From Rhododendron vialii (lineage: Eukaryota; Streptophyta; Magnoliopsida; Ericales; Ericaceae), in assembly GCF_030253575.1 (NCBI RefSeq), contig NC_080567.1:17239001-17303000 (forward strand): 64,000 nucleotides of DNA, in the 5' to 3' direction. Below the pieces are notes generated by a model. It ran no database searches, was not told the DNA's origin, and was given only the letters and a program-made list of their open reading frames with translations. The position numbers were made by a program, and so were the translations under genes. Every line of letters starts with the position of its first letter. Within the stretch, counting starts at the first letter, position 1. Shown in pieces: positions 1 through 64,000 of this stretch.

Positions 1-44
1 CAATAATAGGCAGAAACAACGATGTAGCAACTTAGAGAGCAATC

Positions 45-344
45 TTGCCACTACAGCTAGGGATAGGCGCAATGAATGCCTACGCGTACGCTGAACGCCA
101 AAATGCATATACTGCCCTTCCCCAAACTATCAAATACAACCGCAATGAACGTCGTAAGCAATTACGCTCAAGGTCTAAAACAAAACAAAGATCAACACCA
201 AAACCAAGTCGCTTCCAATATATGTATGAAAATACATGTCAAGATAGGGTTCACACCATGGCCCCCGCTCAAACACCCCATGCATGCAACTCAGAAGTTG
301 TGATTAAGACATTACCATCTGGAACAATACTTGTGGAATAGGAG
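45..344 (+). pseudogene. Basic, Arg/Lys-rich frame fragment upstream of Helitron helicase
   Basis: A 98-codon open frame ends at a TAG near position 342. It is rich in Arg, Lys, Gln and Ala in its first half, with clusters such as NERRKQLRSRSKTKQR. Autonomous plant Helitron proteins often carry basic repeats of this kind before the Rep and helicase domains. It lies upstream of, and in the same direction as, the helicase remnant, so it may be a fragment of the same decayed element. No Rep motif is visible. The assignment rests on position and composition only. Confidence 0.3.
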
Positions 345-659
345 GCCACACAGACTATGGTAGCCGGTGTCATCAAAGAGGTGGCTCGATCTTCTATCCA
401 GTGTCTTGCTATCAGCAAACATGAAATAGTTAAGTTTAACTTTTGGCTAGGCCTCGTTTTCCTATCGAAACTTTTTAGGAAGGAACACAAAACTTTTAAG
501 TAGAGTGCCAAGTTATAGGTTTTAGGAAATCGACAAACTTGGACACCGTAGCCGACTCATAATTCTTCTCAAAAACAATGTTAACACAGCTCTTCTACGT
601 GAATAAGCACAACGAGAAGGCTAAGTAAGGGAATTTTCTATATAAAGATTTCCCAATGG

Positions 660-2738
660 CGTTTGTGTGGTCAACGCAAACAAGGTTTTGGACTGAACGC
701 TAGCACAAGAATGTAATTGGTCGTATCATAGCTGTAAATCCAACCCATAGTGATTTGTACTATTTGAGATTATTATTGAATCACATCCCATGCCCAACCT
801 CGTTCTCTTACTTAAGAACAGTAGCAGGTAAAATATATGGTACATATAGAGAGGTAGCGGTTGCTCATGGATTGCTCATTGATGACAAAGGAAACGAAAA
901 ATGTTTAGAAGAAGTGTGCGGTTATCAAATGTCTAATTCCCTCAGGCAATTATTTTGTACAATACTTCTGTTTTATGGTGCTCTAAAATCAAAGGAGCTT
1001 TTCTTGAAATTTGAAGAGCCCTTGACGGAAGACTATGTTAAGAGACAAAAAATGCTCCCATTTGAGGCATGACAATGCCTATTATGTTTTGTGAAGTCGA
1101 CCTTAAAGAGTATGGGTAAGACCTTGCAGGATTTCAGACTTAACGATTTGTTGGAAAATAAAGCTGAGCATGATCTAATGTGCAGAGAAATCTTGGTAGA
1201 ACAAAATATAAATGTGTCAGAAATAGATCTATTAAGCATCTCCAAACTTAATGCGGACCAGTTAAAAGCATACAACGAAATCATGCAAGCAGTTAGAAAA
1301 AATAATGGCACCTGTTTCTTTATAGATGGTCCTGGTGGCACAAGCAAGACCTTCCTATATCGTGCTTTACTTGCTACTATAAGATCTGCTAGGAGTATTG
1401 CACTTGCAATAGCTACTTCTGAAGTTGCTGCATCAATTTTGCCAAATGGACGCACTGCACATTCACACTTTAAGATCCCTCTAGACAAAGATGGCAAACT
1501 ATCCTAGTTTAGCAAAATTACTAAGAGCAACTTCCTTGATTATATGGGATGAGGCATCAATGGCTAAAAGGCAGAGCATTGAAGCACTAGATAATCTATT
1601 AAGAGACATAACATATGTTGATAGATTGTTTGGTGGTAAAGTTGTAGTGCTTGGTGGCAATTTCAGACAGGTACTACCAATCATACCAAAGGGCACGAGG
1701 GAGGAATGTATAGATGCTAGTTTGGTGAGGTCACAGATATGGCTTTGCCTTAAAAAAATGACGCTAACAAAAAACATGCGAGCCAAAACCGATCCAGTGT
1801 TTAGCAGTTACCTATCAAGAGTAGGTAACGGAGAAGAACCATCCAATTCAAATGATGAAATAACAATTCCTCTGTTAATGATTATCACTCCTGACCCCAA
1901 GACTACACCAATGGAACAGCTTATAAATTTTGTATTCTCGGATTTAGGATGCTATTCTGCTGATGCAATACCTATGACACAATCTATAATACTAGCACCT
2001 ACAAATGAAGATCAATTGATCAAACAAATGAGCTGCTGATTAATAAATTCTTAGGACAAGAGTATGTCTACCTTAGCACTGATGAAACAGTTAACTCTAC
2101 TGACCAAGGACTATACGTTGATTTCATGCATTCAGTATGTCCTCTAGGATTACCAGCTCATCGGCTTGTGTTAAAAGAAAATTGCCCAGTAATGATATTG
2201 CGGAACTTGGATCCTTTTAAAGCACTATGCAACGGAATCAGGGTAATATGTCGGGTATTGCATAAACATGTTATAATGGTGCAAATTGCTGTTGGCGAGC
2301 ACCAAGGAGATATTGTATTTATACCTCGTATCTCATAGCAACCAACTGATGTTAAGGTCTATCCCATCCAATTCACCAGGAGTCAATTCCCACTAAGGCT
2401 ATGTTTTGTTATGACAATAAACAAAGCACAAGGCCAAACACTAGATACTGTTGGTGTTAATTTGCAACAACTAGTGTTTCACATGGACAACTCTACGTGG
2501 CTCTTTCCCATGCCACAACAACATCCAAAATAAAAGTAATATTGGATGCATCTTGTAGTGGAAAAAAAGAGCCAACATCAGCTAAAAATATTGTGTATAG
2601 TGAAATACTGAGTGAAGAACATTCAAATCCAATAGAAAGGGATTTGAACCTAGCTACTGTAAGTGGAATCTTATTAATTAGCAAATGTTTGCCTTCAAGT
2701 GTTTCTAGGTTGTATAAGACATAAGAGCCGTAGACCAT
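660..2738 (+). pseudogene. Helitron PIF1-like DNA helicase, decayed
   Basis: This is the helicase part of a rolling-circle (Helitron) transposase, which unwinds DNA during transposition. The order is conserved. The lead-in segment reads VIGRIIAVNPTHSDLYYLRL then LLNHIPCPTSF (about 715-810). Next come LNADQLKAYNEIMQAV, Walker A GPGGTSKT (about 1328-1351; the usual G before KT is S), Walker B IIWDEASM (1539-1562), GGNFRQVLPIIPKGTREE (the usual D is N), INKAQGQTL (about 2420) and HGQLYVALSHA (about 2480-2515). The frame is broken by an in-frame stop near 694 and by shifts near 1075, 1500, 2040, 2340 and 2490, so no functional protein can be made. An RPA1-like frame follows on the same strand, as in several plant Helitron families. 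The Rep nuclease domain is not visible and may lie to the left of the window. The element ends were not found. Confidence 0.9.
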
Positions 2739-2889
2739 GTTTCTGTTTGGTATAGATAAACTTATGGCTTACCACTTACGTCTATAGCATCATCAGCTTA
2801 AGAAGTAATTAAATCCATCGTTGTAATGTTCAATTGCTTAAATGTAAAACCATCCAAATACATACTATATCTTTCTAATTGTAGGTTAC

Positions 2890-5157
2890 TATTGTTCCCT
2901 GAACTATATATGGCAGACAAATTGTGGATGATTATGAATGTGAAAGAGGCAATGACCAACTGGACGGTGTAGGCAATGGTACTAGAAAAAGGTTACCCCA
3001 GAGTAACTTCGGGGGATCAAGCTTACCAGAAACTTATAGTCATTGATTCTGAGATTAGTATAATTGTAGGATACTAAGGTGTAAAAAGAGCACCTAAATA
3101 TTTATAATTCTAAATAATTAGGAAATGCTACATGTGCACTATTTGGAATGCTGATATACAAGTGCTGAAGGATACCCTGCAATTATACCATAGTTACTCG
3201 ATAAGCAATGCAAAGGTGAAGGTGATCCCATCAGATTATCGGGTTGTGGACAATCCTCTCCAATGGACCCTCTCGAGCCGAACACCAATAGAAGAAATCC
3301 CAAATGTTGTCTACAACATTAGACACATCAAATACCAATTTGTGCAACTTCAAAATTTGAGCGAATATGTCCTCGACACTCGAGGCTTTGGTATGTCGTT
3401 GTAGATACTCATAGATCATGGCACCTCTTCCAAAAATCAAAAAGAATTTAAGTACCAACCTTGTTGAAGTAACATATGTTATGTGGTCCTAAACATAATA
3501 CAAAGGATGACAACACCATATAGAACATAACTATCATTGATGCAAGCTATACCGTATCATGCATTCTATTATCATCATAAATATATTAGTCTTTACGATT
3601 TAACTTCAAGAGCTAATACTACATGCTCCCAACAACAATGACCCAATATTAAAACCATGCAACCATGTATAAAATGTGCAGCAAAGTCCCAACAAAACTT
3701 GTGCTGTGGGAACAATTTGTAGAACATGAGGGCAAAATAATGGGTACACTTAAAGGGTCATTCCCCATTATGCAGGGAACAAGAATGAAAGTTAGCACCT
3801 TCCAAAGTACTCGATATATTCTACTTTTCAAAAAAGGAAAAAGAGTCAACCTTATCTATGGAATTTGGAGATGCTGGGAATTAGACGCACCATTATGTTG
3901 ATAGGTTACCTGCTCACAACAAGAGGTTCTTCTATGTTTAGCTTCAATCCACCAATTCCGGCAGCTGAAAAACTATATAATTGGTAAGAATGTTTACTCA
4001 CGGGCATTATAGAATATGAACTCTTATACCAAATAAAACAACTATTGCAGGAGTATGGCTAATGCCAAGACAATCCACAATTTGCCAATGCCAGAATGGA
4101 GCATAAGTGTGACACCAGTGCGAAACGAGACACCAAACCCAAAAAAAACCCATAAAGGCTAATCAGCTTCCAACCATGGTTGACAAGGTATAGCTTTATG
4201 AGTTGATTTTTACATTATTTAATATAATCCTACGGAAAAAGTCAAGGTTACTTACATCTATGCTTGCAGCAAGAATTCCACTGGATTCAAGCAATTTCTA
4301 AGGTTGTTGACCTAACTCAAAGATTCTAGTACCTGACATGCTCGAAATGCAACAATGCCACCAATGCTATGAGTGATGGTCCATTTTGGTGCAACCATTG
4401 CAAAGAACATGTGTCGTCGGTAGCAAAGTCAGTTCTTACGCTTATAAATAGCAATAATATCATGAGTACCACATGCTAATTGTATGATTCCCTATAAAAT
4501 TTATGATAGCCTTAAATTGAACATCGAATTATCAGACAAAACGGGGTCCATCGTTGCTACTGTGTATCCGCAAGATGCTAAAAGGATGTTTGGCATCACA
4601 GCTGAATATATGAAGGAAAACATAAAATAGGTAACATGCAACACAAATGGTACTTAAAATACATACATATTGGTGTCTAATCTTATTAAATTGTGAATCT
4701 TAATATAGAGTGAGCAATCTCCATAAGCAATTGAAAAACTTTGTCAAGGCATGGAATATGTCGTGCGTGTGAAGACATACAACTATACAAAGTATAGGCT
4801 CCCAAATTGTTTGTACTCCAACCATGAGTATGATCTACCCAGCAAAACTAAAAGAGATATCTCTGTTGAAACCGCCGATGACTCAACTTCAAAGGTTGAG
4901 AAGCCACACAAGAAAAGCCGAGGTATCTCTGCTGAAACCACCGGTGGCTCAGCTTCAAAGTTGAAAAGCCACGTAGACAAAATAGAGATATCTTTGATGA
5001 AACCGCTGGTGGCTCGGCTTCAAAGGTTGAAAAGCCACGTGGAAAAAGTCGTCGACAGCTCTTTTTGAATGAACCATGCAATCCTGTCACGAATGATGAC
5101 GACCTTCCACTTGCGATTGCTTTTGGGAAGAAGAAGAAAAACTTATTTCGATTATGA
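2890..5157 (+). pseudogene. RPA1-like single-strand DNA-binding protein of Helitron, decayed
   Basis: Pieces of a replication protein A large-subunit homologue occur in order. Residues YSISNAKVKVIPSDYRVVDN (about 3199-3258) followed by QWTLSSRT form an OB-fold segment. A second OB segment with LWEQFVEHEG and GTRMKVSTF spans about 3665-3820. A zinc-ribbon type segment, CSKCNNATNAMSDGPFWCNH, lies at about 4340-4400 and holds four Cys-type ligands. The C-terminal OB part includes GSIVATVYPQDAKRMFGI (about 4550) and YVVRVKTYNYTKYRLP (about 4756). The last stretch ends in a basic KKKKNLFRL tail before a TGA at 5155-5157. Stops and shifts between pieces may mark introns or decay. Many plant Helitrons carry such a protein beside the helicase. 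The C-terminal part contains a three-copy repeat. Confidence 0.75.
4851..5048 (+). repeat. Three-copy coding minisatellite, about 66-bp unit
   Basis: Three tandem copies encode the peptide pattern (R/G)ISxETxxxSxSKVEKPHxKS at the C-terminus of the RPA-like frame. Copy 3 is readable only after a one-base frame change, giving GGSASKVEKPRGKSRRQLF. This shows that the repeat arose while the frame was coding and that decay came later. Confidence 0.75.
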
Positions 5158-7878
5158 GGCCACCCTTTGTAGCGCATCTAACCGTCACACCAGTGGTTAT
5201 GTTAACTTAACCCATGTAACCACTTTTTTCTTGTTAACTTAAACTTATCGCATCTATATCTAGCAACATATTAGGGAATAAGGGAAATAAGCAGCTATTA
5301 TGTAAATGGGCACTTGAATTGCGCTACAAGTTTATGTATGTGTTCAATAAAACAGACCCTGCAATGCTGTAGGATAGTTATATGATTCGTTTACCTTTAA
5401 TTAGTTATGCTGCGAACGAGCAGATCACTCATGTTGGAATCTTATGTCTGTGTTCAACACACCAAACTAGGCAGTGCCATAAAATAGTGATATGATTAGT
5501 TTGCTGCTAATTAATAATCCAAATTTATTCTATGTTACACCTTGATTGGTCTTTCCAAAGAAAGACTTTGAGAGTTTGAAAATATCAAACCTTAATGACT
5601 CAATGACTCATGATGTGGTGTCTCGCGTTGAACTCCTTGTATTGCAATTAAAAAAACCAAGTCTCTCAAAGAAACAAAAATCAACCCTAATTCAAATTAC
5701 TACCAGCGCTTTTATGGACAGCAATATGTAAAATATGACTCCTATAGTAAGTGTAATCTCAATTATCTCTAGAAGTTTGGAGTCTTAAATATGAACCAAA
5801 TTCTCAGTCGAGATCACAAAAATGCCAGTGGGCTAGATTAAAATGTTAAGGTAACAAGCCTAGAACAATAAATTGAACGATTGGTCACCTAAAAACAACT
5901 ATAACACAAGTGAGTTCCGTTCGGAATAATTATAAATGATCAGATTATTGTCAGAATAGGTACAAAACGACTATAGGGATATGAAGAGTGTTTCCCTTCC
6001 AAAGCATGCCTATTGAGATTACCTAATGGATCCCGTTTCCCTTTTGTACGCAGGCTCTACATCACACCAAGAATTACAAATAGTAACGCAAACATGGTTA
6101 TGAAAAAGTCATATTTTAAGGTCTTTAGATTTCCTTTGGTTTACGTTACGAGGGCAACTTCTCGTACTACATTAGTTGGTCGATAATACTAAACTTAAAA
6201 CCTCTAGAGGCAACATGTGTATATGAACACAATTCTAGGCTAAACTATCATCAATACTATTGGGTACATACATGCAACACAAAATGTTATCTATTGATAA
6301 CAGTGGACATATTGTACAAGAACAAGATATACCATAATATACTTTATATATCACCTTATGTCGTACAGACAATAGTGGAGTGACAGTTGTATACAGAAAA
6401 CCTAATATCTGTCCTAAATTTGACTTCCACTTTTAAAATCTGTAATCATCTACAAGTTGCTAACCCAATAGAGATATATACAGGGAGTAGTAGAAACCCA
6501 AATATATAGCTACTATTAAACCGGTGTTTCTTGGTTACATTAGTACTCTCAGTAGATAGGCTTTTGGATTTGTGTTCCAGATATATGTTATCACACCATG
6601 TAGAATATTTTTCCGTTGGGCATATTATTGAGGCAATTAACCAAACACTGTGTAAGTGTCAATGAAGCGTGGCTTCAAGAACACTAAGAGTTCAATTTTT
6701 ATGCTTGTTTGTTCTAAATATGTCATCGCTCGATAGCCCTACAACAGTTTAAGATGGAAGAGTGCAACTAATTGCAACACAGCTACACAAGTTCAGCAAA
6801 CAACAAGGAATCCCTGGCTGTATCTACAAACGTAGAACGCAAGATACACTAAATATGCATGCAAATGGATTACCTCCAATCGACAATTTACACAAGATAT
6901 TGTTAAAGGTGCGTCAACTGTAATAATTCACATTTACAAATGTAAATGTAGTAATTTCGATTCTCGTACCTTGACTATTAAAAATGGAAACCTAGGGCAT
7001 GAGAACATGAAGTGCTTCTCATAGCCCGCTTGGCACACTAATAGTACTTGGAAGATTTTCCTTGACAACTTGATTGAACAAAGAAGCATATCCAGGGTAA
7101 TAATGTCAGCTTGTCTCATCCAACTTGAAAGCTTAGATATAATACACGTAAGGGTGGACCCATGAGAACACTACAAAAACAGAAATTCAAGAAGATTTAC
7201 ATTAGAGTTAGTAGTAGAGAGATTAATTAGCTGGATTTTGCAGCTAAAGTCCAACTTGGAGAAACAAAAAATATTCTCACTAAGGGTGCTTCCAATTACC
7301 ACGAAACTTTAAAACCTTAATACATTTAACCATCTCGTTTGTATTAACAAGAGGATGATTTTAATGTTTGCCATTCAAGCAATTAAACAAACACAAAGCA
7401 AGTCAAAACAAATAAAGGTTCAAATACAATAAAAATTCGAGAAGTTCACTAACTCATTCGAACTACGTTTCCCTTGCGTGTACCTACAGCAATTTAATAC
7501 CCCAAAACACAAATCCTTGAAACACACCTGACCCACTAGATCTATCCCAAAAAAAAAAAAAACAAGATACACTAGACCTGTATGTAAGTACCTCCACCCT
7601 ACCAAATACACCCTATAATACTAGATGTAGTCAATAGCCGTAAATGTTAAGCAGTCATTCTTATTCTCACACCTTGCATATAATAAATTAAAGGCTATCC
7701 CACTGCAACCAAACAATAGCCTCTTCAGAATCCTTTCAGCATAACGATAGTACCTGAAAGATCTAGGTTCATCAAAGTGTTTAGCTATCAATCAACACCA
7801 AGCTAATGTTGAGTGCTTACTTTATCGAAATTAAAAGGGTATCTATAGTACACATTTAGGCAAATCCAAGAGCATAAT
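5158..7878. other. Gene-poor AT-rich stretch
   Basis: No gene was recognised. A 61-codon frame at 5546-5731 (MVFPKKDFESLKISNL start) has no recognisable family. Pieces near 5840-6500 look repetitive, but I could not define ends. The missing 3' terminus of the Helitron that begins the window may lie here; no hairpin followed by CTRR was identified with confidence. Confidence 0.4.
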
Positions 7879-8920
7879 TGGTCAACAGGAAATCAAGGAT
7901 ACCTAAATCATAGCTAGCAGTAGGTAGAATGGTTAGATTTGGCAAGTGGACTCACGCTCAAACAATGAATGAAAAGATCCCCCAAAGGAACGAAGTACAA
8001 CTTGTAGCTATACAGGCTATCAGTTCTTTATGAACCAAAGACAAAGAACAACATTATGCATCTTCAAGTGTCTTCATAAAAATCCCAAAAGATATTTGAC
8101 CATTAATGCTAACCACCTCATGGTAACTGCATTGCTATCACCAAACCAAATAATAGATATAGCAATTCTGTCTAGGAAAGCCAAGGCCAGAACTATAATT
8201 GTATTGCCAAGATTGGGTATGAAGTACCAAAAACTAGCTAATATTTGGGCACCTACCTATCCTATGCAGAGACCAACATATTACAGATTAACCTCAGCCA
8301 AATTAAGTCAGAAATTCTTAATTTTAAGACTTACGGGTTGGCTAAACAATTTAACAAACTCAAAATAGGCAAAAATTCATAGGCTGCAAAACTAGAATGG
8401 GTCAACCTAGAATCATGCAGAATTAGATCAGAACTAGCAGTAGGTAGAATGGTTGGGTTTGGCAAGTAGACTACACGTTCACGAACCCCCAAAAAGCAAA
8501 TAAGTATAGCATGTAACTACACATGTTATCAGTTCTTTATGAACCAAGTACAAAGAACAACAGTATATCTTTTCAAGCCTTCTCATAAAAATTAAAAAAT
8601 ATAGCCTACCATTGATGGTAAGGACCTCATGGCAGCTGCATTTCATGGCAGCTGCGTTGCTATCTACAAATCAATTGATAAATGGAGCAATTATGTCAAG
8701 GAAATCCAAAGGCTTACATATGATTGTATTTGCAATATTGGATATGAAGTACCAATATTAGCTAATATATCAGCACCCAACCTAACCTATGCCGAGGCTA
8801 ACATATTATAGGTTGCTCTTAGCCCAACTAAGATTGAAATTCATGATTTTATGGTTTACAAGTTAGCTAGACAATTTATCAAACACAAAATAGGCAAAAA
8901 TTCAAAACCTCCAAATGCAA
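7879..8920. repeat. Tandem direct duplication, about 520-bp unit, two copies
   Basis: Copy 1 (about 7879-8397) and copy 2 (about 8398-8920) share landmarks in the same order: CTAGCAGTAGGTAGAATGGT (7914 and 8434), ATCAGTTCTTTATGAACCAA, a run around AAAGAACAACA, and the final AAAATAGGCAAAAATTCA. The offset is about 520 bp, and divergence by eye is roughly 15-25 percent, so the duplication is old. Open frames inside (8030-8368, 8629-8811) are not conserved between copies and are unlikely to be coding. Confidence 0.8.
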
Positions 8921-9594
8921 TGAAGGTTGCAACTATTAATTACACTGCGGCTGCATACGGTTTACTAAAACTTACATAACTATAAGACAATCAAAGATTT
9001 ACCAAGATTCGGTAGCAAGAAATGGCTAGAAATAGCCAACAGAACAACCCATAAATGTAGATTTGGCTTCTACATAAAAGTACAAAGTCTAATATGAAGT
9101 ACACCTACTTCAATCTTTGGCAAATCTGCAGTAATAAAAATTGAGCCATCTTTGCAAGCTTTGAGACATCAATCAGAGTCAGCAACAGAGAATGTTGTCA
9201 TCAATGATGGCCGAAATTTCCTGCTACAACAGATGGCTATACACACAATTATTAATGGCTAGCTGTACACAGCACCTTGGATTAATAGATTTGAACTGAT
9301 AATGTATCAGAACACAGTAGATGTACAATTGGCCAGCAATACTTGCGAGATCCAGTTTATTAAAACCCTTCAAACCCAGACAGAGACACCATCCTCAGCG
9401 CAGGTGGAAGCCGTGGCCTGTGGTCTGCTTCAAAGGCATATCAGCGTGTATCTCCAACTCCAAAATCAACTTAGGCAAAATTGATAAAATCTACTCTCTT
9501 GCAAAATCTACTCTATTTCGTTTTCCCTTATTTAAATCTCTTATTTTAAACGATTTATAACCAACTGTATCTTTAACACTCTTCAATTGCAGCG
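8921..9594. other. No gene seen
   Basis: Two short overlapping frames (9302-9484 and 9321-9560) have no recognisable family. A CAATTGCAG acceptor-like site at about 9585-9592 precedes the frame that begins at 9595. Confidence 0.4.
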
Positions 9595-9984
9595 ATGTTG
9601 ACCATGAAGAAGTCATCTTCGTGCCCTTTGCTTCATAGGAATGATAACGCAACAGAGGAACAACAAGTCCAACCCATGGCAATCGACAATAATAATGTTG
9701 AAGCAGACCCAATACTTGAGGTGGCCGATAACCCAACTTATGACTAGCTGAAAGCCGAGGTGATGGAGCTATTCTGAATGCTTAAGCTAACGCATGCTAG
9801 CAATCAACACCTTGCATCTACCCTCCAAATCAACCAAACACTACCCCAACTGCAACAATTCCATCAATTGGTGGAAAATGAAATCAATGCTCAGTTGCGG
9901 CAGGAACTCGATGAATTTGAGCAATTATTCCTGTGGAATGCTATTGCCATCAATGAAACTGCGATTCCTTGGAACCAATAGATG
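9595..9984 (+). pseudogene. Unidentified acidic, Gln-rich frame with two in-frame stops
   Basis: From the ATG at 9595 one frame can be followed for about 129 codons, interrupted only by stops after residues NPTYD and AEVMELF. The downstream part (9778-9981) is rich in Gln, Leu, Glu and Asn (for example QLRQELDEFEQLFLWNA) and looks helical or coiled-coil. A splice-acceptor-like TTGCAG lies just upstream. I do not recognise the family. The single consistent frame suggests a recently broken exon, possibly from the neighbouring Helitron or a retroelement. Confidence 0.35.
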
Positions 9985-11873
9985 CGTAACCAATTTTGCA
10001 TAACTCGAAGTAAAAACATATGTAATGTGCGCCATTCACTATATAAGAGTGACGTTGTTTTGCCCAAACCTTTAAATGTTTGGTTTCGATAATCGGGCGA
10101 CAGCTCTGAAATATTCGTAGGACTTTCTCGAGCTCTTAAAGAGCTTTGTTTTGTTTGTTGAAAAGTGCTAGAATGAATCTACTCTTTGCTGAATTTGTAA
10201 TTTCCATATGCAATTTATGCATCCATCGACCTAAATACTTCAAACCCAAAAAACCATTAACTCCTTAACTATTTGTAGAATCTATGAAAGAAAAAGCTGA
10301 AACTTTAATGTTTAATGCTTATTTATGTAACTAAAACCACAAACATGAGACTATAAACTTACAAATCCAAGTCTAGCAAATAATAAATTTGATTTAGCAC
10401 TTTCCTATACAGTTACAGCCATTTACTCATCCTCATATTTGTTATCGTATCCTTGGTTACCCAAAAAATTAGGTTACTCAAACTATGATCATTCAGGAAC
10501 GATAAATTTGCCACATGCATAATTTCTCAATATTTAAAAATGTTTGTATAGAAATTGAGAGAAATACCCATTTACTGTAAGAAGTTTTTAGCTTAATTTT
10601 TGCGGCAATCTACACCAAGAGATTGTAAGCTAGCTAGCTCTGAATTTGCCATGTTTTTCCATAGTTTTCTTGAACTTCTACAGTCGAGAGGGAGCGAGAG
10701 AGATACCAATGGATCGATGGGTAAACCAAAACATGAATTAAACACAAATCAACCACAAATTTGCATCACAGAACCAATAATATCGCCTAGCCTGCATCAT
10801 AAATCGGCACCACAACAGAACAAATTCAGGGGTGTGTGTGGGTGAACCACCAAACCCTAATGTGACTATTTTAGACAGACAGTTGAACCGTGTTAATTAT
10901 TACTAGGATACAGGAAATAATGATTTCAATATTCTACATGCAATCCTCGGTTAGTTTTGGTTAACCTGATTCTAAAATTGTAATTCCCATACACATTACA
11001 CTTGTATAATGTCATTTCGCTTGGTACAGCTTCTCCAACAACTATATCGCCCTCTGTTTTCCAAGAACAACACTTTTGTTTGCAGTTTGGCCATGTCTAT
11101 ACCACCTTCGAATCCTTCAACCAGATATACAATCAAATCATTAATTTCTATTCTAATTAAACCATTACTGAATTCTGCTTAATATAGCTCATCATCATAG
11201 AAATTGGAATTGGACTTCCACTGTTTCTTGAAAAGCAACAACCTAGAAAGCATCTGCATTCAAATTGGTAGCAAACAACAAATTCTACCAATATACAATC
11301 AGTAGTTCCATCCGCAAAGCCTTCACCTATTGTAGCAATATTTGGATTTATAGCATGGAAGCTACATCTACATTGCAGCTCTCAACCCTGAACAAATCTG
11401 AATATTAGCTTTCAACAAAGATGGAACAGAGCATGTTTATACTTAGTATATCTACTTATTCCACAAGTGTAATCCATAACTTGTAGTCCAGCTTTAACTC
11501 TCTAGGATTCATGTGAACAATCAGCATGTATATAACTAGAATACCTTGTTCTATTGCAACATCTATTTCTGTAGTATATGTAAACCTAAGAATTGCTATA
11601 TTTCATTCCAGTTCAGTTTAATATGTGTGAAACAATTACAAATGTTCTAACCCCCCACCCCCCCCCAAAAAAAAAACAAAAAAACAAAAAAACAACTCAG
11701 CCCTAAAAACATCAACAGGTAGTTCTGATTGATTACCTTAAAATTGAATTAAGGTGAATGGTACAACATCACAGGAGTTTGTTTGCTTCAAGGTGATTAC
11801 CTTGAGGTTAACTCAACATCTTTACATTAACTCAACATGTTCGTGTCGGCCTCTCACTAATCTCTTCATACGT
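9985..11873. other. No gene seen, AT-rich intergenic
   Basis: Only short frames are present, such as 10600-10845, and none is recognisable. Homopolymer-rich sequence lies around 11650-11690. No transposon ends were identified. Confidence 0.4.
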
Positions 11874-12065
11874 ATCATGGCTATTACAGCGCATGGACTT
11901 GTATGATGTACTAGTAGGTGTCTATTTGTCAATAGTGGATTTTGATTAAGGACTGGAAAATCCTAGCCTATTCTGTATATCAATTGGCAGCTTATTCTAA
12001 GCATTTTTAGGTCAGTGGGTAGGTTTTTTTTTTTGGCAGTTGCTACCATCACAAACCAAGTACAT
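11874..12065 (+). repeat. Dispersed repeat, copy A (copy B at 31.8 kb)
   Basis: About 190 bp align by eye with 31788-31990. Landmarks include AGTAGGTGTCTATTTGT, AATAGTGGAT and TTGATTAAGGA, then a shared T-rich stretch followed by GCAGTTG and TACCATCA. The family was not identified. Confidence 0.65.
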
Positions 12066-12089
12066 CGTCTCTTCCTCTATTATTGCTTT

Positions 12090-12235
12090 TGCAAAAAAAG
12101 GAGAATGCTTCCATTATGGTTTGAAGCTGGGAATTAATTGATCTAAACCTACATAAAGTGGTTATTGAGTCAGATGTGGAGGCGATAGTGAGGAAATGTT
12201 CTATCTCTCTAGACCCACCCGCTGATGTAGCGGCT
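12090..12235 (+). pseudogene. RNase H-like remnant of an older retroelement, left part
   Basis: The frame reads LHKVVIESDVEAIVRKC and then DPPADVAA, the pattern of the RNase H-like domain found in plant LINE and RVT_3 proteins (a D in ESD and a hydrophobic lead-in). It is cut at 12235 by a LINE insertion. The frame resumes after the duplicated AGCGGCT at 16250-16256 as AAIIFDCLVLKKNF, which fits the same domain. This is therefore the oldest layer of the nested stack. Confidence 0.55.
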
Positions 12236-13130
12236 TTTTTTTTTTGCTCGGCAAACGAAACATTTTATATAGCTCGAAAGGGTATATCGAGAAAAGAGCA
12301 TCTAAGCATAAAGAGCTTGGATACTCCGAAAAATAAAAGCATCCAATAGACAGTTGGATAATACAACTTAGACTATGTTACCGTTTTAATTTACGGATAC
12401 CATCTAGAAAAACCTTAAAATCCTCCACAGTGTAGACTTTGAGGTTGAATTTCGCCTTCATCCACATCGCAACCCTAGTTTTGACCATATCCCCCACCTC
12501 CTATGGCTGTTTTGTAGAGTTGTTGAAAATGCAGTCATTTCTTACCAACCAGATGGACCATAGTGTAGCATAGAAGCAAGATTCCCAAATATGCTTCTCT
12601 AGGTTGAGGTACCCATTATCAAGCCACCAACTTGCTAGAATTGGAACAGAGGTTGGGCATGCCCACTTGACCTTTCACCAATCCAAAATGATAGACCACA
12701 CAGTCCAAGAAAAAGTGGCACTGGATGAACAAATGCTGATGCGTTTCCAGGTGCAGCGAGCAAAGAGGGCACAATGCAGATTGAATCTCACTAATAATGT
12801 TCCTACTCAAGAGAAGTGACCTGGTTGCCGCCTTCTCCTTGACAGCCATCCACGCAAAGACTTCCACTTTTGGTAAACACAAGTTTTTCCATAATGAACC
12901 CAACAAAGCATTGTTAGAATGAAATAGCTTATCCCATTTCCCATATGCTGATTTAACACTAAAATCTCCATCTACTGACCATCTCCATTGTAAATAATCA
13001 GGCTTTGTTGGATTTAGTGTCACACCTTGAATTCTCTGTATCAAATTATCTAGCTCTTGCCTCTCTCGCCTAAACGCCCCTGCTTCGGAACAGCAACTCC
13101 CAAAAGCCCCCATCTGCCTCACTCCTCATA

Positions 13131-13364
13131 CTCCCTCCATCCCAAATTGGATGACAATTTTTGAAATTTGTGCCATTTTTTATTGCTTATATCTTTCAAT
13201 CTATAATGTTTTTCACGAATTTGAAAACTTTGTATAATAGAACTAATCGATAACTATCAAACAAGATCCATATTACATATATTTTGAGATTCATATTGAA
13301 AGATATAAGGAATTGAAATTGGCACAGATTTCAAAAATTGTCATCCAATTTGGGACGGAAGGAG
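13131..13364. mobile_element. Stowaway-type MITE (Tc1/mariner), copy 1
   Basis: The terminal inverted repeat CTCCCTCCATCCCAAATTGG faces the complement at the right end (TTTGGGACGGAAGGAG), with TA duplicated on each side (13129-13130, 13365-13366). The arms extend for about 90 bp, giving a nearly palindromic 234-bp element. It sits inside the LINE. A related copy lies at 57329-57558. Confidence 0.9.
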
Positions 13365-14393
13365 TATTATAGATCATTTTTGTCTTTTGATCTAATAGTA
13401 AGAAGACTCTCGGGTACTCTTCTTTCAACGGAGTCTCTCCCAGCCAGGAATGTTCCCAAAACAAAGTCGCATTTCCTGAGTTAACTTTGATTCTAAAGCT
13501 CTCTCGCATTGAATAGCCCAGGTGTGAAGATGGGTCCTCCAGTGAGCAAATATTCACCCAGATTTTTGACGTTGAGCCTGAACCATGAGTATATGGAAGC
13601 CAGCAGTTTGCGTCCAACCCGTACTTCCCTCTGACAACTTTCACCCAGAGTGATTCTTTATTGTTGCTAAATCTCCACCACCATTTGGCCTAGAGTGCTA
13701 AGTTTTGCTGAAGCATCCTCTTCACCCCAACCCTGTCGTCTTTTTTCCTTGCTATCTCATCCCATTTAACCAAGTTCATCTTCTTTTTGTCTGTTGTATC
13801 ACCCAAAAAAAAAATTCTTTGTAGTTTCTCCAGTTTCCTTGCTACTGCAACTGGCATTTTAAATGACATAAAATAAATAGCACATTTCCAGTGTTGGAGT
13901 TAATAAGAGTCAGCCTTCCCCCCGACAAGATACATTGACTTCTCCAAACACTTAAGAGTTTTTCAGTCTGTTCAATAACAAGATCCCAGGTCTTAATCCT
14001 ACTAGGGTTTGCATGTAATGGCAGTCCGAGGTACTTGATAGGAAGAAGTTCCACTTTGCATCCCATTATTTTCGGCCAGCAATACCACAGCTTCATGTGG
14101 AACATTCACTCCACTGAGAGAGCTCTTTGTGAAGTTGATTTTCAGACTTGACATCAATTGGAAGCACCTTAGGACTTTTTTGATATTTGGGTGTTCAAGA
14201 AAACCGTTCGAACCAAAAAACTGGTCCGATTCGGACCGAACCGTCCTATTTGGTCTGGTTCTGCGGTCAGGTTATGGTTCCAAAAAAATAAGAACCGTTA
14301 ATTTTGGTTTGGTTACTGGTTCTCAATTAAAAACCGTGGTTAGAACTGGACCGGACCATTTAGAACTAATATATATATATATATATCCATATA

Positions 14394-15243
14394 GGGGCCG
14401 GTTCCACCCACACAAGTTTTAACACAAATTTTGACACTCCATCTCAGCCATTAAACCAATGGTTGAGATTAAAACTTAACAAATCTCCCAACACATTTGC
14501 CACACACTAAAATTACTCATTTCTTCCCAAAACAATCCCACGGCAACCAAACCCTAACCACACTACCACCATATCCCAGATTCACCTTCCAGCCAGTCTC
14601 CCCGGCCCTTCACCGTTGCCGGTCTCATCCTCCACCATCACCACCATTGGCACCTCCTCTCTCAAAGATCAAATCACTAGACCCCTCCTCCCTCTCACTA
14701 CACCAAAATATAGTTAATGCAAAACTTTATACGTAGTAGATTTTAGTAAGTGCCCCATCTGAACATTTAAGCAGCAGACCATTGTTATGCTGCAAGAAGT
14801 CAGATCTAATGGGGTGTTCCATCCTTGATCCAATGAAAAAGCTCGAAACAGTGCCGTGCTTAGATCAAGTTCATGCTCCAATTTTAATGATTTCGCGCTT
14901 CAATTTTTTTGATTTTTCAGAAATCCTTTAATTATACTCACTAAATTATTTGAGCACTCCAACCATTATGAAGGCTATGCCGTAATTTAAAAAGGATGGA
15001 TTTCGCCGGAATTAGGGGTCGCCAGAGATGAGGCTGGTCGAAGTTGGGGTTAACCGGACATGGAGGTGCCGGGTGGAGAGAGATTGTTGGAGATCCAGGC
15101 TGTGTGAGGGAGGGAGGGAGGGAGGGATTAGGTGTAAGTGAGATAGAGGAAATGGAGTACAATTTAATCTCAGCCGTTAGTTTTAATGGCTGAGATGGAG
15201 TGTCAAAATTTGTGTTAAAACTTGTGTGGGTGGAACCAGCCCC
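14394..15243. mobile_element. Inverted-repeat element with about 70-bp TIRs, nested
   Basis: The left end (from GGGGCCGGTTCCACCC) and right end (GGGTGGAACCAGCCCC) form inverted arms of about 70 bp that include ACTCCATCTCAGCCATTAAA. The element sits at the edge of a (TA)n tract inside the hAT-like element. No clear target duplication was seen, so the class is unresolved (Mutator-like is possible). The inner frame at 14497-14736 is a Pro/Ser-rich shadow. Confidence 0.65.
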
Positions 15244-15251
15244 AAAAAAAA

Positions 15252-15571
15252 CACCTAAAAAAACACCTCATAGTTTTCGATCAAATTTTGATGATCCGAG
15301 TCGCTCAATATGATCAGAACGTGATTTTAAGGGTACCCGCGGGAAATCAGCAAAAAAAATGACTGAGAATGGCTTGATCCGAACAGTTTCGAACAGTTTT
15401 TTATTGAACGGTTCAAATAAAAACTGCTCAAATCAAGCTTTTCCCGGTCATTTTTTTGGCTAATTTCTGGCAAGCACCCTTAAAATCATATTCTGCACAC
15501 ATTGAACGGTTCGGATCATAAAAATTTGATCGGGAACTATGAGATTGAGATTTGTGGTATTTTTTTAGGTG
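15252..15571. mobile_element. Foldback MITE, about 120-bp arms
   Basis: The left arm starts CACCTAAAAAAACACC and includes GATCAAATTTTGATGATCCG. The right arm is its diverged complement and ends in TTTTTTTAGGTG. It directly abuts the preceding inverted-repeat element, so the two may have moved together. No coding capacity. Confidence 0.65.
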
Positions 15572-16256
15572 TCCATTGAACCGTCCCGTATATATATATA
15601 CAGAGAGAGAGAGAGAGATTGGTCTACTTTTTGAACATGAAAGAAGTTATTGTTGCTGATTTAAGTGATTGTTTTGGGCATTGGAGCTACTGTTCTTTAC
15701 TTCAAGACGTGCTGCTATATTTTATAGTTTATGATATAGGTTTAATTTTAGTCCTAAATATAATGGGTCATTAATGTTTTTTTTGTCGCTGAATTTAATT
15801 ATTCCATAAGTGGTTTTAGCTACTTTATTGTTGGTTTTCATCAATATTTTTTGGTCAAGTGTCAAGTATTTTGTGAACCATATTGGGTTTTGATTCTTAA
15901 TAAAATGTCTATTATTATTTTATGAGTTATTTGATGTTCTAAATTTTTAATTTTATGAGTTTATATTTTGTGAATAAGTGTTTGGATGCTAATTGAATAG
16001 AATCGGAACTGAACCAAAATCGGACCGGTTTTGCGGTTTGGTTCTGGTTAGGTTCCACCCATATATTGGTTAGGTTCTGGTTCCCCATTTCCTAGAACCG
16101 TTGAAAATAGTCTGGTTATTGGTTTTCTAGAGAATCGGACCAATCCGGACCGTGTACAGTGTACACCCCTAATATTTGCCATCTCTTTCGCATCATTGTT
16201 ACAGAAGAAAATGGTATCATCCGCAAACTTGCCTGAGTCCCCTCTGCAAAGCGGCT

Positions 16257-16606
16257 ATTATTTTTGATTGTTTAGTTCTAAAAAAAAATTTCATGGAAGG
16301 CTAATCGTTTAAATTCACATATAAAAAGACAACAAGGGGTGCAAATTGCCAAAAAAAAAAGACTAGAACATGAAAATCAGTTCACTCTTCCTTATGTTTT
16401 AAGTTTTGATTTGTTTATCACCTATCAAAAATTAAAATTGTATGACACTGTGTTAGAGTCATTCCACAAGTATGATTGTGTGGGGTGGTGGAATATTAAT
16501 AAACATTTTTATCGTGTTGTTATGTTTATCAGGCGGCCCTGTTGAAACATATGTTGTATACCGATCGCTCTTCTTTGTGTTTGGGACATCATGTGGCAGT
16601 ACCTGC
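16257..16606 (+). pseudogene. RNase H-like remnant, right part, then no gene
   Basis: The frame after the LINE target duplication (IIFDCLVLKKNFMEG) continues the remnant that stops at 12235. Beyond about 16340 no further homology is recognisable. The 68-codon frame at 16339-16545 is of unknown meaning. Confidence 0.4.
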
Positions 16607-17355
16607 TAGGGGTGAGCAAAATAACCGTCAAACCGTGAATCCAGTCCAAACTAATCCAAATCGACTATTTTGGTTTGGTTTTTTAGTGATGTGGTTTGGT
16701 TCTGGTTTAAAAAATATAAAAACCGTGTTAAATGGTTTGGTCTGTAGATTTACGTTAACGGTTTTGGTTCCAAACCGATCTGAACCGTATAACACACACA
16801 TATACTATAATATGTTTAGATACATTAAATAAAATTATTTTTCTAATCTAATTCTCTATTCCACCACCCTATTAATTTACTTCCAAATTGATTCCCTAAA
16901 CTTCTATATGCGATAACCTATTCCTACAATTTCAATACACTAAACATAGGTTCGACTAATTCAATTGATTTCTCACTCTTTTCGCTCGGTTACGAATTTT
17001 CTAATCTAACGCTCTATTCCATGCCTCTATTCCTTCGGTAATTTCTTGTATTCTACTATTATTTAGTTAGTTGATGTTAGTGAGTTTTTGTAATTTTTAT
17101 ATAACTAGCTAGTTTAATACAGTATAAGTTTTGGTATTCAATTTTAAGTATTTCAAATAGTTTATGGGGATGATATATCAATTTCAAGCGAACCGTGGTT
17201 CAAACCGAAACCGAATCGCTTTTCAATGGTTTGGATTGGTTTAGTTATATGAATTTTATGGGTTGGTTTGGTTCTCTAAATTCTTAATCCGAAGGTAGTG
17301 GTTTGGTTCTTGGTTTACTATAAAATCGGACCAATCCGGTCCATGCTCACCACTA
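16607..17355. mobile_element. Non-autonomous hAT element
   Basis: The ends are TAGGGGTGAGCA and TGCTCACCACTA. The flanking 8-bp duplication is GTACCTGC (16599-16606) and GTACCTAC (17356-17363), one mismatch. Subterminal GGTTTGGTT repeats are on both sides. Length 749 bp; no transposase. Confidence 0.85.
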
Positions 17356-17363
17356 GTACCTAC

Positions 17364-17747
17364 CAATAGATTTTAAGAAAATTCACCTTATTGGACCTTA
17401 GATACATGCAAATTATCTAATATAAGTATTTCCCAATGATCTTAGCACTTCACTTCGTGTTTCCATACAAATGATCCAAGTCGTTTAGTAATTTTAGAAT
17501 AATCTTTTGAGGGGCTCAAGAAAAAAAAAACTCAATCAAAATACCTATGAGTGCTTAATCCCATCTTCCGATTTTTTGTTCAGAATTCAAAATTTTGAAT
17601 TCTTAATGAATTTTATGGGAAATTTAAACAATTGGATCAAGTACGTATGGTTATCCAATTAATTTTAAAATTAATTAACAATTTAAATAATTTTTTTTAG
17701 TATCCACACATCCATATGTGCACACAATCGGATTGGAAAAATCATGT
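17364..17747. other. No gene seen
   Basis: AT-rich sequence between two hAT-type elements. Nothing recognisable. Confidence 0.4.
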
Positions 17748-17755
17748 AGTGCAAG

Positions 17756-18309
17756 TAGGGCTAAGCATTAAACTGGCCAATCCGCAAGTCCAACCCGAGC
17801 CGAAGAGTTTCAGGCGGCTTCGAGTCTTCAACCAAGTAGATCGGATGGTTACAATTTGAAAGCTGTGAAAAAATTGGATTTCAGGTCGGTGTTTGGGTTA
17901 GCATCCAATGTACCCGATGAACTCAACCCGACCCAAACCCCAAACCCTTCCACTTCAAGATTTGAGCGTCGCCTCCACTGTCTCTCTCTTTTGTGTCCGG
18001 CGTCCACCATCCAACCTCGGAATCAGTAAACCTCTAAAGTTTGAACCCACAGATGCCTTGCTCTCCTTCTCTCTCAATTTTTTTCCTAGTTTTTGCGATT
18101 ATGTGTTTGGCCGAGATGTGAGTTTTGATTTGTTCTGACTTCTGAGATTTGTTTGGCCCAACCCAACACGACCAAAATATTTGATTTTTTGGGCGAATTT
18201 TACAACACCTCGGTTCGGTTACAAGTCCTGACTTGTACTGCCTGACCTAGTCGAATCGGGTGACGGGTTCAGGCCAAACCCAACCTACACTGACCCATGC
18301 ACACCCCTA
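17756..18309. mobile_element. Non-autonomous hAT-like element
   Basis: The ends are TAGGGCTAAGCA and TGCACACCCCTA, which match as imperfect inverted repeats. The 8-bp flanks AGTGCAAG (17748-17755) and AATGCAAC (18310-18317) match at six of eight bases. The subterminal regions hold CCAACCCGA-type repeats and their complement. The internal frame 17908-18138 is not recognisable as a gene. Confidence 0.62.
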
Positions 18310-18317
18310 AATGCAAC

Positions 18318-18508
18318 ACCCTGCAGGGCATACACGGACTGTCGATCTCAGCAATGAATGGTTGAGATATGGTTTTTAATTTTGACCAGTAAGAAATTAT
18401 TATTACCGGTCAAAATTGATTTTTTAATTTGATCGTTGATTGATGAGATCGACGGTTGTGCGCTACACTACAACCCCCAGTAGGGCAAAGCACCCTACAG
18501 GATCTTGA
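18318..18508. repeat. Short foldback repeat
   Basis: Diverged inverted arms surround a small loop near 18390-18405: GATCTCAGCAATGAATGG and AATTTTGACCAGTAA face TTACCGGTCAAAATT and GATTGATGAGATC. This is probably a MITE relic; no target duplication was seen. Confidence 0.5.
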
Positions 18509-18610
18509 GTCCTACAATCGGTATGCATAGTTAATTGTAAATCAAAGGGTAATAATGTCATTTACTTTAGACCAAAATGGTCTTTTAAAAGTAGTGTGAA
18601 GCAGTTGTTA

Positions 18611-18944
18611 GAGCATCTCCACTCCTTACTCAAATCTTGACGCAAACTCACATTTGAGTAAAAATCTCCCAAAACCCTTCTCCACTCCTTACCCAAACCT
18701 ATACCAAATTTACTCAAATTTAGACTCAAATTTGGTTAAACTTCAAACCCTCACTCAAATTTTTGAAGGCAAATTTCATACCTTTAAATTTACAATATTG
18801 CCGTTAATGAAGTTTTTACTCAATTTGTGCATATTTGTGTTTGGGTTTGAGTTTACCCATTGGAATACACAATATCAAATCAAGTTTTTATCCAAATTTT
18901 TACTCAAATTTAGGTAAAAATCTGAGTAAGAAGTGGAGATGCTC
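18611..18944. mobile_element. PIF/Harbinger (Tourist-like) MITE, copy 1
   Basis: The terminal repeats are GAGCATCTCCACTCCTTACT and its near-complement AGAAGTGGAGATGCTC, flanked by TTA on both sides (18608-18610, 18945-18947). Length 334 bp. The internal frame 18654-18917 is an artefact of the ACTCAAAT-rich interior. Confidence 0.82.
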
Positions 18945-18977
18945 TTATACAATATTGCTATTAGTACCGAACCCAAC

Positions 18978-19304
18978 TTGTACATAAAATGTACATCGGC
19001 TTGAGGCCCATTTTTGGGTCTTACACGAATAATCCAAATCGTCGATTAACTTTAAAATAAAATTTTAAGCGTCAGTACAAAAAAATTATTTTCATTGGAT
19101 ATGTGTAGGTGATTGATCCAATTTTTCAAGTTTCATTCATAACTTAATGTGAATGAAACCTGAAAAATTGGATCAATTGCTTACACATATCTAATAGAGC
19201 TGATTTTTTGCAGAAACACTCGAAAAAAGAATTTAACATTAATGTACAGTTTGTAATATGTTCGTGTGAGATCTAAAAGTGGGCCTTACAAGTCGATGTA
19301 CAAG
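18978..19304. repeat. Foldback MITE with about 150-bp arms
   Basis: The left arm from CTTGTACAT and the right arm ending GATGTACAAG are inverted copies. Both contain GGCCCA, the TTGATCCAATTTTTCA stretch and GTTTCATTCA, around a loop near 19140. Arms are about 75-80 percent alike by eye. Folded, it would form a long hairpin. Confidence 0.7.
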
Positions 19305-19669
19305 AGAGAAACTTCTTTACGGAGGGTACGGTAATTTTTTTTTATGAAAGTGTATTGCAATAGTCCAAAAGTGTTTTGAATGGTCTGGATGTTAATGAAA
19401 CACTTTACCGAAAAAGTTTCATTAATATCGGGACCGTCCAATGCCAAAACACATGACTGAGATCGTTCAGATCCACAAATGACTTATTCAGAGCTCCTCC
19501 TTGAATAATCCAATCTTTTCTTCTTCTTTTTGTCATTCGCTTACAGGATCGAACCCTGCCTATGTGTATTAGAATATATAAGGAAAGTCAACTGGACTTC
19601 ATCCCACTTGCAAATAACCCAATCTCGATGTACAATTATATGTAGTAGTGTAATTTTGGTTCAGTATTA
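19305..19669. other. No gene seen; weak second inverted repeat
   Basis: A small diverged inverted repeat may lie at about 19380-19430 (AATGAAACACTTT against AAAGTTTCATT). Otherwise there is nothing recognisable before the next MITE. Confidence 0.35.
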
Positions 19670-20188
19670 GAGCATCTCCAACCAAGCTCTAAAACACAAG
19701 AATAGAGAATAAATGTGACATATTAAGGATATGTTTTGAAATTTCTTCTCTCTTCTCGCACTTTATAAGAGAATCTTGGAGGGACCTACTTTTTAGAGAT
19801 CAATGCTTTGTTTGGATTGTTTTTTGAAAAAAAATTCTCAACTCAAAAAACATTCATTACTCCTGCTTTCAATCATTACTCACCTCTATCTCCAATTATT
19901 ATTCTAATTTCTTTTTATATTTCTCTCAAATTATTACTCTCATTTTTCTCTCCACTCATAACCTACAAAATTTCTCAAAATTTTATTTCCAAAATGAAAG
20001 TAGGGTCTCTATTTCCTGAGACTCTAAACCAAATCTCTAAAAAGAACCATATTTCCTCCAATATTTTCTCACACCCTCCAATATTTTTTTATAAAGTGAA
20101 AAAAGAAAATAATTTACAAAATTTCTCCTCTCAGTATGTAACATTCATTATCTATTTTTGTGTCGCAGAGGATCAGTCGGAGATGCTT
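19670..20188. mobile_element. PIF/Harbinger-like MITE, copy 2, in F-box gene promoter
   Basis: Starts GAGCATCTCCAACC after TTA (19667-19669) and ends GTCGGAGATGCTT before TTA (20189-20191). Length about 519 bp. It ends about 140 bp before the F-box start codon, so it probably supplies part of the promoter or the transcription start region. The frame 19808-20194 crosses its right end and is not considered coding. Confidence 0.72.
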
Positions 20189-20276
20189 TTATAGCAGGTC
20201 ACTTTGTCTGTCTTGACAGCAGAGAAAGGAGGTACTAGTTCAGAAACTGGTGTGTGGTAAGAGGAAGGAACCGGAA

Positions 20277-20279
<3 letters not shown>

Positions 20280-20307
<28 letters not shown>
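20280..20307 (+). repeat. (GA)n microsatellite in F-box 5' UTR
   Basis: A pure GA tract of about 28 bp sits 20 bp before the chosen start codon. GA-rich 5' UTR tracts are common plant targets of BPC/GAGA-binding proteins, so a regulatory role is possible. Confidence 0.8.
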
Positions 20308-20327
20308 AGCATCCAGTTTGGAACGCC

Positions 20328-21548
20328 ATGGCGAGGTGCACTCAGGACCAGCGCCGCCGCCGCCCCGACGATCACCATCGTCGTCTGCCGAACGACGTGT
20401 TGATCGACATCCTCACGAGGCTGCCGGTGAAATCGCTACTCCGATGCAAGTGCGTCTGCAAGAACTGGTACGACCTAATCCAAAACCCTAGCTTCGCACA
20501 CGCTCACTTCCGCCTTCAGAAGCTCCAAGACAAAGGTCGCATCTTCTTCCAGTATTTAAGGTTCAGGTTCGTTGATGACGATACCAGTAAATACCGTTAC
20601 GCCCTATTCCCTGACGAAACCCTCGCGAGCGATGCATGTCACGATATTGATTTCCTAGAAACTCCCCCTTTAGCGTTCATTTATGGTCCCGTAAACGGCT
20701 TGTTTTGTGTAATGAATAATGATCATCGTTTCATTATCTGGAACCCCGCCATTAGAGAATTCAGAATACTCCCCGACCACCTGGAATTTCCGCCCAATCT
20801 TGATGTGGTAAACCTGTGTAGTATTTTCTCGGGAATTGGATTTGGGTTCGACAAGGCAACTGACTACTACAAGGTGGTTCTAATCCGTCATTTTAGGGTA
20901 AAAGACACGCCTGTGGTTAATGATATAAGTGTTCATGTGTATTCCTTAAGTACTAATACTTGGAGACATCTCAACTGTCTCGATTATCTGTCGCCTGAAT
21001 ATTTGCGGCGTTGTTCAACTTGTTCTGGGAACGGAGCATACTCGGATGGAGTTTATTACTGGTGGGCTGGTACTGGGATCCTTGCATTTGACATGGGCAA
21101 TGAGGTTTTTCGAGTGATATCTGTTCCTTTTATTCTTCCAGTAGAGTTTGATAAATGTGATGTAAAACCATACAATGGTGACCGTATTGCTCTGTATCAA
21201 TTCAAAGGTTTCCCTGAGAGTGGACTAGACAAATATTGTGACATCTGGGTGATGGAGGAGGAGGGCAGTTGGATCAAACAGTTTAGTGTTGGACCAATTC
21301 CTTGTAGAGCTTTCCAACAGGGGGTTTGGAAGAACGGCGAGCTTCTTTTCCTCAAGCTTATTCAGGCTTCTTACGACCGTCGTTATGTTTTTCAGTTGGT
21401 CTTGTACAATCCATGTACTCGAGAACTCAGGTATCTTGGACCTGCAGAGGATTTTATTGGATATCAAGCTCTTGTTTACCACGAAAGTCTAGTATCCGTT
21501 AACGGTACGAAGGGCAAATTGTCTGATTCAAGCGTAATACTTCAGTAA
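20328..21548 (+). CDS. F-box protein with FBA-type C-terminal domain
   Basis: A single-exon gene of 406 codons plus stop. F-box proteins bind SKP1 and act as the substrate receptor of SCF ubiquitin ligases. The F-box lies at residues 18-60 (RRLPNDVLIDILTRLPVKSL, then CVCKNWYDLI). The F-box-associated region follows, with GPVNGLFC (about 120-127), IWNPAIREFRILP (137-149) and the DYYKVVLI and NTWRHL motifs usual for the F-box/kelch At3g06240-like and S-locus F-box-like groups. An upstream in-frame ATG at 20250 reads through a (GA)14 tract as an ERERER run. I prefer the ATG at 20328 because its context (GCCATGG) is strong and the microsatellite is a normal 5' UTR feature. A MITE ends just upstream and a LINE fragment lies 190 bp past the stop. 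The substrate is unknown. Confidence 0.92.
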   Translation: MARCTQDQRRRRPDDHHRRLPNDVLIDILTRLPVKSLLRCKCVCKNWYDLIQNPSFAHAHFRLQKLQDKGRIFFQYLRFRFVDDDTSKYRYALFPDETLASDACHDIDFLETPPLAFIYGPVNGLFCVMNNDHRFIIWNPAIREFRILPDHLEFPPNLDVVNLCSIFSGIGFGFDKATDYYKVVLIRHFRVKDTPVVNDISVHVYSLSTNTWRHLNCLDYLSPEYLRRCSTCSGNGAYSDGVYYWWAGTGILAFDMGNEVFRVISVPFILPVEFDKCDVKPYNGDRIALYQFKGFPESGLDKYCDIWVMEEEGSWIKQFSVGPIPCRAFQQGVWKNGELLFLKLIQASYDRRYVFQLVLYNPCTRELRYLGPAEDFIGYQALVYHESLVSVNGTKGKLSDSSVILQ

Positions 21549-21740
21549 TCAATTGGAGCCCAGAATCCCACACTTTGATCCATGACCTGATATGAAAACA
21601 TAACATAGAAACTTTGTTCATAGACTTGCTGTGACTTCCCATTGATCGGCTTGCAATTGGTTCCAATTTCCGTTAGTATTGTGTATGCAATGATGCTGGA
21701 GTTTACCTATGTACGGTTATTTTAATCTAATGTGTTGCTA

Positions 21741-22030
21741 GGTACGATTCTGGTTCTTGCTTCTGAGTTCTCCTCGCTGCGGATCATGTTTTATTATATT
21801 TATCGTGACTCGTGAGGCTAATGGGGTAGCTGACTCATTAGCCAAGCATGTTGCAACAACTCAAGGGCGTTTTATTTTATATAGTAGTGCACCTGAGTTT
21901 TTGTTGGAGACTTTGTGTATTGATCAGCTCGGGACAGTAGTCCCCATTTTGTAAACGTGTATCAGACTTGTTACTCTTTTGTATTATTAATATAAGTTAA
22001 GCTGTTCGGTTTCAAAAATAAAAATAAAAA
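21741..22030 (+). mobile_element. 5'-truncated LINE insertion with perfect 17-bp target duplication
   Basis: The insertion is flanked by AATCTAATGTGTTGCTA at 21724-21740 and again at 22031-22047. It carries the end of an RNase H-like domain (IFIVTREANGVADSLAKHVA, about 21799-21858), a stop, and a 3' tail ending in AAAAATAAAAATAAAAA. This is a textbook short LINE insertion. It lies in the 3' flank of the F-box gene in the same orientation and may donate a polyadenylation region. Confidence 0.92.
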
Positions 22031-22047
22031 AATCTAATGTGTTGCTA

Positions 22048-25000
22048 TGTCTTCCCTAAATGTTTTATTTAATGGCCTTTACTCATTTATGGTTCTGATT
22101 AGTAGTATAAAAGATTATCTGGCTGATAATGTTTCTAGACATTACTGCATTGTTTCTTAAATCTAAACCTTACAACAAAGATTGAGTGATGGGAAGATGC
22201 AAAGAATGCATTCCAATTGAATTTACCATACAGTCGGAATCTGTAGGTCCTTATGGTTTCAGCACTTTGGGTTCTAAATTGCAGAATATTCTTACACTTT
22301 ATTAAAGCCCTAAATCAGAGACATAAATTTATTTTATCGAAGGCCCCGATCGATCATCTTGTATGACTATGGCGAGATTCAAGACATAGGAATTCTTTAT
22401 TTTGTTGAATATACTTTAAAGCTAAGATCTGCCATATTCAGTTATCAGCTTTCTTGAATCATTTTATATGCAATAAAAATTTCGCAACTATTCTGTTCTT
22501 TATATTCTTTGATTGCCCTCCAATGATATGCCTAGAGAGCAGTGATCTCAAGCTGTTTTGGTTGTGGCGTGACTTGGGAAGCATGTGACACCGAGTATTG
22601 TTGCATATACCCCTTCTAGTTAACATGGGGTAAGACTATTCAAAGGTTGTAAGGCAGGGTGGGCATTCAGGCCAAATTTAAAAGCTATGTCTGCCATGAC
22701 AAAATTGAAAAGCGATGCTTTCCCCTAGCAATTTTTGTGCAGCGCAGCCATCCTTGATTGAGGTCATATTTTTGGTGATGTGTACATCAAGGTGGGGTAC
22801 CGTCCTCTAGTCTTGTGTTAGTTTCATCAGAAATCTAGCTATAAGAGAACTTCTTATACATGAATATCTGTGTATCCATGTATTGAACATTTTCTAATTT
22901 AGTCTTTTTGCCAGCAAGAAATAAATGGAAATCCAAGATTCTATTTTCTAGCGAAATCCCGACCTCTCTTATAGCCACTTGATTAAAATCTCCCTTGGCA
23001 CTCACCATGGCAGAGATGGTCTTCACACAAGTGCAGCCAATGATTTTCCTGGTTTTTTAGGAGACTCAGGATTTGGGCGGTTGCCCAGTAAAGAATCAAA
23101 TATACTATCATGCGGAAAATTAGCACCATAAGAGCTTCAGAAAAAACGTATTATACTTCAACTAGTACCAAATCATCCCTTCCATACCAACCTTTGGAGT
23201 ATAGTTTGACCCAATCTAATGAGCTTACATAATTTTGTACATCCGTATGTGTAACAATAACTGTAAGTCTTGGGAAACAAAAAAAGTAACCAAAGAATGT
23301 TGTATAAAAAGATTGCTATTTAGGCCGATTCTTTGTGCGGACACATCTAGAAGTTCACTTCCCTGAAGTCCCTACCCTTCCACAGTAGAGGACGTGACAC
23401 GTTCTGGAGTTTATTTTTTAGTTGAAGTGATTGGTGTCTCTCAGTGTACATCTTATACTCATTTCCTTCTAGTTTGACGAGGATACACTTATTCATGTTT
23501 GTACAGCATAAGTCGTTTGAGTTTATGTTCCTTGGATGAGCCGATTTAGTTGAGTGTTAATATGCGCTCAGTAATACCTTACTATGTTTCAGTGACCGTT
23601 TAGTACTTGATGGCAAGGAATTTATGTTTCTGATATAGGTAAGCCAAATGGTATTACTGGCTGATCAGTTTTGGTAGGGTTCTTAGTTACTCTGCAATCA
23701 TGGTCACTGACTCACTGTTTTGTCTTATGGACCCGCTAACACGTGTACCTTGATGCACGGACACTTGTTTCTGTGCATGTCCAATACTTCTGAGATCAGT
23801 TCGGGTCCCTGCAGACTTATTTAAATTGCATCTCATATTTTCTTAAGAAAAATCGTACATGCAGATTGCAAATGCCGCGGATCTCATGGACAATTATTAG
23901 GTTTTTAGCTAATGAGTACGACGATTGTGACTATCAATGCAACAAATATGCTATTAATTACTACTTCAAGGAAGATGAACCAGTTAGGGAGTTTGCGTGT
24001 CCCTTGTTTGATTAGCTAGAATTTGCTAGGTGTGCAAAAAAATGTTCGATCATTGTAACATTGAGCTTCTGCCGGTGGAGGAGATCGACTGTAAGAGACA
24101 CCACACGGTGGTGCAAAGGACTGCAGGATGACTTGGCTGGCTTTGGTTTCTAAATATGTAATACAAAATCAAGGTATATCCAAAACGAACTTATATACTA
24201 GAGATGTTTCCAATTCTTTGTTTTCTTTTCCTTGGAAGTATCAAAGTTGGAACCTTTCAATTCTTGTTGTTTTGTTGTCAGTATTCTGATTATATGGCAC
24301 TTGTGAATTGTGATGTCAAAATTTTCCTGTGTTATAGCAAGAAAGTAAAAGCTATGTAATCATGCTCATATGGGTTGCACAAGAAAATTAACTTTCTGGC
24401 ACTTTCTACTATTTTCAGGCTAATCAAATGCGGAAAAGTTTCAGTTTTGTCTTTTTCTCGCATTCTTCTCCATTTCACTCTAATCAAACGTAGATCTGCA
24501 ACATACTTCATGGAACTAGTGTACATGCCAAATGCATGGTTACTTTCCCGCCCGGAAGATATGTTACCCAATCCAGGTCTTTCGTTTTGTGATGGTATCC
24601 TAAGTTAGACACCGATCGCTTACTCATTTTGCACATAAGCTGTAAACTTTGTCATGCAAGAACACATCAAAGTTCTGTTGTATTTCTTTTCTCCTTGAAC
24701 ATAGGAGTGTAAAAACGTTATTCAAATACATATTCTGAAACCATTTGCTGAACTGCTTGAACAAATCCTAGGAATCTGTTCTTGTCCTTTCTTATCCTTA
24801 TTAGGAGACTTCCCTCACCAACATACCCTTGAGGTTGATCCTCCTAAAATCCTTGTTATCTCCCGCTGTAGATTTCTGTCATTTGCATTTGTGTCCTAAT
24901 GTTATGAGAAAAATGTTCTGAGCAAGTTGGGGTGTTAACGTAACAGAGGATAAGATGTTTGTTATGCATTTTTCTTTGAATGTCAGTTCAGTTTTCTTGT

Positions 25001-25067
25001 GATACTTCGGAATGGAATAATTATCTCACACTTAATTATAGACATGCATTTTAATTTCTTTCAACAG
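22048..25067. other. Gene-poor stretch with one isolated frame
   Basis: No recognised gene. A 47-codon frame at 23872-24015 (MPRISWTIIRFLANEYDDCD start) looks protein-like and is followed by more possible coding sequence to about 24160, but I cannot assign it. Another piece at about 24500-24600 reads MPNAWLLSRPEDMLPNPGLS. These may be debris of the same broken gene as the exon-like fragments at 25-26.5 kb. Confidence 0.35.
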
Positions 25068-25174
25068 GTTTGGTCTTCAGTGAATACTTGCATATTGGAC
25101 TAGTTCTTTCATTTAAAGAGGTTAACGACGAGGAACCACTTTTTCCAGCTGTATCACTTCTTAACCTGAACAAA
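25068..25174 (+). pseudogene. Orphan exon-like fragment 1
   Basis: An open segment bounded by a strong acceptor (TTTCTTTCAACAG) and donor (GTAAGT) encodes LVFSEYLHIGLVLSF, then KEVNDEEPLFPAVSLLNLNK, with no stop over 35 codons. The splice-site quality and amino acid composition argue for a real exon. No start codon or upstream exon could be tied to it. Family not recognised. Confidence 0.5.
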
Positions 25175-26281
25175 GTAAGTTGCCTTTTTTCTTTTTAGCT
25201 GTGTGTCCTTTCTTCATGTGATATTTTGTATCTGTAATAGACATCAAATACTGCTGAGAAGTGTAATTTGAAGTTATAGCTGATTGTTCCTATGATGGCA
25301 CACTTGGGGTCTTTCTATAGCAACCGAGTGTCAGAAAATAAACCCTGCATACTGCATAGTATTGCTGACTTGCTGCAATGGATGGTATGGTTAAAACTTG
25401 GAGTGTAACAATTGTAAGTCTGATTAACTTGTCTGATTTTAGAGACTACAATTTTTTCTGCGTTCTATACAGTCTGTTGTACAGCTACTGCATTTCACTC
25501 CCTGGGACTGATAGTGCGCATTAGCTTCCCATTTGCTCAAACATTTAATGATGTCTTTAGTCATTTTTGCCTTTTGCTTCTGTACTATTTTAAATCTCAG
25601 CCATCCACTCTTGAGATTTGAAACTTCTTCAATTGATTCTCCTTTGGCATCAAACGAAGAAAACTTTCTTGGGTATCCAGGCCCTTGTCACACTTATACT
25701 CAAATTCAGTCGGTTTTTTGTGCTGATTTTTATTTATATCCCCGTGTAGAACTTCTTATATTCAATCATTCAATCCCACTCTTTGCCTAAGGGATGGAGT
25801 TGAATTCCGAAATGATTGGCTTTAGTACATGCTATGTCTTTTCTCGGAATTGATTTTAGTTTCGTATTGATTTCCTTTGATCGACCTTTACAACTCAGTA
25901 TTTACAAATGGTACCATTTACCCTTAACTCACTTTTTACCGGGAAAGGAAAAGTTTTGGAAAATGCAAAACTTATATGTGGAAGACAAGAAATGTTGAAT
26001 GGTATCATTTTGATATGTAATCTTTTTTCAAAGGAGGATTACATGCCATGATATTCTGCAGTGTAGTATTGTCTTTGGCTGCAACCTGATAATATGTTGG
26101 TATATATTTACTGTTTGGGAGTTAGCAATGTGTGAGAGCAGTTTTGAATTATTATAGACAGTCTGGAACATGGTTTCTTGATCGAAATTCCAGACTGTGA
26201 TTCGTTCATCTGGAATGAAGATGAAAAGTAGGGAATTGTTTTTCTGCAAATTCTTATGCATTTTGGCTTTTTCCAGTCATA

Positions 26282-26453
26282 GTTGGCAGTACTATCAGGA
26301 GAAGCCGAGGATGCTGCTGCTGCTATTGTGGCTTGGCTGCAGCTGGGGACCAAACTCTCTGATGTGGTTCCAAACAAGAGTGATGCACTTGCATTGTTTG
26401 ACCTCTTCAGAGATGAAGGCTACATTTTGACCGAGCATGAGGGAAGATTTTGT
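26282..26453 (+). pseudogene. Orphan exon-like fragment 2
   Basis: An acceptor-like CATAG precedes an open 57-codon segment that runs to a GTATGT donor. It reads [20 protein letters not shown] and then [20 protein letters not shown]. It lies 1.1 kb after fragment 1 on the same strand and may belong to the same unidentified gene. No clear exons were found before or after, so the gene is either broken or too diverged for me to complete. Confidence 0.5.
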
Positions 26454-27858
26454 GTATGTACATCCCTACCTTTGTTCCCAATTCAGTCTTTCTTTTGTTT
26501 TCTTGGATATCTCTCTCCTTTTCTAGGATGACGTTTTGTTGCAGGGAGATATATGAACTACAGAAACGATCATGCAACAAGGAAAAACACAAACAATAAT
26601 GGTTTAGAGAAACGCTCTCTAGACTCTTTTCATTCAATAATAATCAATAACTCTCCTAACCTGAAGGCTTACAACTTATTAAATAGGAAGAAACCCCTAA
26701 CCCTAATTGATTTGCCCAAAAGGAAGCCAAATCAATTAATTAATAGAAATTACCAAAAACAAAAAATTGTACTTAACTAGGAAATCAAATACAAGAAAGA
26801 AATATAAGGTTGCCAAAACAAGCGGCAACTAAAACGGAATTTCCTAACAAAACAATAAACTCAAAATAATGCATAATTAATATATAATCTTCATATTTCT
26901 GTTTTGCATCACGTTTACTAGTATATAAAGTCTTCATGATTTATGGGTAGAGATTCGGTAGATTCATAGATTATGATGTTCTAGCGCATCCAAACAGTTG
27001 AGTTTGCTCCCCTTCCAGTGAGTAGGCTAGCAAGTGTTTCTAGAAATCACAGTTACGGAATTTTGATGACCCCCAGTAGTTCTGGTCCTGGAAGAATATA
27101 TACATCCTAAGATTATAGGGCTAATCACTTTGGGCAGACCGAAATATAGCCAATTTATTCAAGGTTCTACTGCTTTTTTACTGTTCAAGTATCTTCTCCT
27201 TCTCTCCCAATCTTGCAAAACGCACGAGAAGCAGTTTATGAAATAATGAACGCAATAGTGAATTTATTGGTTGTCAATCTCAAACGAGAAGCAGTTTATG
27301 TGGTGGGTTTCTTGCCATTAGATATTTTCAACTTCGTTCTTCCAACTGAAGCTGTTGAAATGTTATTGACCACTAAACACTTTCCCTGTGAAAGTTAAAA
27401 GAATTGAGTGGTTGACAAATATTTAACTCCATCTTTTTGCTATCCTTTATTTATTTTGAGCTTTTTCGTAAAAGGGTCAAAGTGAAGATGGCAAAAAAAG
27501 AGTCAAAAATCAGGAGGCCTGTAAAATCCACAAATTAAACACCTTTAGGTTAAAGATGTATTTTGTCATTTCAAAATTTTGGGACCTTGCATCAGTCAAT
27601 AAATGACTAACATGATGACGTTGGTGAAGATTTATTTTTTTCCTTTTGTCATTTGTTTACCTTTTTTTCATAAGCTTATGATAGGAAGAGCAAAACTCAC
27701 TACTTATTGCCATTTTGAATTTAGCTCTGTGGTTGAATTTAATGTTCAAAGAAGGCTCCTTGCCACCAGACATTCTCAAGTCAATGTTCCATGTCAGCTA
27801 GCTGCATTGGCAAGAGAAAAATTCTGGAATCAAAACAAGGAGGTTGTTTGATGACTGC
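26454..27858. other. No gene; probable retroelement pieces
   Basis: The stretch 26560-26890, which contains GAAGGCTTACAACTTATTAA and CCCCTAACCCTAATTGATT, looks like a reversed LTR-type repeat, but no ends were defined. The frames 27213-27398 and 27603-27851 are not recognisable. Confidence 0.35.
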
Positions 27859-28176
27859 AGACGAGGGGGAAAGCCGCAAATATCACTGGACTATGTTCTA
27901 AGGGAGTTCAACCATGTCAAAAAGGACGGTGAACTAGTGGGTTGGTCGGTCGATGGTCTCATTGCAAGGCCTTTGCCTAACAAAATTCGTCCTGGAAACC
28001 TTTCCTCTGCTGTAATATGTTGACCTAAATATGCAGAAAGAAAGCATGCGATCACCCAGGTAGACATTTGCAAGCAAATAAATAAGGGAAGGAAATCCCT
28101 TCCTATGCTGCAAGAAGTGGCTTCAGCCAAGGGGAAAGATGGAAGGGAGAAGTCGAAGTTTGTGGGACAAGACTAG
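27859..28176 (+). pseudogene. Unidentified basic frame with one stop
   Basis: About 105 codons share one frame with a single stop at 28021-28023. The first part reads ISLDYVLREFNHVKKDGELV and the second is Lys-rich (CKQINKGRKSLPML, KGKDGREKSKF). A CTGCAG acceptor-like site precedes it. It may be part of a retroelement or of the broken gene upstream. Family not recognised. Confidence 0.3.
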
Positions 28177-28930
28177 AACACCCTTGGTGGATGGAAGGAC
28201 CACGAAGATGTGTACTGATAATTGGAACTTGCAGGTCCGCTGGCGGGAGTGGACCTGGGGGAGGGTTGCAACTTAAACTTTCCAAATGATTAGCTGCTAA
28301 TTTCAGAACAATATTCATTCATTGTGTGCTACCGTGGTGTTTGTCTAGGTCTCAGAAAAGTTCCCCATTGAATTTTTGAGAGAGTTGATGAAATGTTGCA
28401 CGAGGTCGTGGAAAAACTTCTCTTGCAATGTTAGCTTGAGTTTACGAAAAGAGAATATTCAGTAGCAATCGGGTTCACTAATTGGATTCTGCCTCCTGGA
28501 TACTGATCATTCTTGTTGTATTAATATAGTTTTCATTGAGGAAAATTGAGATTCAAGGCACTTCCTAACGAAACAAATATTTTTCTGCAGTGTTAATTTG
28601 TTCCAAAAAAAAAAAAATTGTTTCCTACCATTGTATTACGAACTTACAACAGCCATGACTTGTATGCACTGAAGTTGCCGTGCATTCAAAAAATTTCCTC
28701 TGCTTATTGGAGTGCTAAATCCGCTTTTTAAGAGATGAGGAATCAGGCGAAAAAAAATCGACCAACCACGAAGAGTGGTAGCCTTGTTATTCCAGGCTTA
28801 CTTCTAAGTTGTTTCGGTGGTCAAGAGGTTCCAAGGTCGTGAGATCAACGGCTCTTCAAACTTTGGCCTCCTACGAAACCAACCCGACTATGCTCTACTA
28901 GCCGTTTGTAAGGCGGTAAAAGATCGCGCA
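28177..28930. other. No gene seen
   Basis: AT-rich with an A-run at about 28604-28616. The frame 28817-29029 overlaps the start of the JmjC remnant in a different frame and is a shadow. Confidence 0.4.
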
Positions 28931-28931
28931 G

Positions 28932-31077
28932 CAGCAGAACGACTGCTTTCGAACGGGGTATGCTGGGCTTGCGGGAGACTGCAAGGCCCACGTGGATTGG
29001 ACCAGTTAAGCCCTGGGGTGTTTTCCTGAGGCTATGAATTTGTGGATTGGGAATGAGTTGTCGGTGGCCTCATTCCATAGGGATCATTATGAGAATCTGT
29101 ATGCTGTTGTTACGGGGGAGAAGCATTTCCTTCTCCTTCTGCCTATGGACGTCCACCGGATGTACATCCGAGACTAGCCTAATGCTCAGTACCACTACTC
29201 AAAGGTCTGTCTGTTATATAGTACATATACTGTATATGATATAGTAGTAGACGTATACGGATATTTATGTGTAATTTTTTCTTTCTCCCATGCCTGTTTG
29301 ATTGGATGAATTTGTCGTGGAATTAGATTGCAAATACTGGCATTTTTGGTGGTTGAACGAAACAAATTGATGAAATTTTTAGATGTCTATTGAACAAGTT
29401 TCCAAACATAGATGGTTTGTTTGTTTTGATGAGACTGATAGTGAATGGATAATAATTTCACCAGATATCGCATCAGAATAATTGTCATATGTTAATAATA
29501 CCACATCTGCCAGACTGTGTTCCTCACTTTTCGGAATTATATATTTGATGGATGTTAATCCGGGCCAAAATAGTTATGTGGTCATTTTGGATGTATAGTC
29601 CAATCCGAAATTCATATCCAGTGAAACAAATGGCGACAGAACATATAATAGATTGGGATGTATAAAGATGTCTGGTATTGTCGTAGGTTCATTCACACTC
29701 AGTCTGTAATCAAATATGGTTTTAACTACGAAAGATATCTCTAGTGTCATTGTCATTAGTCTGTTCAGTCAAACATGGCTTTAAGTACTAGAGATTTTGT
29801 TCTGATTTGCAGAACAGTGGAGAGTTCAAATTGGAGCTTGAAGATCCAGTGAGATATGTGCCTTGGTGCAGTGTGGATCCTTAGCCGTCCCCGGAGAATA
29901 GGGAGATGGACAGGTCGAAATTTCCATTGTACTTTGATGGACCAAAGCCATTTGAAGGCACAGTAAAGGCTGCGGATATTGTGTACTTGTAAGTTGTAAG
30001 CTTTATTCTTCGTGGTTAACATTCTTGTTCCTACTTAAATGAACTCTGGATTTGTTCAGAGGTTCTGAAAGTTGGCCCTGGTAATGAAACTGTAATTGAG
30101 AAGCTGATTGACATGTCACCTTGCATACCAAATTCAAAACGTTGACACCAGAAACGAAGAATTGATGAGATGTGGTATGACAATGTAGGTCAGTCAGTTA
30201 CATTCTAGCTACAATATTAAGATATTGTGCTGCAAATTTGAATTTAGTTTTGAGTTTAACTGTTTAAGTCACTCCAAAGAACTTCAACTCCAGGCTCCAG
30301 CAGATAAGTGATAACTACGGCTTATAGATTTGTGTTTTCAAAGTGAAACTATGAAAAAATGAGTTAGGGGTTGCTGAAGGACAGAATCGTGAAGGTTTTT
30401 GCTTTAATGCATTAATTCAACGGGTCTTGCTAACCACCACCCATTAGGCAATGGATAATATGTATATAATGTCAAACAAGTTGGAATTTCGGTACACATC
30501 TCATGGTCATGGATGGTAATACAATTTCACGGCTATCAAATCACTTTTCTCGGATATTGATACATCTTTTACGCAATATCTGCAGCCCTAAGGGTTGCGG
30601 TTAGGACTTTCGTAATTCAATTGCCTGGCGAGTGTCCTTCAATTTAAATTTGCACCTTTTTTAGGGGTAATCATTGGATACTGTACGTTGGTTATTTGGC
30701 CTTCTAACAAGTTTGGAGTGTAAAATGCTGTTTTCTATTTAATGTTCCGCTTATTAGGGAAATTGCCATCTTTGGTCTTCAGATTTGTTCCGGTAGCATA
30801 AAATCTCCAACTTGTTTCTGAATATATTGATGGATAGTTGGATAAAATGATGCTGAATTTCTGGAGTTTTTGCAGGCCAAGTATGTGTTTCATCATGTTA
30901 GACAAACTCCAGACAGCAGAGGAAGCACTATCGCAATAAACTACTGTAATTAGAACTTTAAGCTTCTTCTGTTGGTGTGATTCTAAAGGAGTATAAGAAA
31001 CTGAAGTCCATTTTATCTGGCTATGATATGCAGTTCGATATGAAATATGCCTACTTCGACTTCTTGCAATTCGGATA
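28932..31077 (+). pseudogene. JmjC-domain oxygenase pseudogene (JMJ32-like)
   Basis: The C-terminal half of a JmjC (cupin, Fe(II)/2-oxoglutarate) hydroxylase or demethylase of the JMJ32/JMJD7 type. Piece 1 (28932-29212) reads QQNDCFRTGYAG, ALGCFPEAMNLWIG and FHRDHYENLYAVVTGEKHFL; HRD supplies the iron-binding H and D. Piece 2 (about 29814-29992) reads GEFKLELEDPVRYVPWCSVD and FPLYFDGPKPFEGTVKAADI. Piece 3 (30874-31077) reads FHHVRQTPDSRGSTIAINY, then after an insertion YDMQFDMKYAYFDFLQ and a stop. Stops occur in place of residues after WTS, YIRD and SVD, and the N-terminal third is missing. Introns are kept, so this is a decayed gene copy and not a retrocopy. An intact parent is presumably elsewhere in the genome. 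Confidence 0.88.
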
Positions 31078-31787
31078 AAATAAAATAAAAAACTTCTTCC
31101 AATCAATTCCTCACCCCTCAATATCGCCGCATGATCAGGTGCTGCATGAAATGGGATGTGTTGAATCATCTTCAGATACTTCTATTTTCATTCAGGGGAT
31201 GAACTAGATACCAATGCCGACGAGAGGGTGAATGTGACTGATTAAAATGGTGACAGCGACGGAAAATGAACACTAACGCGGTACCAAAGGTTGTTTATTC
31301 TTTGAGGAGCTCTCGTTGAGAACATGCAAAGGCAGGAACAGCTCTAATGTTTGCATTGATTTTTGAACAAGTTTGAGGAGAATTTGGCCTGACCATATGA
31401 TGATCAGTAGTGAACTGCCCTTTGAGAGGCTTTGCTTCGTAAATTTCTCAGTAGGTTGAGTCACCTGAAACTTAGATTCATACGGTTTAAAAGAAGCACC
31501 ACAAGCATGGTCTTGTTTCAGCAAGACAGAAAGATCAAGGGTAGTTCCCAGACCGGGCTTCGGCTTGTTGCTGCGGGTTTATTTTGCAGAGTCCTTGTTT
31601 CTGTGACAGAGCTATTTGATTGAAAAGAGTGGTGTCTGTGTTCAGGTGATATGATGTTGTGTTACTTTGTTGAGCCCCTTACCCAAGCTTCACAAGGTTC
31701 TGCCACTGAAAAAAAGTCTCTCTGTTGTACCAAAAGTTAAAAAGAGTGTCTTGATTAGAAATGGAATTTTCAATTCCTCTTCATAAA
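31078..31787. other. No gene seen
   Basis: 3' flank of the JmjC pseudogene. The short frames 31273-31524 and 31432-31623 are not recognisable. Confidence 0.4.
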
Positions 31788-31990
31788 TACCATGACTATC
31801 ACAGGGCATGGGCTTCTGTGGTATGCTAGTAGTAGGTGTCTATTTGTAAATAGTGGATCTTGATTAAGGATTGGAATATCACAGCATTTTCTGCAAATCA
31901 TTGTCTATTTTTGTTTGTTTTGGTGCAGTTGTTAGTTGTTACCATCAAAGCCTTGGCAAAATGGACACATTCTTTTTTGAGGAGCAAGGA
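31788..31990 (+). repeat. Dispersed repeat, copy B
   Basis: Matches 11874-12065 through AGTAGGTGTCTATTTGT, AATAGTGGAT and TTGATTAAGGA, followed by a T-rich block and the GCAGTTG and TACCATCA motifs. It lies about 700 bp after the JmjC pseudogene. Copies of a longer unit may once have been shared. Confidence 0.65.
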
Positions 31991-32376
31991 CACATTCTTG
32001 TTTCTTTAGCAATGGCGCCCTTTAATCAGATCAACAAAGTAGTGCATTTATGTATATGTAAAAGAAAAAAATTGAACTTTCCTCCATCCATCAGAAGACA
32101 TCAATGTGAAGGAAGTTTTTAGCTCTCTTTTTCTATAACCACACCCCCTTTTCATCTTATAACGTGAATTTGCAATGTTGTCCTTCCAAGTGTGAAGGAA
32201 TATACAGCTGAAAGGTTAATTTTATAAATTCCCGTAGCAAGATGACAGAAAAGGGGAGTGTATAAATCAATTATCGACAAAAAATATGGACAATTTATAA
32301 TTATGTTCAGAATAGAAGGAAAGTATTACCCGCCAAAAAAATCATAAAAGCATTTTCTACCACCAAAAAACTTTAT

Positions 32377-32579
32377 CTGTTTGGAACATGTGGAAAGGAA
32401 AGGAAAAGAAAGGAAAATTAAAATTTTTTCCTTTCCATTGTTTGGTTTGAAGAGAAAGAGGGAAGAAAATAAGAATTTTAAGGGTAGTGAATAGTAAACT
32501 TTCCCTCCCATTTTCCTCTCATTTTCCTTCCCTTTTATTTTCTTTTCTTTTCCTTTCCTTTTCCAAGGTTCCAAACAGA
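32377..32579. mobile_element. hAT-like MITE upstream of the PPR gene
   Basis: The ends CTGTTTGGAACATGTGGAAAG and CTTTTCCAAGGTTCCAAACAG are inverted repeats, with purine-rich GGAAAGGAAA on one arm and its complement on the other. About 200 bp. It lies 165 bp before the PPR start codon. No certain target duplication. Confidence 0.6.
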
Positions 32580-32743
32580 GCCTAAGGAAGCATTTTCTCA
32601 ATGTAAAGCCAAAATGAAATTCACATCCATTCCGTTTCGTTTCAGGGCCTCATGCAGTAAAACTGTAAAAGAAAGCATTTTTCTTCTCTTCACTTGTAAA
32701 AATGAGTCTACTTCAGCCGAATGGCCCGAACTGAAGAAAACCA

Positions 32744-34048
32744 ATGGAGGTCGCATCATCATCATCGTCAGCTCACGGGCAACAAGCTTTGTCCTCCGTA
32801 AGCATAGGTACCCTTTCCAAACCCACATCCCCTTGTCAAATTCACTTGCCTCTTAAGAAACCCACCATCCTCCAACAACTCCACCACCGTCCCCACTTAC
32901 CACCGCCACCGTCTATCATCTCACCACCCAACAAGAAGAATAACACCACCACCACCACCACCACCACCAATAATAATCATCTCACTGACGTTTTGCGTCT
33001 GATGGACGGCCTTGGCCTTCCGATACCCGTGGACATTTATACTAGTCTCGTCAAAGAATGCACGGAAACCCGGGACCCTGCCGGAGCTTTGGCGTTGGTC
33101 GCCCACATCAATAAGAGCGGTATCCGACCTGGGTTGCACTTCTTGAACCGTATCTTGTTGATGTATGTTGCCTGTGGGCTAATTGAGAATGCCCACCGAC
33201 TGTTTGGTAAAATGCCCGTTAAGGATTGTAATTCGTGGGCTGCTATGGTTGCTGGGTACATTGACAACGACAAGTATGAAGAAGGAATTTGTTTGTTTGT
33301 CGAAATGATGCGCAATCACCAAAACGAACGGAGGAACGCTAATATTCTTGGGTTCCCTTATTCTTGGATAGTTGTGTGCATTTTGAAGGCTTGTGTCCAC
33401 ACGAAGAATTTGGGACTTGGGAAGCAAATTCACGGTTGGTTGACGAAGATTGGGTATTCGAGTGATTTGTTTCTGAGTAGTTCGTTGATGAATTTATATG
33501 GGAAATTGGGAGGTATTGAAGGAGTGGACTGTGTATTTGATCGCATGCCTTGTCGTGGCAACACTGTGGTTTGGACGGCTAAAATTGTTAATCTTTGTCG
33601 GGGAATGAATTTTGATGAAGTGCTTAATGTGTTTAATGAGATGGGAAGGGAAGGAGTGAAGAAGAATGAGTATACGTTTTCTAGCGTCTTGAGAGCATGT
33701 GGGAGGATGGAGGACGATGGGAAGTGTGGTGAGAAGGTTCATGCTAGCGTGATCAAACTGGGATTGGAATCGAATGATTACGTGCAATGTGGGTTGGTTG
33801 ACATGTATTCAAAACGTGGGTTGCTATGGAATGCAAGAACAGTGTTTGAGACGGTTGGAGGGCAGAGAACTGATGCTTGTTGGAATGCCATGCTCACGGG
33901 TTACATACAACACGGAGATTGCATTGAGGCCATCAAAGTTCTTTACGCGATGAAGTCAGCTGGATTGCAGCCTAAGGAATCAATACTCAATGAAGTCATG
34001 TTTACTTGTGGGAGTAGAAATCTTGAGAACCAGATAGAGGGATTGTAG
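32744..34048 (+). CDS. PPR protein, PLS-type, probably plastid-targeted
   Basis: A single-exon gene of 434 codons. PPR proteins bind organellar RNA sequence-specifically for editing, splicing or stability. The first 75 or so residues are Ser/Thr/Pro/Asn-rich, with an eight-Thr run at 68-75, which fits a transit peptide. PPR repeats follow from about residue 98: VDIYTSLVKECTETRDPAGA, FLNRILLMYVACGLIENAHR, CNSWAAMVAGYIDNDKYEEG, LFLSSSLMNLYGKLGGIEGV, WTAKIVNLCRGMNFDEVLNV, YVQCGLVDMYSKRGLLWNAR and CWNAMLTGYIQHGDCIEAIK. No E, DYW or SMR domain follows. The start has a good context (ACCAATGGAG). The frame is clean. Position near COG6 and the sequence pattern match the Arabidopsis At1g31790 protein as I remember it. 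A 74-codon frame after the stop (34054-34278) is probably 3' UTR. Confidence 0.92.
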   Translation: MEVASSSSSAHGQQALSSVSIGTLSKPTSPCQIHLPLKKPTILQQLHHRPHLPPPPSIISPPNKKNNTTTTTTTTNNNHLTDVLRLMDGLGLPIPVDIYTSLVKECTETRDPAGALALVAHINKSGIRPGLHFLNRILLMYVACGLIENAHRLFGKMPVKDCNSWAAMVAGYIDNDKYEEGICLFVEMMRNHQNERRNANILGFPYSWIVVCILKACVHTKNLGLGKQIHGWLTKIGYSSDLFLSSSLMNLYGKLGGIEGVDCVFDRMPCRGNTVVWTAKIVNLCRGMNFDEVLNVFNEMGREGVKKNEYTFSSVLRACGRMEDDGKCGEKVHASVIKLGLESNDYVQCGLVDMYSKRGLLWNARTVFETVGGQRTDACWNAMLTGYIQHGDCIEAIKVLYAMKSAGLQPKESILNEVMFTCGSRNLENQIEGL

Positions 34049-34337
34049 ATGAATTGAGTTGTATTTTCCCTCTTGGGCGAGTTAGTCGCTGTATAGCCTG
34101 TATTACAGAAGAAAAGAAACAGAATCTGTGGATGCCACTCCCTGCTATGCGAGGAGAAATCAGTGAAAGAGTGAAAAATAGAGATCTCAAGAACGAGAAT
34201 GAGGGATTAATGCTGCTCAAGAATAACGTGGGATTGTCCGGTTATTCCAAAGCTATAGACGAAGACCAGAGGGTTTGACAAATTTGGGTATACAAGGTTT
34301 TTTCCAATCAAGAAATGTGTATAGTTCTCAAATTATC

Positions 34338-34715
34338 TGTTGGAAAGTGACTAGAATTCATTGTCTAAGTCGGTTTAGGCTTATGTGACCTTGGGGGTTC
34401 CTAGGGTTGGTCTCTTTCGTTATTGGGGCTTGATATTAGGGTTGTGGAGTATCTCTTTGGATTCGACTAGGATTTGTGTCTTCCTTTCGGATTCCACTAG
34501 AGATTTGTCCCTAAATATTATTTGGTGCAACGTTGAGAGCTACGGGTATAGCGGGCTCTTTGTAATCTCCCCTCATTCACAGTGAATTCTCTCTCACTCT
34601 TCACCCGTGGAGTACGTTCTTGCTTTGTGCTTAAGCAGAACCACATATATCTTTGCGTCCTTGTTTTTGATTTCTTGTTGGTTTGTTTATCCTCTACTTT
34701 GTGGTTGTCGTAACA
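34338..34715 (+). mobile_element. Solo LTR, Copia-like, with 5-bp TSD
   Basis: Starts TGTTGGAAAGTG and ends GTTGTCGTAACA, flanked by TTATC on both sides (34333-34337 and 34716-34720). The interior has the run GTGAATTCTCTCTCAC then CCGTGGAGTACG and CCACATATATCTTTG, familiar from the 3' part of plant Copia LTRs. No internal retrotransposon sequence is adjacent, so it is a solo LTR left by recombination. It lies about 290 bp past the PPR stop. Confidence 0.88.
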
Positions 34716-34720
34716 TTATC

Positions 34721-35548
34721 ATATTCAAAAGCCACAATGTGTATAGAAGGTAACCTTATTTGCTACTACACAGTGTTCTGGAACAGAACCAGCACATAGA
34801 TAAGATGAAGTTGGGAAACACAGCTTGGATTGTTAACATTGTTAGGAAAGCAGCTTTATGATGCAGTCATGCTAAAAATTCCAAAATCTCTGTTCCTCCC
34901 AATATCTTCTGAAACGCAATGTGATATTCATGATGCTAATGCTTCTGCATTTCTTAGCAAAATGTACACTTCGAGGCTCTATAAGTATTGCATTTCTTGA
35001 GAAAATGAATCATAATGCGAGTATTGCAGTTGCAGTTTTCTGGGTATTTCATTTCCTCTATAAGTCAACAACTATGGTTTTAGTTCATTCTCTAATAATG
35101 TTCTCATTTAACAAAATGTACACTTTGAGGCTCGAAGCATACGTTCGCAATCTTGAGGAGAGATATCCAAGGAGCTGCTATGATGCCGTGGAGAAACCAT
35201 TTCTTTGATCACTAATCTCGTCTTCAGATGTTGGCCACTTCTGCATTCATGAGTTTAACATTGATCAAGTCAGCGCCAATTTCATGCTATGGAAGCCTTT
35301 GAAAGTGATTCCATTGTGAAATTTGTCATTGCATTGTTGTCTAACAATTATTTAATTCTTGTACTGCAATTCTACTTTAATATCTGCTCATGTTTTTTTC
35401 GTGGCCACCTGTGCATTAAGCCCATTGGCCATTGGATTTAACAGAGGGCTGCTTAATCCACATGCTACTTGTATTAGTTACTCTATGCAAAAGGGATATA
35501 GAATAATTGTTGCTCCAATTGTGAGTTCATCTCTCTCTCTCTCTCTCT
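34721..35548. other. No gene; one exon-like fragment
   Basis: The end of the frame 34921-35208 reads RLEAYVRNLEERYPRSCYDA before a stop, which looks protein-like but is not recognised. A CT microsatellite lies at 35527-35549. Confidence 0.35.
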
Positions 35549-35549
35549 G

Positions 35550-36105
35550 GGGCTGCAACGAGCCGAATTGAGGCAAGCTTTAGAATGTTCAGGTTCGTCC
35601 ATTACGATTTTTAGCAAATTCAAGCCAGGTTTGAGCTTATTGGAAATTTGACGGGTTGAGCTTTTCCTATGTTTGAGTTGAACTCAAATTTGTTCACGAG
35701 CCTTAACAAGTAGAATTTATTATATTTATACTCTTATACTCTCATTACGTCTTTTAGATGATTGGATCGAGCGCTAATAGGTATCGAATTGAGCTGATTT
35801 TTTGCAAAGATCCTCAAAAAAATGTTCTACATTTAATGAACGGCTTGGATCATTTGAGTGGGTGGCCCCACAACAAAATATGTGCACAATCTTTGTATGT
35901 TTTGTCTGTGTGGGTAGTAGTGCTCATATGTGAAATTCTTATGAGTTATTATGTACACTCTAGGTTCACGGGCCAAATATTGTTAGATTCAGATTCAGCC
36001 CATTTATTAAACGAGCCTAAAATTGAGGCTATCAAACTCAAACGAGCCTTTACCTAGTTGAGCCTCGAACAGTTCACAAAACGGCTTGACTCATTTGCGA
36101 CCCTG
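35550..36105. mobile_element. Possible hAT-like element
   Basis: The left end GGGGCTGCAACGAGCCGA and the right end CGGCTTGACTCATTTGCGACCC are imperfect inverted repeats, with GAGCC-type subterminal motifs on both sides. The 8-bp flanks do not match well (the left flank is in a CT tract), so the boundaries are uncertain. Confidence 0.42.
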
Positions 36106-36299
36106 CTCTTCCCCCCAGTTGATTCTACAAATATAGATTATGTTATAAACCCAAGTGAAGATCATAAAAGACTCGCAAATTTGGAGCAGAATGCTTCCGG
36201 GGAAGAAGCCGGACAGCTTTCAGATCTGCTTGGTGACTCTTTGCTTCAACTCAGCTGGGGGACTCAGCGAGTCAAATCAAGGTGGTAACTCAGTGGCTT

Positions 36300-36629
36300 T
36301 TGGTGGCTGTTCAGTTTTTTCTTTTTTCTTTTTTGTTCAGTTTTTTTTATGTTCAAGTTCTGGTAGGTTGTTGATTTCATCCTTGCGCTTATTGTTTAAG
36401 GTCTGCGCTGGAGTTCTTTGGAACTTCTACTTCTAAGTCGTTGACAGGTCTCTCATACCAGCACGTAGTGTAAGTTTGCTTCGACAGGGTATGCTAGAGT
36501 CTGTAGCCTGTGTGCTTAAAGCAGTAACTCGTGTCTCAATTTGGTAGTTTTTAGTTCTTTCCTTGTATTTGTGTGGAAATCTTTCCCTTCGGGTGATGAA
36601 ATGAATTGACATGTTCAAAAAAAAAAAAA
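36300..36629 (+). mobile_element. 3' end of a LINE or LINE-like retroposon
   Basis: The block ends CCCTTCGGGTGATGAAATGA, then ATTGACATGTTC and a 13-base A-run (36617-36629). The same ending style occurs at 48.7 kb. The 5' boundary and target duplication are not clear, so the start is approximate. Confidence 0.5.
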
Positions 36630-36992
36630 GTAAGAGGGCGTCTGTTGCGTTTTGGTGGTTCAAGAGAACATAAAATGACGTTCATAATGGCATGAGAAAT
36701 GATACCTAGAGGTCTTTTGACTTCAATTCCTCTTTTGAAAATATCTGAGACAGAAGGGATAGTCCAAAGTATCTATTTGCTGCTAATTTGAAGTGTCCAA
36801 AAATTGCGAATGACACGAAGTTGGCAGCTGATGGAACAGAAGGAAAATGACATTAATGGTAAATGATTTTCCTATTGAACATAATTTCTGTGTAGGCTTC
36901 TGTAAGCTTAAGCCACTACTGAATCAATTTGAAGCATGACTTTCTTACAACATTATGACAGGAGGAAATAAAATTAAAATCCTATATATTGC
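36630..36992. other. 3' flank of WAT1-related gene
   Basis: No other feature seen. This stretch presumably holds the 3' UTR and polyadenylation region of the minus-strand transporter gene. Confidence 0.4.
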
Positions 36993-39900
36993 TCAGTCCA
37001 CGACCTTCGGAACAGAGGTACCAGAGAAAATGTGACCTATCTGGTAAGGAATCTTGTTGAGTGTAGAGTCTCTGTGAAGTGGCTGATCAGACGGCCGTGA
37101 AACACCAGGGATAACCGCCATAATGGCCTGTCTTTCCCTATACGATGCCCAAGTGACCAAATAAAGCCCCGCAATGATAAATGATCCCCCTAGAATGCTG
37201 TTTCCACAGGTAAAGTTAGAACAGCTATTAGGGTTTTAGCTCCAAAACAAGTTCAGATGTTCATGAAACTACTTCACTGGAAAATATCTTTTTGGTCAGG
37301 GCCAAGTGTCACGTGTTTTTAAAGAATAAATAGTAGGTTGCGTAAAGGATCCAAAGTGATGAGAGCAAACCTTCCCAAATAAATAGGGCTTCCAAGGAAA
37401 ACTGTTGATAAGAAGGCAGATGCAGCAGGTTGAAGAGGATTATAAAGAGCAACCAAAGCAGGTCCCAGAATCTTGTTGGACCATGTTAAAAGTCCATAGT
37501 TAAGGGCGGACGCAACGATTCCCTGTAAAAACAAAGGATAGGTCAAAATGTTCTTATCTAGTATTTCCTTTCAACAAGATAGACAACAGAAATCACCAGA
37601 AACTGCTCAATCTAGTTATTGAAATTAAAGGAAACTCTAGTCCAACTGATCAATCTGGACCTATTCCTAAACAACCCACCCTGTTTTGGCTGGCGTAAAA
37701 TCTAAATGGAACTTCTGTGTAGGTAAACTACAGGCGACTATATGTTCTTTTTTTTTTTTGGGACAATGGAGGCCAAAGCTTAACTACAAAGCCTGAGGGC
37801 GAACACCACTCCACATGGGGCTGTCATGAGCTAAAAAATCAAGAATCGAACAAGGATGATCAGTTGGAGCGCATCGTGCACCAACTGATCTGCACAAGCA
37901 TTAGAGTCACGAGACTCACGACTCACATGCTGGATATGACATTCTCAGTTTCATGCAATAATTAGTCTACCGCTTATCCTGTTGTGATTTTTTAATGTGA
38001 AAAGAAGATAACAAGCCATGAAATTTCAGAACTGCACTATCCTTGCTACATAGATAGCACAAAGAAATTAAATTGTTGAGCAGAATTGCTGACCTAAGGT
38101 AAAAATGAAATTAACTAGCAAAAGTCTACGAACATAACTTTTAAACACAATTCCGTTTGCGTGCAGAGCTATTTGATGCACGTGGACCCATGTGCATCGA
38201 ACGGCTCCGGTCACTGTTGCGTCCGGACTTGTGCTTTAAAGTTGTGTTAGTAGCATTGCTCATTAACTAGAGACTAACTGCAACTTGAAAAAAAAAAAGG
38301 CAAAGAAAGAAGAAAGATACTTACGGCATAGAGTACGGCAAACATCTCAGACTTGGTCAAACTCCAGTCTGTTGACTCGTTGGTTGTAAACAAAGCTGTC
38401 ACTACCATAAGTACAGCACCAAAAAAGTATGAATATGCTGTCACTGATAGGCTGGCAGGATACCTTGCAAGAAGTGGAGCCTGAAATAATTTTACAGCGA
38501 TAGGTCAAACTCCACATCAACAAACATCAGCTCTAAGCAATCCCACACATAACTACAACATTTCCTTTTATAGTATATCCCATGGAGGTTGTCAATCAGC
38601 TGTCCTGGCGCTAATTGTGTTATACTACATAAAATTAAATCATAAGATGATTTGGATATATATCCCATACATGAGCCTTCCATCTTTCAGGAAGTATAAT
38701 TAAGAAAATGTAAACAATGAAGTTGAATTGAGAAATAAGACTCAGCAAAAAAAAGAATTGAGAAATAAGAATAGATATATTAAAACGTGGTTGCAGTTGC
38801 AGATAAAACTGGAAAACAATACACTTGCTATAAGCACAAAAACGGAGAAAGGACCACCCATTTAAATCCATGCAACTACGAACAACAGAAAAGTAACCCA
38901 ACCCAATGGTTGTGTAGCTGCACTTAGGTGCAGTGAGGTTGTAGGTTCAATTCAAATGGTGAGGAAGTTGATACACCTTGGTGATGGGTTGGGAAGGGGT
39001 TTGGGATAATATAAATTATTCTAACACATGACCAAGAAAAAAAGTAAGCATAAACATTGCTCGAGCAACTGGAAACCCCAAAAGACATCCAATAGTGTTT
39101 TAAACAAATAGAGCCAGCTGCATTTTCAGGTTCATGCGAATATGCAGGTATCAGCAAAAAGTATTCCAGAACCTCTTATCAAAACTACTGCCAGCAGACA
39201 AGGTAGATTGATGTACCCAGATGGGGGAGGTCAGAATGGACGTGGACCAGAGAAGGGGAGAGACACAGGACTCCACCTGAGCTGCACCTCCTTGAGGTAG
39301 GGGGACCACTTCACGGACCCATAAACCATCTCATTTGCCCCTGAAGGGAAAGGGAATGCACACCCAAATAAGGAGAACAAAGATTGGGAACAAGAGGACG
39401 GGGGAACGCGAGTCCGCTGGGGACCATTTGTGAGGAGAGCAAAGGTATATAAGGAGAATGAAGATTGAAGCGTAGGTAACTTCTTCCACATTCTTTCCTT
39501 TCAAAAACCCTAATTTCTCCTACGGTGACTGACTTGACATACAGAGGGTCCTTTGAAGACAGCAAATGAAAGGACAATTATCCTTAATTACTCAAGACTC
39601 AATATACGGTTTATTTTTCTGGGAGAGACGGGGAGATACATAACTATTAACTTCCTGATAAGCTTATGATCCCTCAAAAGTCAACTATTTATTAGTGTTT
39701 TGCTCATCACAGACTTTCTCTTGAAGTGGTACCCAGCTTTTTGGCTTGTTCTACTGTAGCTACATCATTTGGCTTAACATTAAAAACTGAAAATGATATC
39801 AATGCAAGATCAGATTTTGCTTTGAGTATGATAATGCGAATACAAAAGACAAAAAGAGGGAACCAGTCCCCCACTGGCGAGAATGCAAGAAGGGTGTGAT

Positions 39901-41294
39901 CACACACAATTCCACACAAACATAATTCCAAAAATAGAAGTCCTCAAATACATTCGAGAACCAGAAGGTTATCAGCCAAATTTAAGGTCGTCAAATTAAG
40001 AATTTGGTACTGAATGGAAGTCCACTATTGTTACCAGCTAGGCCTCTTGAAGAGTATGAGAAAAAAATTGGCATTCTGCAATAGTGTAATTGTATCTTCA
40101 TGTACTTGGGAAAGGCAGGATGTGATATTTTAAGTGTTTTTTGTGTGTGCCTGCAATCTGAAATGTAATTGCCAAATATATGGAGGATTGCAGTGGATAA
40201 AGAAGCCTTTGGGGACGACTCAGAGGTGGGGTGGTTTGAAACCCCAATTGAAACAATTTTTCAAGCTCACAATACTTATCAAGGGATGGAGAATTCATTA
40301 AACTTGAGGTAAGATCCTTTAGGAGGCATAAAGACGAAGGGACTCACCAGTTTCCCTTGGAAGGCAATTTGGTACGTAAGAACTTTCACAGGTTGCTTCT
40401 TTTGAGTTAGTGAGATAAAAGATTTTAGTTGTTTATACCCAAGCAGTATGGCTTGGTTCAAGTACAATGCTACCAAAGTACAATGAAATGATATTTCGAA
40501 TGTACTGCTCTTAATAGCACAACCAGGAAGTAAGGACACAGAATGTCTTTTAAAAAGTAGGACATGGACATTAGGAAATATGCAAATGTATACCACTTAA
40601 AAAAAAGAAAATCATATCGGTAAGATAATCACTTTGATAAATTTTCTCTCTATCCATATTGCCAGTTGCATTTTTCAGAAATTGAAACCTGAAAGATGCT
40701 ATATACATGATTAAAATACGCATATAGCAATGTGCTGATACCAACTAGTGAAATTTTTCAGGATACTCCTAGTTCGACTTGCTCACATGGACTAAGCCAA
40801 CAAGTCTATGAGAGCTATTCACATTAGAAGGAATTACCAAAGTCCATTTGCACTTCATCCAACCATGTTACCTTGAAATAGACTATCAAACTCTGTGAAG
40901 ATGAGATATATGATCAAATACCTGAATTGCTAGATAGGCAGCCATGCACATACAGTTCCCAATTAAGCACAACACGCCAAGGTGCCATTGGTCAATTCCA
41001 AACTCCATAAAACCAGACATCAACCATCCAGCAGGCTCTGGTTGACCCTTCGCACTTATCTCATTATTTGCTGCAAAATCTGACTCCTTGTACCCAATCA
41101 AGGCTGGACCTCGAAATAGAACCATCAATATGGCACCAAACACACATACGAGTGTACCACCAATCTTTGCCTGACCTTCAGTCCTGAGAAGATTCACCGT
41201 TTCTGTGCTGCATAAAAAAGATTTACGTATCATATTAAACAAGCAATTGCAATCTAAGAAATCGGCAAAGAAGTATAACAAAAGTAACACAAAT

Positions 41295-41358
<64 letters not shown>

Positions 41359-42211
41359 AGGATCACATTATTGAGACAAGGTTAGGAATTGATCAACTGA
41401 CCCCATTGTTACAGCTAATATGAATGTAAAGACGGGTATTGCAGGTTGAATAGCAGCGGCATAAGTTGGATTTGTGAAACCAAGACCGAGAAGAAATAAT
41501 AGCTGGTTCCCGAATATCCTATTTCATGTATTCAAAACGACACATACATAACCAAACAGATTGGATTAGAAGGATGTCATGTCGGTCAGAACATCCATAA
41601 TTTTCTAGAAAGCTCAAACGGAAAAGTTACTGAGAGTTAAACTTACCCAGTTAATCCAAGAAAAAAGAATGACATGACGACCCCTCGAGTCATAGGTGGT
41701 CTGACTCTTCTGCACACATGAAACAAGAAGCTTTTCAAACTATTGCACTGTTTATCTACCACAGGTACACGTATTAACTGTTTCTTTAGTGTGTCCAGGC
41801 ATATAGCTAGTTTCCACAAAATGTTAGTTAAGCAGCTAAATGCATTTTATTTTATTTTATTTGGGGGGTGGGGGGTGGGGGGGCGTAATAGCAGCTAAAT
41901 GCATTGTATGTGAATAACATAAAAACAGTCTGAGCTCATTCAATAACACTTCAGAAAAGAAAATTGAACAAAGAACACCGATTATACATTACTTTTGCAC
42001 ATGGTGGATCAGATGAACATATGGGTAGCAGAATGGCAGAAATAAAATTTCGAAAAAAAAATAACCTTGAGGAATTTTTTTTGATTCACAGGGTGTCAAA
42101 GTTTGTAACTTGATTTCAGCATCAATTGAATTTCCTACATTTCAAGTGAAATCTCACCGACCAAATTTGTTCGTCAGATTATCTATACGCATATGCACGT
42201 GCATACATATC

Positions 42212-42256
<45 letters not shown>

Positions 42257-42467
42257 AGGGAGAGGGGACAGACTTTTCACGGACGAAGGCGATGGGAGCG
42301 AGAATGGAGAGGGCGAGAAGGTCGCGATAGACGCAGAAGACGAGCTGGTTTACTCCCACGTCCAGAGCCAGTTTGGTGATGACGTGGTAACCGCCGTAGC
42401 ACAGCTGCACCAACACCATTGCCGCATGCGCCTTCCTCACTTCTATACCCCCCGCCGCCGCCGCCAT
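36993..42467 (-). CDS. WAT1-related transporter, complete seven-exon gene
   Basis: Coding exons (minus): 42467-42274, 41709-41647, 41518-41402, 41207-40922, 38480-38325, 37522-37371, 37197-36993. They sum to 1173 nt, an exact frame of 390 codons plus stop, and every junction is GT-AG. The family is the plant drug/metabolite transporter group (EamA, ten TM helices) named after WALLS ARE THIN1, which exports auxin from the vacuole. The protein shows [20 protein letters not shown] and [14 protein letters not shown] (TM1-2), [79 protein letters not shown] and [20 protein letters not shown]. The pattern resembles At4g19185/At5g45370-type members; the substrate is unknown. The start has context GCGATGG. 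A CT tract precedes the start and a GA tract follows the first donor. Two additional first exons lie upstream at 46.1 and 50.3 kb. Confidence 0.94.
37748..37990 (-). mobile_element. LINE 3' fragment in WAT1 intron 5
   Basis: On the minus strand the frame reads [20 protein letters not shown] and LVHDAL, the end of a LINE RNase H-like domain, followed by a 3' UTR and a poly-A that appears as the T-run at 37748-37759. It is in the same orientation as the host gene. The target duplication was not found. Confidence 0.7.
38897..39039 (+). mobile_element. tRNA-derived SINE in WAT1 intron 4
   Basis: About 143 bp with an internal promoter B-box-like GGTTCAATTC, the SINE-style GGTGATGGGTTGGGAAGGGG stretch and an A-rich tail. 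The direct repeat AAAAGTAA flanks it (38889-38896 and 39040-39047). It is antisense to the host gene. Confidence 0.68.
39190..39560 (+). mobile_element. LTR fragment (Gypsy- or TRIM-like) in WAT1 intron 4
   Basis: The block contains a TATA-like GGTATATAAGGAG at about 39444, AAACCCTAATTTCTCC and the phrase GGTGACTGACTTGACAT then AGAGGGTCC. That phrase is characteristic of the R-U5 part of several plant Gypsy LTRs. The start and end dinucleotides and target duplication were not established. Confidence 0.55.
41295..41357. repeat. Compound (GC)n(GA)n microsatellite in WAT1 intron 3
   Basis: A (GC) tract of about 15 bp runs into about 48 bp of GA. It lies between exons 3 and 4 in an intron of only 194 bp, close to the branch region, so length changes here could affect splicing. 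Confidence 0.85.
42213..42251. repeat. (GA)n tract just inside WAT1 intron 1
   Basis: About 39 bp of GA begin some 20 bp after the exon 1 donor on the minus strand. Shorter GA tracts occupy the same place beside the other two first-exon copies. Confidence 0.8.
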
Positions 42468-42494
42468 CGCCCCACCGATAATCACACTCCTCTG

Positions 42495-42498
<4 letters not shown>

Positions 42499-42543
<45 letters not shown>
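42499..42543. repeat. (CT)n tract in WAT1 5' leader
   Basis: About 44 bp of CT (GA in the direction of transcription) lie 32 bp upstream of the start codon. The other two first exons also have a CT tract just upstream. Confidence 0.8.
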
Positions 42544-42545
<2 letters not shown>

Positions 42546-43217
42546 GTTTATGGTGTCGTCGAATCTGAAGATGGAGAAGGAAGATGCTATGCTCGGTTAA
42601 AATGGAAGCAAATCAAAGTATGGTGGAAGCAATTTGGTGGATTTGGATTTTGAAGAAGTTTCTCTCTCTCCCTCTCTGCTTCCGTAGGAGTACTATTTAT
42701 TTTCCATTTTCGTTTTTCTTTCTTTAAACGGGTGCCCAAACTTCAAGTGAAAGATTTGTTTGGAAACCGAGGGAAAGGAAAAGAAAATAACTGAAAAGTT
42801 TAAAAAAAATTCCTCCCTTTTTTTGGTTTGAGAAAGGGAAAAAAAAGAAAAGAGAAGAGAAAATGACCAAGGTCCCGTTCCGTTACGGTTTTTATTTTTT
42901 AAGTATTTTTTTTCGCTTAATGAGATAAATTATTCTCTCATAATATATCATATTTAATTTAAAAATAAATAAATATTTATTTTAATTAACAGAACAGAAC
43001 CCACAAATAAAGTATATAAGGAATAGTAAAATTTTCTTTTTATTTTTCACTTGCTTTCCTTCTTCATTTAATTTTTTCCCTTTTCCGTACTTACTTTTCC
43101 ACAAGTTCTGTTTTTTCGTGCCATCTAATTCTACAATCAAATAATAGGACGGCCTTGATAAAAAATAAAAAATAAAACCAAGAGGACGACCGACTTTAAA
43201 AAAATGGTCTTATTACT
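42544..43217. other. WAT1 promoter region and AT-rich sequence
   Basis: No gene. A purine-rich segment at about 42755-42860 and its loose complement at 43020-43110 (GTTTGGAAACCGAGGGAAAG against CTTTTCCACAAGTTC) may be a decayed MITE like that at 32.4 kb. Confidence 0.35.
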
Positions 43218-43340
43218 GTCAGCCCATTGGGCTGACGATAAGCACACTAGAAAATAAGAAAAACACGTATTTTTGTGTACTTTTTATATCATTTAATATA
43301 AATTCACACACACACACTATTGTCAACCCATTGGGCTGAA
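43218..43340. repeat. Paired near-palindromes bounding a short element
   Basis: GTCAGCCCATTGGGCTGAC at 43218-43236 recurs as GTCAACCCATTGGGCTGA at 43322-43339. Each is a near-perfect palindrome. About 85 bp with a (CA)n stretch lie between. This could be a small MITE or a duplicated binding site. Confidence 0.5.
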
Positions 43341-44210
43341 AATTTAGAATTTTCCTTTAAAAAAAATCCCAAGTAGGATGGCAAATTGTAAATGGATCGA
43401 GTGGTTGGTGAACTGTTTGAGATTCGTTTTTTGTTATTCAAATTTGATGTTTTTTAAATGAACCGAAATTGAGACTTAATTTTTGTATTATTTAATAAAT
43501 GAACCGAGCCCAAATTTGACAGTATTCAGTTCCATTAAGCTCAAAAACCTGAGATTAAAATGTAAATTATACATCAGAGATCCAAGTCAAATACTCCCAA
43601 AAACTCTTCTTTTTTTTTTTTATCGTTTCCTTTCATTCCACATATCAGATATCCAAATAAAATACTACTCCGAAAAAAAAAGAATAAAATATCAGTTGAC
43701 TTCAATTCCTATCTCGATTATCCAGATTACTATTAAAAAATTCATGGAGCCCTTTGCTTGTGTTTAGGAGGGAATTGGCTTATCTCGTCTGCGGTCTTTC
43801 TAATTATACCAAAAAAAGAACCTACATGGACGGCTTGGATCTACACAATGCTGAAATGAGATTTGAACCGTTAAATTGCCAAACGGACGGCTGTACTGTG
43901 CACCAGCCGGCAACCGCATAGCACCATTCCCCAGTTCCACGCGTAGTCGTGCATTTTGTGCGTAATCATCTCTAACACTATTTCTTTTATATATAATTAA
44001 ATGTCCGAACTAATTAATACACACTTCAACAAATTTTAAAAATCTGCAATTAACGATTGGGCAAACTTTATCTTTAGCAAAAGGGGTAGCATTCCAACAA
44101 GTTGTATTGTCCCTTTCAATCCATTTGATTCCTTTTTCAAATTGTATCCTATTGGGCGTCTCTCATTCAGCTTTTAACAAACGAAAATGATATCGTCGGT
44201 ACCAAAATCG
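43341..44210. other. No gene; AT-rich intron or intergenic sequence
   Basis: A piece at 43825-43935 (CATGGACGGCTTGGATC ... ACGGACGGCTGTACTGTGC) resembles plant MITE termini, but ends were not defined. If upstream first exons are used, this stretch is intronic. Confidence 0.35.
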
Positions 44211-44604
44211 TAGGGACGGCCACGTCGGGCCGTCTCCGGCCACCGGACGGCCGATCCGAGCCGTTCAAAAATTTAAAAAAAAAAAAAGCGAGGGGGACTT
44301 TGCAGGAATCAACGGCATCCGAGTTGTGTAGGGTGCTTAATCCGAGCACCTCTTTTTCATGTATATATGTACACCCCTTTTTCCCCTTTTTCGTGTATAT
44401 ATGTATATATATACATCCCCTTTTTCCCCTTTTTTCGTGTATATATGTATATACACGAAAAAGAGGTGCTCGGATCAAGCACCCTACACATCTCGGAGGC
44501 CGTTGATTCCAGCGTAGGCCCCCTCGTTTTTTTCTTTTTAGAATTTTTGGACGACTCGAATCGACCATTTGATGACCGGAAACGGCCCGGCGCGACCGTC
44601 CCCA
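44211..44604. mobile_element. GC-rich foldback element, about 150-bp arms
   Basis: The left arm (44211-44360; TAGGGACGGCCACGTCGG, GGAATCAACGGCATCCGAG, GTAGGGTGCTTAATCCGAGC) is inverted in the right arm (about 44450-44604; GCTCGGATCAAGCACCCTAC, CTCGGAGGCCGTTGATTCC). A loop of CCCCTTTTT and ATATATGTATA repeats separates them. Frames on both strands translate to the same peptide because of the symmetry and are not genes. Confidence 0.8.
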
Positions 44605-45952
44605 CGAGAATATTTTTAAAACAGTTGAGCCCTAAATACCATTGTTTAAGAGAATATTTTTAGTGTTGAAAAACCCTAAATTCAGGATCATCCGCTGGGC
44701 AAATTTCGTGAGAAAACTAAAGTCAACGCTCAAATTGTCACAAAATTTTTTAGGATCCTAACTCGATTTCGTCTAATTCCCTTGTCCGATAAAAAATCTA
44801 CGTATTACTTGCACCATAATCACCTTGGAACGTGTATAATCTAGACATGACAATTTCCTCTGCTTCATGCTTGCCTCTGACCTATCCGTCCCGATCCGAG
44901 CGAGTATTTTCCAATCTGAAAATAAAATAGAGTAGGGATGGTATCTGTTTCACCCATCCCCTTTTAACTCGATCTGAATCCAAGTACATAATTTGTATTT
45001 TCTTTTGTAATGAGTGGGCCTATAGTTGCAGCATCCCCGGATCTCCACAAAAATAGGTTGTTACAAAGATTTTTTTTAATAACTTAGGGTATTATGTGCC
45101 CACACCAACTCATGTTCACCTCAACTAATAATCTTGAAGAGACCAATTTGACCATTTACTTATGAGAATTTCATTAAAGCGAGAAGAACAAAGTTGCGTA
45201 TAGTCTATAGACCGGCTTGTAAGAGCAAATAGCAAATGTATAAGTCAAAGCTTTGACTCGTTGACGAGGAGGGGTTTGGATAACGTAAAAAGACAAGGCC
45301 GGGTGAGTAAAGCCCGTACAAAGCGGACTAGTTTTTTCCAACAAATAAAAAAATAAGGAAAATATAGGCCGCTGATTTTTTGTTAACGTCGCTCTCCTGC
45401 ACATTTGAGAATAACGATAACAAAAAATGGAGTGGCAAAATCATTTCCCCAAACATAAACAAAACATTTTACGACAGTATATGTTTTATGCTCTAATTAT
45501 GTTCTGTTTGTCAACTTCGTTCTCAAACTACAAAATTACTTTATTTCTTCCATCAACTTCCTAATTGGAACCAATTTGATATACTAATTAACGAAATAGA
45601 TAAGAGGAGCATAGTTTGAAGGACGGAGTAGACAAACGGAGCATAGCTTAGGGATGAAATATTAGGCCAAATTGGAAAATTCGTTAACTTTTCCATTCAA
45701 AAAAAGGGATTCCGTTTACCGTTAGACCAAATGGGTTCTAATTAGAAAGTTGAGAGATGAAATAAGTGATTTTTATAATTTAATGACGAAGTAGACAGAA
45801 AAAAAAAAAAAGAAGAGTTGAGATGATTAAAAAAAGAAAAAAACTCTAAACTAGAGGCCGGATGATAGTAGAACGGGAAATTCCAGATCTCACTCACTTG
45901 GTTCTGGGATTTTGTATTGAGCACTCAAAGCATGAAATTCAAAAACAGAGAG
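44605..45952. other. No gene seen
   Basis: AT-rich sequence with scattered homopolymers. No ORF is recognisable and no element ends were found. Confidence 0.4.
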
Positions 45953-46054
45953 GCGAAATTGAGTACCTCTGATCAACTAATTATCGAACAATAAAGCAAT
46001 TAAGCAAACGAATTCGATGGAAACGAAGAGAGAGAGGGGGGTGGGGAGAGAGAC

Positions 46055-46254
46055 CTTTCAAAGAAGTAGGCAAGAGGAGCGAGAATTGAAAGGGCAAGGA
46101 CGTCGCGGTAGACGCAGAAGACGGATTGGCTTACACCAACATTGAGAGCTACTTTCGTGATCACATGGTAACCTCCGCAGGATACCTGTACCACTGCCAT
46201 TGCTGCGTGCGCTTTCCATGTTTCTCCTCGAACAACAACCTCGGTCGCCGCCAT
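46055..46254 (-). CDS. Second WAT1 first exon (1b), candidate alternative first exon
   Basis: An intact copy of exon 1 only: 66 codons plus two bases, starting at the ATG at 46254 and ending at a GT donor (GAAAG then GTCTCT) in the same phase as exon 1 of the complete gene. It reads [39 protein letters not shown] and [20 protein letters not shown]. No stops or shifts. No exon 2-7 copies lie between it and the complete gene 3.6 kb downstream, so its donor could join exon 2 at 41709 across a 4.3-kb intron, giving [12 protein letters not shown] at the junction. It may instead be a remnant of partial tandem duplication. A CT tract precedes the start codon. Confidence 0.65.
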
Positions 46255-46497
46255 CACCCCCTCCTCTCTCTCTCTCTCTCTAGAGGCCGGTGTAGTGAAA
46301 CTGAAAACCTTGTAACTATAAGCTGGGAATTGATGGGTGGTGTTGAAACGGTTGATGAAATGAATTGGTTGGTGCGTCAGGCCGCTTTTATCCTTCGTTG
46401 CAAGCCAACGAATCCGTAATATACTGGAGTATAATGTTTGTTTGGCAAAGGAACTTCCCCAGTAGGGACTGTTTGGATGGAGCTCTTTGTCGGCGAA

Positions 46498-46680
46498 TTT
46501 TTTTTTGGTAATGTCATGGGCTTGCACATACCTCGGACTGATCTTCACACACCTCCCGCAGCCGCTTCACATGCTTATGTGTGAAGGTGAGGTGGCCAAC
46601 AAGAGGAATCGAACCTAAAATCGTTGGAGGAAGTAAACCTCTAACTCCCATGCCAACACAATCAGGCCAACCCCTTGGGA
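46498..46680 (-). mobile_element. tRNA-derived SINE upstream of exon 1b
   Basis: On the minus strand it begins CCAAGGGGTTGGCCTGATTG (A-box-like), has the B-box GGTTCGATTCC, a body ending GTGTGTGAAGATCAG, and a short A tail that appears as the T-run at about 46498-46506. Approximate direct repeats TCGGCGAATTTT and TCGTCAAATTTT flank it. It resembles the Au-type SINE organisation. It breaks the homology between the two duplicated first-exon units. Confidence 0.75.
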
Positions 46681-46692
46681 TCGTCAAATTTT

Positions 46693-47644
46693 AATGCATT
46701 TTTAATCGAAAAGCAGTGTAACAGGCCCAGATGTTCGAACACAAATCCATGGACATGGTAAGAAACATTTAATACACGTGAATTTGACCCTATGAACATG
46801 ATACTTGCACATATCAAACGGCTCGAAACATATTTGTATGCGGACATCTATGCATGTTTAAGCATTTTCCTTATTTGAGTCCTACATCAACATACACACA
46901 AGGTTAGGGGATTATTTCAGTTATTATAACTCTTCTCTGCAATTTTCTCATCGCTTGGTATTTGGCTAAGCTTCCAGAGAAAGAGAGAGAGAGATGCTTC
47001 CTTACCAATTGTCCTTAAATTGCAGCAGCAATACCAGCAAACTAATCCCAAAAGAAGACTTGGGGTTCCTGTGGTGCAGCGGTGCATTGTAGAGGTGTAG
47101 TGCATAATTTGAGTTGTCCATTTTGGCTATAATGATCCAAATTTCAATTCAACAATGGACTACTAGATCTGCAAGAGACGAGATCAAATCTGGACCATTG
47201 ATTGCCGAATGAACGGTAAGGTTAACTATTTTTCATTTTCATATTGAACCCTTGAAGTGCACATCTATACTACACGGTCCCCGGTTCAAAGAACAAGGTT
47301 GTCAAATAAGTATATAGTTTGTTTTTATGTTATTAATCGTATCGAGATACATATCGCATATACTACAATATGTTAACACAGTTTAATATAAAAATGAAAA
47401 ATAATTATACCTTACAAACCAAATATCTATTGCATGATGAAAAAAAAGTTTTAGGATGCAAAATTCCAAGTCTCCCTAATAAGGTGTTTTTAAAACAACA
47501 TGTTGGACTGTTAAAGGCTTTTTGGTGCCTTAGTCAAGGGAATAAAAGAAGATCACTTATCTGATTTATGCAATACAGGATCGATAATGATAAGTTTTTC
47601 TATTAGAGTACCAGTGGATTGAAGTTAAGTTTTTTTTTTTTATC
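46693..47644. other. No gene seen
   Basis: Upstream flank of exon 1b beyond the SINE. A short GA tract lies at 46981-46994. The frame 47370-47564 is not recognisable. Confidence 0.4.
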
Positions 47645-48727
47645 ATACACTCAACATCTTAATCAGAATGTAACCTTCACTGCGAGTTTAGAGCGTCCTA
47701 GAGAGAGAAAAAGAAAGAGCCAGATCTGATCGGGGGAGGGGCCGCCGCCTCTTCCTCCCCCCCCCCCCCCCCCCCCCCCCCCCCGCCTTCCCTCCTCTCT
47801 CTCCACCTCTCAGTTTCTCCCATTTTTCGTTTCTCCCCGCTTCCCCTTCCCGTTCTTTTACCTTTCGTTTTCTGGCCAGTGGTTCGGCCCTCATGACAGG
47901 TTTCCGTCCCTGTTGTTCGGCAATGCTAGTTCAGACCGGAGTTGGAAGGCGGTGAGTGGTGGTCCGGCAAGCGGCGAACGTTGATGTGGTAATAAGGTGA
48001 GATTTGGAGTTAGGGTTTTGCTTCTCTCTTTTACCAGCCGTTTGGCCTGGTTTCTACCGGCCGGTCTCCCCGGCCGGTTTGTACTGGTCTAGGCTTCTAG
48101 ATCCAGTGGGTGTTGGTGGTGGGCAAATAAATTTAGGTAAGGGTTTGGTGTTGGCCAAAGTTTTCAATTGTTGTTCTGCCTTTTTGCGTGTCTGGGTTGT
48201 GCCGGCGGTTTTGGTGCGCGATTGGGTTGTAGTTGAAGATTTTGGTGTTCGGGTGTGGTGTCTGGTGCTCCGCCGCGGTTACGTGAGCCTGTCGTGCTGC
48301 CGACAATCGCGTACCGGAGCTTGAAGTGTCAGCAAGGCTCGCACCGGTGTGGTCCTACCCGTGTCAATGAGGTCGTCGACGGTGGTGGTTTGCCAGTGTT
48401 GTTGTGCTTTTCGGATGCAGATGTGCCGGCGTTTTTAGCTCTTTCTGGACATCGTCCCCAATCAGATTGTATCTTGAGCGTAGCTTGGGGATTGGACTGT
48501 TGTCCCTTGGGACTTCTACGATCACTTTCGACGACTGGCTCCTAGTCCGGCAACTGAGTTGCAGGCCTGCTCCGGCAGGGGTGTCAAGAGTAGTGGTGTC
48601 TTATTGGCATGTACTCGCGTCTAGCTTGTGTTAGTTTTGGTTCAATCCTGTATTTTGTAATGTAATCTGTATTGTCTTCGGGCTTCTCCATTGTATAATG
48701 GATTGACGCTTTCAAAAAAAAAAAAAA
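47645..48727 (+). mobile_element. GC-rich retroposed element with poly-A tail
   Basis: A block of about 1.1 kb with clearly higher GC than its surroundings ends TTGTATAATGGATTGACGCT, then TTC and a 14-base A-run. The sequences AGTTAAG followed by a T-run (about 47626) and AGTTAAT followed by a T-run (48728) look like a target duplication. The ending resembles plant LINE 3' tails. The overlapping frames 48004-48324 and 48255-48545 have no recognised domain. It may be a non-autonomous LINE relative or a retrocopy of an unknown transcript. Confidence 0.6.
47757..47784. repeat. Poly-C tract, 28 bp
   Basis: Twenty-eight consecutive C residues near the 5' end of the GC-rich retroposed block. Such a tract is prone to assembly length error and could form quadruplex or i-motif structures. 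Confidence 0.9.
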
Positions 48728-48881
48728 GTTAATTTTTTTTCAAGTGGTCTGAATATTGCCATAATTAGATCCAATTACTTAAAACACATGTGCAATTTCA
48801 TTTCTCTCTTACAATAAGGTTGGACTTTTTTTTGTATTTATAAGTAATCGTATAATATGTACTGAATTGAGATATGCCTAG

Positions 48882-49517
48882 TAGGGATGGCAATCTCAGT
48901 CGATCCGTTCGAACCCACCCTGTTCCCCGCCCCGAAAATCCTCGAACTTCGGGGATTCGTTTAGGGATTGGGTAAGGTATGGGGAATTTTTTTTTAAAAA
49001 TTCGGGGATCGGGTAGGAGACGGGGATAGGTCTGTCCCCGCCCCGAACCCTACCCGTCCCCGTTCCCCGTTCGTTACCCGCCCCACCCCGTTCCCGAAAT
49101 ATATATATTTATAAATAAAAAGTGATAAATATGACCGTTCCTGATACCTTACTTTATTTTATTTTGTTGGCTTTTCTAATTCTGTTTGTGGAGCTTTGTT
49201 GGCTCCTAACTTCCTGGCCAACCGACAACCGTTACTAGTACTGTTTCCTCAACCCTTTTCCCTGAAAAAAAAATACAAAACAATCCAAGTCCTTTCGGCT
49301 TTCACATGCTAGTATATGCTGTTAGGTGCTGAAATTGTGAAATACAGGTGCCCGAATTCCAAATCCCCGAATTCCACATTTTGGATCCCCGTTCCCCGTT
49401 TGGGTCGGGGATGGAGGAAAAAAACAAATTCCCATTGGGGATCGGGTCGGGGATGGAGATGGGGTAGGGGGTGGAGGTAGTACCCCCGTCCCCAACCCGT
49501 TCCCATTGCCATCCCTA
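48882..49517. mobile_element. Non-autonomous hAT element with perfect TIR and TSD
   Basis: The perfect 13-bp terminal repeats TAGGGATGGCAAT and ATTGCCATCCCTA are flanked by the perfect 8-bp duplication ATGCCTAG (48874-48881 and 49518-49525). Length 636 bp. Subterminal zones are dense in CCCCGTTCCCCG-type motifs on both arms, probably transposase-binding repeats. The centre is AT-rich. No transposase. Confidence 0.95.
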
Positions 49518-49525
49518 ATGCCTAG

Positions 49526-49960
49526 TAGGATACGTCATCGAATTTAATTTGGAATTCCTATAAAAAGGATATGACAAGCATAGTTTCTCGAAGGAGACGA
49601 TACGAATATATTTTTGGCTCTATGCGCGAGTAGACTCTCAATAGAATCCTGGAAAGGAAAGTCACTTCAAGAATCCGAGGGGCATTTGTTGGAAGAGGAT
49701 GGCGGGGTTCCCACATCAAACCAAATAATCACGTATCTGTTGAGATTTAAGTGTAACCATTCTTCGATTTGGTAATCTATATTTTGGTAACAGATTTTGA
49801 GGTAATCCGTTGCTTATTTTCCAGCAATTGTTCCGACAATATCCACTTAATGTGCGCTTCTGCGACTGCCTCGAGCGACAACACTAAGGAGCAGCTCAAA
49901 CAATGTCGTTGTGCGGAGATGCGATTAAGCTGGGCCAAAGAAAGACGTGACTTCCTAATT
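49526..49960. other. No gene; lead-in to COG6 relic
   Basis: No recognisable coding or element ends. The frame 49769-49972 is not assigned. Confidence 0.4.
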
Positions 49961-50021
49961 TTAAATTCCTAAAGCGGTCCTTAATGATCAGGCGATGCCT
50001 AACCAAGGACTTAGGATCAGG

Positions 50022-50026
<5 letters not shown>
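49961..50026 (-). pseudogene. Relic of the COG6 3' end
   Basis: About 66 bp match the last codons and stop of COG6 (55806-55872). Both start TTAAATTCCTAAA on the plus strand and share GGTCCTTA, TGATC, GATGCCTA and CCAAGGACTT. On the minus strand the relic still reads YPDPKSLVRH, against [10 protein letters not shown] in the gene. Identity is about 80 percent by eye. The match stops abruptly in a (CT)n tract, so one edge of a duplication lies there. Confidence 0.82.

Positions 50027-50062
<36 letters not shown>
50025..50062. repeat. (CT)n microsatellite at duplication edge
   Basis: Thirty-eight bp of CT directly abut the COG6 relic on one side and sequence homologous to the 45.95-46.0 kb region on the other. 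Confidence 0.85.
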
Positions 50063-50063
<1 letters not shown>

Positions 50064-50219
50064 GTTAGTACCTCTCCTAAAACTAGCGCACATCCTTAAA
50101 AACAGAAGGCAAATTGAGAGTACGTCATCCATCAATTATCGATAAAAAAAAAAAGCAATTAAGTAAACAAATTCGAAATGAAACAAAATCTGTAAAAACA
50201 CCCAGAGAGAGGTACTGAC

Positions 50220-50443
50220 CTTTCGCAGAAATAGGCAAGAGGAGCGAGAATTGAAAAGGCAAGAACGTCGCGGAAAACGCAAAAGACGAACTGGTTTACG
50301 CCAACGTTGAGAGCTACTTTTGTAATCACGTGGTATCCTCCGTTGAACACTTGTACGAGTGCCATCGCCGTATGTGCTTTCCATATTTCTCCTCCTCGGA
50401 CTCCTCCTCCTCCACCTCCGACAAATTCTGTCGCTGCCGCCAT
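50220..50443 (-). CDS. Third WAT1 first exon (1c), candidate alternative first exon
   Basis: An intact copy of exon 1 only: 74 codons plus two bases, from the ATG at 50443 to a consensus donor (GAAAG then GTCAGT), same phase as the other two. It has a Gly-rich N-terminus ([18 protein letters not shown]), then [39 protein letters not shown] and PLAYFCE. No stop or shift. Its flanks align with exon 1b: on the left with about 45953-46020, on the right through GAAACGGTTGATGAAATGAA and the GCAAGCCAACAAAC segment. It could splice to exon 2 at 41709 over an 8.5-kb intron, or be a partial duplicate without downstream exons. Confidence 0.65.
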
Positions 50444-50633
50444 CACGGTGGCTCCACAGCCCTCCCTCCCTCTCCCCTCTCTTCTCTCTCTAGAGGAATA
50501 GTAGAAGCTAGTTATAACTATAGGCTAGAATAAATGAGTGGTGATGAAACGGTTGATGAAATGAAGTGGTTGGTCCGTTAGGCAGCTTTTATATATCCTT
50601 CATTCGCAAGCCAACAAACCCATCATACGAGAG

Positions 50634-50850
50634 ATTTTTCAGTGCCGAGCGAATATCCCATATGGTTTTCGTTCAGCGCATCTGAACCGTCTGATACACT
50701 TTTGGACTGTTCAGATTGAAACTCTCTCCCTCCTCTCACCCCAACACTTTCTCTCTCCTTTTCTCTTTCCAAATCTAAGCCGTTCAAAAATAAAATGGAC
50801 GGCTCGGATGCGTGAGCTGGCACCACGTGATATCTGCTCGACACTGAAAT
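50634..50850. mobile_element. Foldback MITE upstream of exon 1c
   Basis: The arms starting TTTTTCAGTGCCGAGCGAAT and ending ATCTGCTCGACACTGAAATT are inverted, continuing inward through GCATCTGAACCGTC and GACGGCTCGGATGC. It is absent at the matching place next to exon 1b, so it arrived after that duplication. Confidence 0.7.
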
Positions 50851-51316
50851 TTTTTTCCCATTATACAGTGCTTTTCGTTTGGCCAAACAACTTCCAGGGT
50901 AGGGACTGTTTGGATGGAGGAGAGAAACCGTGAATAACTTATTGACGACTCCGCGCATTTTCAGCCGTCCATTTCGACAATCTCAAAACACATTTGAACG
51001 CTTGCAGCGTCGTAAATTATTTTCACGGCTCTGAAAAAAAGTTTTTCTCATGGATGGAGCTCTTTGTCATGTTGTTTTCAGAAGATGCATGGGACCCAAG
51101 CAAATGACAAGTCGCCCAATTTTGTGTTTTTTCCCCTACCAAATACTACTACTTATAATTGACTGTCAAACCTCCCTCTCAGCACATCTCAACCCCATAT
51201 TCTAGCCATTGGCATCCTATGTAGAACATTCTATATTGTCGTAATCGCTTAAATTTATTGATGCCATTGCCAGTTGTAGTTTTTAAGAGAAAATTATATG
51301 TACATGTATGTGTATA

Positions 51317-51500
51317 TCTCTATTATAAAACAGAAGAGTGTGGGGACAAGTTGTTAGAACGGCTTAGATTCATTTGATCCAAAGGCTGTAATGCATCCTC
51401 CCACTTCCCGATTAAGTGCCCATGATTTTCACTTAAATCACACAACTGTCATTCCCTTTTGACCGGAATGCTTAGTGCCGTAGGCACGGGCTAACACTAG
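51317..51500 (+). mobile_element. Short non-autonomous Helitron
   Basis: The 5' end TCTCTATTATAAAACAGA follows A at 51316. The 3' end has the hairpin GTGCC-GTA-GGCAC (51475-51487), then GGGCTAACA and CTAG (51497-51500), before T at 51501. This is the canonical Helitron pattern (5'-TC, subterminal hairpin, CTRR, A/T insertion). Length 184 bp. Confidence 0.88.
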
Positions 51501-51504
51501 TACA

Positions 51505-51736
51505 TCTATATAATAAAACAGAGCTGTGTTTGAATTCAATAGACAACCAACGCTCTAGATTTATCCCCTCTTTCTGCATAAATCTCTGCCCTCCATTCTA
51601 TATTCTTTTTTTAGTCTTAAATGTTTCCCTGATATAGAATTAGATGAATCAGTAATGAGGTATGATTTTGATTTAATTTTATTTCCTTTTCCAAAACCTA
51701 ATTTTGTTCCCTTCTCCTTTTGGTTCAAAATTTGAA

Positions 51737-51780
<44 letters not shown>

Positions 51781-54700
51781 AACCGTGGTTCAAAAATTGA
51801 GAGGTCCTTTACCTCTTCAGTTAGGGTTTTTTGTTCACATTTTTGCAACATGAATATGAGTTCATCCAACAACGTCAATGGCAACAAAGTTCTATTCTTC
51901 CGGTGCTCCCGTTTGGGTCTTTCTGTTCAGGTCTTTTTTTTTAATCGCATCAAAACTCGATTACGTAGGGATTATTTCTAAATTAATTTATGATGTTTGA
52001 GTTTTTTTTGCAGCAGGTTTACCTAACAAGTTTATAGGAAAATTGAGGTACACTTAAAGTTTTTGTTTACATTTATCCATTCGCGTGCTTATGAATTTTT
52101 ACTATATTGAAGGTAGACGATTAGTTTGGTGAGATTTTTTATTTCTTCTAAATCTGCTTTTTTATTTTTTGAATGTAGACAAAAAAAAAAAACACATCTT
52201 TGATAAAAAGACGTGATCGCTATGTGTGATACAAAGCCTTGGTGAAGAACTCATACTGGCTGTCTAAACATTTAAGTTCTTGATTATGTAGCAATAGCTC
52301 TATTTCCTTTCTAATTTTATCTTTCGCAATTTTAATTGGAGTATAGCCAGTGGTCTTCTTCCGTAATTTTATCTTTGTTAAGATTAAACTTAACAAAGGG
52401 TTTGTTTGTTTGGTTATTTTATTGGAGACTTGATAAGTGTACTCGCATGTGATTTTTAATATAAAAGGCATCTTTGATGAATTTCTCATAATAAGAGTGT
52501 TTTGCAAAACTTAGTGATGTTCAAAAAAGGGAGGGGAGGCTGATCTAATGAATATGGTTTTTTCCCTCTGTGGTAATTCCAATCAGCTACTTTCTTCCTT
52601 CTTCTTTTTCAAAACAGAAATGAGAGAGAGTAAAGGGTTTACAGGGTCCGGCAAGGTCACAGGATCGGAGGTGGAATGGATGTGTATCCCAATTTTTACC
52701 AACCAAACAGGTAATTCAAGTAGACTAATAATTAATTTCGGGGTGGGGGCTAAAAGTATATGGAATTTGCTGTGATATCTGTGCTAAAAATGAAACCTCT
52801 TTTTTTTGTGGGCATAAAAAAGTGTTCGTTAAAATCATGGAAAAAAGTAGCCAGACTGGGTACTGAAAAGGGCAAGTCAAACATCTAAAATCGGACTATG
52901 ATTGGAACGAAGCCTCTCAAATCCAAATTAGAAATCGGATGATTCATCTTTAAAGTAGGATATTTAGAGCAACAAGATCTATTTGTGCCTTAAAAATGTG
53001 TGAAATTATGCCGAATATTCAATGAAAGCATTAGACAACTATCAGTGGGCAATTAGGTGAGAATCAATTTGAAATTTCTGAAGTCAAACAAACAACGTGT
53101 TTTTGTTCTAAATACATATTACCTCTCTAGGTGCAATCCCACTTTATTTTTTGATTTATGTTTGTGAACTCTCACTGTGATGAATCACTAAATTTATGTT
53201 TGTTTTGGTATACAAGGTTCTAAAAAGAACGGAGTTGAAGTAAAGCTACAACTGAATGCTTTGTGTCTCCTGGAACCTCTCATTGGGAATGAGAGATGAA
53301 AAGAATTTTCATATGCCAATATTTCTTATCATTTTATTCTGCTTCCTCTAATACTTCTTTCGTTTGGTAAGTTGTGGGGTGGACATTGTTGAATATAAGT
53401 TATATACTAAATGAACTTAGAAATAAGACATCTTTGGTTTCACTGGTTTTGTAAAATGTACTCCTTAGTATTTTTAAAAAACCTGCTGGTTCCCCACCCC
53501 CAAAACCCACGCCCCCCCTCCCCCCTCTCTCTCTTTTTTGAAAATGAAGAGTTGGCCTTCGGAAAAGCATCCACAAATCCTCCGTAGGGTTTTATCCCCT
53601 TCAAACCACGTTTAGGAACTGCCTATTGCAACTCCAAGAGATCTCCAATTGTAACTCCAATTTTTTCATTAGCATTTGTCTTCAACAACCATTACCAGTG
53701 AAACCCAATCCAGATGTATATACCGAAAACTTATCTTTAAACAAGGTATGTGAGATATTTTTATGTTTATGTTATGTAATCACTATTATAGTGCACTGCA
53801 TTTTATTGATATAGTTTCGTTTTGTCGCCAACTAATTAAACATTATGTTTTTTCATAGCAAGGCCCTCTATAATGGGTGCCATATGAAAGGCCATGAATT
53901 AATTAGTGTACTGCAGTAGGAGGGATATTTTATTGATCATGGCTTTGGTGAAATAAACAGATTTGGCAACTAACTTTAGAGGATTTGTCAGAGAAATGCT
54001 TCCTAATGTAGGTATTGAGACGACTCAGTTTGAAATCATAGTTCGTATTAATTCGAAATTTAATTTTGTTTTGTGCCCACATCTTGCTTAGGATTTTGGA
54101 ACTCTTTTAAATACAAAGTGATTGGAGTGTACATTAAGACTGAATTGTTTTGGTCTTGAGATTCTATATTTCCTTACATGGCTTTCAGCATTAATTTTGT
54201 AGTTTGACCGAAGACTCCATTGTATTACGGTAAGTTAATTAGGTAGAGATGTTCCTTATTATATTACATTTACATTCAGTCATGACTTCGAAGTTTTAAT
54301 ATCATACATGAATTTATTTTACAAATGGTTTTTTTTGGTGTAAGAGAAATCATATGGCTGAGGTTTTGGTGGTCTAATAAGGATTAGCTTTTGGTGGTAT
54401 GATACCGTTTAGAACCTTTTTGTTTTGAATTTGCTTGCCTTCATATTTTATACATTTAGTTGGAATATAATGACCAAAATGCTTTGCCAGCTGTGTTTTC
54501 CATTGCCACGCCATAGTACGCCAAAAGTGCCAAAACACCTTTTCATAGGCATTTATGTACATACTGGCTCAAATTTGCTTGGCTTAGCTTAATCTATGAA
54601 GTGACGAGTTGTGGATGGAGTGAAACTCATTGCTTGAAACTAATACTATGGTAAACATAATTTTTTTGTCTCATTAGATTCATTACCAACATGATCTCTA

Positions 54701-55489
54701 TTCCAGTTTCTTATGGGAATTCCAATTCTAATTGAAGATTGTGTCTTTGTTGCTTTTTTGATGTTGCGTCAAATTAATATGCGGTAGGACAAATAAAATA
54801 TTTATTTTGATAATATTCTTAGTTTTGTTAATTTCTTTTTATTAGGTTATGAAGCAGGGGTTGGTGTTGTAGATGGGAGAAACTGCATGAGAGAGCTATG
54901 GAGGTGGGCAGGTGCATAAGGATCACATGCAATGGGTTTCAGTTTTCATGCAGAAATATTGTAAGATGTGAGGTCCTCCTGCTATTACTAGAGGGAGATG
55001 AGAATAGAGGATTTGATTATGGTAAGAAGTGGAAAGAGATACGAATGGGTTGAAGTGGCTTAAAACGGGTGAGAATCTAAAGGAGGATTCGAATGTAAGT
55101 CATGATAAATTGGGGTTTGAAATTTATTACGGTTGATTGTGTTTTAATAGGTTAGAGGACGAAGATGGGTCTCTCACTGGTGTTGTGTCTGGTTTTGTAA
55201 TTGCTATTGTATACGATTTGTTGAATGTGCAATCACATTACGTTTAAGCTAAGATGACATTGCTTGTAGTTAATTTCACTTCAAGTGTGAGTGTGACTGA
55301 CTCTCGATGGAGCTGTTGAATTTTAGATTAGTCGAAGCGGTCCCCACTAATTAAAAATCGATTTGTGTTGGGGTCAAGTTATAAGGGTGTGTGTCCATAG
55401 GCACGATTTTGCTGAAGAGTAACGACACTAAAAGCCAATTCCCATGCCGCATTCTTTCAGCCGTGCCTTCAGGCACGGGCATGTGCTAG
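51505..55489 (+). mobile_element. Non-autonomous Helitron, about 4 kb
   Basis: The 5' end TCTATATAATAAAACAGAG follows A at 51504. The 3' end has the hairpin CCGTGCC-TTCA-GGCACGG (55461-55478), then GCATGTG and CTAG (55486-55489), before T at 55490. It shares terminal motifs with the 184-bp Helitron four bases to its left. No Rep, helicase or RPA motif is present. A possible captured first exon starts at 51850 (MNMSSSNNVNGNKVLFF, donor at about 51931), but it is not identified. The interior is AT-rich and intron-like. A (CT)n tract lies at 51740-51779. Confidence 0.88.
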
Positions 55490-55498
55490 TACATATAC

Positions 55499-55500
<2 letters not shown>

Positions 55501-55542
<42 letters not shown>
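55501..55542. repeat. (GA)n microsatellite
   Basis: Forty-two bp of GA lie between the Helitron 3' end and the COG6 stop codon, in the presumed 3' flank or 3' UTR of COG6. Confidence 0.85.
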
Positions 55543-55544
<2 letters not shown>

Positions 55545-55805
55545 TCTCGGCATCATTGACATGTTCTTCAATTGCATAAGCAAGCCCACCAAACCAGTCC
55601 CCAAAGAACAATAGCAAATGGGAAAATCTGTTCCAAGAACTATAAACAACAAAACGTGAAAAAGAAAATTTTCTTGGCAGGGTACAACAAAAATATTACA
55701 ATGAGTCAAGAGAGAACAGATAGAACCTTTTTTTTTTTTTGTCTCTCTGTAGAATCTATGTTTTAAATCCTGAGTAATAAGGAAAAATTTGTCGACAATA
55801 GCATC

Positions 55806-58800
55806 TTAAATTCCTAAAATGGTCCTTATCTGATCGGGAGGATGCCTAGCCAAGGACTTGGGATCCGGGTACTGATTCTCCGGATCCATGATCGCCTTGT
55901 AAATAAGTTCATAAGCTTCAGCCAAAGATTTAGCCACTTGGGTACAAGTTTCGGACCGCAACTGTGGTACCTGAATCTGCTCAAACTCCGGCAGAGAACT
56001 TTCGCTTCCTAAAATAAGGCCAAAGAAAGCCTTCAAACACTCTGAAAGGGCGGATGGAGACGTTTCCTCTCTCTCTGCCAATGGGATTTTCTCCTGACCG
56101 TTCAATGAGTTGAGGAAGCGCGGCATCTTGTTCAACAAATCACATCTTCTAAGAATGGCGTCGACTTCTTTGTCCACAAGACCGTTCATCTGGTTATCAA
56201 TCATTGTTCCGAGTTTTTTCACATACTCGGATGCAACTTCATGTCGGAGTAGGGGTTGTTGGATGGCACACAAGCAGTTGATGAGGAAAATCTTGGAGGG
56301 TGTTTCATTAGTCTGCAGGGAGGGACCCACAATACATCAGGTTATAAAGACTACAAAGCAATGAACAAAAATGCGCGTAGGATCAATATTCAACATTACT
56401 TCTTGTTTCATTGTTGCAATACGTCACTTTGTTTTGTCTAGTCATTTTTGCAATACATGGATCACATTGTCTTTGGATAACACAGAAATGCACATCAAGA
56501 CATGAATCAAAGATTGCTATTGCAGTTATAATCGAACATACGAATTAATCACAACAAAAAATCAAGCAACTACACCAACATTTCATCCAACAAAGATCAC
56601 GACGAGACTCCAAATATCACGTTGAGGGAAACAAGCTAAAAAGAAAGCATTAATTCTAAACTAGCTAAGAAAGGGAGGGAAAGAGAGAAAGTGGGAGTTG
56701 GATTACCCGTGAGGGGCTTGGAATATTGCAGAACTTTAGCATCATATAAAAAGGGATAAGAGACAAAGTTTACCAACTCGGGGAACCGACGAATTTTCTT
56801 AATGAAAAAAACAAAGATAACTTGGGGTTCAAAAGTAAATTAATTTGTTAGGACGGGTTCAGTCATAGAACCATATGTAATTTGCAATATGCAATATGCA
56901 TCACATGCTAGCTAGACCAGCAATCAACTTGTTTTACAGTAAACACATAAGAAATCTTAAATCTGACACCTCCCAAAGCAGCAGACAGCCCAAAGTAAAA
57001 TAAGTTCCAACAAAAGCAGTAAGAAACCAAAAGCCTAGACGGGAGATAAAGAAAGAATGAAGGCACAAACAAGAGCAAACCTGAGATGTAGCTGCCGAGC
57101 CGTTGTTCGACAAAATTGCATCAACAGAGGATTTAGTCAATTGGCCTGGGTCAGAACTTGTTCTACTTCTTCTAGACAACTGAATGGCTCCTTTGGACTT
57201 GTGTGCCTCTGCTGCTTGTTCACACATCTGGAACAATAAGAAACGTGTAATGATAGCACATACGATCACAGCCCATATTCAGCTGAACAAAGAAAGCACA
57301 TGTGCCTAGTAGACTTTGTTAGTAGTTACTCCCCCCGTCCCAAAATGGATGTCAATTTTTGATATTCGTGCAAATTTCAATTCCTTATATCTTTCAATAT
57401 AGATCTCCAAAAATATGCAATATGGATTTTGTTTGATAGTTTTTAATTAGTTCTATTATACAAAGTTTTCAAACTCATATAAAACATAATAGATTGAAAG
57501 ATAATAAAAATGAAAAATGGCACGACCATCAAAAATTGACATCCTTTTTGGGGCGGAGTATGTTATTATGGCTTAAGCCTTAAACTCAAGCTAATGCGCC
57601 AAAAATAGTGTGACTACTCCAACCAACAGCTTTGAAACATGACCTTATCTCAAAGTCTATAAAGAAACCATGACCGGATTTCTCAATATCCCATTGGACA
57701 CTGTACCTGTGCTACGATATGTCAAAGACATGATTACTCAAGTGGACTCTGAAAAAATCCATTTGAAAGGGTTGTCAGGTCATGATGCAAAGACTATCCT
57801 AATCCTAATTCTAAAAGGGGTGTTTGTAATCCACGATTGTAATGTGACAATATCGGGTGCCCACGTGTGTTGTTTTTAAAAACTGCTCCAAAAGAAATCT
57901 GGGACAATGTATACCAGGTCCCAGCATGCAAAGCTTAAAAGCCAGAAAACGTTTCCCTTCCACCATTCATCAGAGAGCTAGGTCTCTAATTGCAAACCTA
58001 TCAAACATCCTTCTATATTAATTGAGAGTCTGAGACTTGAGACACAGAAAACACAAAGAATGGATTGGGCAGCGATTCCATTAAGTAACTAGTGTAAAAA
58101 ATGTTTTACTGCTGTTGGTGGAAATAATAACCTCAGGCATTTTGCAATAAGTTGGGCTTCCTTACAGCAATCAAACAATTTCTCAACTTCCAGCCAATAA
58201 CACGGTATGTGAAACATTATTACGGTGGATGTGAATTTCCTTTTATCAAGTATATACAATCTAGTAGTAATAAGCTAAAAACACTTCTGATACAGCCCAC
58301 GTTTGAACCTTGTAGCATTGGACTACTAGGAGTAGGTTCATGAAGTGAAGGGAAAAGATCAACAAAAAGTGTGGAATAAAATACCTGAATAATAGGATCA
58401 AGTAAGGCAGCTATCACCGGATCAAAGACAGGCTTCTTTCCTGATGCAGGAACCATCATGCTGTCATGATTCTGAATGATTTCAAGCAACACCGACACTC
58501 CTTCCCTCACTGCTGGTGGAGGAGAAAGATCAACCGAAACAAGTGGAGGATATCGTAAAAGCTTCTCTCCTCGAGTCTTCAGAATGTCGAAGAATGTTTT
58601 CTGAGCTGCATCCTTCAGTGCCCAAAGGGTGTTACAAAGGGCTGTTTCTCTCCCCAACAAATCTGATATCTGTACAAAACAAAGAGTTAAACAAGAAAAC
58701 AAATGCTTACAAGACAAGTAATTCATTCCATCAGTGAATTATCTTTCAACTTACAGTATAACTATAAAACTCCAGGGTGTAGGTGAGTTTGTATGATATC

Positions 58801-59765
58801 ATGATACTGGGCTGTGACTGCAAAACTTGTTCAACTCTAACTTTAAATGGTCGGCAAACTCCTTCAAAGATCCTGTCTAGAACAAACATCAAGTCAGTTT
58901 CTGTCTTTCCTGATTCGGTCTCTAAGGTTTTGGAGAATCGGCGTGCAGTCGGGCCAGTATCAACCACAGCATCCGGATCTAACAACACAAGGACAAGTTC
59001 TCTTTCAGATGCCAAGGCCTGCAAGTAAAGCAAAAAACACATTTTGCTAAAATGTAACAAGAAATTTTAAATAACTAAAACAATTCCACCTTTCAAAACA
59101 TTGAAGATAGAAATGAGGGGGACAAATAGAGGACAGGGTTCACACCTGATGTAGCCACCCAAGCATGTCACCAACATAACGTAACGGATCATGAGCATGC
59201 ACTTCAATGGGTCTAGGCAGTCCTCCAGGTCCTCCACGAGTAAGAGCACTTATAAACCTTCTAAATAAAGCGTTATGCCTCATATTTGCAACCTTCATGG
59301 TAAAAATGGATGAGCATAGAGTGTTAGGTAACACCATAGGTTATGTGTACAACTGAGGTACTCAACATTTACAGCTTCCATAATAGAACTACCTCTTCTG
59401 CGCAATACTTGAAAAGGACAGGCCTTTCCTTGAGGCAGCGAACTGCCATTTTCAAAAGTTCATTGACTTCTGGGTTATCAGTGTCACCGAGTCTCCTACA
59501 TTCTGCCTGAACCCACCTAGATGAAGACAGAAGAGATTAGATAAAAGGTAATTCGTGCAAACCACATAACGAAATTGAACCAATTTGCCAAACTTAAATG
59601 GGTGTATCCAGAAAAAAGGGAGTAAAGAAGAAGTGAACAACTATTCAGCTTGATACAGAAATACACTTGTCATTATAAAATCACCAAAATACAATTGACT
59701 TAAAAAATTCAAGGTAACAGAAATACAAAAAAGAAGAGAGCTTTCCTTTTATGCTGTAGGTTAAA

Positions 59766-59815
<50 letters not shown>

Positions 59816-60032
59816 GTAACAGAAATACAAAAAAGAAGAGAGCTTTCCTTTTATGCTGTAGGTTAAAGTTTCTCTCCCTCTCCCTCTCCCTCTCTCTCTC
59901 TCTCTCTACTATTCAGCTTGACACAGAAATACACTTGTCATTATAAATCACCAAAATACAATTGACTTAAAAAATTCAAGGTAACAGAAATACAAAAAAG
60001 AAGAGAGCTTTCCTTTTATGCTGTAGGTTAAA

Positions 60033-60073
<41 letters not shown>

Positions 60074-63000
60074 AAAGAATAAAATAGGTTCAGTTGAATC
60101 AGCACTTGGCTAGGCAAGTTACCCTCTCATAAGATTGTACTTACTACGACTTCTCATTTTTCTTATCATCCTACTTTCTTGGGTCTTCGGTGCGGTGGCC
60201 CCTAGTCTTGTACCTTTTCTAAGATTTTGTGGGTTCTCTTCGTATGTAGGTGCCTTCTGTAATTTGAGGCCTTTCGTTGTGTTTGGTTTCTAAAGCAGGT
60301 GACATTGCATAGATGCCTTATCTATGGACAACTCATCAATTGTATATCAAAGCAAACATATAGACACTACATGCATGAAAAGAAAGAACGAGAAAGGAAG
60401 AAGCGAAAGTGTCTTTGTACCGATATACGACTATAAACACTCAAGTTACACTCTCTATCAATTCAAGCTTCTAAGATGTTAGCTTGTTGACATGGTATGG
60501 AGTAGACTTCCAAAACATTTGAACCCAAATAAGTCCCAACTAATTGCATTGATAAATAAGCAGGTTCCTTTTTACAGTTCACCAACAAAACAGAGCCCGA
60601 GTGGCAGCTAGACAAGAAAAGTTAAAAGATGCAAATTTTGAAAACTGGTTGGTTTTAAACCAACCCACGTGGAGTTGGGCAGATGGGAAACTTGCACAAG
60701 ATAGATTTTAGCCTTACTTTAGTCATTAATTTATGCTTATTTAGGTTAGGGTTTCAATGTGTTTAGTTTCAAAAACCTTCTCCAAATAATCTACAGGTCA
60801 ATGGTATTTTTCAGAACAACACAGTAGCAAGCCATGCAATGGATACCAGTGCAAATGGATAGCAACTATTTTAAGATTCCATTCATCAATAGAAGCTCAC
60901 CTGCACAGGCGCTCATAGGCTCCTTCTTGGTACACAGCCATCATGTCCATGAGTTCCAAACCTGCACGCTGAGAAGGCCCCTCAGGTGAATTCCATGTAA
61001 TATTTCCAGCTAAGAGGGAACAACAAAGAAAGAAAGATCTCCACCCAACAAAAGTCGAAGATCATCAACCAACGGTAAAAGGCTTTCTAACCGATGAACT
61101 CAGCTACGGCTGAAATCAATGGTGAACGAAGACTGCTTGCAGAAAAGGGGTGCAACTAGAATACAACGATAGCTTCATTCTAATAATCAGCTGGAAAAGG
61201 AAAGGTTCTCTTCTCTCAGGCCTCATGTACCATGACAAGAAGTGCAATTAGTCTTAAAACTAATTTACGAAAAGATGATAATTTCGAAAGTTTGGTAAGG
61301 GTCTCCCTGTGTCTGTCTCTCTCTCCTACCCTCCCCCTTCTCTCTCTCCCTCCCTCTCCCCATACCAAGACAGTCATCGATTCAGGGTTCCCCAAAAATA
61401 GAACATATAAATCTAAAGCTATAAACTCTCCAGTAGATCACAATGAAGCTTCATATGCTTCGAGTGGAAAAGTGGAAGTGAAGTTGTGAATGAGGGACAT
61501 TAAGGTTCTTAATGAGCTTATTACAAAAACTATATAATGGTGATACGTATGCTGTTGGCTCTTCAAGCAAAAACAAGAAGAGAACTAGCCTCAAATAATG
61601 ATATATTGATCTTCTCAAGTGTGTCAAATACATGCTAGTAACTGACCTGCATGAGAAGATGGTACGTGAGACAAACTATACTTGTCATCCAATCTTATTC
61701 AAAAACAATAATGCTATAAGGACCGACCACATATACCGACGATGTACCGCTCTGAGCTGGACCATGGGGGCCCACTCCTACACATACTCTGACACTCTCT
61801 CCTCTCTTTACAGATTTGGGCTAAAAGTACTGGCGGGTAAAATTTTGAAGAAAATTTAAATTCAATTTTTTTGGGTTTTTAGGATCAGAAGACCCACGAA
61901 TTGGTTTTGCTTCCAAAAAGTTTCTCTCCCATCTCAGAAATGTTTCTCTCTCCTCATTCCCAGAAACCACTCTCTCTCTCTCTCTCTCTCTCTCTCATCT
62001 TCTTCAACGCCACTGTTGCCCACCCCCACCACGCTCAACGCCCTCTCCCCCATGTCACCGACACCGGTCCGGTGTAACCATTGCCGCCATCCCACCGTCA
62101 CCGCTGGTCTCTATCACAGATCTAAGATTCAAAGTCGGGAAGGCACACTGGATTTGAATCAAGCATCGCTTGTCCAAAGCTCGAATCTTGGTCAAGTTTC
62201 TGAATGGTGGCCTTGTGCATGTCCAGATAGAAGTGCAGAAGAAGCCTAAGATTTATGAAGTACTTTTTGTAGATAATATAAAATCACAAATGTAGTACTT
62301 TTACTTGGTGATGGGGCGAAACCCATTTTTTGGTGTGAGGTGAATTTTGAATTGATGCACAAAAATTGAAACCATTGATCAAGGTTATTGTTCCACTTGC
62401 AGGCTGTTTCTGATTCTTTTGTAATTTTTATATTTCATCACCCCCATGGTATTGGATTAGTCTTATCCCAAGAACAAACAAGTGATAATAAAAAACAGAA
62501 AAGAAAAAGAGATTTGCTAAATAGATTCATGTTGTATTGTTCAATGCTATATGCCTATGGACTCATCATGAATTGGCTGTGTTCTTACTTATGTGGATTA
62601 TGGTCAGCAGCTAATGCCATGCTGTCTTCAAAACATCTATCTTCTCTGGAGTAAGTGCTCTGTTTTTTTGCATTCCGTTCAAATTCTTAATGCTTGGTAG
62701 TTGGTAGTGTTTTTGTTCCGAATAATTTTTAACATCGTGGTGGTGGTTTGTATTGGCAAATGAGCCCTGTTTTCTTATCCCAACTAAAGAGGGTTCTCTA
62801 TTTCTTTCAATATTGACTTTGCATCCAAAGGCAGTGCGTATTTGCAAGTTATTTAGCCATAATCCATTCACCATATCTCTAAGGTGTGTCAGGATAATAT
62901 TTTCATCAAATAAGAAAAACCACATCTCTCTTCATTAAAATAAGAAAAAAAGGAACACCACATCTTTATCACGGTTATGTGTGGACAATATATTATTCGT

Positions 63001-63314
63001 TTGGTGTACAGGAATGCCCCTACACATTTACATGAAGAAAATGAATTCATAACTTTCTTAAAATTCTAAACCATAAAACAGCGACGGAGGGCCGGTGGGA
63101 GGTAGGTAGCGACAGAAAGAGACGGGCAATGACAGTGGGAAGGCGAGAGATAGGCCACGATGGGAGAGAAGCGCAACAGTGGAACGGCGAGATACCGGCG
63201 GTGACGGTGGGACGGTGGACGGCGGTGATGGTTACGAACTTACGATCGGACCGGCTTCGTTGACGCGGGGGAGAGGGCGTTGAACGTGGTGGGGGTGGTC
63301 GACAGTGGCGTTGA

Positions 63315-63371
<57 letters not shown>

Positions 63372-64000
63372 GTTTCTGGGAATGAGGAGAAACATTTCTG
63401 AGATGGGAGAGACTTTTGGGAGCAAAACCAATTCGTGGGTCTATAATCAAACCCAAAAAATTGAATTTGAATTTTCCTCAAAATTTTACCCGCCAATACT
63501 TTCGGCCCAAATCTGTAAAGAGAGGAGAGAGTGTCAGAGTGTGTGGAAGTGGGCCCCCCATAGTCCAGCTCAGAGCGGTACATGGTCGGTATGTGTGGTC
63601 GGTCCTTATAGCATTATTGATTCAAAAAACAAGTATGCATACTATGATTACTACAAGTGAGATAGCCAAGTGAAGATCTCAGCACATGTATTTCATCAAC
63701 CAAAATCAGATGAATAAAAAAAAAATAAAGCAAAAGGCAGGAAGCAGAAACAAGATGAGAAATCATTAAACAACACCCCTCACAAGCTTAAATTAAAAAG
63801 AAAAAAAATGCTGTTGGGATGACAACACGAGATTACCTGATGATGGGTCCGGAGCAATACTTTGCAGTTGGCATGAATTTCTTGGACATGAGAAAGAGCC
63901 TTAAAGAAATTTTCATTCAGGTCTTCCTCCCTTAGAGCATTTATCTATACAGAGAATATTCCATTAGCATTTATACATGCAGTAAGCACCTATATTGTTA
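55806..64000 (-). CDS. COG6: Conserved oligomeric Golgi complex subunit 6, 3' eight exons (gene continues past window)
   Basis: Exons (minus): 63944-63837, 60968-60901, 59516-59393, 59292-59146, 59018-58755, 58669-58385, 57227-57081, 56312-55806 (stop TAA at 55806-55808). They total 1650 nt, 549 residues plus stop, all GT-AG and in frame. COG6 belongs to lobe B of the COG tether, which captures vesicles in retrograde intra-Golgi traffic. Diagnostic segments are [120 protein letters not shown] and the C-terminal [19 protein letters not shown]. The N-terminal part (roughly 130-150 residues from the usual length of about 680) is beyond the right edge. I placed the 60968 acceptor at TTCTCAG because it joins HHQ to RAGLELM, as in Arabidopsis. 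The frame is undamaged, so the gene is probably functional despite a 2.9-kb intron full of insertions. Confidence 0.95.
57329..57558. mobile_element. Stowaway-type MITE, copy 2, in COG6 intron
   Basis: The ends CTCCCCCCGTCCCAAAATGG and CTTTTTGGGGCGGAG are inverted, with TA on both sides (57327-57328, 57559-57560). Internal blocks such as TTCCTTATATCTTTCAATAT match the copy at 13131-13364, so they are one family. Confidence 0.9.
57561..58384 (-). other. COG6 intron, no other gene
   Basis: Intron sequence between exons 58669-58385 and 57227-57081. The frame 57670-57879 is not recognisable. Confidence 0.5.
59641..60072. repeat. Tandem repeat with embedded (TC)n tracts in COG6 intron
   Basis: A unit beginning CAAGGTAACAGAAATAC and ending GTAGGTTAAAGTTTC plus a TC tract occurs three times (from 59710, 59812 and 59977). 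A longer lead-in beginning CTATTCAGCTTGA occurs twice (59641 and 59909). Copies are almost identical outside the TC tracts, so the duplication is recent. The middle copy has a CTCCCT-interrupted tract. TC tracts lie at 59769-59812 and 60035-60072. Confidence 0.9.
60073..60900 (-). other. COG6 intron, no other gene
   Basis: Intron sequence between exons 60968-60901 and 59516-59393. No element ends recognised. Confidence 0.5.
61706..63619. mobile_element. Mutator-like element, non-autonomous, about 400-bp TIRs
   Basis: The perfect 9-bp duplication ATTCAAAAA (61697-61705 and 63620-63628) flanks an element whose ends CAATAATGCTATAAGGACCG and CGGTCCTTATAGCATTATTG are inverted. The inverted arms run about 400 bp (to about 62110 and from about 63215) and include GTACCGCTCTGAGCTGGAC, GCCAATTCGTGGGT-type stretches and a CT/GA tract in each arm (61970-61996, 63318-63369). 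The 1.1-kb interior has no transposase. A segment at about 62110-62260 ([20 protein letters not shown]) could be captured host sequence. It sits in a COG6 intron. Confidence 0.93.

Follow-up and report, generated by a model that had tools for sequence, protein, structure and literature searches.

The genome of Rhododendron vialii (GCF_030253575.1) carries, on contig NC_080567.1 between positions 17,239,001 and 17,303,000, three tandem first exons of a putative transporter gene, designated 1a, 1b and 1c. This 64,000-nt stretch is referred to here as the window, and all positions are those of the window. The question raised by the locus is whether the three exons are alternative beginnings of one gene or whether 1b and 1c are partial duplicates in decay. 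The locus is best read as one seven-exon gene of the EamA/WAT1 family (UMAMIT type), on the minus strand, with three tandem first exons (Table 1).

Table 1. Features of the three-first-exon locus (window positions)
Feature	Positions	Strand	Remarks
First exon 1a	42274-42467	-	194 nt; phase-2 GT donor; 564 bp to exon 2
First exon 1b	46055-46254	-	200 nt; phase-2 GT donor; 4.3 kb to exon 2
First exon 1c	50220-50443	-	224 nt; phase-2 GT donor; 8.5 kb to exon 2
Common exon 2	41647-41709	-	AG acceptor, GT donor
Common exon 3	41402-41518	-	AG acceptor, GT donor
Common exon 4	40922-41207	-	AG acceptor, GT donor
Common exon 5	38325-38480	-	AG acceptor, GT donor
Common exon 6	37371-37522	-	AG acceptor, GT donor
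Common exon 7	36993-37197	-	AG acceptor; TGA stop at end
1b core promoter/5' leader	46305-46420	-	88/110 ungapped positions identical to 1c counterpart
1c core promoter/5' leader	50508-50622	-	carries TATATAAAA box
Distal promoter block common to 1b/1c, 1b copy	46425-46495	-	41/58 aligned positions identical
Distal promoter block common to 1b/1c, 1c copy	50875-50960	-	
Proximal intron below 1b	45935-46054	-	75/120 positions identical to 1c counterpart
Proximal intron below 1c	50090-50219	-	

Each of the three first exons begins with an ATG, lacks stop codons, has a length of 2 modulo 3 and is directly followed by GT, in phase with exon 2. Joined to exons 2-7, each gives a single open frame, with predicted products of 390 aa (1a), 392 aa (1b) and 400 aa (1c). 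These results confirmed the coordinates, intact frames and donors reported in the initial annotation, including its claim that any of the three could join exon 2 in frame. Its contrast between 'very short' and 'medium' N-termini proved overstated, because the stretches preceding the common KAH comprise 11, 13 and 21 residues, and the leaders that it had described as CT-rich are GA-rich on the sense strand. The three exons lie on one strand above the single gene body and are homologous far beyond chance (blastn E values of 1e-70 for 1b-1c, 4e-36 for 1a-1b and 2e-31 for 1a-1c). A second copy of exons 2-7 was found neither in the window by tblastn and blastn, as the initial annotation had held, nor elsewhere in the 533-Mb genome, where the best place outside the locus by E-value was 37% identical. 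No recognisable remnants of exons 2-7 were seen beside 1b or 1c, a search for a fourth first exon across the remainder of the window and its flanks (20 kb above, 10 kb below) found none, and the genome matches listed included no extra gene copy or retrocopy recording a splice junction.

All three predicted isoforms belong to the EamA (WAT1-UMAMIT) family by the curated Pfam cut-off of 28.2 bits, with two EamA stretches each and scores of 104.8 (1a isoform), 93.1 (1b) and 92.4 (1c). The locus resembles WAT1/UMAMIT (MtN21) members of the EamA superfamily in these two stretches, in its conserved TM1-TM2 residues and in its exon 1 boundary. This boundary, E-[KR] in phase 2 with a GT donor, was found in 1a, 1b and 1c and in six of the eight distant family members translated; in the remaining two, the matched stretch ended before the boundary. 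The locus is unlike the family in having three first exons on a single gene body. Among the 29 first-exon matches in the genome, the two other neighbouring pairs covered by a control (C11:22.40/22.42 Mb and C8:27.23/27.26 Mb) each had their own downstream exon matches and are, on this exon content, whole tandem genes. Polarising the changes by distant family members was uninformative, with family-majority residues kept at 14/22 (1a), 13/22 (1b) and 12/22 (1c) positions. No solved structure near enough to place the variable residues was found, the matches being chance ones at E 0.42-0.48; no relatives were found in prokaryote genome contigs or viral contigs, and Rfam at gathering scores gave no match. 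Several UMAMIT members have been reported as amino-acid exporters.

The dN/dS comparison among the three exons that the initial annotation had called for was carried out. NG86 estimates, based on these three paralogous exons only, were 0.084/0.829 (1b-1c), 0.166/1.03 (1a-1b) and 0.157/1.659 (1a-1c), ratios of about 0.09-0.16. Within a 53-codon block, third positions held 19/29, 23/39 and 26/42 of the differences for 1b-1c, 1a-1b and 1a-1c (p for the excess 0.0004, 0.0009 and 0.0001, respectively). A model in which 1b and 1c are both neutral (lnL -412.68) was 8.2 units worse than one shared omega (-404.43), and a neutral 1a branch gave -412.12. Without a clock, a neutral 1b (-404.03) fitted as well as free omegas (-403.90), and a neutral 1c gave -405.52. 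When equal time was assumed for 1b and 1c, omega was 0.185 (1b) and 0.154 (1c), and forcing it to 1 cost 5.6 and 6.1 lnL units, respectively. Neutrality is rejected for 1b and 1c together, but for either one by itself the rejection depends on assuming a clock. In a toy neutral simulation with assumed mutation parameters, 23-24% of exons were still intact after 10 hits but just 0.4-0.7% after 36; intact exons by themselves are therefore compatible with a brief neutral period. The observed/expected CpG ratio over the first 194 nt of the three first exons was 1.10, 1.04 and 1.37, indicating no depletion, compared with 0.48 for exons 2-7 and 0.56 as the median of the window; the 200 bp above the ATGs gave ordinary values (0.58, 0.68 and 0.51). 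Decay since duplication predicts a neutral pattern with frame damage, and what was found is intact frames and a both-neutral model that fits worse. Third-position bias, low dN/dS, rejection of joint neutrality, promoter conservation (see below) and the absence of CpG depletion make it unlikely that 1b and 1c were dying long ago.

Alignment of the flanks showed that 1b and 1c are more alike in the core promoter than in the proximal intron (p 0.004), a p-value that is optimistic since the segments were picked by eye after the alignment was seen. Conservation of the core promoter was not significantly better than that of fourfold sites (19/27; p 0.30). Little homology to the 1b/1c promoter blocks was detected upstream of 1a. 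Three repeats were also observed: a high-copy repeat that separates the core and distal conserved blocks of the 1c promoter, a repeat of about 1 kb between 1c and 1b, and a high-copy repeat between 1b and 1a. The donors read GTCTGT (1a), GTCTCT (1b) and GTCAGT (1c); by eye, against the plant consensus, the first two look weak beside the third. On a crude consensus-based score, the exon 2 acceptor ranked third of 473 AG sites in 41640-50219, being outscored by two AG sites inside the long introns, and an AG at 42564 in the 1a leader, which could capture 1b or 1c transcripts, ranked twelfth.

The best explanation, to which we assign a probability of roughly 0.68, is an alternative-first-exon cluster of tandem partial duplicates, each with a probable promoter of its own and spliced to one exon 2. 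The three first exons would have arisen when a segment holding the promoter, exon 1 and the start of intron 1, but not the rest of the gene, was repeatedly duplicated in tandem. Because first exons lack an acceptor, RNA initiated at 1c or 1b would be expected to pass over the first exons below, and its phase-2 donor would be joined to the single exon 2 acceptor. The predicted products are transporters differing in the N-terminal tail and TM1-TM2, and the gene would probably use three promoters to produce variants of one protein that differ slightly; the most likely use would be in distinct expression sites or conditions, with modest protein differences. The initial annotation had proposed such a cluster alongside decay. 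The anatomy, the reading frames, the selection on the coding sequence and the homology of the 1b and 1c promoters are observed features of the locus; promoter activity, splicing of 1b or 1c to exon 2 and any difference in function between the products are inferred. The cluster reading appears better supported than decay because of the coding selection, the conserved 1b/1c core promoter, the intact phase-2 donors and the lack of CpG loss in the exons. A stronger version is put forward tentatively, namely a long-lived variable-first-exon cluster like UGT1, in which three promoters would for tens of millions of years have chosen among TM1-TM2 modules that differ not just in expression but also in transport properties or targeting.

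The part of the decay claim that survives is recent loss. In this unlikely alternative, 1b and/or 1c were long useful and have lately been silenced, or give truncated or unstable RNA, leaving 1a alone in use. Letting either copy evolve neutrally for a 0.3 share of the time since 1b and 1c split lowers lnL by just 1.3-1.5 units, no significant loss, and the compatibility of 1b alone or 1c alone with neutrality under no clock, the weak 1b donor and the three repeats, one of which splits the 1c promoter blocks, are consistent with it. The intact frames, starts and donors of all first exons, the undepleted CpG, the conserved core promoter and the 1c donor, which by eye surpasses the other two, argue against it.

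It is improbable that 1b and 1c are stumps of full tandem genes whose exons 2-7 were deleted, never splicing to exon 2 and persisting by chance. The genome does hold whole tandem genes of the family, and for PEP1 an origin from an array of full-length genes is discussed by Albani et al.; however, no exon 2-7 remnant is recognisable above 1a, 1b/1c homology is detectable only a short way into intron 1 and, in the other direction, no further than the promoter, and conserved coding requires selection, which a stump cannot supply. Such a history could also have preceded the cluster. Still less probable is splicing from upstream starts into the 1a leader at 42564, so that 1a would become an internal exon and the product would gain either a second TM1-TM2 unit or a coding exon upstream. 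The rank of that acceptor allows it, and 1b or 1c plus 97 nt of leader plus 1a stays open and in frame, but the topology is odd, the frame rests on a GA repeat of a kind that readily changes length, the exon 2 acceptor outscores 42564, and the exon 2 phase kept by the 1b and 1c donors is left unexplained. An assembly artefact in which exons 2-7 of three full tandem genes collapsed is scarcely credible, being favoured by the general risk of tandem repeats alone, since 1b and 1c differ by 18-38% across exon block, core promoter and proximal intron, too much to collapse, and the sequences lying between the first exons showed no additional detectable similarity to one another.

By analogy with known systems, the layout is not new in kind. 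In Arabis alpina PEP1 (the FLC orthologue; PEP1a/PEP1b), both first exons have been demonstrated to splice to a single exon 2, and the gene was built by the same type of event: the proximal promoter, exon 1 and part of intron 1 were duplicated in tandem, whereas exons 2-7 are present once. PEP1 has two copies with highly similar flanks and two starts, whereas R. vialii has three, much more diverged; the 1a copy of PEP1 was not amplified from some accessions; and identical proteins are predicted in accession Paj, while the R. vialii first exons encode different TM1-TM2. PEP1 encodes a MADS-box factor; the R. vialii locus is predicted to encode a transporter. The initial annotation had called the layout unusual, which holds in that no tandem-first-exon case in a WAT1/UMAMIT gene was found in the literature searched but is tempered by PEP1 as a published plant precedent. 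In the vertebrate UGT1, GCNT2 and protocadherin genes, each transcript joins a single one of the tandem coding first exons to the common exons and the proteins differ in their N-terminal parts, as predicted here; all are animal clusters, protocadherin alpha and gamma have more than a dozen variable exons against three, and UGT1 shows positive selection at specific codons, in contrast to the mainly purifying selection at this locus. In rice and Arabidopsis, alternative first exons classed as type I are likewise mutually exclusive with common downstream exons, but the commonest type I case leaves the protein unchanged, and the words 'tandem' and 'duplication' are absent from the main text (Chen et al., 2007). 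The points of interest at the R. vialii locus are the three copies, their likely age and the variation within TM1-TM2.

If transcripts confirm it, the locus would be a plant example of a cluster of tandem coding first exons, belonging to the UMAMIT family and with copies that have apparently diverged far more than those of PEP1. It would then caution against annotating 1b and 1c as gene fragments, and it could be asked whether exchange of the first two membrane helices, instead of whole-gene duplication, is a way in which a plant diversifies a transporter.

One seven-exon EamA-type transporter gene lies on the minus strand of the window, with three tandem first exons (1a, 1b and 1c) above exons 2-7. 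The window coordinates bear out the ATG, open frame and phase 2 GT donor ascribed to each first exon in the initial annotation, and its claim that any of the three joins exon 2 in frame also held, the predicted products of 1a, 1b and 1c with exons 2-7 being 390, 392 and 400 residues long and each predicted isoform exceeding the Pfam EamA cut-off. The first-exon lengths differ by multiples of three, and the would-be introns to exon 2 measure 564, 4345 and 8510 bp, respectively. The exon 1 donor position was the same in six of the eight distant family members translated (the matches to the remaining two ended before it), indicating that 1a, 1b and 1c are genuine first exons by the standard of the family.

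Features of the transporter locus (window positions; the window in genome coordinates)
Feature	Position	Strand	Details
Window	C11:17239001-17303000		genome of 533 Mb, 13 contigs
Exon 1a	42274-42467	minus	194 nt, ATG, open, phase 2 GT donor
Exon 1b	46055-46254	minus	200 nt, ATG, open, phase 2 GT donor
Exon 1c	50220-50443	minus	224 nt, ATG, open, phase 2 GT donor
Exon 2	41647-41709	minus	AG acceptor, GT donor
Exon 3	41402-41518	minus	AG acceptor, GT donor
Exon 4	40922-41207	minus	AG acceptor, GT donor
Exon 5	38325-38480	minus	AG acceptor, GT donor
Exon 6	37371-37522	minus	AG acceptor, GT donor
Exon 7	36993-37197	minus	AG acceptor, ends in TGA

Sensitive tblastn and blastn searches of the whole window found neither a further copy of exons 2-7 nor any recognisable remnant of them, confirming that the window holds a single copy, and the genome search gave no other copy among the matches listed, in which the best place outside the locus by E-value was 37% identical. 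A fourth first exon was found neither in the rest of the window nor in the next 20 kb upstream. In two other neighbouring pairs of family first exons used as a control (C11:22.40/22.42 Mb and C8:27.23/27.26 Mb), each first exon had its own downstream exon matches, and these pairs therefore look like whole tandem genes. The initial observation of three first exons above one set of exons 2-7 is right, and it is likely, from the sequence, that the three serve as alternative first exons.

The unit shared by 1b and 1c runs from the promoter through exon 1 into the beginning of intron 1 (45941-46421 versus 50098-50627, 70% identity), with a second common block farther upstream (46437-46482 versus 50874-50919). 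Similarity of 1a to either covers the exon plus, at most, a short flank, which is consistent with the 1a split being older than the 1b-1c split. Fourfold sites were identical at 19/27 (1b-1c), 12/24 (1a-1b) and 8/22 (1a-1c) positions. The silent rate commonly assumed for plants would date the 1b-1c split to tens of millions of years ago.

Since then, repeats have entered the array. An insert at about 50640-50858, between the two conserved 1c promoter blocks, has near-matching inverted ends and resembles a small transposon; its sequence is repeated at high copy number (1444 first-look candidates), the best of the other copies being 86-88% identical to it. Between 1c and 1b lies a repeat of about 1 kb (47690-48730; best other copy 93% identical) with at least 48 matches including the window's own (40 of 229 candidates scored). 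The 400 bp at 44208-44607, between 1b and 1a (2588 first-look candidates, again high-copy), align with their reverse complement at about 75% and are probably a folded-back transposon. Elsewhere on the contig, at C11:9337930-9338183 (plus strand), 254 bp covering a portion of exon 1c and the start of its intron recur at 99% identity, directly adjoining a many-copy repeat (940 first-look candidates), which points to a recent DNA-level capture of the 1c segment. The 1b frame stays open for about 98 codons above its ATG (46000-46548, minus strand) without an in-frame ATG, probably by chance. Within the window, 26218-30803 shows piecewise similarity of 68-92% to positions 3694-8811 of the 10-kb stretch immediately below the window, and would represent either a tandem duplication or two repeat copies.

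The proposed comparison of dN/dS between the first exons gave low values for all pairs (NG86: 0.084/0.829 for 1b-1c, 0.166/1.03 for 1a-1b and 0.157/1.659 for 1a-1c), and in a 53-codon gap-free block 19/29, 23/39 and 26/42 differences, respectively in 1b-1c, 1a-1b and 1a-1c, fell at third positions. A codon model fitted to the three sequences gave a single omega of 0.146 (lnL -404.43), with lnL -412.12 for 1a neutral and -422.55 for all three neutral. However, without a clock, neutrality of 1b alone (-404.03) or 1c alone (-405.52) was not rejected against free omegas (-403.90), which counts against the alternative-first-exon reading. When the 1b and 1c branches were given equal time, a requirement for tandem twins that evolve at similar rates, omega was 0.185 (1b) and 0.154 (1c); an omega of 1 gave lnL -409.90 and -410.41, respectively, versus -404.31. 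The main rival is recent silencing of 1b, 1c or both, which may have taken place, given what a late neutral share costs in a constraint-then-neutrality model (1.3-1.5 lnL units for a share of 0.3 and 2.6-3.0 for 0.5). In a toy simulation of neutral decay with assumed mutation parameters, exons were intact in 23-24% of cases after 10 neutral hits, 7-8% after 18 and 0.4-0.7% after 36. Long-standing decay of both upstream exons since duplication, suggested initially as the plain alternative, is unlikely, given a lnL of -412.68 with both neutral versus -404.43 and the intact frames.

Between 1b and 1c, 88/110 positions of the core promoter and leader are kept, more than in the proximal intron (75/120, p 0.004) or among same-residue codons (27/43 identical, p 0.04), these p-values being optimistic because the segments were picked after the alignment was seen; the comparison with fourfold sites (19/27) was not significant (p 0.30). 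The distal block keeps 41/58 positions. The 1c promoter region contains a TATATAAAA box, in place of which 1b has a reduced GGATAAAAG. The 5' leaders, previously described as CT-rich, proved to be GA-rich on the sense strand. CpG observed/expected over the first 194 nt was 1.10 (1a), 1.04 (1b) and 1.37 (1c), with 0.48 for exons 2-7 and a window median of 0.56 (318 stretches). This absence of CpG loss fits starts that stay unmethylated; GC-rich first exons can also keep CpG for other reasons. In the 200 bp preceding each ATG, the values (0.58, 0.68 and 0.51 for 1a, 1b and 1c) are ordinary and add nothing to that reading.

If the alternative-first-exon reading holds, a transcript from 1c or 1b would meet a donor, 1b and 1a would bring no acceptor of their own, and exon 2 would offer the earliest acceptor within the gene. 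By a crude score, this acceptor ranked third of the 473 AG sites in the interval, behind 49261 and 47697, both between 1c and 1b and the latter at one end of the repeat of about 1 kb. A possible rival product would arise at an AG in the 1a leader (42564, rank 12/473), through which 1b or 1c would read in frame into 1a. The donors are AAG/GTCAGT (1c), AAA/GTCTGT (1a) and AAG/GTCTCT (1b), of which that of 1c, judged by eye, is nearest the plant consensus.

A literature search by titles and abstract starts found no WAT1-related or UMAMIT gene with alternative first exons, which does not prove absence. Alternative first exons are reported for about 5% of expressed Arabidopsis genes and 5.9% in rice (as outlined in PMC2174465). 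In Arabis alpina PEP1, a tandem duplication of about 2 kb is described as spanning exon 1 together with parts of the promoter and of intron 1, with both first exons splicing to a single exon 2 and their transcripts differing in expression (PMC3527215, PMC7927791, PMC5485006). Versions with coding diversity are described for vertebrates in the UGT1, GCNT2 and protocadherin clusters (PMC1885805). Because these systems precede it, the layout is already known in kind, and what stands out in the putative transporter array is that it has three copies, is more diverged and varies in its coding sequence.
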